The notes beneath the pieces are model-generated. The model was not told where the DNA came from and did not search any database. It saw nothing but the letters and a program-made list of their open reading frames with translations. 32,015 bases of DNA, taken from assembly GCA_017458965.1 (NCBI GenBank), contig JAFSZJ010000015.1:1-32015 (forward strand), read 5' to 3'. This DNA comes from Kiritimatiellia bacterium. Lineage in GTDB: Bacteria > Verrucomicrobiota > Kiritimatiellia > RFP12 > JAAYLN01. A program made the position numbers and the translations under genes. This document shows positions 1-32,015 of the stretch, piece after piece. Positions within the stretch are counted from its first letter, which is position 1; the number at the start of each line of letters is the position of its first letter.

Positions 1-3
1 ACT

Positions 4-108
4 CTCCACTCTCCACTTTCCACTCTCCACTTTCCATTTTCCACTCTCCACTCTCCACTTTCCACTCTCCACTTTCCACTTTGCACTCTTCACTCTCCAC
101 TCTCCACT
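4..108. repeat. Heptamer tandem-repeat array (YTCCACT)
   Basis: Fifteen consecutive 7-bp units can be read from position 4 to 108, mostly CTCCACT or TTCCACT, with variants TTCCATT, TTGCACT and CTTCACT. Three bases of another unit precede it, so the array continues beyond the left edge of the window. All three frames through the units are free of stop codons, so the array can be translated, and the following pseudopilin frame is open through it to position 3. There are no spacers, so it is not a CRISPR array. It resembles short tandemly repeated repetitive heptamers described in cyanobacteria in style, not in sequence. Confidence 0.95.
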
Positions 109-533
109 CCCCATGTCGCCGGACGGCGAGGCGAGGCTTCTCCCTCATAGAGCTGATGGTGGCCGTATCGATCATGATGCTTCTGGCGGGCGTGGCGACG
201 GTCTCATACATGAAGTTCCTCTCAAGGGCGCGTGTGGCGCGGGCATCGTCCGACATTTCCGCGATCAAGGCCGCGCTCGACGCCTATAAGCTCGACAACC
301 ACGCCTACCCCACCACGCGACAGGGACTCGCCGCCCTGATCGAGAAGCCGTCAGCCCCGCCGGTCCCGCAACGCTGGGACGGACCGTATCTCCAGGACGG
401 ACTCCCGCAGGATCCATGGGGCGGCGAATACGTCTACTTCATACCCGGGCGCGATGGCCAGACGCTTGAGGTGGTATCGTATGGCGCCGACGGCCAGCCC
501 GGAGGCGACGGCGAGGACGCTGACATCCCATAG
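81..533 (+). CDS. gspG: Type II secretion major pseudopilin, GspG-like
   Basis: This encodes a small pilin-like protein of the kind that builds the type II secretion pseudopilus in the inner membrane and periplasm. It has a basic leader and a prepilin-peptidase site, RRG|FSLIEL, with Glu at position +5. A hydrophobic helix follows, then the hallmark GspG region with YPTTRQGL, a DPWG motif and a C-terminal SYGADGQPGGDGEDADI stretch that forms the calcium-binding loop in the family. The mature length is usual. The start is uncertain. The only in-frame start-like codon near the leader is TTG at 81, inside the heptamer array. The ATG at 113 is out of frame, and the frame stays open to the window edge. 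The stop lies 17 bp before the ABC-F gene, so the two may be cotranscribed. Orphan GspG-like proteins are common in PVC bacteria, so a role in secretion is not proven. Confidence 0.88.
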   Translation: MHSSLSTLHSPCRRTARRGFSLIELMVAVSIMMLLAGVATVSYMKFLSRARVARASSDISAIKAALDAYKLDNHAYPTTRQGLAALIEKPSAPPVPQRWDGPYLQDGLPQDPWGGEYVYFIPGRDGQTLEVVSYGADGQPGGDGEDADIP

Positions 534-550
534 GGCCACGCCGCAGGAAG

Positions 551-2548
551 ATGATCGAATTCCAGGACGTATCCGTGCATTTCGGCACGCAGGATGTCAT
601 ATCCGGCGTGAACCTTCGCGTGGCGGCCGGAGAGCGCATAGGCGTTGTAGGCCCGAACGGGGCCGGAAAAAGTACGCTCTTCCAGCTCATCCTTGGCCAC
701 CTCGAGCCTGATCACGGGCGTGTGACAGTCGAAAAGGGCGTCGCGATCGGCCATGTCCGCCAGCACCCGGAACCGTCCGACGACCAGGAGACCCTCCTCC
801 AGTACTCCATGCGCGGCATACCCCGTTTCCATGACATGGAGGCCCGCATCGCGGAACTGCATCGGCAGATCGACGAGTCGGAGGCCGGTCCCGCACGCGA
901 GAGGCTCCTTGCAAGACTGGGCGAGGCGCAGTCGGAGTTCGAGCACCTAGGCGGCTATGACCTTGAGACACGCGTAAAGGAGGCCCTTGGAGGACTCGGC
1001 TTCCCGATCGAGGATTTCTCAAGGCGCTTCGCCACTTTCAGCGGAGGATGGCGCATGAGGGCCGAGCTTGCGAGGATCCTCGCCTCGAAACCCGACCTCC
1101 TGCTCCTCGACGAGCCATCCAACTATCTGGACGTACCGGCCGTCGAATGGCTCCGGCGGTTCCTGCAGCCGTACGAGGGCACGCTCCTGATAATCTCGCA
1201 CGACCGCTACCTCCTGCGCTCGCTGGCGAAGACGACGGTCGAAGTCGATGCCGGCGGCGTCACCCGCTACTCCGGCGACTTCGACTACTACATGGCCGAG
1301 CGCGATCGTCGCATCGCTACCCTCGTCGCGGCCAAGGCGAACCAGGACAGGCAGCGCGGGCAGCTTGAGCGCTTCGTCGAGCGCTTCAAGGCGAAGGCGA
1401 CGAAGGCCTCCCAAGCGCAGAGCCGCATCAAGCAACTTGAGAAGATGGAGGAGATACGCCTCCCGAAGCGGGCGCGATCCTCCGGCAGGATGCGCCTCAT
1501 GCCCGCCCCGCATTGCGGAGCGGAGGTGATGCGTCTCGAGGACGTCTCGTTCGCCTACTCCTCGGAATTGCGCCCCGTGCTGCGCGAGGTGTCGCTCCGC
1601 ATCAACCGCGGCGACAAAATCGGCCTCGTCGGCTTCAACGGCATGGGTAAGACGACTCTGCTCCGCGTCCTCGCCGGCGTCCGCGAGCCGACGTCCGGCA
1701 CACGCGTCGAAGGCCACAAGGTGCGCATAGGCTACCAGTCGCAGGAGTTCGCCGAGACGATCCCCGGCGAGATCACCGTCATCGGCCTGGCAAAGCGCGT
1801 CGCCCCGTCATGGACGGAGAAGGACCTCCGCTCGCTCCTCGGCGGATTCGGCTTCACGACAGAGGACATCGACAAACGCGCCGAGGTCCTCAGCGGCGGC
1901 GAGCGCATCCGCCTCGCGTTCCTGAAGCTTTTCCTCGAGGAGCCGAACTTCCTCCTGCTCGACGAGCCGACCACGCATCTCGATCTGGAGGGACGGCAGT
2001 CGCTTGAGACAGCCCTCCGCGAGTACGACGGCACGATCTGCTTCGTCAGCCACGACATCGAGTTCGTCCGAGCCATCGCCACGTCCATAATCGCCATAGG
2101 CCCGGAGGGCGTCACCACATATCCGGGCACATACGACGAGTTCCGCGACTTCCTCGCCCGCAAGGCGGGCGCCGCAGGAGTCCAGACACCGCAGGCCGCA
2201 CGGCAACGCGCTCCCGGCCAACAGCCACAAGACGCGCAGGAGACCGACGACCAATCTGCGAGGATGTCGTCAAAGGAGCTTCGCAAGGCCCGCGCTGACC
2301 AGCGCGCGCGGCTCCAGGCCAAGACCGCCCCGCTAAGGAGGCGCGTCGAGGCCGCCGAAAAGCGGATAGAGGTGCTTGAGGCCGAGGAGAAGGAGCTCTC
2401 CGCCATCCTTGCCTCTGGCGCCCCGGACATCGACTACGCGGCCACGGGGTCGCGCCTACGCGCCGTCCAGTTCGACCTCGGCAAGATCTCCCTTGAGTGG
2501 GAGGAGGCCGCCACGGAACTCGAACGGATCAAGCAGGAGCTCGAGTAG
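551..2548 (+). CDS. ABC-F family ATPase (ribosome-associated type)
   Basis: This is a 665-residue soluble protein with two ATP-binding cassettes and no membrane segment, the architecture of ABC-F proteins (EttA, Uup and YheS type) that act on ribosomes. Cassette 1 has Walker A GPNGAGKST near residues 34-42, signature SGGWRMR, and Walker B LLLLDEPSNYLD near 183-194. The charged inter-domain linker near 245-310 corresponds to the P-site tRNA interaction motif. Cassette 2 has GFNGMGKTT near 360-368, SGGERIR, and FLLLDEPTTHLD near 467-478. The C-terminal 90 residues are charged and heptad-like, suggesting a coiled-coil as in Uup and YheS. The ATG at 551 is preceded by AGGAAG at very short spacing. 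Subfamily assignment and any role in antibiotic resistance cannot be decided from the sequence alone. Confidence 0.92.
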   Translation: MIEFQDVSVHFGTQDVISGVNLRVAAGERIGVVGPNGAGKSTLFQLILGHLEPDHGRVTVEKGVAIGHVRQHPEPSDDQETLLQYSMRGIPRFHDMEARIAELHRQIDESEAGPARERLLARLGEAQSEFEHLGGYDLETRVKEALGGLGFPIEDFSRRFATFSGGWRMRAELARILASKPDLLLLDEPSNYLDVPAVEWLRRFLQPYEGTLLIISHDRYLLRSLAKTTVEVDAGGVTRYSGDFDYYMAERDRRIATLVAAKANQDRQRGQLERFVERFKAKATKASQAQSRIKQLEKMEEIRLPKRARSSGRMRLMPAPHCGAEVMRLEDVSFAYSSELRPVLREVSLRINRGDKIGLVGFNGMGKTTLLRVLAGVREPTSGTRVEGHKVRIGYQSQEFAETIPGEITVIGLAKRVAPSWTEKDLRSLLGGFGFTTEDIDKRAEVLSGGERIRLAFLKLFLEEPNFLLLDEPTTHLDLEGRQSLETALREYDGTICFVSHDIEFVRAIATSIIAIGPEGVTTYPGTYDEFRDFLARKAGAAGVQTPQAARQRAPGQQPQDAQETDDQSARMSSKELRKARADQRARLQAKTAPLRRRVEAAEKRIEVLEAEEKELSAILASGAPDIDYAATGSRLRAVQFDLGKISLEWEEAATELERIKQELE

Positions 2549-2579
2549 GCTACGACAGGGGGGCTCAACCGCATCGGCT

Positions 2580-4052
2580 CTAGATCCGCCAACCGAAGAG
2601 GCCGAGATTGCGGCAGATCTCGGAGAAGAGCAGCAGGGTGATGAGAATCGGCGCCACGTACTTGACCATCATGCGGTAAAGGCCGACGGCGGTGAAACGA
2701 TGGCCGGTCGCCTCAACCTCTTTCTCCACAAGGGCCGGCTTGACTATCCAGCCGATGAAGACGCATGTCACGACCGCCACAATGGGCATAAGCACTGCGT
2801 TGGTGATGAAGTCGAAGAAGTCGAGGAACGGCATCTTGAACAGCGTCACGCTGCTCCAAGCTCCGTATCCGAGAGCGCTGAAGACCGAAAGGAAGGCTAT
2901 CACGAAGAACGTGAAGAAGGTCGCGTTGACGCGCTTCATCCCCAGGAGGTCGCACACCGACGCGACGCACGCCTCGTAGAGGGATATGGCAGAAGTAAGC
3001 GCGGCGAAGGTGACTAGAAGGAAGAAGACCGCCCCCACCAAGGCGCCGGCGGAGCCGAAGTCCGCGAAGACCTTCGGAAGCGTTATGAACATGAGGCCGG
3101 GGCCTGCGTTCATGGCGTCGCGGATGGGGGTGCCGGTCTTGACGGCGAACATGTACACGACCGGGATGATCATGAGGCCGGCGATGACGGCGATGAGGGT
3201 GTCGAACAGCTCGATCCGGCGGACCGACTTCTCGATCGAATCCTCGCGGCGCATGTAGGAGCCGTATGTGATCATGATGCCCATGGCCAGCGAGAGCGAA
3301 TAGAACATCTGCCCCATCGCGCCAAGGACCGTCTTCGCGAGCTGCATCCACGAGAACACACGGACATGCTCACCAGAGGCGGCAACCGCGTCAACGCGGA
3401 GGGCATCCATGTTCGGGACGAGGTAGTAGCGTATCCCGTCGGCCGAGCCCGGCTGGCAGCAGACGTACACGGCGATGCCAACGGCCAGAATGAAGAGCAC
3501 GGGCATGAGGACGACGTTCGACTTTTCGATGCCGTTCTTGACGCCAAGCGCGATGATGACCGCGCATAGCAGGATGAAGATGGCGCCGTAGCCGAACGGC
3601 GCGAATGGCGAGGATATGAAGCCGGAGAAGAAGGCGCCTGAATCGGCAAGCGCAGTCGAGGCCGACGCGCTGCCGCACGCGATCTTGAGGTAGGTCCAGA
3701 AGTACTTGAGGACCCAGCCGCCAATAACGCAGTAGTATGGCACGATCAGCATGGGGATGATCGTGCCGAGAAGGCCTATGAACCCGAATCCGGGGCGAAG
3801 GCGCGAATATGCGGTGAGCTGGCTCTGCCGCGTCATGCGCCCGATCGATATCTCGGTGACCATGAGGGTGAAGCCCAGCGTCACCACCAGGAGCAGGTAC
3901 AAGAGAATGAAGGTTCCGCCGCCGTACTGTGCGGCGAGGTACGGGAAGCGCCAGAGGTTCCCCAGCCCTATGGCAGAGGCTGCGGCGGCGAGGATGAATG
4001 CGAACTGCCCCGACCATGAGGCGCGGTTGGAATGTCCGTCCGATGAGTTCAT
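2580..4052 (-). CDS. Sodium-dependent transporter, NSS (SNF) family
   Basis: This is a 490-residue polytopic membrane protein of the neurotransmitter:sodium symporter family (LeuT/TnaT type), which imports amino acids or related solutes using the sodium gradient. The diagnostic first helix is present as ASAIGLGNLWRFPYLAAQYGGG near the N-terminus, and about 11-12 hydrophobic segments follow. The length fits prokaryotic members. The start at 4052 is supported by a TAGGA ribosome-binding site (bases 4061-4065) 7-8 nt upstream. The preceding receiver-domain frame stops 13 bp upstream, so the two are surely in one transcript with the permease-kinase gene. The substrate is unknown. The linkage implies that the sensor upstream monitored or regulated solute uptake. 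The gene ends 31 bp from the convergent ABC-F gene, with no clear terminator hairpin between them. Confidence 0.93.
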   Translation of the reverse strand: MNSSDGHSNRASWSGQFAFILAAAASAIGLGNLWRFPYLAAQYGGGTFILLYLLLVVTLGFTLMVTEISIGRMTRQSQLTAYSRLRPGFGFIGLLGTIIPMLIVPYYCVIGGWVLKYFWTYLKIACGSASASTALADSGAFFSGFISSPFAPFGYGAIFILLCAVIIALGVKNGIEKSNVVLMPVLFILAVGIAVYVCCQPGSADGIRYYLVPNMDALRVDAVAASGEHVRVFSWMQLAKTVLGAMGQMFYSLSLAMGIMITYGSYMRREDSIEKSVRRIELFDTLIAVIAGLMIIPVVYMFAVKTGTPIRDAMNAGPGLMFITLPKVFADFGSAGALVGAVFFLLVTFAALTSAISLYEACVASVCDLLGMKRVNATFFTFFVIAFLSVFSALGYGAWSSVTLFKMPFLDFFDFITNAVLMPIVAVVTCVFIGWIVKPALVEKEVEATGHRFTAVGLYRMMVKYVAPILITLLLFSEICRNLGLFGWRI

Positions 4053-4060
4053 GCCTATTA

Positions 4061-4064
4061 TCCT
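4061..4064 (-). promoter_or_regulatory. Ribosome-binding site of the NSS transporter
   Basis: On the minus strand an AGGA core lies 8 nt before the ATG at 4052, just after the stop codon of the receiver-domain frame. It supports that start and independent translation of the transporter although the upstream frame is damaged. Confidence 0.6.
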
Positions 4065-4065
4065 A

Positions 4066-4584
4066 CTACTTTTTGCCCTGGCCCAGGATGGCGTCTGACA
4101 GCATCGCGCCGTTAAGCGGCTTGAGGAGGATATCGTCGAATCCCATTTCGGCGGCCTTGCCTCTCAGCTTCACGTCCGCCGTGACGGCGATGACGCGCAA
4201 CGAGGAGAGAGTGGGGTTGGAGCGTATTGCCTTGAGCAGATCTTCGCCGTTGAAGTTGGGCATCCAGATGTCCGTGAGGACAAGGTCGAATGGCTTGGCA
4301 TCGGGTGCCTGGAGGATGTCGAGCGCGATGCGTCCGTCCGCCGCCGTCACGATGTCGAAATCGCCGACATGCCTGAGAAGCGATGCGAGGACGGCCAGAT
4401 TGATGCTGGAGTCATCGGCGATCAGTATTCGGCGGTGGCTGCGGCCGCCAGCAACCTGCCCGACTTCCGGCATCTCCGTCTGCGCATCGTCCGCGACGAC
4501 CTGCTCGGCGGCGTTCGGCACGTCCGCCACCTTCACGTCCGGCAGGATTACGGAGAAGGTCGAGGATGTCGTTGACGAGGCCAA
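4066..4584 (-). pseudogene. Receiver domain remnant of a hybrid histidine kinase
   Basis: This frame carries a complete response-regulator receiver domain: the acidic pair in ILIADDSS, the phosphoacceptor Asp in LVLTDIWMPNFNG, the Thr in AVTAD, and the Lys in LLKPLNG. Before it lies a linker, and before the linker the segment STFSVILPDV, which matches the last beta strand of a HATPase_c domain (usually preceded by Gly-rich ATP-lid sequence). The ORF's only upstream start-like codon is a TTG at 4584, and the region overlaps the permease-kinase frame in another phase. The simplest reading is that this is the C-terminus of the same hybrid kinase, thrown out of frame by an internal deletion at about 4556-4563. 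If translated alone it would be a stand-alone CheY-like protein, but no convincing start is visible. Confidence 0.75.
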
Positions 4585-6472
4585 GCAAGGTCTTGCCGCT
4601 GACCATGATGGAGTCTAGGGCGTCCTTGCGCTCCTCCTCGGTCTCGCAGCCGTCTCTGAGCAGTTCCGAAAAGCCGAGGATGGCGTTCAGCGGCGTGCGG
4701 ATGTCATGGCTCACCGTAGCGAAGAACAGGCTTTTGGCGTTGGCGGCTTCGCGGTCCGTTTCGCGCTCGCGGCGGCGGATGACGAAGAAGAGCGCCAGCA
4801 TGAGGGCCAGCACCGATACCGTGATGGCCGTCTGCACATAGTTGTTGATCAGGATGTCGCGGGTGAGATGCGTCTGTCCGCCGCGAAGACTGTCGCGCAG
4901 ATCGTCCCCATGGTGCCCGCTGGAGGCGCCACCTTCCGCCAGCTCAGCCTGGCAGACGGAATCATGGCGGCTGACGATGTCGTCGAACGCCTTCTCCGTC
5001 ATCTCGTACGTCAGCTGTCTGCCCCATGTGGCGGACAGGATGATCACCGAGGCGAAGAGGGACAGCCACACGACCGGGGACCTGCCGAAGCGGCGATGGC
5101 GGTCGCGGCGGAAGACGGCCAGGAACACGAGAAGTCCCACTATGCACCAGACGATAAGGACGAAGTACGATTCCGTCGCCATTGTCTTATGGTCGGCCGA
5201 GAGGTTCGGCAGGATGAAGTGCAGGACGATCGCGACGGAAAGCACAAGACCGAAGAGGCCCGTCGCCTGATGGAACCGGTCGCCCTCGCGGCGGGCCGTG
5301 CGCATCGTCGCGGCCGAGGTGTTGGCGTAGGCGACCGCCGCGCCGACGAGCGCGAGCTGGACAACGATTCCGATGACCGTCTCGCCAAGCAGGAATACGG
5401 GGAGCGAGGTGCAGGCGATCGCCACAATGGCGTTTCGCGGGGCTCCGTCGGAGTTCTCCCGCGCGAACCATTCCGGCAGGGCCTGGTCCTCGGCCATGGC
5501 GGCCAGCAGGCGGCTCGGGGCTACGGTGTTGCCGATGAGGTTGGTGAAGATGGCCGATATGAACGTGGCCGCCACGACAATGCGCCCGCATCCGGTGAAA
5601 CTGCGGCCGACTGTCTCGAAGGCGGTGTCCTGCGGCATGGAGAGGTTGGCGACGGCCACCTCCCATGTCGGTCCGGCCAGGTTCGGGAGCAGGACCGGGA
5701 TGAGCGTGAGAAGCGCGTACGCGACGAAAGTGGTCACCACCGCGGCGATCATGACGCCAAGGGATTTGCCAAGCGGGAAGCGGAACTCCGCCGACGAGTG
5801 CGATATCGATTCGAACCCCATGAAGATCCACGGAGCAAGGGCGACGATGCCGAGTATCTGCGCGAACGGGCCGCCATGTCCGCGGGCGAAGGCCGGTGCC
5901 ATCGTCGGCAATCCGCCCTGATGCCTGCACACGGCCGCGGCGAACGCCGCGATGATGCATGCCACGAACACTAGCGCAAGGACGGTCTGCGCATGGCCAG
6001 CCAGACGGCGGCGGCAGCAGATGGTCGCGGCGATGGCGATCGCGGCGCCGGCCAGCAGTATGTGGACGAAGCAGACCTCGTAGCCCGCGATCGTGTAGTG
6101 GAACAGGAAGTGGAATCCAAGCCCCCAGACATGCTGGACGAAGTAAGCCAACACGGCCGCGGCCATCCATGTGATCGCCGTGTAGGCGAAGCAGAGGAAC
6201 CAGGCGCTTATGAAGCCATGGTCGGCGCCGAACGTCTTCGTCGCGTAGGCATAGACGCCCCCAGGTCCGGGATGGCGCTTGATCATGAAGCCGTAGTTGA
6301 CAGCGACTACGACCATCGCTAGGGCGCCGACCATGAGCCCGATTATCGTCCCCACCGGCCCGGCCTTGGGGAGGAAGGTGTCCCATGGAAGGACATACGA
6401 GTCCCAGCCCAGCGCACAGCCGAATGCGAGCGCCCACGCCGCGAGAAGTGAGAGGTGTTGTTTCCGCAACAT
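4412..6472 (-). CDS. APC-family permease fused to sensor histidine kinase, C-terminally damaged
   Basis: The first 480 or so residues form an APC-superfamily amino-acid permease of about 12 helices, with an early region (WDSYVLP, then GGVYAY) typical of the family. Two further membrane segments follow, flanking a short extracytoplasmic stretch. A charged helix then leads into a HisKA dimerisation domain with the H-box SHDIRTPLNAILGFSELL. After LVNDILDL the reading frame becomes Arg/Gly-rich and loses all homology, and no HATPase_c N, G1 or G2 box is present. The neighbouring phase contains the end of a HATPase_c domain and a receiver domain. The original protein was therefore probably a hybrid transporter-like sensor kinase, analogous in principle to CbrA but with an APC instead of an SLC5 module. 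As it stands it should be unable to phosphorylate itself. The ATG at 6472 starts divergently, 72 bp from the GH20 gene. Confidence 0.85.
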   Translation of the reverse strand: MLRKQHLSLLAAWALAFGCALGWDSYVLPWDTFLPKAGPVGTIIGLMVGALAMVVVAVNYGFMIKRHPGPGGVYAYATKTFGADHGFISAWFLCFAYTAITWMAAAVLAYFVQHVWGLGFHFLFHYTIAGYEVCFVHILLAGAAIAIAATICCRRRLAGHAQTVLALVFVACIIAAFAAAVCRHQGGLPTMAPAFARGHGGPFAQILGIVALAPWIFMGFESISHSSAEFRFPLGKSLGVMIAAVVTTFVAYALLTLIPVLLPNLAGPTWEVAVANLSMPQDTAFETVGRSFTGCGRIVVAATFISAIFTNLIGNTVAPSRLLAAMAEDQALPEWFARENSDGAPRNAIVAIACTSLPVFLLGETVIGIVVQLALVGAAVAYANTSAATMRTARREGDRFHQATGLFGLVLSVAIVLHFILPNLSADHKTMATESYFVLIVWCIVGLLVFLAVFRRDRHRRFGRSPVVWLSLFASVIILSATWGRQLTYEMTEKAFDDIVSRHDSVCQAELAEGGASSGHHGDDLRDSLRGGQTHLTRDILINNYVQTAITVSVLALMLALFFVIRRRERETDREAANAKSLFFATVSHDIRTPLNAILGFSELLRDGCETEEERKDALDSIMVSGKTLLGLVNDILDLLRNPAGREGGGRAERRRAGRRGRCADGDAGSRAGCWRPQPPPNTDRR

Positions 6473-6531
6473 AGTAGAACCACGACCCAGAATGTTGTTT
6501 CATGTAGCACTTCCGCAGCCATCGAAAGCGG

Positions 6532-6537
6532 TATCAT
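6532..6537 (+). promoter_or_regulatory. Possible -10 element of the GH20 gene
   Basis: TATCAT ends 7 nt before the ATG at 6545, a spacing shared with several other genes here and compatible with a leaderless transcript. No good -35 hexamer is seen. The 72-bp divergent gap must also hold the promoter for the permease-kinase gene. Confidence 0.3.
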
Positions 6538-6544
6538 TGAACCC

Positions 6545-8083
6545 ATGACCGACATATCCCCTACCCCATCGCAGACCGTTTACGGCGGATCGGCGTCGAC
6601 TGAGCCGAAGTTCGCCTGGCGCGGCCACATGCTGGATGTGAGCCGCCATTTCTTCACGGTCGAGGACATCATGCGGACGCTCGACCTCATGCACGAGTTC
6701 GGCCTCAACGTCTTCCACTGGCACTTGACGGACGGCAGCGGCTGGAGGCTCCAGATCGACCGATATCCCAAGCTGACCACTGTCGGCGCCGTCCGCAAGG
6801 CCAGCACGAAACGCACGACCACGATGGGCCTCGACGTCGTCGACGGCGACTACGGTCCGTTCTTCTACACGAAGGACCAGGTCCGTGAAATCGTCCGCCA
6901 TGCGTCCGGACTTGGCATCCGCGTGATACCGGAGATCGAGATCCCCGGCCACTCCGGCGCGGCGATCGGCGCCTACCCCGAACTCGGCTGCACCGGGCGG
7001 TGGAACTGCGGCGAATACTGCCTAGGCAAGGAATCGACCTTCGAGTTCCTCAGGAACGTCCTGGACGAGGTGATCGAGCTCTTCCCCGACGAGGTGGTCC
7101 ACATCGGAGGCGACGAGTGCGCGGGAGTCCACTGGAAGGACTGCCACGACTGCCAGGCCCGCATCCGCGAGCTCGGGCTCAAGGACACCCACGACCTTCA
7201 GGGCTGGGCGACGAAGCGTTTCGCCGACTATCTCGAGAGCAAGGGCCGCCGGCTCATGGGCTGGGACGAACTCGCTACCTGGGACGACCTTCCGAGGAGC
7301 GTCATCGTCCAGAGCTACCGCGGCGCATCCTACGGCGTCGCCGCCGCGAAGAAGGGCTTCGACGTGGTGATGAGCCCCGACACTTTCTGCTACCTGGACT
7401 ATGTCCAGGGTCTCGCGGACGACCCCGAGGAGTACCAGCCCTTCGGCGTCCTACTCGATGTCGCCAGGATCGCGCGTTTCGACCCTTGCGCGGACGTCCC
7501 GGAGGATTGCCGCCATCACATCCTTGGCGGACAGGGCAACCTCTGGACGGAGCTCGTCCCCGACCGCAGGGCCGCCGAGTGGCGCACCTGGCCGCGCCTG
7601 GCGGCGATCGCGGACGTCCTATGGAACGGCCCGGCGAATGACTTGCCCGCGTTCATGCGCCGCATGCAGGCGATCCGCGACGACCTCGTCGGGCGCGGCG
7701 TGAACGCCGCCCCGCTCGGCCCGCTCTTCAAGCCCGTTCCCGACCTCCTGCCCGGCGCCCGATACGAGTCGGTCAAGGCCGACAACGGCAAGCGCCTTGA
7801 TTTCGCCAAGATGCTCGACAACCCCCTCGACTTCAGCGTCCTGCGCTTCGACCCAGATGACAAGGACGATTCGTTCCGACACGTCTTCGCGACACGGGAT
7901 CCCTCCATGGCCAAGGGGACCTACCGTCTCGACATGAACTTCGACCGCATCTCGATGTCCGCGCCAGACGACGAGGGATTCGAACGCGGCCTCGCGCAGA
8001 TGCGCGCCCTCGCCCGCCGCAAGCGCGGCGGCGTGATGGAGTTCACTGGCACCGTCATCGTGGGCGGTCCGGCTTACGCATGA
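6545..8083 (+). CDS. Beta-N-acetylhexosaminidase, GH20, with C-terminal GH20b-like domain
   Basis: This glycoside hydrolase removes terminal beta-linked N-acetylglucosamine or N-acetylgalactosamine using substrate-assisted catalysis. The GH20 barrel begins almost at the N-terminus (FAWRGHMLDVSRHFF, about residues 23-37) and continues with FHWHLTDGSGWRLQIDRYPKL and VIPEIEIPGHSGAA. The catalytic Asp-Glu pair is in HIGGDECAG near residues 187-192. The usual N-terminal GH20b domain is absent. Instead the last 60 residues contain GTYRLDMNFDRISMSA, then DEGFERGLAQMRAL, and end TVIVGGPAYA, which reads like a GH20b domain moved to the C-terminus. I chose the ATG at 6545 because the upstream in-frame extension (from 6455) is not conserved and overlaps the divergent gene. 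No signal peptide is visible. The stop overlaps the GH28 start (ATGA), implying coupled translation. Confidence 0.9.
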   Translation: MTDISPTPSQTVYGGSASTEPKFAWRGHMLDVSRHFFTVEDIMRTLDLMHEFGLNVFHWHLTDGSGWRLQIDRYPKLTTVGAVRKASTKRTTTMGLDVVDGDYGPFFYTKDQVREIVRHASGLGIRVIPEIEIPGHSGAAIGAYPELGCTGRWNCGEYCLGKESTFEFLRNVLDEVIELFPDEVVHIGGDECAGVHWKDCHDCQARIRELGLKDTHDLQGWATKRFADYLESKGRRLMGWDELATWDDLPRSVIVQSYRGASYGVAAAKKGFDVVMSPDTFCYLDYVQGLADDPEEYQPFGVLLDVARIARFDPCADVPEDCRHHILGGQGNLWTELVPDRRAAEWRTWPRLAAIADVLWNGPANDLPAFMRRMQAIRDDLVGRGVNAAPLGPLFKPVPDLLPGARYESVKADNGKRLDFAKMLDNPLDFSVLRFDPDDKDDSFRHVFATRDPSMAKGTYRLDMNFDRISMSAPDDEGFERGLAQMRALARRKRGGVMEFTGTVIVGGPAYA

Positions 8084-9501
8084 GGATGAATATGGACGCG
8101 GATCAGAAAATCGAAGAGCTCGCGGACGGATCGTCGGTCAGCCACGGGATACGCACGTCCGTCTTCGACCCGCGCGATTTCGGCGCGAAGGGCGACGGGC
8201 TTGCCAAGGACACCGCCGCTATCCAGCGCGCGATCGACGAATGCTCGCGCTTCGGCGGCGGCAGGGTGGTGCTATCGCGGGGCAGGTTCCTCTCCGGGAT
8301 GGTCTCTCTCAAGGACGGCGTGGACCTCCACATCGACGCAAGCGCCGTCCTGCTCGGTTCCGAGGACGACGCCGACTTCCCGACCAACGCGCCCAGCGCC
8401 ATCCTCGACCCGTGCAAGACATGCCGCGGCCGTACCACCGCCCTCGTCGTCGCCGACGGCTGCCGCAATGTCGCTCTAACCGGACGCGGACGGATCGACT
8501 GCAACGGCATGGCGTATGTGCAGCTATCCAACAGCCGCGGCTACGGCTACGAGAACGAGGGCAACGCAGGCGACGACGCGAAGCCGCTCGGGGACGACGA
8601 GTGGGTGAACTGGAGATACCGTCGCATCCCGGGCAAGCTCGGTCCACCGCGGATGGTCCTGTTCGCCGGTTGCCAGGACGTGCTGGTGGAGGACGTGTCG
8701 CTTGTCAATCCCGCCGCCGGCTGGGGCTACTGGGTGACCGGCTGCGAACGCGTCGTCTTCGAGCGCGCCAAGGTGCTGGCCAACCCCGACATGCCGAACA
8801 ACGATGGCATCCACCTCAATGCGTCAACGGACATCTCGATCTCCAACTGCCGCATCGTCGCCGGCGACGACGCGATCGTCGTCAGGTGCAACAACCGTCC
8901 GTTCCGCGACGGACTCAACCGCGTATGCGAGCGGGTGACGGTGTCGAACTGCCAGCTGACGAGCCACGCGAACGCCATCCGCATCGGCTGGCTCAACGAC
9001 GGCGTGGTGAGGAACTGCGTATTCACCAACCTCGCCGTGACCGACTCGGCCTGCGGCATCGGCATCGATCTGCCGCCGTTCGAGAAGGGCATGGACGACT
9101 ACGGACGCGAGGCGTCGCTCTACGAGAACCTGGTCTTCTCGACCATCGTCATGGACCGCGTCTACTCCTCGCCCGTGCGCTTCGACATCACCGGCGAGGA
9201 AGCCACGCGCATGGAGGCGATCCGCGCGATCACCTTCTCCGACATCCGCGCCCGCGCCTACAAGTTCCCTGATCTGCGCGCCGGCGGCGGACGCGCCGTG
9301 GAGGATGTCGTCTTCCGCGGTTGCGCGTTCACCCGCTGCGCCGACGGCGCCTTCCCGGGCGACTGGCGGCAGAAGGGCGCCGCGTACTGGTGGAACGAGG
9401 GACGCGAGGACTTCCCCGGGCTGAAAGGCGTGAGGTACGAGGGTTGCACCTTCACCGATGAGGCGGCGAAACGCGCGCCTTCCACGGACTCCTTCGAGTA
9501 G
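8080..9501 (+). CDS. Polygalacturonase-like right-handed beta-helix hydrolase, GH28
   Basis: This protein has the pectinase-type N-terminus FDPRDFGAKGDG with DTAAIQRAIDEC, followed by beta-helix coils. It carries the GH28 core: NNDGIH near residue 240, equivalent to NTDG, and AGDDAIVV near 264, which supplies the catalytic Asp pair. The third motif, canonically GHGxS, appears as SHANAIRIG, so the family histidine is displaced or replaced. This is common in GH28 branches acting on rhamnogalacturonan or xylogalacturonan rather than plain homogalacturonan. No signal peptide is evident. Translation can start at ATG 8080, overlapping the GH20 stop, or at the in-frame ATGs at 8086 and 8092. It forms an operon with GH20. 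The exact substrate is not determined. Confidence 0.85.
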   Translation: MRMNMDADQKIEELADGSSVSHGIRTSVFDPRDFGAKGDGLAKDTAAIQRAIDECSRFGGGRVVLSRGRFLSGMVSLKDGVDLHIDASAVLLGSEDDADFPTNAPSAILDPCKTCRGRTTALVVADGCRNVALTGRGRIDCNGMAYVQLSNSRGYGYENEGNAGDDAKPLGDDEWVNWRYRRIPGKLGPPRMVLFAGCQDVLVEDVSLVNPAAGWGYWVTGCERVVFERAKVLANPDMPNNDGIHLNASTDISISNCRIVAGDDAIVVRCNNRPFRDGLNRVCERVTVSNCQLTSHANAIRIGWLNDGVVRNCVFTNLAVTDSACGIGIDLPPFEKGMDDYGREASLYENLVFSTIVMDRVYSSPVRFDITGEEATRMEAIRAITFSDIRARAYKFPDLRAGGGRAVEDVVFRGCAFTRCADGAFPGDWRQKGAAYWWNEGREDFPGLKGVRYEGCTFTDEAAKRAPSTDSFE

Positions 9502-9609
9502 CACGGGTTGTTGTCGCAGCTCCCAGAATTGCGATGATCAGATACAGGCCTGAAGGTCGGGACTTTTGAATTCCGGCCGCCCCAACGACCCAATGGCGGA
9601 ATGGCTTGG

Positions 9610-9618
9610 TGGTAAAAT
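9610..9618 (+). promoter_or_regulatory. Extended -10 promoter candidate TGGTAAAAT
   Basis: A TGn extended -10 with TAAAAT lies 7 nt before the ATG at 9626, so transcription would begin at or next to that start codon. The 115-bp gap upstream (9502-9616) shows no gene and no clear terminator. The promoter now drives only a truncated gene. Confidence 0.4.
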
Positions 9619-9883
9619 GTCCGACATGGAGAAATACTTGAACAACGCGAATCTAAAAGTCGAGGCACTGGCGGACAACATCGTGCGCGTCCGCATGGCG
9701 CGCGACGGAAGGTGGCCGGAGTCGGCCATGAACCGCTATGGGGTCATCGCCGATAGGCCGGTACGCGCGGGGCGCGACTCGCTGGTTTTCAGCAAGGTCG
9801 CGCCTGGCTACCACTCGAAGGTCGCAGGCGTGGCGGTCAAAATCATTGGCATGCCGCCCAGCACCGTCGTCTTCATGCGTTGA
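9617..9883 (+). pseudogene. Truncated N-terminus, probably of a GH31-like glycosidase
   Basis: This frame of about 88 residues (ATG at 9617 or 9626) contains LKVEALADNIVRVRMARDGRWPES followed by beta-rich sequence and stops soon after. The pattern matches the mutarotase-like N-terminal domain found in front of GH31 alpha-glucosidase/xylosidase barrels. No catalytic barrel follows in any frame, because the GH78 gene begins 51 bp later. I therefore interpret it as the stump of a deleted hydrolase that still carries its own promoter motif. It could instead be a small unrelated protein; the family match is from pattern recognition only. Confidence 0.45.
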
Positions 9884-9933
9884 CGTATCTGCCCGGCAGA
9901 AATCAGAACACCCCCCTTACGTAATCCTTCGCA

Positions 9934-12402
9934 ATGGAGACGGAAATCCCTATGGCAGTTCGCCGCATCTTCATAGACCGCGATCCGGGGGGCGGATCCC
10001 CGGATGACGACGGACGCCGCCGCGTTTGGCTTGCGAAATGGATCCGCGCGGCGGGCGACAATGGCCTTTGCCCCGGCGTGTGGGCCTTCCGCCGGCGCTT
10101 CAAACTCGAGTCGTCCGCGACCCTGCGTCTCCATGTCACCGCCGACCAGCGCTACGACCTGTGGATCGACGGCGCATGGGCTGGTTTTGGTAGCGAGCGC
10201 GGCCTTCACAACTCCTGGTTCTACGAGAGCTACGAGGTGGACCTCGCGGCGGGATGCCACGTTATCGTGGCGCGCGTGTGGTGGACTGGCGAGGCGTCCC
10301 CGATGACGCACACCGGCCACGCGACCGCCGACCGCCCCGGCTTCCTGCTCCATGCCGAGGAGCCATTCGACAGGACGATAGATACCGCGCCGGAGACATG
10401 GGAGGCACTACCGCTGGCCGGATATTCGCTTCTCAACCCATGGGACCAGTACGAGGGCGTCTATGTGGAGGTCGGAGCCCGCACGAAACTTGATGGCCGG
10501 TCACACCCCTGGGGCTTCGAGGCCGGCGAGTGCGACGGCTGGACGCCGGCGGTCGCGAACGGGCTTCCGCTTCGCTTCAGGGCGACGCCGACATTCGTCG
10601 GCAAATGGCATTGCCTGACGCCCGGCACACTGCCGCCGATGCGGCAGTCGCGCGGCCCTTGCGGCGAAGTGCGCTTTGCGGTCGCGTTGCCCTTGGACAA
10701 GACCGGTGCACCTGGCGGCAGTCCGGCGGATTTCGGGCGCGACCCCGTATGCGTCGCGGCGTCCGACAGGGCGCTTGCGCAAGCCTGGGGCGCCATGCTT
10801 GCGGGCAATGGCGGGCCGGTAATCATCCCGGCCCGTTCGGCGCAGCGCATTATTGTTGACTTCGGCACCTATGTCTGCGCATTCCCGCGCGTCGTCCTGT
10901 CCGGTGGCGGCGGGGCCGACATCTCGGTGCGCTGGGCCGAGGCGCTTCTGAAGGATCCGGCCGGCATAGCCAAAGGCCGGCGCGACGACATCGACGGCAA
11001 GTATTTCAGGGGGCTCGCGGATATTTTCGTGGCGGATGGCGGGGCGCATCGCCAGTTTGAATCGCTCTGGTTCGAGGCAGGCAGGTTCGCCGAAATCGTG
11101 GTGCGGACGGCCGACGAGCCGCTGGCGGTCGAGTCGCTGTCGCTGCGGGAGACGCACTACCCGATCGACTGGGCGTATCGCTTTGAAACGGACGACTCGC
11201 GCTGGGCGGCGGCGCTGCCGATCATGGGGCGCACGCTTGAGATGTGCTCCCATGAGAGCTATTTCGACTGCCCCTACTATGAGCAGCTCATGTACGGCGG
11301 GGACACGCGCCTTGAGGTGCTGGCGACATACGCGACCACGCGCGACGACCGTCTTCCGCGCAAGGCGATGGTTGTTTTTGATCGAACGCGATCCGAAGCC
11401 GGCTTTACCCTTTCCCGCCAGTCCCCTGACGAGCCGCTTGTCATCCCCACCTACGCGCTCCACTTCGTCCAGATGGTCGCCGATTACGCGCTATGGCGCG
11501 GCGACAGGGATTTCGTCCGCAAACGGCTAAGCGGCGTACGCGCCGTTCTCCAGGCCTGGGGCGAGCGCATTGGCGTGGACGGCCTTGTGCGCAACCCGCT
11601 CGGCTGGAACTTCATCGACTGGAACCCGACATGGGAGGGGGGCGTCCAGCCGAATGGAGGAATCGGATGCGTGAGCCCGGTGAACAACCTGCACTTCGCA
11701 TGGACGCTGAAAATGGCGGCGGACGTGGAGGACTGGGTGGGCGATCCCGAATTCTCCGCCTGGGACCGGCGCCAGGCGGAGCGCATAGGCCGTGCGGTCG
11801 TGGCGGCATACTGGGACGAAGATCGGCATCTTTTCGCGGAGGACGAGTCGCACACCCGCTTCATCGAGCATACGCAGTGCATGGCCGCCCTTGGCGGGTT
11901 TGTGCCACAGGGTGCCGACGAGGCGTTTGGCGAGTCGCTTGCGACGGCGCCAGACCTGGACCGGGCATCGGTCTATTACCGCTCATACCTGATCGACGCC
12001 TTTCGCGCGTTGCGCCGCCCGCTCGACATGCACCGATGCTTCGACCTCTGGTTCACGCTTAAGCCGCTTGGTCTGCGTACGGTCCTTGAACAGCCGGAAC
12101 CTTCCCGCTCCGACTGCCATGCCTGGGGCTCGCACCCGATGTACCACGCCATAGCGTCCGTGGCTGGGATCCGGCCAGCGGCGCCAGGTTTCGCGTCCGT
12201 GCTGATTGAGCCGCTTCCGGGTCCGCTTAGGCGCCTGCGCTGCGAAGTCCCGCATCCGTCTGGCGGTGCCGTATCGCTTGACATCGCGCTTGAGAACGGT
12301 CATTGGATCGGCGCGGCCGAAACTCCGAAGGGCACCCCGGCGACGCTCATCCTGAACGGCAAGACGCATACCTGGCCCGGCGGCCCAATCAGCATTGCCT
12401 AG
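9934..12402 (+). CDS. Alpha-L-rhamnosidase, GH78
   Basis: This large glycosidase is expected to release alpha-linked L-rhamnose from pectic or other rhamnose-containing glycans by an inverting mechanism. The N-terminal half is beta-rich, starting with a WLAKWIRA-type segment followed by a carbohydrate-binding-like fold. The (alpha/alpha)6 barrel carries the family signature ESYFDCPYYEQLMYGGDTRLE near residues 440-460 and the acidic stretch around FIDWNPTWEGG. Its end holds SDCHAWGSHPMYH near residue 728, and a C-terminal beta domain completes it. Length, 822 residues, fits GH78. There is no signal peptide, so it may act inside the cell on imported oligosaccharides. Starts at 9934 and 9952 are both possible, and neither has a good ribosome-binding site. 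The next gene follows after 16 bp. Confidence 0.87.
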   Translation: METEIPMAVRRIFIDRDPGGGSPDDDGRRRVWLAKWIRAAGDNGLCPGVWAFRRRFKLESSATLRLHVTADQRYDLWIDGAWAGFGSERGLHNSWFYESYEVDLAAGCHVIVARVWWTGEASPMTHTGHATADRPGFLLHAEEPFDRTIDTAPETWEALPLAGYSLLNPWDQYEGVYVEVGARTKLDGRSHPWGFEAGECDGWTPAVANGLPLRFRATPTFVGKWHCLTPGTLPPMRQSRGPCGEVRFAVALPLDKTGAPGGSPADFGRDPVCVAASDRALAQAWGAMLAGNGGPVIIPARSAQRIIVDFGTYVCAFPRVVLSGGGGADISVRWAEALLKDPAGIAKGRRDDIDGKYFRGLADIFVADGGAHRQFESLWFEAGRFAEIVVRTADEPLAVESLSLRETHYPIDWAYRFETDDSRWAAALPIMGRTLEMCSHESYFDCPYYEQLMYGGDTRLEVLATYATTRDDRLPRKAMVVFDRTRSEAGFTLSRQSPDEPLVIPTYALHFVQMVADYALWRGDRDFVRKRLSGVRAVLQAWGERIGVDGLVRNPLGWNFIDWNPTWEGGVQPNGGIGCVSPVNNLHFAWTLKMAADVEDWVGDPEFSAWDRRQAERIGRAVVAAYWDEDRHLFAEDESHTRFIEHTQCMAALGGFVPQGADEAFGESLATAPDLDRASVYYRSYLIDAFRALRRPLDMHRCFDLWFTLKPLGLRTVLEQPEPSRSDCHAWGSHPMYHAIASVAGIRPAAPGFASVLIEPLPGPLRRLRCEVPHPSGGAVSLDIALENGHWIGAAETPKGTPATLILNGKTHTWPGGPISIA

Positions 12403-12405
12403 AGC

Positions 12406-12410
12406 GGAGG
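12406..12410 (+). promoter_or_regulatory. Ribosome-binding site fixing the first GH5 start
   Basis: GGAGG lies 8 nt before the ATG at 12419 and just after the GH78 stop. It favours 12419 over the in-frame TTG at 12395. Confidence 0.75.
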
Positions 12411-12418
12411 ACCCGACC

Positions 12419-13462
12419 ATGAACGCAACGATTTCGCGGGAACCGTCCTTGGTTGACGACTGGAGACCGGCGGCGCGATGGCGGGGCTTCAACCTTCTTG
12501 GGATGTTTCGCTGCCCAACAACGGGTCTGGCCCCAGACCCAAGGGTTGACGGCCATTTCCCCGAGTGGGAGTTCCAGGCGCTTGCCGACTGGGGTTTCAA
12601 CTTCGCTCGCCTTCCCATCGACTACCGCATCCTCGTCAGGGGCGACAGCTGGACCAACATCGACGAAGGCCAGATGGCGAAGGTCGACGAGGCGATTGAG
12701 TTCGGGCGCCGGTACGGCATCCATGTGCAGATCGCGCTCCACCGCATTCCCGGATACTGCATCCTCGACGAGACCGAGGCGTTCCCGCTCGGCACGAGTC
12801 CCGTGGCGCAGGAGGCCGCGTGCGAGATGTGGGCCGCGTTCGCAAAGCGCTGGAAGGGTGTTCCGAACGAAGTCCTTTCCTTCAATCTCTTCAACGAGCC
12901 CTACCGACACACGGCGGGCACGAACTACCTCCCGCTCTGCAAGAAGCTCATCAAGGCCATCAGGGATGTCGATCCCGGCCGCTTCATCATGGTGGACGGC
13001 AACGAATGCGCGGGAGAACCGGTGCCGGAACTCTACGATGTTCCGTCCGTCGGGCAGGCATTCCGCGGCTACACCCCGCATGCGGTGACGCATTACGGGG
13101 CTGAATTCATCGGCGGAATCCCGAAGACTGCGCCGACATGGCCTCTTGCGCCGGGATATGCCAGCGGATGGCTTATGGAGACGCCGGAGGCAACGGTCGC
13201 GAAGTACCAAAGCGCGCTCGACGCGGGCGAATTCTGCATGGTCGGGGAGTTCGGATGCCGTGCAAGCACGCCCCATGCCGTCGCCCTCGCCTGGATGGAG
13301 CATTGCCTCCGGCTATGGCAGTCAAAGAACCTTGGCTGGGCGCTCTGGAACCTGAAGGGCGTCTTCGGCGTACTCGATTCGGGACGTGGCGACGTCGCCT
13401 ACGAGGACTTCAATGGACACCAGCTCGATCGCGAAATGCTTGAGCTACTTAGGTCGTTCTAG
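12419..13462 (+). CDS. Glycoside hydrolase family 5 (cellulase-type) enzyme, copy 1
   Basis: This 347-residue TIM-barrel protein belongs to GH5 of clan GH-A, which includes retaining endo-glucanases and mannanases. It shows the early RGFNLLGMF segment, WGFNFARLPIDYR, and the barrel strand with ALHRIPGYC. The acid/base Glu is in NLFNEPY near residue 158. The nucleophile Glu is in MVGEFGC near 276, followed by the WALWNL substrate platform. No signal peptide or binding module is present. It is clearly paralogous to the GH5 at 24427, with the same FNLLGMF, GHFPE and WGFNFARLP blocks. Position between GH78 and GH38 suggests a role on the same heteroglycan. Substrate is not predictable from the motifs. 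Confidence 0.87.
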   Translation: MNATISREPSLVDDWRPAARWRGFNLLGMFRCPTTGLAPDPRVDGHFPEWEFQALADWGFNFARLPIDYRILVRGDSWTNIDEGQMAKVDEAIEFGRRYGIHVQIALHRIPGYCILDETEAFPLGTSPVAQEAACEMWAAFAKRWKGVPNEVLSFNLFNEPYRHTAGTNYLPLCKKLIKAIRDVDPGRFIMVDGNECAGEPVPELYDVPSVGQAFRGYTPHAVTHYGAEFIGGIPKTAPTWPLAPGYASGWLMETPEATVAKYQSALDAGEFCMVGEFGCRASTPHAVALAWMEHCLRLWQSKNLGWALWNLKGVFGVLDSGRGDVAYEDFNGHQLDREMLELLRSF

Positions 13463-13465
13463 CGA

Positions 13466-14836
13466 ATGAAAGCTATGACTGCATATTCGTTGGTGACGCG
13501 GGACGGACGTAGGCTCGTATCGCGAGAAGAGGATGGCAGGACGGTATTTGAACTGGTCGCCGTCGATGCGCTTCCGGCTGGTCTGCCACCCGTCCGCCAA
13601 TGGACGATCTACGGCGTCAAGTCCGCCCATTCCGACCTTGGCCTCCATCGCTCCAACTACATCCAGCGCAAGGGCTCCGTGCGGCGGCTCGAACTCGCGA
13701 AGGAGCTTTTCGACGCGGACCGGCGCCCGGACTCCGACCCTGCGGCATTCCGATATGTGCAGGAAGGCTGGTGGGGATGGTTCAACTACCTGGCGGAGCG
13801 CGGCGAGGATAAGACGCGCGCCGATTTCGCGGACCTTCTTCGGCGCGGACGGCTTGACATCGGTCTTTCGCTCTGCGGCGGCACGACTCATATCTTCGGC
13901 TACGAGGAACTGTCGCGTTCGCTCTATCCGCTCCGCGAATTGCGGTCGAAGTGGGGCGTCGAAGGGCATACCTCGCAGCTTGTCGACAATCCAGGGGTAT
14001 CGTCCGCCGTCATCGACCCGTATGTCGATGCTGGCATCGACAACCTAGTGTTCTGGCCGAACGGGTGGGTGCTTGAGCAACTTTGCTGCGGCGGGTCGCC
14101 GAACCGCATGAAGATCCGCTTCGCCCCGGGCACGGACCATCCGCCCGTCTTCTGGTGGGAGGCGCCAAGCGGCAACCGGTTGCTTGTATGGTCCGGGTCC
14201 CACTACATCGGAGGCGGGCAATTCGGTCTCTCGACGGCCTTCATCGACAAGCCGTCCCATCCCCAGCCCGATAAGGCCGAGGTCCCGCCCGCCGACTGGG
14301 AACCCGACATGGAGCGGATGGAACGCGCGACTGCGGCGACGCTGGCGAGCCTTGAGCAGACGGTTCCGTATGATGTATGGCTCTTCCCCGACTACCATGA
14401 CGACGAGATCCCGTCCACGCGCCTCGCGGACGCCTTCGCGAAGTGGAACGAGAAGTGGGCGACGCCCGTCTTCCGCACGGTCGGCCGCCTCGACGACCCC
14501 TTCGACCGCCTGCGCGAAAGGTTCGCGGACAAGATCCCCGTCGTGCGCGGCGACATCTCCTGCGCCTGGGACCGGACGCTTCCGGCCGTGGCGGAACTGC
14601 TGGCGGACAAGCTCGCGGCGGACCGGCGGCTGCCACTTGCTGAGGCGCGCGCCACCGTCGCCGCCGTGAAGGCCGGCGCCGCCTTCCCGCACGACGACAT
14701 CGCGCACGGCTACGAGGCGCTTCTCCTGAATGACGACCACTCCTACGGATTCAGCGGCTATTCGGGACGGCGCTGCTACGACACCTGGGCGCAGCACCGT
14801 GACTGGATCGAGACGGCCGCCCGCATGGCGAAGTAA
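13466..14836 (+). pseudogene. GH38-like alpha-mannosidase, N-terminal part of a split gene
   Basis: The 456 residues correspond to the catalytic half of a GH38-type retaining alpha-mannosidase. KSAHSDLGLH contributes the metal-binding His-Asp. The barrel continues through VFWPNGW and WLFPDYHDDEIP to the three-helix region, ending in YDTWAQHRDWIETAARMAK. In complete family members this helix region leads into beta domains and then the LENxxYRV segment. Here a stop occurs immediately and foreign DNA with its own promoter follows. The missing C-terminal domains reappear on the same strand at 16154 after an inserted ATPase gene. The piece may still be translated, but the fold would be incomplete. 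The start is ATG 13466 (or 13475), 4 bp after the first GH5 stop. Confidence 0.8.
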
Positions 14837-14842
14837 TGGTTC

Positions 14843-14902
14843 ACCAAAACGGAGTATTTTCCTTTATGGTGGTAACCAAAACGGAGAGCTGTCCATTTTG
14901 GT
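14843..14902. repeat. Triplicated 11-mer, possible operator of the inserted ATPase
   Basis: ACCAAAACGGA occurs twice in direct orientation at 14843-14853 and 14875-14885, exactly 32 bp apart. It occurs once inverted, with one mismatch, as TCCATTTTGGT at 14892-14902. The last two face each other around GAGCTG. The inverted copy ends one base before the -35 hexamer of the ATPase promoter, a position suited to a regulator. It could equally be the end structure of the mobile segment. Confidence 0.6.
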
Positions 14903-14903
14903 G

Positions 14904-14932
14904 TTGACGCTGCAATGCGTATCCGATAATAT
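14904..14932 (+). promoter_or_regulatory. Sigma-70-like promoter of ATPase 1
   Basis: TTGACG (14904-14909) and TAATAT (14927-14932) are separated by 17 bp. The -10 ends 7 nt before the ATG at 14940, with no ribosome-binding site in between, pointing to a leaderless or nearly leaderless transcript. A and T content is higher here than in surrounding genes. Confidence 0.7.
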
Positions 14933-14939
14933 CAGTAGC

Positions 14940-16148
14940 ATGAACTCATCATACCAAAGCCGCGTTTACGATGCGATCATCAGGGATCATCTGGCTGAAA
15001 ACAGACAGATGGTTTTTCTTTCCGGCCCTCGTCAATGCGGGAAGACCACACTTGCGAGGAGCATTTCGGAAATCTACCTGAACTGGGATGACGCCGATAT
15101 CCGCAAGACTGTTCTGTCCGGGCAGAGGGACACAGCTGCCCGCATCGGACTGGATGCACTGTCCGGGAAAAAGCGAGTTGTGGTTTTCGACGAGCTTCAC
15201 AAGTACCCTCGTTGGAAAAACTTTCTTAAAGGTTTCTTTGATCTTTACGGAGACGAAACCAAAATCATCGCCACGGGTTCGGCAAAGATGAATATCTACA
15301 AGCGCGGCGGTGACAGCCTGATGGGGCGCTACTTCCCATACAGAATGCATCCGCTGTCCGTGGCGGAACTTGTTGACGCATCCCTGCCTCCAGAATCGCT
15401 GATTCGCGCCCCGCGTCCAGTGCCAGATGACGGGTGGAAGGCGCTTTGCCGCTTTGGGGGCTTCCCTGAGCCCTTCACGCGCCGTAGTCCAAGATTTTCG
15501 CGCAGATGGACCGACATGCGACTTGAACAGCTCATGCATGAAGACGTAAGGACTGTGGCCCAGGTCCACGAGGTTGAGCAAATCAGGCTCCTTGCCGAAA
15601 TTCTCATGCGCAGATCGGGAGAGCAATTGTCCTGGGTTTCGCTGGCGACAGACTTGTCTGCCGACCCTAAATCGGCCAAGAAGTGGACCGAAATCCTCGA
15701 GTACCTGTACTTTGGATTTGAAATCAAGCCATGGAAGCGCAACATCGCCGATGCACTGCGGAAAACCCCGAAATGGTACCTTAGAGATTGGTCTGGAATT
15801 GATGACATCGGGAAGCGCAACGAGACCATGACGGCATGCCACCTTTTAAAGGCGGTCGAGGCCTGGACGGATTTGGGATACGGGCGATTTGATTTATGGT
15901 ATATACGCGACAAGCAGAAACGTGAAGTTGATTTCCTTGTCACCCGCGACGGAAATCCGTGGTTTTTGGCGGAGGTCAAGACCTCCGCGGCAACCCCGTC
16001 GCGGGCACTTGCCCACTTTCAATCTGCAACAGGATCCGATCATGCATTTCAGGTTGTTTTTGAAATGCCGTACGTCGGCGCCGACTGCTTCTCTCGGAAA
16101 ACCCCTGTTGCCGTTCCAGCCAGGACATTCTTCTCACAACTTGTCTAA
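14940..16148 (+). CDS. AAA (AAA_14)/DUF4143 ATPase inserted in the GH38 gene
   Basis: This 402-residue protein has Walker A GPRQCGKTT at residues 29-37, Walker B VVVFDELHK, and a sensor-like IIATGSAKM. These match the ATPase core followed by DUF4143. The C-terminus contains REVDFLVTRDG then FLAEVKTS, a D-x(n)-ExK pattern like the PD-(D/E)xK nuclease fold; whether it cuts DNA is unknown. Proteins of this class occur in many divergent copies in gut bacteria, and their role is unclear. The ATG at 14940 is chosen because the promoter lies directly before it and the longer frame runs back into GH38. The gene sits exactly between the two halves of GH38, has its own promoter and repeat cluster, and is less GC-rich than the hydrolases, all signs of horizontal entry. 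No transposase or integrase accompanies it. Confidence 0.88.
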   Translation: MNSSYQSRVYDAIIRDHLAENRQMVFLSGPRQCGKTTLARSISEIYLNWDDADIRKTVLSGQRDTAARIGLDALSGKKRVVVFDELHKYPRWKNFLKGFFDLYGDETKIIATGSAKMNIYKRGGDSLMGRYFPYRMHPLSVAELVDASLPPESLIRAPRPVPDDGWKALCRFGGFPEPFTRRSPRFSRRWTDMRLEQLMHEDVRTVAQVHEVEQIRLLAEILMRRSGEQLSWVSLATDLSADPKSAKKWTEILEYLYFGFEIKPWKRNIADALRKTPKWYLRDWSGIDDIGKRNETMTACHLLKAVEAWTDLGYGRFDLWYIRDKQKREVDFLVTRDGNPWFLAEVKTSAATPSRALAHFQSATGSDHAFQVVFEMPYVGADCFSRKTPVAVPARTFFSQLV

Positions 16149-16150
16149 AA

Positions 16151-16162
16151 TGGATGCATCCA
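16151..16162. repeat. 12-bp perfect palindrome at the right edge of the insertion
   Basis: TGGATGCATCCA begins 3 bp after the ATPase stop and is directly followed by resumed GH38 coding sequence. AATGG occurs at 14835-14839 on the left edge and at 16149-16153 on the right, a possible 5-bp target duplication that overlaps this palindrome. Confidence 0.5.
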
Positions 16163-17476
16163 ATGTGCGAACGTACAGACGTATTGGAGAACAAGTGGTA
16201 TCGGATGGCCGTCAATGCGCGCGGCGAGATAGAGTCCATATACGACAAGGACCTCGGACGCGAGCTGCTGGATGGCGTCGCGAACCGGCTTCTCTACACG
16301 CGCGACGGCTACCGCACCTGGAGCGACACCGAGGAGCTTGGCGGAAAGATCGCGCAGACCGTCGCGCTCGACAAGGACGAGAAGCGCATCGTCATCGAGG
16401 ACACGATAACCGACGCCTCCGACCTCTGGAACACGGACCGCTTCCACCGCTACGGCCACTACGCATTCCCGTTCAAGGTGGAGAACCCGCGCTTCTATTC
16501 GCAGCTGAACGGTCCCGTCATCGACGCTCACGAAGGCGTGACGCCGCATGTGCAGGATACCTTTTCGTGCATACGCGACTGGTGTGCGGTCGAGAACGAC
16601 GAGTTCGGCATCGCGCTCGTCCAGCCTGACACCTGCATAGTCGAATACGGGCTTCTCCACAAGACGGACGCCTACTGCCGAGAGGGCCGTCCTGCGTCCG
16701 GCCACATCTACCCCCATGTCTTCGCGGACGGGCTGCAGTACCAGCTCGACCGTCCTCCGTCGTTCCGCTTCCGCTTCATCCTGACATCGTACGCGGGCTC
16801 ATGGCGTGACGCGCACATCCCGGCCTTCGCGGCGCGTCAGGTCGGGTCGCTCGCGGCGGACGGCGATATAGCCGCGCTCGTCCGCGCCGACCAGCCCAAT
16901 GTCGAGCTTGTGGCGCTCAAACGGGCGGAGGACGGAGACGGCCTGATTGCGCGCTTCCGCGAGACGGAAGGGCGCGCGACGCGGGCGAAGGTCGTGCAGA
17001 CGCTTGTCGCGAATGCGCGCATTTCGCGCACGACCGTGCTGGAGGGGCCGCCAAAGGGAAAGGCATCCGTCGCGGACGGCGTGGATTTCCTACCTTTCGA
17101 GACGGTGACGCTGCGCCTGTCGGGCGACTTGCCTGCATTGAAGACGGCTCCGGCAAAGGAGCCGTGGACAGGACTCCTGATCCGTCCTCGGGTCTTCCCC
17201 GGAGGCAAGGGCGGGACGACATATCTCCTCTGGGGGACGGACGACGCGGCCGACTTCGACCACTACGAACTCTACCGTGACGGACACCTGCTCGCCACCG
17301 TTGAAAACGAAATAGACGAGGGCATCCCCTACCGCAATGCGCGCTACGAGGACAAGACCGCGACCGGACCCCACCGGTACGAGATCCGCTCGATCTACAA
17401 AGACGGACGCAAAGGGCCGATGGTTCTGGCAAAATCGAACAATGAGTTTGGAGATGATGGATACCATGGAGCTTGA
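16154..17476 (+). pseudogene. GH38-like alpha-mannosidase, C-terminal part of a split gene
   Basis: Residues from about 10 onward read VLENKWYRMAVNARGEIESI then YDKDLGRELLD, the classic start of the GH38 C-terminal beta domain. This region in the middle of normal proteins is never an N-terminus. The RYGHYAFPF block and the following beta-rich region are also GH38-like, and a fibronectin-like end domain (YLLWGTDDAADFDHYELYRDG) completes it. With the piece at 13466 it would give nearly 900 residues. The conserved beta segment that normally precedes LEN (the FNP region) is not found in either piece, so the insertion probably removed some sequence. ATG 16154 is simply the first start after the ATPase and is unlikely to give a functional enzyme. 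Confidence 0.8.
17427..17435 (+). promoter_or_regulatory. Extended -10 promoter candidate TGGCAAAAT
   Basis: This motif lies inside the end of the GH38 fragment and ends 6 nt before the regulator ATG at 17442. The layout matches the other near-leaderless promoters of the window and would allow the regulator to be expressed independently of the broken GH38 gene. Confidence 0.4.
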
Positions 17477-18542
17477 CGGTGGCGCCAAGTACCGCGAGGT
17501 CTCGAACGCGCTGAGGAAGGAGATCCTTGCCGGAAAGTACGCCCCCGGGTCGAGGTTCCCGTCGTTGAAGATGCTTTGCCGCAGGTTCGGCGTGTCGTAC
17601 TTGACGGCGGTCAAGGTGCAGAAGTCGCTCAAGGAACTCGGGCTCGTGAAGTCGCGCAATGGCGCCGGCACCTTCGTGGCGCGTCGTCTTACCTCCATCG
17701 GGCTGATCGTGCCGATGCTGAAGCAGTCGGAGATCTATCCACCCATCTGCCAGGAGTTTTCGCGCCTCTGCCTCGAAAAGGGCGTATCAATCGATTTCGC
17801 GGACATATCGGCCATACGCTCCGACAAAGTGCATCCCGTCGTCGTCGCGGCCGCCAGGCGCATGGCGTCGGGAGGCGTGTCGGGCGTGGTGTTCCATCCC
17901 GTCGATTTCGGCGACGACGCGGCAAAGACGAACCGCGAGGTGCTACGCATCTTCAAGGCGGCGGACATCCCAGTCGTCATACTCGACACCGACATGGCGG
18001 CGGAGCCGGGGGAGGATCGCTTCGACTTCGTGGGCGTCGACAATTTCGAGATCGGCCGGTTCGCCGGCCGCCATGTCATCGAGCGCGGCGCGAAGAAGGT
18101 GGCGTTCGTGGCATACGCGGACATGAGCGACAACGTCCGCCGACGGCTGGACGGGCTGCTCGCGGCAATCGCGCAGAAGCGGGGCGCAAGGTTCGCCGGG
18201 GACAGCATCTATCTCCGGGACTACGCCGCGCTGGCGGACAAATGGAGGCGAAGACCGCCAGACGCGGTGGTCTGCTCGAGCGACATCGCCGCCGCGAACG
18301 TGCTGAAGCTGCTGCGCCGGATCGGGAAGAGATGCCCGCAGGATATCCTGGTGACCGGCGTGAACGACGTGGAGCTCGCCACGCTCGTGTCGCCGACGAT
18401 CACGACGGTTCGCCAGCCATGCGCCGAGCTCGCCGCCGCGACTCTCGAGACCCTCTTCTGGCGGTTCGACAACCCGGACAAGGAGAAGCGCCGCCTCATG
18501 GTTGCCGCCGAACTCGTCGTCCGCGAATCGACGCTGCGCTGA
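17442..18542 (+). CDS. GntR-type wHTH / LacI-type sugar-binding transcription regulator
   Basis: This 366-residue protein combines an N-terminal GntR winged helix-turn-helix with a LacI/periplasmic-binding-protein effector domain. The former includes YREVSNALRKEILAGKYAPG, then SRFPSLKMLCRRFGVSYLTAV and VKSRNGAGTFVA, about residues 15-82. The latter includes SIGLIVPML, FVGVDNFEIGRFAGRHVI, CSSDIAAANVLKLLRRIG and VSPTITTVRQP. This hybrid type controls carbohydrate genes, releasing or gaining DNA affinity when a sugar binds. It is the only regulator in the hydrolase locus and the natural candidate to control it. The ATG at 17442 is chosen because it starts the GntR domain; it overlaps the GH38 fragment by 35 bp. 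The effector sugar is unknown. Confidence 0.9.
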   Translation: MSLEMMDTMELDGGAKYREVSNALRKEILAGKYAPGSRFPSLKMLCRRFGVSYLTAVKVQKSLKELGLVKSRNGAGTFVARRLTSIGLIVPMLKQSEIYPPICQEFSRLCLEKGVSIDFADISAIRSDKVHPVVVAAARRMASGGVSGVVFHPVDFGDDAAKTNREVLRIFKAADIPVVILDTDMAAEPGEDRFDFVGVDNFEIGRFAGRHVIERGAKKVAFVAYADMSDNVRRRLDGLLAAIAQKRGARFAGDSIYLRDYAALADKWRRRPPDAVVCSSDIAAANVLKLLRRIGKRCPQDILVTGVNDVELATLVSPTITTVRQPCAELAAATLETLFWRFDNPDKEKRRLMVAAELVVRESTLR

Positions 18543-18588
18543 GCAAAAACCGCTATATATAGGCATCCTCCAGCCTGCGCGAAAGCAG

Positions 18589-18594
18589 TAGAAT
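18589..18594 (+). promoter_or_regulatory. Possible -10 element of the GH106-like gene
   Basis: TAGAAT ends 9 nt before the ATG at 18604 in the 61-bp gap after the regulator. The upstream part of the gap contains TATATAT. No clear -35 or ribosome-binding site is seen. Confidence 0.3.
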
Positions 18595-18603
18595 TTTAGC
18601 GTC

Positions 18604-21186
18604 ATGGGAGGATCAGCATCGTTTTCAACCGCCATGGCGCCCGCCTTGGGAGACCTTGCCGTGTGCGTCGGGCCTAACCCCGTCATTCCGTTTTTCGCGG
18701 TCACGGGGCGCCCCACCGACGCCGCAATCGCACACAAGGTCGCCGCGCTCAAGGCGGACGGCTTCGACCAGTTCCTCATCTACGCCCGCAGCGGCCTCAA
18801 ATTCAAGTACATGGGAGAGGAATGGCTGCACGTCGTCGAAACGCTCTGCCATGAGGCCGAACAGAGCGGCATGAAGGTGTGGCTATACGACGAGTACAAC
18901 TGGCCTAGCGGCACCTGCAAGGGGCGCGTCCCCGCCGCTGACGAGCGTTTCCGCTACAGCGAGTGGGCGGTATTTCCAAAGCCAGAAGGCGGTTTCCGCT
19001 GGGAAATCGCCATGGCGCCGCAGGGCTGGGTGAACGTATGCGAGCCGGAGGCCGTCCGCCTCTTCATCAAGATGACGCACGAGGTGTACGAAAAGCGCCT
19101 CGCGCGTTACTTCGCTTCCAAAACGATTGCCGGCATCTTCACCGATGAACCTGGCCATCCGGTCGACGTTACCGTCGAGCCGGGCTCCCGCGCGCATTTC
19201 CGCCGCTGGATCGGCATGGAGGACGAATACCGCGCCGAGACGGGGCGCGACTTCCGCGCCGATGTCGAGGGTTTTCTCGCGGGTAGCGGCTCCCCCGAGG
19301 TGTGGGCCATCTACGGGAAGCTGATGGGACGGCGCTTCCGCACTGCGTACTTCGACCAGATCCGCGCCTGGTGCGACCGGATGGGCATCCTCCTCACAGG
19401 GCACATGATCAACGAGCACGGGCTCTGGGGCGCATGCCTTTGCAACGGCGATCCGCTTCTGGCCATCAAGGGCGAGTCGCTTCCGGGCATTGACGAGATC
19501 TTTTCATGGGCAAGCCTGGGCAAAGGCTACGACATGCGGAGAAGCGAGCCGGAATGGCTCACATTCGCCACGGCGCAGCATGCGACCTCGCGCAACGGGC
19601 GCGGAGGCCTCGTCGAACTCTTCGCCTGCGGCCCAAACGACATGACGGCGGCGCGGATGCGCCAGATGATTTGGACGGCAGCGCTGCACGGGATCGACCA
19701 CTATCTTGTGTGCATGCAGGTCATGGACCATCGCGGGCTCGTCGAGAAGCACGGCTACCTTTCGCCGCTTATGGGAGGACAGCCATGGCACGGGGAGCTG
19801 GCCAACTTCTTCGCCGACGCGAAGCGCGCGGCGCGGCTCGCCCGCCGCCGGGACGCGGTGTGCCAGGTGGCCGTGCGCTATCCGCGCCGCGAGGGTTCGA
19901 TCGCGTGTCTCGCGCAGTGGAGCTGTCCGAGGGTCGAGTGGCTTCTGCGCGAGTTGGACGGCCGGCAGATCTCGGTCGACCTGCTCGCCGAAGACGAGCC
20001 GTCCGATCTGCCGATCGTCTTCGAGGCGCAGGGGAACGGCTTTGTCGATGCGAAGAGCGGTACGGCTTTCACCGACATGAAGGAAGCCGCGCTTTGGACC
20101 TGGGAGCGCACGGAGCGGCGCGTCCGCTTTCTGGAGCAGGACGGCTCGCCGGCCGACGGACTTGTCGTCCGCGAGTGGGCCGACGGCACGATCGCCGCGC
20201 TCGATCTCATGTGCGATGGCCCGCGCCAGCTTGTCGCCGTATCGGGCGATGTCCGCCGCCCCTGCGCGATCCCGTCGCGCGGCGTGCTGGTGCTTGGTCC
20301 CGGCGAACTGCCGCCCGCGCCAGCCGCGCAAAGTGGTGCGCCGCTCAAACTCGGGGACCTCGCCTACGCGCTCGACCGAGACCCCGTATTCCGCATGCCC
20401 TTCGCGTCGGACGGCACGGCGCGCTTCATGATCGCGGAAGGCGTCCGCGACTTGCGGCTCGTCCTGAGAACCTGCGCGATGTCCTATGCCGTGACGGCCT
20501 CGGGGCGTCCCGTGGACGACGGCGAGGCCGAACCGCCAGGCGAGCAAGTCCTCCGGCACATGGCGACGCCATACAGTTTCGAGCTGGACGGCAAGCCCAT
20601 CGCCGCGGAGCGTCCCTGCATGTCGCTGCCGGTCGAGTTCCGTCCGCTCTACGCCGAGACGGCCCCGCTCGAACTCGCGCCTGGCGAACATGTCCTGCGC
20701 CTCGTTTCAGGCGAGGCGGATGTCAACTACTTCCTGCCGGCCGCCTTCGCGGCGGGGGCGTTCGCGGAGAAGGGCGGCGGTCTTTCCCCGCTTCCTGCGA
20801 CGCTGGCGCCGGGCGCCGTGGCGGCGCAAGGCCTTTCGGGCTTCTGCGGCGCGGTCACATACACGCTCGACGACATGGAAATCCCGAATGGCGCGTCCGC
20901 GCTTGAGCTGGACGTCGGCAACGCCTTCGCGCATGTGCGCTGGAACGGCGCGGATCTCGGCACGCGCGCATGGGCGCCGTATGTCTGGACGCTGCCGGCC
21001 GGCGCGGCGGCGCGCGGACGCCTCGAGGTGACGGTGTACACGCACATCTGGAACATCTTCGGTGACCACGACCGCCCGGACGCGAACTGGGACATGAAGT
21101 TCTGGACCCCCCAGCACGACGAAGATTCCGCCCCGGGACTCTTCGCCGTGAATTTTGGTAGATTTGAAAAGGAGAAACAACCATGA
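18604..21186 (+). CDS. GH106-like glycosidase (putative alpha-L-rhamnosidase)
   Basis: This is an 860-residue protein with a barrel region typical of GH106 and related unclassified hydrolases. It has FLIYARSGLKFKYMGEEW, then VWLYDEYNWPSGTC, the GIFTDEP strand end, and the LTGHMINEH and CMQVMDHRG regions. A glycoside hydrolase family 2-like sugar-binding beta domain occupies the last quarter (SALELDVGNAFAHVRWNGADLGTRAW). Rhamnosidase activity would fit the GH78 and GH28 enzymes nearby, but members of this superfamily differ in specificity. The acidic residues in DEYNWPSG and FTDEP are plausible catalytic or metal-binding positions. No signal peptide is seen. It ends with an ATGA overlap to the LamG-like gene. 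Confidence 0.75.
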   Translation: MGGSASFSTAMAPALGDLAVCVGPNPVIPFFAVTGRPTDAAIAHKVAALKADGFDQFLIYARSGLKFKYMGEEWLHVVETLCHEAEQSGMKVWLYDEYNWPSGTCKGRVPAADERFRYSEWAVFPKPEGGFRWEIAMAPQGWVNVCEPEAVRLFIKMTHEVYEKRLARYFASKTIAGIFTDEPGHPVDVTVEPGSRAHFRRWIGMEDEYRAETGRDFRADVEGFLAGSGSPEVWAIYGKLMGRRFRTAYFDQIRAWCDRMGILLTGHMINEHGLWGACLCNGDPLLAIKGESLPGIDEIFSWASLGKGYDMRRSEPEWLTFATAQHATSRNGRGGLVELFACGPNDMTAARMRQMIWTAALHGIDHYLVCMQVMDHRGLVEKHGYLSPLMGGQPWHGELANFFADAKRAARLARRRDAVCQVAVRYPRREGSIACLAQWSCPRVEWLLRELDGRQISVDLLAEDEPSDLPIVFEAQGNGFVDAKSGTAFTDMKEAALWTWERTERRVRFLEQDGSPADGLVVREWADGTIAALDLMCDGPRQLVAVSGDVRRPCAIPSRGVLVLGPGELPPAPAAQSGAPLKLGDLAYALDRDPVFRMPFASDGTARFMIAEGVRDLRLVLRTCAMSYAVTASGRPVDDGEAEPPGEQVLRHMATPYSFELDGKPIAAERPCMSLPVEFRPLYAETAPLELAPGEHVLRLVSGEADVNYFLPAAFAAGAFAEKGGGLSPLPATLAPGAVAAQGLSGFCGAVTYTLDDMEIPNGASALELDVGNAFAHVRWNGADLGTRAWAPYVWTLPAGAAARGRLEVTVYTHIWNIFGDHDRPDANWDMKFWTPQHDEDSAPGLFAVNFGRFEKEKQP
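21156..21164 (+). promoter_or_regulatory. Extended -10 candidate TGGTAGATT
   Basis: This copy of the motif lies at the very end of the GH106-like coding sequence, 18 nt before the ATG at 21183. It could provide separate expression of the secreted protein. Confidence 0.3.
21169..21174 (+). promoter_or_regulatory. Strong ribosome-binding site of the LamG-like gene
   Basis: AAGGAG lies 8 nt before the ATG at 21183. It is the best Shine-Dalgarno site in the window and is embedded in the 3' end of the previous gene. Confidence 0.8.
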
Positions 21187-23099
21187 AAAAGACGCCATTC
21201 ATCGCTTCGGCCCTGCTGCTTGCGGCCGTGTCGTTGCCGCAGGCGACATTTGGCCAGGCCGCGCAACGCGAGGTGCGGATCGCCGCCGTCAATTCGGCGG
21301 GCGGCGTGGTGACGTCTGTGACCTTGGCCGTGTCGGCGGGAGCGGACGAGATATCCCTCTATGCCGTGCATGGGGCCGAGGACAGGGGTTCGGACATGAA
21401 CGCCTGGGATGCCGTTGATTCCGTGGCCACCATCCCTGCGAGCGAGAGCGAGCAGACTTTCACCTATACCATCGTCCGCCCGCATGACGCCTTCTATCGC
21501 TTCATGCTGGCCGCATTCACTCCCCCGTTCAAGAAGCAGCTCGCCTTCCTCAATTCAACCGGCTCGCAGTTTTTCATTCTCGGCGACAAGTGCCCCAACC
21601 AAAACTGGCGCGTCACGGCGGATGTCAGCTTCAACTCTTTTGTCTCAGGAAACAACCAGGCCTATTGGGGTGCCAGAAAGGCGGCAGGGGTCTCTGCCTT
21701 CCTCTGCCTGTGCGAGAGCAACAACAAGCTTCGCTTTGACACGGCCGGCGGAATGCCGGCCTACTACGGCACACAGTATCGGCGTTATCAGATCGACCAG
21801 TCGAATCAAGGCGTGTCCCTTGTCTGGGATGGCGGGTCCGACTCGGTAAATGTCAGTAGCGCCTCCTTCACTTCGCCCTGCCCGATGGGGCTCTTCGCCG
21901 TCAACTCCAACGGATCGGCCACCTCGCTGAATCGAGGTCAGATGACCCTCTACAGTTTCCGCGTGTGGACTAACCGGACGGATGCCGCCTCGCTCATCTA
22001 CGACCTCGTCCCCTGCGTGAAAAACGACGACACGGTGACGCTCTACAATCGCGTGGACGGGAGCTTCCTGTCGCCGGCCGCCGGGTCTTTCACCTACGCC
22101 GAGGCCGATGTCGTGGCGCCGACTGTTGGCGACTTGACGGTTGGCTCCTGCACGGATCTTTTGAATGCCGACAAGCAAATCACATCGGCGTCCGTTGTCA
22201 GGCGCGATGGCGTACCGACGGCAAAGCTTGCCGTCACCACAGGCTTTGAGGCGAATACCGTCATAGTCGCGTATGGGTATGAGGATGCCGGGGAAAACCC
22301 AGCGCATTGGGACAACTGCGCGATCCTGGGCACCGTCGCCGCCGATGCGACTTCGTTCTCGGCAGCCGTCCCCTTCGAATGGAGCAAGGCGGTTCGTTGC
22401 GCCCGCTTCTTCACGGTGCCGCAATCGCAGACGCTTGGCGACAAGGTCCTCAGGTCCACTGGATCGCAGTATATCGTGACGGACTATACGGCGACCAGCA
22501 ACACGATGGTAGAGGCAAGGGTGGCATTCATCGACACCGTGTCGGAAGTGGTGGCCCTGTGGACTGGCCGGGAGAGCTCAAGTTCACGGTCCTTTGGCAT
22601 GTTGCTTCACAAGGAGGACAGCTGGCAGACCTGCCAGCTCAGAGTCGATTACGGAGGGAAGGTGCATTACATGGTAAAAAGCGGGATCAACGCCGGCGAC
22701 ACCATTCACACGGTCTCGATGGGCGGCGGGCAGTTCGTCTATGATGGCGCAACAAACTCGTTCGACACTACTACCAAGCCGTTGACCACTGCCGGCGCGC
22801 CGCTGACGTTCTTCGCCATGAACACCTTGGGCACGATAGCCTACATCTCGCGCGTCGCGTTCGCAGATGTGAAAATCTGGTCCGACTACGCGGACGAGAC
22901 ATCCATTGTCCGGCATCTGGTGCCTGGGACAAGGGACGGCAAATGCGGCTTCCTCGACACTCTTGAAGGCGGCAAGTTCTATCCCAACTCCGCCGAAGGA
23001 GACGACGACTTCGAAGTCCTCTACACCAACCTGCGCAGCATCCTCAGCATGTCGGAGCTGTGCCGCGGCACTGGAGGTACGGTCATCGTCGTCCGCTAG
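21183..23099 (+). CDS. Secreted protein with two LamG/concanavalin-like domains
   Basis: The protein starts with a clear signal peptide (MKKTPFIASALLLAAVSLPQ, cleavage near ATFGQA). It contains an internal duplication. Each half has an STGSQ strand (LNSTGSQFFILGD near residue 122; LRSTGSQYIVTDY near 425). Each then has a long beta region and a closing block of the form FRVWTNRTDAASLIYDLVP or VKIWSDYADETSIVRHLVP. This is the jelly-roll lectin/glucanase fold used for glycan or surface binding. No catalytic residues are recognised. It could be an exported adhesin or substrate-binding protein working with the hydrolases. No anchor motif or autotransporter domain is visible. The start is fixed by the AAGGAG site. 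Promoter-bearing AT-rich DNA follows. Confidence 0.75.
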   Translation: MKKTPFIASALLLAAVSLPQATFGQAAQREVRIAAVNSAGGVVTSVTLAVSAGADEISLYAVHGAEDRGSDMNAWDAVDSVATIPASESEQTFTYTIVRPHDAFYRFMLAAFTPPFKKQLAFLNSTGSQFFILGDKCPNQNWRVTADVSFNSFVSGNNQAYWGARKAAGVSAFLCLCESNNKLRFDTAGGMPAYYGTQYRRYQIDQSNQGVSLVWDGGSDSVNVSSASFTSPCPMGLFAVNSNGSATSLNRGQMTLYSFRVWTNRTDAASLIYDLVPCVKNDDTVTLYNRVDGSFLSPAAGSFTYAEADVVAPTVGDLTVGSCTDLLNADKQITSASVVRRDGVPTAKLAVTTGFEANTVIVAYGYEDAGENPAHWDNCAILGTVAADATSFSAAVPFEWSKAVRCARFFTVPQSQTLGDKVLRSTGSQYIVTDYTATSNTMVEARVAFIDTVSEVVALWTGRESSSSRSFGMLLHKEDSWQTCQLRVDYGGKVHYMVKSGINAGDTIHTVSMGGGQFVYDGATNSFDTTTKPLTTAGAPLTFFAMNTLGTIAYISRVAFADVKIWSDYADETSIVRHLVPGTRDGKCGFLDTLEGGKFYPNSAEGDDDFEVLYTNLRSILSMSELCRGTGGTVIVVR

Positions 23100-23226
23100 C
23101 GCCGCTTGCGCGTACTGTAAGACCTTCGTTCCCATTGGATGCGACTTTTTTTCCTGCGTATGCACACTCTGCCGCGAATCTGAAAATTTTGGATCCCAAT
23201 CCCGAAATATTATAATAATTCTGGAT

Positions 23227-23255
23227 TTGACTCCCGGAAACTTGAATGATAAAAT
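23227..23255 (+). promoter_or_regulatory. Sigma-70-like promoter of ATPase 2
   Basis: TTGACT (23227-23232), a 17-bp spacer and TAAAAT (23250-23255) preceded by TGA give a near-consensus extended promoter, 20 nt before the ATG at 23276. It lies in an AT-rich 176-bp gap unlike the rest of the locus. Confidence 0.8.
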
Positions 23256-23275
23256 CCTTTCCGAGGGTTTGAAGA

Positions 23276-24430
23276 ATGTTCATCAATCGCGAGATCAACG
23301 AATTCTTCGCCAGACGAATGTTTGGCGGCAAGGTACTCGTTGTCTATGGACCTCGACAGTCCGGCAAGACGACGGCCATCGAGCATTATCTTGACATCTC
23401 CGGTCTTGCCAGCGAGACGGTGACGTTCAACGGCGACGAAACCGCAGACCGCCAGTTGCTGGCCGATATTTCGCCCGAACGGCTGAAATTGTTGATCGGC
23501 GGCAAGAAAGTGGTGTTCATCGACGAGGCTCAAAAGGTACCAGGCATAGGATTGGTTCTGAAAAGGCTCCATGACAAGGTGAAAGATATCCAGGCAATCG
23601 CTTCGGGTTCCTCAAGTGAGGCCTTGGCGGAGCAGACAGAGGAGCCGCTCACTGGCCGGAAATTCGAATACACGCTTCTTCCGCCTTCCTTTGCTGAACT
23701 TTCAGCCATCTCCTCACCCGTCGAGGAGATGCGCGAACGGGAGCGTAGGCTTATGTACGGGTCGTATCCGGATGTCGTCACGCATCCTGGGGATGAGGTC
23801 GCCAGGATTCGGGAAATCGGTAAGGGCTACCTCTACAAGGACATCCTCATGCACGATGAAATCAAACGCCCTGAATTGCTGGACAAGTTGTTGCGCGCGC
23901 TGGCATTCCAGATCGGTCAGGAGGTGTCCTTCAACGAAATCGCGCAGTTGGTCGGATGCGACGTCAAGACAGCCGCGAAATATATCGACATCCTTGAAAA
24001 GGCGTTCGTCGTGTTCCGGTTGGGAAGCTATTCGCGGAATTTGCGCAACGAGTTGAAGAAGAGCCGCAAGGTCTTCTTTTGCGACTGCGGAATCAGGAAC
24101 TACGTACTTGGTGACTGGCGTCCACTAGCCCAGCGAGATCCGACAGACGCTGGCCGACTTTGGGAGAATTATTTCATTTCGGAACGGCGCAAGCGGATTC
24201 TCGTCGACACGCCCGAGACCCGAATTTTTTTCTGGCGGACGGCACAGCGTCAGGAAGTGGATTTGGTGGAGGAGACGGCGGACGGTCTGAAGGCGTACGA
24301 GTTGAAGTGGAATCCATTAAAGGCGCGGGATGCTATCAGCGCGACTTTCAGGAGCGCCTACCCGAATGCGCTTTGTTTCGGAGTCTCCCCGGAAAACTGC
24401 GCCGAATTCCTGTGCGGATGGAAGCGATGA
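23276..24430 (+). CDS. AAA (AAA_14)/DUF4143 ATPase, copy 2
   Basis: The 384-residue protein has Walker A GPRQSGKTT near residues 25-33, Walker B VVFIDEAQK, and a SGSSS sensor region. It also has the DUF4143 linker (YLYKDILMHDEI) and a winged-helix-like stretch (VSFNEIAQLVGCDVKTAAKYIDIL). A C-terminal QEVDLVEETADG then YELKW resembles a PD-(D/E)xK nuclease core. It shares layout but limited sequence with ATPase 1, so the two are not recent duplicates. It has its own strong promoter. Its TGA stop overlaps the ATG of the downstream GH5 (ATGA), so the GH5 is probably now translated from the ATPase message. The cellular function of this class is not established. Confidence 0.88.
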   Translation: MFINREINEFFARRMFGGKVLVVYGPRQSGKTTAIEHYLDISGLASETVTFNGDETADRQLLADISPERLKLLIGGKKVVFIDEAQKVPGIGLVLKRLHDKVKDIQAIASGSSSEALAEQTEEPLTGRKFEYTLLPPSFAELSAISSPVEEMRERERRLMYGSYPDVVTHPGDEVARIREIGKGYLYKDILMHDEIKRPELLDKLLRALAFQIGQEVSFNEIAQLVGCDVKTAAKYIDILEKAFVVFRLGSYSRNLRNELKKSRKVFFCDCGIRNYVLGDWRPLAQRDPTDAGRLWENYFISERRKRILVDTPETRIFFWRTAQRQEVDLVEETADGLKAYELKWNPLKARDAISATFRSAYPNALCFGVSPENCAEFLCGWKR

Positions 24431-25443
24431 AGCGTTTATCATACGGATTCAATCTGCTGGGGATGTTCTGCCAGACGAAGATGGCGGAGGGCGACAAGCG
24501 CATCTTCGGCCACTTTCCGGAGGACCGGTTCCAATGGATGCACGAGTGGGGCTTCAACTTCGCGCGCCTGCCGCTCGATTACCGGTTCTTCGTAGAGAAG
24601 GACGACTGGATGAAGCCGGTCGAGTCGCAGCTGGTGAAGCTCGACGAGGCGGTGCGGTACGGGAAGAAGTACGGCATCCACATCCAGATCAACTTCCACC
24701 GCGCCCCCGGCTACTGCTGCAACGCGCCGCAGGAGCCGAAGTCGCTTTTCCACGATCCCGAGCCGCTCGCCGCCTTTACAAACCTGTGGGCTGTCCTGGC
24801 GCGGCGCTACCGCGGCATCCCGAACGAGGAGTTGTCGTTTGGCCTCGTGAACGAGCCGGCGGCTGTGGAGCCATACGGCGGGACGCCGTCCAGCTACGCC
24901 GCCGTGGCGCGGGCGGGAATCGCTGCTATCCGCTCCGTCGACCAGAGCCGCTTCGTGATGTCCGACGGCTGGCGCTGGGGCAAGGAGCCGACGATGGAGC
25001 TCCACCCCTTCGGCCCGGCGACGGGCGAGTCGATTCACTGCTACGAGCCGCAGTTGCTCACGCACTACAAGGTCACCAACCCGGAAAAGCAGGTCTGGCC
25101 GTGCCCGCCCTGGCCCCTCGAGGGCTGGACGGACGGTGTCGAGTGGCTGGAGCGATATGTCGTCAAGCTGTGGCAGCCGGCCATCGACGACGGCACCTTC
25201 ATCCACGCAGGCGAGCTTGGCTGCCAACAGGGCAATGTGCCGCACGCGACCTACCTCGCCTGGCTTGAGGACACGCTGGAGATGTGCCGGCGCCACGGCT
25301 GGGGCTGGGCGCTCTGGAACCTCGACGGCACGTTCGGCATACTCGACACGCCCCGCACCGACTGCCAGTTCGTTGATTTCCACGGCCACAGGCTCGACCA
25401 AAAGGCACTGGACCTGCTGCTGAAGTACGCAAAGCCACGCTAA
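24427..25443 (+). CDS. Glycoside hydrolase family 5 (cellulase-type) enzyme, copy 2
   Basis: This 338-residue GH5 barrel is paralogous to the one at 12419. Shared blocks include YGFNLLGMF, GHFPEDRF, WGFNFARLPLDYR and YGIHIQINFHRAPGYC. The proposed acid/base Glu is in GLVNEPA near residue 141 and the nucleophile Glu in HAGELGC near 262, followed by WALWNLDGTFGILD. No signal peptide. ATG 24427 overlaps the ATPase stop; ATG 24418 is an in-frame alternative. The gene is complete at its N-terminus, in contrast to GH38, so any insertion upstream replaced or separated only its original promoter. The mannonate dehydratase follows after 6 bp. Confidence 0.87.
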   Translation: MKRLSYGFNLLGMFCQTKMAEGDKRIFGHFPEDRFQWMHEWGFNFARLPLDYRFFVEKDDWMKPVESQLVKLDEAVRYGKKYGIHIQINFHRAPGYCCNAPQEPKSLFHDPEPLAAFTNLWAVLARRYRGIPNEELSFGLVNEPAAVEPYGGTPSSYAAVARAGIAAIRSVDQSRFVMSDGWRWGKEPTMELHPFGPATGESIHCYEPQLLTHYKVTNPEKQVWPCPPWPLEGWTDGVEWLERYVVKLWQPAIDDGTFIHAGELGCQQGNVPHATYLAWLEDTLEMCRRHGWGWALWNLDGTFGILDTPRTDCQFVDFHGHRLDQKALDLLLKYAKPR

Positions 25444-25449
25444 CCAGCC

Positions 25450-26583
25450 ATGACACTCGTTGAATTCGTCCCGCCCAAGCCGCATCCCTTGTGGAAGCTC
25501 TGCCTCCAGATGGGGATAACGGATGTCATCATCAAGGTGAACCCCACGCTTACGGGTCTGCCCGACCCGTGGCGGCATGAGACTCTCGCCCGCATCGTGG
25601 GAGGCCTGAAGATCGCCGGCCTGAAGGTCGTCGGACTCGAGGGCGACCCCTTCGACATGAGCCCGATCAAGGAGTATGGGGAACGGGGAACGGGAAACGG
25701 CGAACGGGAGGAGGCGCTGGCGCATTACCGTGAGCTGCTGGAGTCGATGGGGCGGCTTGGGATAAGGCTCCTCTGCTACAACTTCATGGCCGGTCAAGGT
25801 TGGTCGCGGACGGGCGTCCGCGAAGGGCGCGGTGGCGCCAAGGCGACATACTTCTCGATTGAGGAATGTCTTGGCCGCAAGGAACACGAAGATCACAAAG
25901 GCCTTGTGCCCTCTGCGTCCTTTGCGGCAAAAAACAATCCTGTCCAGGGACGACTTCTCATATCCCACGAGCAGGTCTGGGCGAACTACGAGCACTTCAT
26001 CAAGTCCGTGATGCCGACGGCGGAGAGATGCGGCGTGCGCATGGCGCTCCACCCTGACGACCCGTGCCTGCCGTCGCTTGGCGGCTACGCCCGCATCTTC
26101 GGCAGCGTCGAGGCCTACGACCGCGCCTACGCGCTCCATCCATCGCCCTCCAACGCCGTCACCTTCTGCCAGGCGAATTTCAAGCTTATGCTGGGGCATC
26201 AGGGATCAGGGGTCAGGGATCAGGGGTCAGGGATTGGGGAACAACTTTCAACTTTCAACTCTCAACTTTCAACTCTCGAAAATGTCGCCAGACATTTTCG
26301 AGACCGGATCGCCTTCATCCATGTCCGTGATGTGGAAGGGACGGTCGAGGACTTCACCGAGCTTTTCCACGACCAGGGAACGACCGACCAGTTCTCGCTC
26401 ATGCGGACATACCGCGAATTGGGGCTGGATGTCCCCGTGCGCGGCGACCATGTGCCGGAGATGGAGGGAGACCGTCTTCTGGCTGCGGACTGCATCCCCG
26501 GCTATTTCACGCTGGGCCGTCTCTTCGCCAACGGCTACCTCAAGGCGCTCCTCGAGGGCACCGAAGAGAAACCGGGAAACTGA
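25450..26583 (+). CDS. uxuA: UxuA-type mannonate dehydratase carrying repeat insertions
   Basis: This TIM-barrel protein resembles mannonate dehydratase, which converts D-mannonate to 2-keto-3-deoxygluconate in glucuronate breakdown. Likely metal ligands are all present: His in ALHPDDPCLP near residue 201, Cys in TFCQANF near 240, His in FIHVRDVEGT near 290, and Asp in PVRGDHVPEM near 331. The end GYFTLGRLFANGYLKALLE also matches. The 377 residues include low-complexity insertions that are translations of DNA repeats: YGERGTGNGERE (heptamers), GRKEHEDHKGLVPSASFAAK (palindromic element) and HQGSGVRDQGSGIGEQLSTF plus following (two heptamer arrays). Without them it would be about 315 residues. 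All insertions keep the frame and seem to lie between core elements. Related xylose-isomerase-like barrels are an alternative. Confidence 0.78.
   Translation: MTLVEFVPPKPHPLWKLCLQMGITDVIIKVNPTLTGLPDPWRHETLARIVGGLKIAGLKVVGLEGDPFDMSPIKEYGERGTGNGEREEALAHYRELLESMGRLGIRLLCYNFMAGQGWSRTGVREGRGGAKATYFSIEECLGRKEHEDHKGLVPSASFAAKNNPVQGRLLISHEQVWANYEHFIKSVMPTAERCGVRMALHPDDPCLPSLGGYARIFGSVEAYDRAYALHPSPSNAVTFCQANFKLMLGHQGSGVRDQGSGIGEQLSTFNSQLSTLENVARHFRDRIAFIHVRDVEGTVEDFTELFHDQGTTDQFSLMRTYRELGLDVPVRGDHVPEMEGDRLLAADCIPGYFTLGRLFANGYLKALLEGTEEKPGN
25678..25705. repeat. Heptamer array (GGGGAAC) inside uxuA
   Basis: Four 7-bp units GGGGAAC, GGGGAAC, GGGAAAC, GGCGAAC lie inside coding sequence and encode a Gly/Glu/Arg-rich stretch between two core elements of the barrel. 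Confidence 0.85.
25875..25927. repeat. Imperfect palindromic repeat element inside uxuA
   Basis: The segment starting CCGCAAGGAACACGAAG and ending CTGCGTCCTTTGCGG folds on itself. The outer arms CCGCAA/TTGCGG and inner AAAGGC/GCCTT pair, with scattered mismatches between. It resembles the dispersed CACGAAG/CTTTGCGG-type repeats I remember from environmental bacterial genomes. It is translated in frame. Confidence 0.65.
26200..26234. repeat. Heptamer array (CAGGGRT) inside uxuA
   Basis: Five alternating units CAGGGAT and CAGGGGT run without interruption, and a degenerate TGGGGAA leads to the next array 7 bp later. They encode a Gly/Ser/Asp-rich loop. Confidence 0.9.
26242..26276. repeat. Heptamer array (CAACTYT) inside uxuA
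   Basis: Five units CAACTTT or CAACTCT follow the previous array. They encode a Ser/Thr/Gln/Leu-rich stretch before the conserved RHFRDRIAFIHVRD block resumes. Confidence 0.9.
26274..26303. repeat. Perfect 13-bp inverted repeat at the end of the heptamer arrays
   Basis: TCTCGAAAATGTC and GACATTTTCGAGA are exact reverse complements separated by GCCA. The left arm shares its first bases with the last heptamer; the right arm lies in conserved coding sequence. Confidence 0.75.
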
Positions 26584-26635
26584 AGAGGGCAAACGCCATG
26601 GGCTGTCACACCCTATCTTTGCGGTGGGATGCCTG

Positions 26636-26644
26636 TGGTAGACT
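26636..26644 (+). promoter_or_regulatory. Extended -10 promoter candidate TGGTAGACT
   Basis: This motif lies in the 133-bp gap after uxuA. It would give a leader of roughly 65 nt before the ATG at 26717. It is another copy of the TGG-TARANT pattern seen elsewhere in the window. Confidence 0.35.
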
Positions 26645-26697
26645 TTATCGTCAATCAAGTGGTCGATCATGACAGCTACCATGGATGGACACCGATT

Positions 26698-26706
26698 AGG
26701 AAAGGA
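26698..26706 (+). promoter_or_regulatory. Ribosome-binding site fixing the 26717 start
   Basis: AGGAAAGGA ends 10 nt before ATG 26717, which directly begins a signal peptide. This favours 26717 over ATG 26669. Confidence 0.6.
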
Positions 26707-26716
26707 TTGCAAGGAC

Positions 26717-28297
26717 ATGAAGCAAGTAATGACGCCTGTGCTCGCGGCCATGCCTTTCGTATGCCTGCTTCTGGCAACGGCGATGCCTGCGGCGGCGGAC
26801 GACGCGCCACAGCCGCCTGACATGACGATCACGTTCGACATCGGCATGCCGACCCGCATCGACCAGTCGAAGTCGACTTCGTTCCCGAACCTCGGCTACG
26901 CGGGCTGCATCGCGGACGAGGGACCGGAGTTCGCGGAGGAGTTCTTCCGCCGCACGCCGGACCACACTTGGGAGGTCTTCAAGGGCGCCGGAGCCTACCT
27001 CGTCAAGGAGTGGAGCGCCGACATGAGGTGGGAGAGCGACAAGGAGATGGCCTACGATGTCTTCGCCTGGCGCAAGAAGCACGGCGTCAAGGTCCTCCTC
27101 TGCCTCGAGCACTATGCGGGGCGGACGATCAACGATGCGCGTCGCCGCATCCTCGGCTATGTGAAGTGGATCGTGGACAACGACTTCAAGGACCAGGTCG
27201 CCGGCCTTGAACTTGGCAACGAACCCTACTGGGGTACGACCCCAGAGGTCTTCGCCGACCGCTGGGCCGCGATCGTTCCCGACATCAAGAAAATATGGCC
27301 GGAGGTGCCGCTCGGCTTCTCGATCGCCGAGCTATACGACGGCGACCCCGACATCGCAGCCGTCCGCACGCGCTACACCAACGTCGATCTCCTCCTGAGC
27401 CAGGACTCGACCCTCGGGCTGAACAAGATCAACAACTGGTCCGGGCGCTTCATCGTCGCCTTCTCTAACTGCCTCGACCAGTGCTCGCACGTCATCTACC
27501 ACTTCTACGGCGGCTTCGGCCACTACGGCTGCACCTACAACGGCATCCAGCGCATCCGCCGCTTCGCCAAGTCCTTCCCGGAGGTGGAGGGCAAGAAGGC
27601 GTGGATCACCGAATGGCGCTTTACGTCCGACATGGACCTCTGCAGCCAGCAGAAGTTCCAGGTCGCCCTCTTCGACGCCCTCTACATGCTCATGGTCGTC
27701 TGCCAGCCCGAGGTTGAGGGCATCTGCGCCCACCAGTGCGGACAGCTCTCGGGCGGGTTCTACATCGCGGACGGCAAGGGCGCGTGGCGCGGCCAGCGCG
27801 CGCACGGCCTCGGCAACGACGTGTTCCTCGATCCAGACTGGACCGGACGCCCGCGTCTTGAGGTCGGCCCCGTCGGCCCCGTCTTCAAGCTCTACAACGA
27901 GGCGCTTCTCGGCCATCCCCATGTCCTGGCGCGCGGACGCCGCCGCGATGGCTCCATAGACGACAACAGCTACTGGCAGATGAGGAATGTCTGGAGCAAC
28001 TCCGGCGAAGGCTCCGTCGAGTGGGTCCTCCTCGCGAACGCGGACCGCACATCTGTCGCCCTCATGGTCTGCAACTGCTGTTCGGTGCCCTTCCGTCCGC
28101 CGCTTAAGACGATAGGCTGCAAACTCGGCAAGCCGCATTACCGGCTCTACCGATGCCGGCCGGAGGATGTCTGCGTAAGCCAGGCGCCCGGGGAGCCGCG
28201 CATCACGTGGGAGGAGGAGTACGACGGCGACGAGGGTGAGATCGTCATCCCCGAGAAGACAATCGCGACGATCGTGTTCCCGGTAAAGAAGCCTTAA
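26717..28297 (+). CDS. Secreted clan GH-A glycoside hydrolase, family unassigned
   Basis: A signal peptide (MKQVMTPVLAAMPFVCLLLA, cleavage near PAAADD) starts a 526-residue exported protein. A TIM barrel follows with GLELGNEPYWGT near residue 165 (acid/base Glu after Asn) and KAWITEWRF near 297 (nucleophile Glu). This is the arrangement of clan GH-A families such as GH39, GH51 and GH79. The barrel is followed by a beta-rich C-terminal domain. The remaining sequence does not let me name a family. It would act outside the cytoplasm, unlike most neighbours, and may generate oligosaccharides for them. The next secreted barrel gene at 30914 has a similar beginning, and the two are separated only by the restriction-modification pair. 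Confidence 0.72.
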   Translation: MKQVMTPVLAAMPFVCLLLATAMPAAADDAPQPPDMTITFDIGMPTRIDQSKSTSFPNLGYAGCIADEGPEFAEEFFRRTPDHTWEVFKGAGAYLVKEWSADMRWESDKEMAYDVFAWRKKHGVKVLLCLEHYAGRTINDARRRILGYVKWIVDNDFKDQVAGLELGNEPYWGTTPEVFADRWAAIVPDIKKIWPEVPLGFSIAELYDGDPDIAAVRTRYTNVDLLLSQDSTLGLNKINNWSGRFIVAFSNCLDQCSHVIYHFYGGFGHYGCTYNGIQRIRRFAKSFPEVEGKKAWITEWRFTSDMDLCSQQKFQVALFDALYMLMVVCQPEVEGICAHQCGQLSGGFYIADGKGAWRGQRAHGLGNDVFLDPDWTGRPRLEVGPVGPVFKLYNEALLGHPHVLARGRRRDGSIDDNSYWQMRNVWSNSGEGSVEWVLLANADRTSVALMVCNCCSVPFRPPLKTIGCKLGKPHYRLYRCRPEDVCVSQAPGEPRITWEEEYDGDEGEIVIPEKTIATIVFPVKKP

Positions 28298-28326
28298 ACG
28301 CGGTGAACGGAGCAGAAAGTCCAAAA

Positions 28327-29292
28327 ATGACCATGCATACATCTTCGGTAAACAACAGGGCGATTGAACGCTGGAAGGCCGACAGCGCTGCGTCGGTCGA
28401 TTTCTACAATTCCTGGTTCCTAAACTTCGCACCTCCGTCCTTCCGAGCGGCGCGAGGCGAAGCTGCCAAAAAAGTAGAACGCGCGTTCAAACTCACAGAG
28501 AACGGACGTCGTCTCGATGCGGCAACGCTGCTCGCACATCCGCAGATTCTCGCTGTGGCGCGCCAGCTGACGTGTCCCCCTCTTGCCCGAGACCGTCTTT
28601 CCGGCCTTTCCGGCGTGTCTTCGGGATTCATCAAGCGGTGTGAAGACTCGGATGGTTCAAAACTCCCTGCCAACGACCGGCCTCGAATGCAGGCTGTATT
28701 GAATGTGATTTCCAAGATGCTTGACAGAGACATACTAACGTGGCTTTCGGATGATGACGGCAACCCATCGGCCCAACGACGAAACCGTGCGGCCCTTGTC
28801 ATAGCAGACAGACTGTGCGGCGCCCTGGCCGATCCGATTCTGCGCAATGCCCAGGAGAAACGCCAGCTGGCGGCTCTCACCAAGTGGCTTGTCGCCCATG
28901 GCTATCGGGGAGTTTCCCCGAAGACTCATGCCGATCTCGATCCGGGTCAGTTCGCAATACACCTTAACATGCCGTGCCGGGTTTCTGAAAAATCGCCAGA
29001 AACAGTTAACGTGTCGGTGGACATGGCGATTCTGCCCCATTGCGCCGCAAAAGGGGACGTCCCAATCCTATTTGAGGCGAAATCGGCAGGTGACTTTGTC
29101 AACGTGAACAAACGGCGGAAGGAGGAGGCCAAGAAGATGGATCAGTTGCGTGGGCAATATGGCGAGTCCGTCCGTTATATACTGTTCCTTTGCGGCTATT
29201 TCGATGCCACGTATCTCGGATACGAGGCGTCGGAGGGGATAGACTGGATTTGGGAGCATCGGATCGACGACATGGAGGCGCTGGGGCTGTGA
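28327..29292 (+). CDS. XamI-like type II restriction endonuclease
   Basis: This protein of about 321 residues matches the XamI family of type II restriction enzymes. The diagnostic C-terminal region is present: SVDMAILPHC, PILFEAKSAGDF, NKRRKEEAKKMDQLR, YILFLCGYFDATYLGYEAS and EGIDWIWEHRIDDM. The Asp in SVD and the Glu-x-Lys in FEAKS form the PD-(D/E)xK catalytic core that cuts DNA with magnesium. XamI itself recognises GTCGAC, but specificity here is inferred only from family. The start is ATG 28327 or the in-frame GTG at 28303, which lies 5 bp after the previous stop. Its stop overlaps the methyltransferase GTG start. Lower GC than the hydrolases suggests transfer. Confidence 0.85.
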   Translation: MTMHTSSVNNRAIERWKADSAASVDFYNSWFLNFAPPSFRAARGEAAKKVERAFKLTENGRRLDAATLLAHPQILAVARQLTCPPLARDRLSGLSGVSSGFIKRCEDSDGSKLPANDRPRMQAVLNVISKMLDRDILTWLSDDDGNPSAQRRNRAALVIADRLCGALADPILRNAQEKRQLAALTKWLVAHGYRGVSPKTHADLDPGQFAIHLNMPCRVSEKSPETVNVSVDMAILPHCAAKGDVPILFEAKSAGDFVNVNKRRKEEAKKMDQLRGQYGESVRYILFLCGYFDATYLGYEASEGIDWIWEHRIDDMEALGL

Positions 29293-30917
29293 CCATCACT
29301 GCTGTTGAATCAATACGGCTGGAAGAGCAGTCGCGCATTGATGCGTCAAAAACTATCAATGCACGTCGGAGGCTTGGACAGTTCGCAACGCCACCAGATC
29401 TGGCGAGGGACATCGCAAGGGAAACAGTTGCCATGCTGGATGGGAACGCAACTGTCGAAATGCTGGAACCTTCCGCCGGAACTGGAGCGTTCCTGTCAGC
29501 GTTTTTTTCAGAGGCACCAGGCCGAGTTCGGCGCATACTTGCCGTGGAGCTAGACCTGGCGTTTCATGATGCCCAGAAGCGGATTTGGCAAGATTTCCCA
29601 GTGGATAGCCGCATGGCGGACTTCACAGCGCTTAAGCCAGACCGCTTCGTTGACCTCGTCGTCGCAAATCCGCCATACGTCCGTCACCACAATATAAGCG
29701 CGGAGGTTAAACAACGACTTCAGGCCGACGTAATGGCGGAAACGGGACTTCGGTTGTCTGGGCTCTCCAGTCTCTACTGTTACTTCATGTTGCTTTCCGT
29801 GAAGTGGATGAAGCCGGACGCCATAGGCGCATGGCTTGTCCCTACCGAATGGATGTCCGTCAACTACGGGAGCGCCATTCGCTCATTCCTATCGGAACGC
29901 GTCCGGCTTCTTCGGGTTCACCGATTCGATTCGGAAGACGTTCGTTTTTCAGATGCGCTAGTTTCGTCATGCCTAGTTTGGTTTCGCAATGCCCCACCAG
30001 CCGATTCGGTGACGTTCACATCAGGCGGTGACATTACGCATCCAAGCCGCACGGAGGAAGTGTCCGTCGCGGAGTTGAGGCAAGCTAGGAAATGGCCGCC
30101 CACAGAATCTGCCAATCCCCCCTCCGCGCCGCGACTGCGCGATTTCTTCACCATTCGGCGCGGCATTGCGACCGGTGACAATCCATTCTTCATATTGCCA
30201 CAGGAAAAGGTCCAGGAGCGGGGCATCCCGTCATGCTTCCTAAAACCGATTCTTCCAAGTCCACGCCACCTGAAAACCGACAGAATATTGTCCGATGAGG
30301 CCGGAATTCCAGTAAATGCAAACCGGCAGTTCCTGCTAGACTGCACGGGAATTGACAGAACCGACCTCCCAGAAAGTGTCATGGCATATCTCACGGAAGG
30401 GGAAGCGACGACCGCGTCAAAGAAATTATGCGCCGGACGAACCAGATGGTATGACCAAGAGCAACGTTCGCCAGCGCCAATCCTCTGTTCATACATGGGA
30501 CGCGGCAAAGATGACGGAACGCCAGTCCGTTTCATCCTTAACGAATCCGCCGCCATTGCCACGAATTCATTCCTTATGCTCTATCCGAAAGGCTCACTGC
30601 GGCGCGTTTTTGCGGAATCTCCCGAAGCCCGCGAAGCCGCATGGCGTTGCCTACTCTCAATACCCGCTGGCGAATTCCGCAGGGCAGGGCGATGCTATGG
30701 CGGAGGTCTTCAAAAAATGGAGCCGCGGGAACTAGGAGACCTTCTCTGTCAAAAGCTCGCGGATTGGCTTTCGGAGCGCATCGGTTTCCAGTATAGGCAG
30801 GAGGACTCCGGTCAACTCCTTTTTGCAATGGAGCCTGAAAGCCCTGATGAAATTCCATCTTTAACTAAACGGAAAAGGGCAAGGAAGTTCCAGACTAGAA
30901 GGGATGCCAATTCATGA
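29289..30917 (+). CDS. N6-adenine DNA methyltransferase of the XamI-like system
   Basis: The protein protects host DNA by methylating adenine in the recognition sequence of the partner nuclease. Motif X (RRLGQFATPPDLARD near residue 29) precedes motif I (LEPSAGTGAFLSAFF near 59) and motif IV NPPY in VVANPPYVRHH near 128. This is the gamma order of TaqI-like enzymes, with a C-terminal target-recognition domain. The GTG at 29289 is chosen because it overlaps the nuclease stop as GTGA and lies just before conserved sequence, giving 542 residues. A longer frame from 29190 would overlap the nuclease heavily. The TGA stop overlaps ATG 30914 of the next gene. No controller (C) protein gene is present. 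Specificity is not readable from the sequence. Confidence 0.88.
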   Translation: MTITAVESIRLEEQSRIDASKTINARRRLGQFATPPDLARDIARETVAMLDGNATVEMLEPSAGTGAFLSAFFSEAPGRVRRILAVELDLAFHDAQKRIWQDFPVDSRMADFTALKPDRFVDLVVANPPYVRHHNISAEVKQRLQADVMAETGLRLSGLSSLYCYFMLLSVKWMKPDAIGAWLVPTEWMSVNYGSAIRSFLSERVRLLRVHRFDSEDVRFSDALVSSCLVWFRNAPPADSVTFTSGGDITHPSRTEEVSVAELRQARKWPPTESANPPSAPRLRDFFTIRRGIATGDNPFFILPQEKVQERGIPSCFLKPILPSPRHLKTDRILSDEAGIPVNANRQFLLDCTGIDRTDLPESVMAYLTEGEATTASKKLCAGRTRWYDQEQRSPAPILCSYMGRGKDDGTPVRFILNESAAIATNSFLMLYPKGSLRRVFAESPEAREAAWRCLLSIPAGEFRRAGRCYGGGLQKMEPRELGDLLCQKLADWLSERIGFQYRQEDSGQLLFAMEPESPDEIPSLTKRKRARKFQTRRDANS

Positions 30918-32015
30918 GGAAATTGATATTTGCAATTTGCGTGTACGTTACAATCAAGGCCACCGCCGGCGACCTGACGCTTTCAATCGACACGAAGGGG
31001 CCGAAGCGCAACGCATTCCCGCACGGAGCCCCATGCGTAGGCTACGCAGCGGACCCGCTCGCCGGCGACGAATCGGCAGTGCTTGCCTGCCGCAGGGCGG
31101 GCGCATGGCTCTTCCGCACTTCGCTCTGCGACGATGCCACGCTGGAGTTCTGCGGGCAGTACGGGCTTCGCCTGTTCATTGTTCTGGACGGCGATCAGAA
31201 GACGGTAGCCACGACTCTGAACCGCCTGGCGCAGAGCCCGCGCAAGGATGTGATAGCTGGAATTCAGCTCGGCGCCGATCCGTCTGGCGGTGCCGATCCC
31301 GCTATGTGGCGGAGGCTTGCCGCCCTTGCGACAAAGCAGCTGCCGCAGGTGTCGATAGCAATTCCTGTAAAGGATTTGGATTCGCCGTTGTTCAAAACTA
31401 TGGAGGGGTTCCTCGGTCCGGTAACGCACCTCGTCGTCGATCTGCGCGACGCCCCGGCGCCCTACGAGCGGCTTGAGCGCATCGCCAGAAAGCTTCGCGA
31501 CTCGCCCGACAAGGCGGTCTCGAAGCTCCGCCTCTGGGCCGTCGGCCCCGGACGGCTCGAAGGCACTGCCGACGCGGATGTCTCCTCGCCGACCGCCATC
31601 GCATGGCAGATGCACTGGATCATGTCCGCCTTCGCGGTGGACCGCACTGACGGGGTCCTGATCGATCGTCCGTATCTCGCGGACGACTTCGGTCTCGCCA
31701 TGCGCCACTTCTGGGTGGTGACGAACGGCAACCGCACGCTCGTAGGACACGGCGAGGGCGCGACCTCCGCCGAGACCGTGCAACCCGCGCCGAAAGGACC
31801 GGTTGCGGACATCGCGCTCGATGACGATTTCGGCGCCGGCGTGGAGCTGACGGACGCCGCTACGCCCGGACCCGCTCCCCTCGCCTGCTCGAATGTCGCT
31901 GCCGGCAAGCCAGGCGATGTGGAGTACCTCGTCCTCGTGAATCCGGCATTGGAAACGGAAGGGCAGCATGTAGTGCAGCGAGTCTGCCTCGTCGTCGTCA
32001 ACACGACCGGCGAGC
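30914..32015 (+). CDS. Secreted barrel-type hydrolase-like protein, 3' end outside window
   Basis: An open frame starts at ATG 30914, overlapping the methyltransferase stop, and runs without a stop to the window end (367 codons seen). It begins with a signal peptide (MRKLIFAICVYVTIKATAG). The mature part, LTLSIDTKGPKRNAFPHGAP and GYAADP, resembles the start of the secreted hydrolase at 26717 (ITFDIGMP, FPNLGYAGCIADEGPE). Where that paralogue has AGLELGNEPYW, this one has AGIQLGADPSG, so the expected acid/base Glu appears to be missing. A second part with VDLRDAPAPYERLERIA and LRLWAVGPGRLEG follows. It may be a non-catalytic binding homologue or a divergent family. Base use after the first 30 codons returns to the GC-rich style of the hydrolases. 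Confidence 0.75.
   Translation, partial: MRKLIFAICVYVTIKATAGDLTLSIDTKGPKRNAFPHGAPCVGYAADPLAGDESAVLACRRAGAWLFRTSLCDDATLEFCGQYGLRLFIVLDGDQKTVATTLNRLAQSPRKDVIAGIQLGADPSGGADPAMWRRLAALATKQLPQVSIAIPVKDLDSPLFKTMEGFLGPVTHLVVDLRDAPAPYERLERIARKLRDSPDKAVSKLRLWAVGPGRLEGTADADVSSPTAIAWQMHWIMSAFAVDRTDGVLIDRPYLADDFGLAMRHFWVVTNGNRTLVGHGEGATSAETVQPAPKGPVADIALDDDFGAGVELTDAATPGPAPLACSNVAAGKPGDVEYLVLVNPALETEGQHVVQRVCLVVVNTTGE

What the first reader, a model, noticed from the sequence alone, without database searches (positions are those of the whole stretch)
25678..26303. Mannonate dehydratase gene as a landing site for four repeats, with switching potential
Three heptamer arrays and one palindromic element are all translated within one metabolic gene, and metal ligands and core motifs remain intact. 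Adding or losing one unit (7 bp) would shift the frame, so unit slippage could turn uronate breakdown on and off. Selection for frame is evident because all insertions are in frame.
Basis: partly seen in the sequence, partly recalled or inferred. Interest (0 to 1): 0.6.

Follow-up and report, generated by a model that had tools for sequence, protein, structure and literature searches.

The report
Enzyme loops repeatedly filled by repeats
In gut bacteria of the Kiritimatiellae, a sugar-acid enzyme carries short DNA repeats, translated in frame, at three loops, and related species carry different repeats at the same loops while the enzyme stays under selection, so this looks like tolerated repeat insertion that reshapes protein loops and not an on/off switch.

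Summary
The repeats are real. The gene at 25450-26583 (+, 377 aa, UxuA/mannonate-dehydratase fold) holds a GGGGAAC array (25678-25708), a 55-bp hairpin (25874-25928), a TCAGGGR array (26195-26238) and a CAACTYT array (26240-26277), all translated. The perfect palindrome 26274-26303 is not an insert: it is native coding DNA in which near-invariant HFGKR became HFRDR.

In 39 aligned sequences (window plus 38 homologues) the same three loops hold different repeats in different species: other 7-mers, 8-mers, 9-mers, hairpins. Recognised elements occur in 25 of 39, and sister species swap them. No copy is out of frame, and the core is under purifying selection. In neuO, a proven heptamer switch, 65.6% of genomes are OFF (PMC13001214). 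Five other conserved proteins in two sampled genomes also carry in-frame arrays. In one, GltD, a loop holds elements in 12 of 30 orthologues and plain sequence in 18, none out of frame.

Verdict: landing-site and frame-selection claims are supported; uronate phase switching is not. Best reading: genome-wide 7-9 bp repeats and hairpins enter genes, and selection keeps only in-frame, stop-free ones in permissive loops, as with Rickettsia palindromic elements. How they arrive and exchange is unknown; within-population variation was untestable.

The parts
25450..26583 (+). UxuA/ManD-family gene, 377 aa, that carries all the repeats
   Evidence: Pfam UxuA E 9.9e-51; nearest folds 3ban, 1tz9, 4eac, all mannonate dehydratases; below the TIGR00695 cut-off
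25678..25708 (+). Loop S1 insert: GGGGAAC heptamer array, translated GERGTGNGERE
   Evidence: TRF; same loop holds other elements or none in homologues
25874..25928 (+). Loop S2 insert: imperfect hairpin built of degenerate 9-mers, translated within GRKEHEDHKGLVPSASFAA
   Evidence: Fold -23.7 kcal/mol; 3' arm recurs in the genome; loop S2 variable in homologues; pLDDT < 50 at residues 148-166
26195..26238 (+). Loop S3 insert, part 1: TCAGGGR heptamer array
   Evidence: TRF and period scan; the only such array found in the genome
26240..26277 (+). Loop S3 insert, part 2: CAACTYT heptamer array
   Evidence: TRF; the same unit family occurs at many other places in the genome
26274..26303 (+). Perfect 13-bp inverted repeat with 4-nt loop in native coding sequence (not an insert); right arm changes HFGKR to HFRDR
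   Evidence: Inverted repeat; aligned homologues

Best explanation
These are tolerated, in-frame, protein-coding insertions of genome-wide repeats. The genome, like many relatives in its order, is full of degenerate 7-bp (also 8- and 9-bp) arrays and small hairpins. They arise in or are copied into genes as well as intergenic DNA, and purifying selection removes those that shift the frame, add a stop or break the fold. Survivors collect in a few permissive surface loops, which then act as landing pads where elements are gained, lost, lengthened in frame-keeping steps and swapped between sister species. The mannonate-dehydratase-like enzyme has three such loops and is presumed to be always made. 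Shown here: the inserts, their loop positions, the turnover, the frame conservation, the purifying selection on the core and the recurrence in other genes. Inferred: that the enzyme is active, that the inserts are close to neutral, and that new copies arrive by copying or recombination as well as by slippage.
For: 39 aligned sequences (window plus 38 homologues) carry different elements at the same three loops, with short plain loops in some (S1 11 aa, S2 19 aa, S3 13 aa). Recognised elements are in 25 of 39. All homologues are read in one frame with no stop. Supported sister groups swap elements: L064/L070 (array against GC palindrome at S1), L074/L079/L081 (array, TIR element and inverted heptamers in different combinations), L037/L078 (array against a one-unit scar at S2). 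L079 has the same element at all three loops. pN/pS of the core is 0.05-0.19 in 11 pairs. Inserts fall in coil with low confidence while the core is above 90 pLDDT, and the fold matches ManD. In-frame arrays also lie inside or between conserved domains of a CopA-like ATPase, an Opp-type ABC ATPase, LacZ, GltD and a PFL-like enzyme. GltD's loop holds elements in 12 of 30 orthologues and plain sequence in 18, all in one frame.
Against: No insertion event has been watched, and no empty-site/filled-site pair of the same species is available. Some element families (GGGGAAY at S1) recur in many species and could be inherited. Neutrality is not tested: loops S1 and S2 lie on the side of the barrel where active-site loops sit, so they could affect activity. 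The finding that in-gene arrays are mostly stop-free on the sense strand (19 of 21) is partly circular, because ORF calling demands it.
Confidence: 0.85

Rival explanations
1. Phase-variable switch: heptamer slippage turns the enzyme on and off, as in neuO.
For: Units of 7 bp are not a multiple of 3, so one unit gained or lost would shift the frame. Heptamer slippage does switch neuO (PMC13001214).
Against: 0 of 25 element-bearing homologues are out of frame, against 65.6% OFF in neuO; with that OFF rate and independence, 0 of 25 has probability about 3e-12. Arrays are short and degenerate and lie in mid-gene. Three separate arrays in one gene, and similar arrays in gltD and copA, make no sense as one switch. 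Homologues have plain loops.
Confidence: 0.04
2. Adaptive loop diversification: the repeats are selected because the varied loop peptides tune substrate range, partner binding or stability.
For: The same three loops vary in most homologues. By their place after barrel strands S1 and S2 could face the active site.
Against: Loop peptides are what the repeat DNA dictates when read in all frames (for example GERGTGN from GGGGAAC/T), and unrelated elements replace one another in sister species. The same elements lie in unrelated proteins and between genes.
Confidence: 0.08
3. Artefact: short-read assembly or binning created the arrays in a metagenome-assembled genome.
For: All genomes here are draft MAGs, and G000 is 63% complete.
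Against: Arrays of at most 80 bp are shorter than typical reads; independent assemblies from several studies show the same loops with elements; frames are always kept. A gene at the other end of the contig is closest to the assigned family.
Confidence: 0.03

Closest known systems
Rickettsia palindromic elements (RPEs; Ogata 2000, 2002, as summarised in PMC10969869)
   Same: Dispersed repeats inserted in frame in unrelated protein-coding genes, with the host protein apparently kept.
   Different: RPEs are palindromes of about 150 bp in defined families. Here most inserts are arrays of 7-9 bp units, direct or inverted, and unlike elements replace one another at the same loop in different species.
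Heptamer repeats of Nostoc and Xanthomonas (GGGGA(C/T)T, GGGAATC; PMC4692102) and TAACTGA repeats of Beggiatoaceae (PMC4679880)
   Same: Degenerate 7-bp tandem units scattered over the genome; the G-rich unit GGGGAAY is very like theirs; mostly intergenic.
   Different: Those reports stress intergenic, regulatory or quadruplex roles and rarity on the coding strand inside genes. Here arrays lie inside conserved enzymes, in frame, at recurrent loops.
neuO heptamer phase variation (PMC13001214)
   Same: Heptamer array inside a reading frame; only suitable unit numbers keep the frame.
   Different: neuO has one array at the 5' end with 3-53 units and most genomes OFF. Here there are several short degenerate mid-gene arrays and none is OFF.

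Membership tests
Phase-variable contingency locus (neuO type) | Repeat unit not a multiple of 3 inside the reading frame | tested here: met
   Three 7-bp arrays in the ORF
Phase-variable contingency locus (neuO type) | ON and OFF alleles both found among related genomes | tested here: not met
   0 of 25 element-bearing homologues out of frame; neuO has 65.6% OFF
Phase-variable contingency locus (neuO type) | Long, pure array near the 5' end | tested here: not met
   About 4-6 degenerate units at codons 77-86 and 249-276 of 377
Phase-variable contingency locus (neuO type) | Unit number varies within a population | not testable with these tools
   Only one genome per species is held; no reads
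Protein-coding palindromic elements (RPE type) | Dispersed repeat inserted in frame in unrelated conserved genes | tested here: met
   uxuA-like gene, CopA, Opp ATPase, LacZ, GltD, PFL-like
Protein-coding palindromic elements (RPE type) | Palindromic element of about 100-150 bp belonging to an RPE family | tested here: not met
   Most inserts are tandem arrays; the window's hairpin is 55 bp. Sequence homology to RPE families was not searched
Heptamer simple sequence repeats (Nostoc/Xanthomonas type) | Degenerate 7-bp units dispersed over the genome, more outside than inside genes | tested here: met
   25 period-7 arrays in 211 kb, most intergenic although coding fraction is 0.88
D-mannonate dehydratase (UxuA/ManD) | UxuA domain and fold | tested here: met
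   Pfam 173 bits against cut-off 23.7; best folds 3ban, 1tz9, 4eac
D-mannonate dehydratase (UxuA/ManD) | Passes the curated uxuA equivalog model TIGR00695 | tested here: not met
   102 bits against 199.55
D-mannonate dehydratase (UxuA/ManD) | Metal-site residues His, Cys, His, Asp conserved (roles recalled from work on the S. suis enzyme) | tested here: met
   H201, C240, H291, D333 invariant in 44 homologues and aligned to 3ban

The most novel reading that the evidence does not exclude
In this order of gut Kiritimatiellae, simple-repeat arrays and hairpins are a general, continuing source of new protein sequence: many conserved enzymes have landing-pad loops at which unrelated 7-9 bp repeat elements are gained, lost and exchanged in frame between sister species, possibly by recombination with repeats elsewhere in the genome.
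Probability: 0.6. Interest if true: 0.65.

Novelty: new variant of a known kind. Interest (0 to 1): 0.52.

Why it matters
It extends the idea of protein-coding selfish repeats from one group of intracellular bacteria to common, little-studied gut bacteria, and from defined palindromes to simple-repeat arrays. Because one loop can be compared with and without inserts across dozens of species, the system makes it directly testable how repeats enter proteins, how fast they turn over and how much a working enzyme tolerates. It also warns that out-of-frame-capable arrays inside genes do not by themselves mean phase variation.

Tried and rejected
Phase switching: rejected on the absence of OFF copies in 25 element-bearing homologues and on the neuO yardstick. 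An apparent broken copy in G153 (stops inside) proved to be an intact gene cut by the contig edge, with an in-frame 8-mer insert. The palindrome 26274-26303 was considered as an inserted element and rejected because homologues align through it without a gap. Sense-strand stop-freedom of in-gene arrays was counted (19 of 21 sense, 7 of 21 antisense) but is partly circular and is not relied on. No Rfam family matched the window. Mis-binning of the contig was considered; the ABC-F gene at its other end is closest to the assigned family. The original RPE papers were not held, so RPEs are described from a review.

Full report
What is there. The window is contig C60 of a 1.75-Mb, 63%-complete draft genome; its relatives are mostly rumen and gut MAGs labelled Kiritimatiellae, Lentisphaerae or Verrucomicrobia. 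The gene at 25450-26583 (+) encodes 377 aa. It matches Pfam UxuA and its model (mean pLDDT 86) is closest to the mannonate dehydratases 3ban, 1tz9 and 4eac. It falls below the curated uxuA equivalog cut-off, so its exact substrate is not established. The residues known from ManD as metal ligands are invariant among 44 homologues (ligand roles from general knowledge).

The repeats. Loop S1 holds a GGGGAAC array (25678-25708), loop S2 a 55-bp imperfect hairpin (25874-25928), and loop S3 a TCAGGGR array followed by a CAACTYT array (26195-26238, 26240-26277). The perfect inverted repeat 26274-26303 is not an insert. All homologues align through it, and 37 of the 38 compared sequences read H-F/L-G there; only the window has HFRDR. 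The right arm therefore seems to have been changed to match the left arm, as expected from quasi-palindrome-templated mutation (inference).

Homologues. 38 homologues, most of them 54-76% identical, were aligned with the window. Everything outside S1-S3 aligns almost without gaps. Inside the loops, species differ in kind as well as in number of units: GGGGAAY arrays (window, L035, L036, L038, L063, L064, L074), GGAAAAG (L094), inverted heptamers around GAAGTCC (L037, L074, L076, L077, L081), 8-mers around CTCAACCC (L064, L070), 9-mers AATCCTGTT (L034, L036), a CACAAATGAC element at all three loops of L079, and several GC palindromes (L042, L067, L068). Homologues L043, L044, L098 and L100 have short plain loops (11, 19 and 13 aa), and L039, L040, L041 and L091 have plain loops without repeats. 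By pattern, 25 of 39 sequences carry at least one recognised element.

Turnover. On a tree of the core (many deep forks are unresolved) well-supported close relatives differ. L064 and L070 have a GGGGAAY array and a GC palindrome at S1; at S2 they share an octamer array that differs by 72 bp, nine units. L074, L079 and L081 carry different combinations of an array, the CACAAATGAC element and inverted heptamers at all three loops. L037 has the inverted heptamers at S2 where L078 keeps one unit as a scar. GGGGAAY arrays at S1 come mostly in lengths of 17 or 24 aa, a step of 21 bp, three units.

Frame and selection. Each homologue is read in one frame without a stop. L126 lacks residues 234-340 in frame and may be decayed or misassembled. 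pN/pS in the core is 0.05-0.19 for 11 pairs, so the genes are under purifying selection. In neuO, a heptamer array that does switch, 42 of 64 genomes are OFF (PMC13001214). None of 25 here is; with a 65.6% OFF rate and independence that has a probability of about 3e-12. The homologues are related, so this is a guide and not an exact test.

Not specific to this gene. In 211 kb sampled from this genome period 7 dominates (25 arrays, against 9 of period 8 and 5 of period 9); G045 is similar, while G024 and G048 have few. Most arrays are intergenic although 88% of the sample is coding. In-frame arrays also lie within or between conserved domains of a CopA-like ATPase, an Opp-type ABC ATPase, LacZ, GltD (all G000) and a PFL-like enzyme (G045). 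For GltD, 30 sequences of the order were compared at the loop between SLRF and GVE. The window's genome has about 61 extra residues made of GAAGGTC heptamers and TTCAACCC octamers. In all, 12 sequences have elements of several unlike kinds, 18 are plain, and none is out of frame. A core nitrogen-assimilation gene is an unlikely target for on/off switching.

History of this copy. The nearest homologues are in another family (f3) of the order; three of five genomes of its own family have no match and two have only distant ones. The ABC-F gene at the other end of the contig is closest to the own family (66-73% against 54-58% in f3). Horizontal gain or differential loss are both possible. TCAGGGR arrays occur in this genome only at this gene; they are found in own-family genomes G001, G003 and G004 and in none of five f3 genomes, which fits acquisition or conversion of that array in the present lineage (inference).

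Mechanism. The best-supported reading is tolerated in-frame insertion of genome-wide repeats, with selection removing frame-breaking ones, so that permissive loops become landing pads. Slippage can explain length steps, but replacement by unlike elements, and the same element at several loops of one gene, point to copying or recombination between repeats (inference; not shown). It works like Rickettsia palindromic elements (PMC10969869) with units like the heptamer repeats of Nostoc and Xanthomonas (PMC4692102), but meets the definition of neither in full. Searches of the paper library for Kiritimatiellae repeats found nothing on this; that library is incomplete.

Noticed in passing
26274-26303: Perfect 13-bp inverted repeat in native coding sequence, created where near-invariant HFGKR reads HFRDR; looks like quasi-palindrome-templated mutation beside a repeat array.
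   Followed up: partly
1-114: Contig begins with a 16-copy ACTCTCC/ACTTTCC heptamer array, apparently intergenic; assembly probably broke there.
   Followed up: no
4412-6472 (-): Amino-acid permease fused to a His-kinase A domain, a possible transporter-sensor.
   Followed up: no
28303-30917 (+): XamI-type restriction endonuclease next to an Eco57I-like methylase: a restriction-modification pair.
   Followed up: no
6455-13462 (+): GH20, GH28, alpha-L-rhamnosidase-like and GH5 genes in a row, a likely plant-polysaccharide (pectin) cluster.
   Followed up: no
14730-16148 and 23276-24430 (+): Two AAA_14/DUF4143 ATPase genes; the first has a 32-bp tandem duplication near its start (14843-14903).
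   Followed up: no
L126 3001-3921: Homologue that lacks residues 234-340, half the metal site, yet stays in one frame; decayed gene or misassembly.
   Followed up: partly
L191 484-2025 (-): GltD of the same genome with about 61 extra residues made of heptamers and octamers at a loop that is plain in 18 of 30 orthologues.
   Followed up: yes
L074, L076, L081, L037 and L064 at loop S2: Arrays of 7- and 8-mers occur as inverted pairs, so that an array and its reverse complement form one hairpin; origin unexplained.
   Followed up: no
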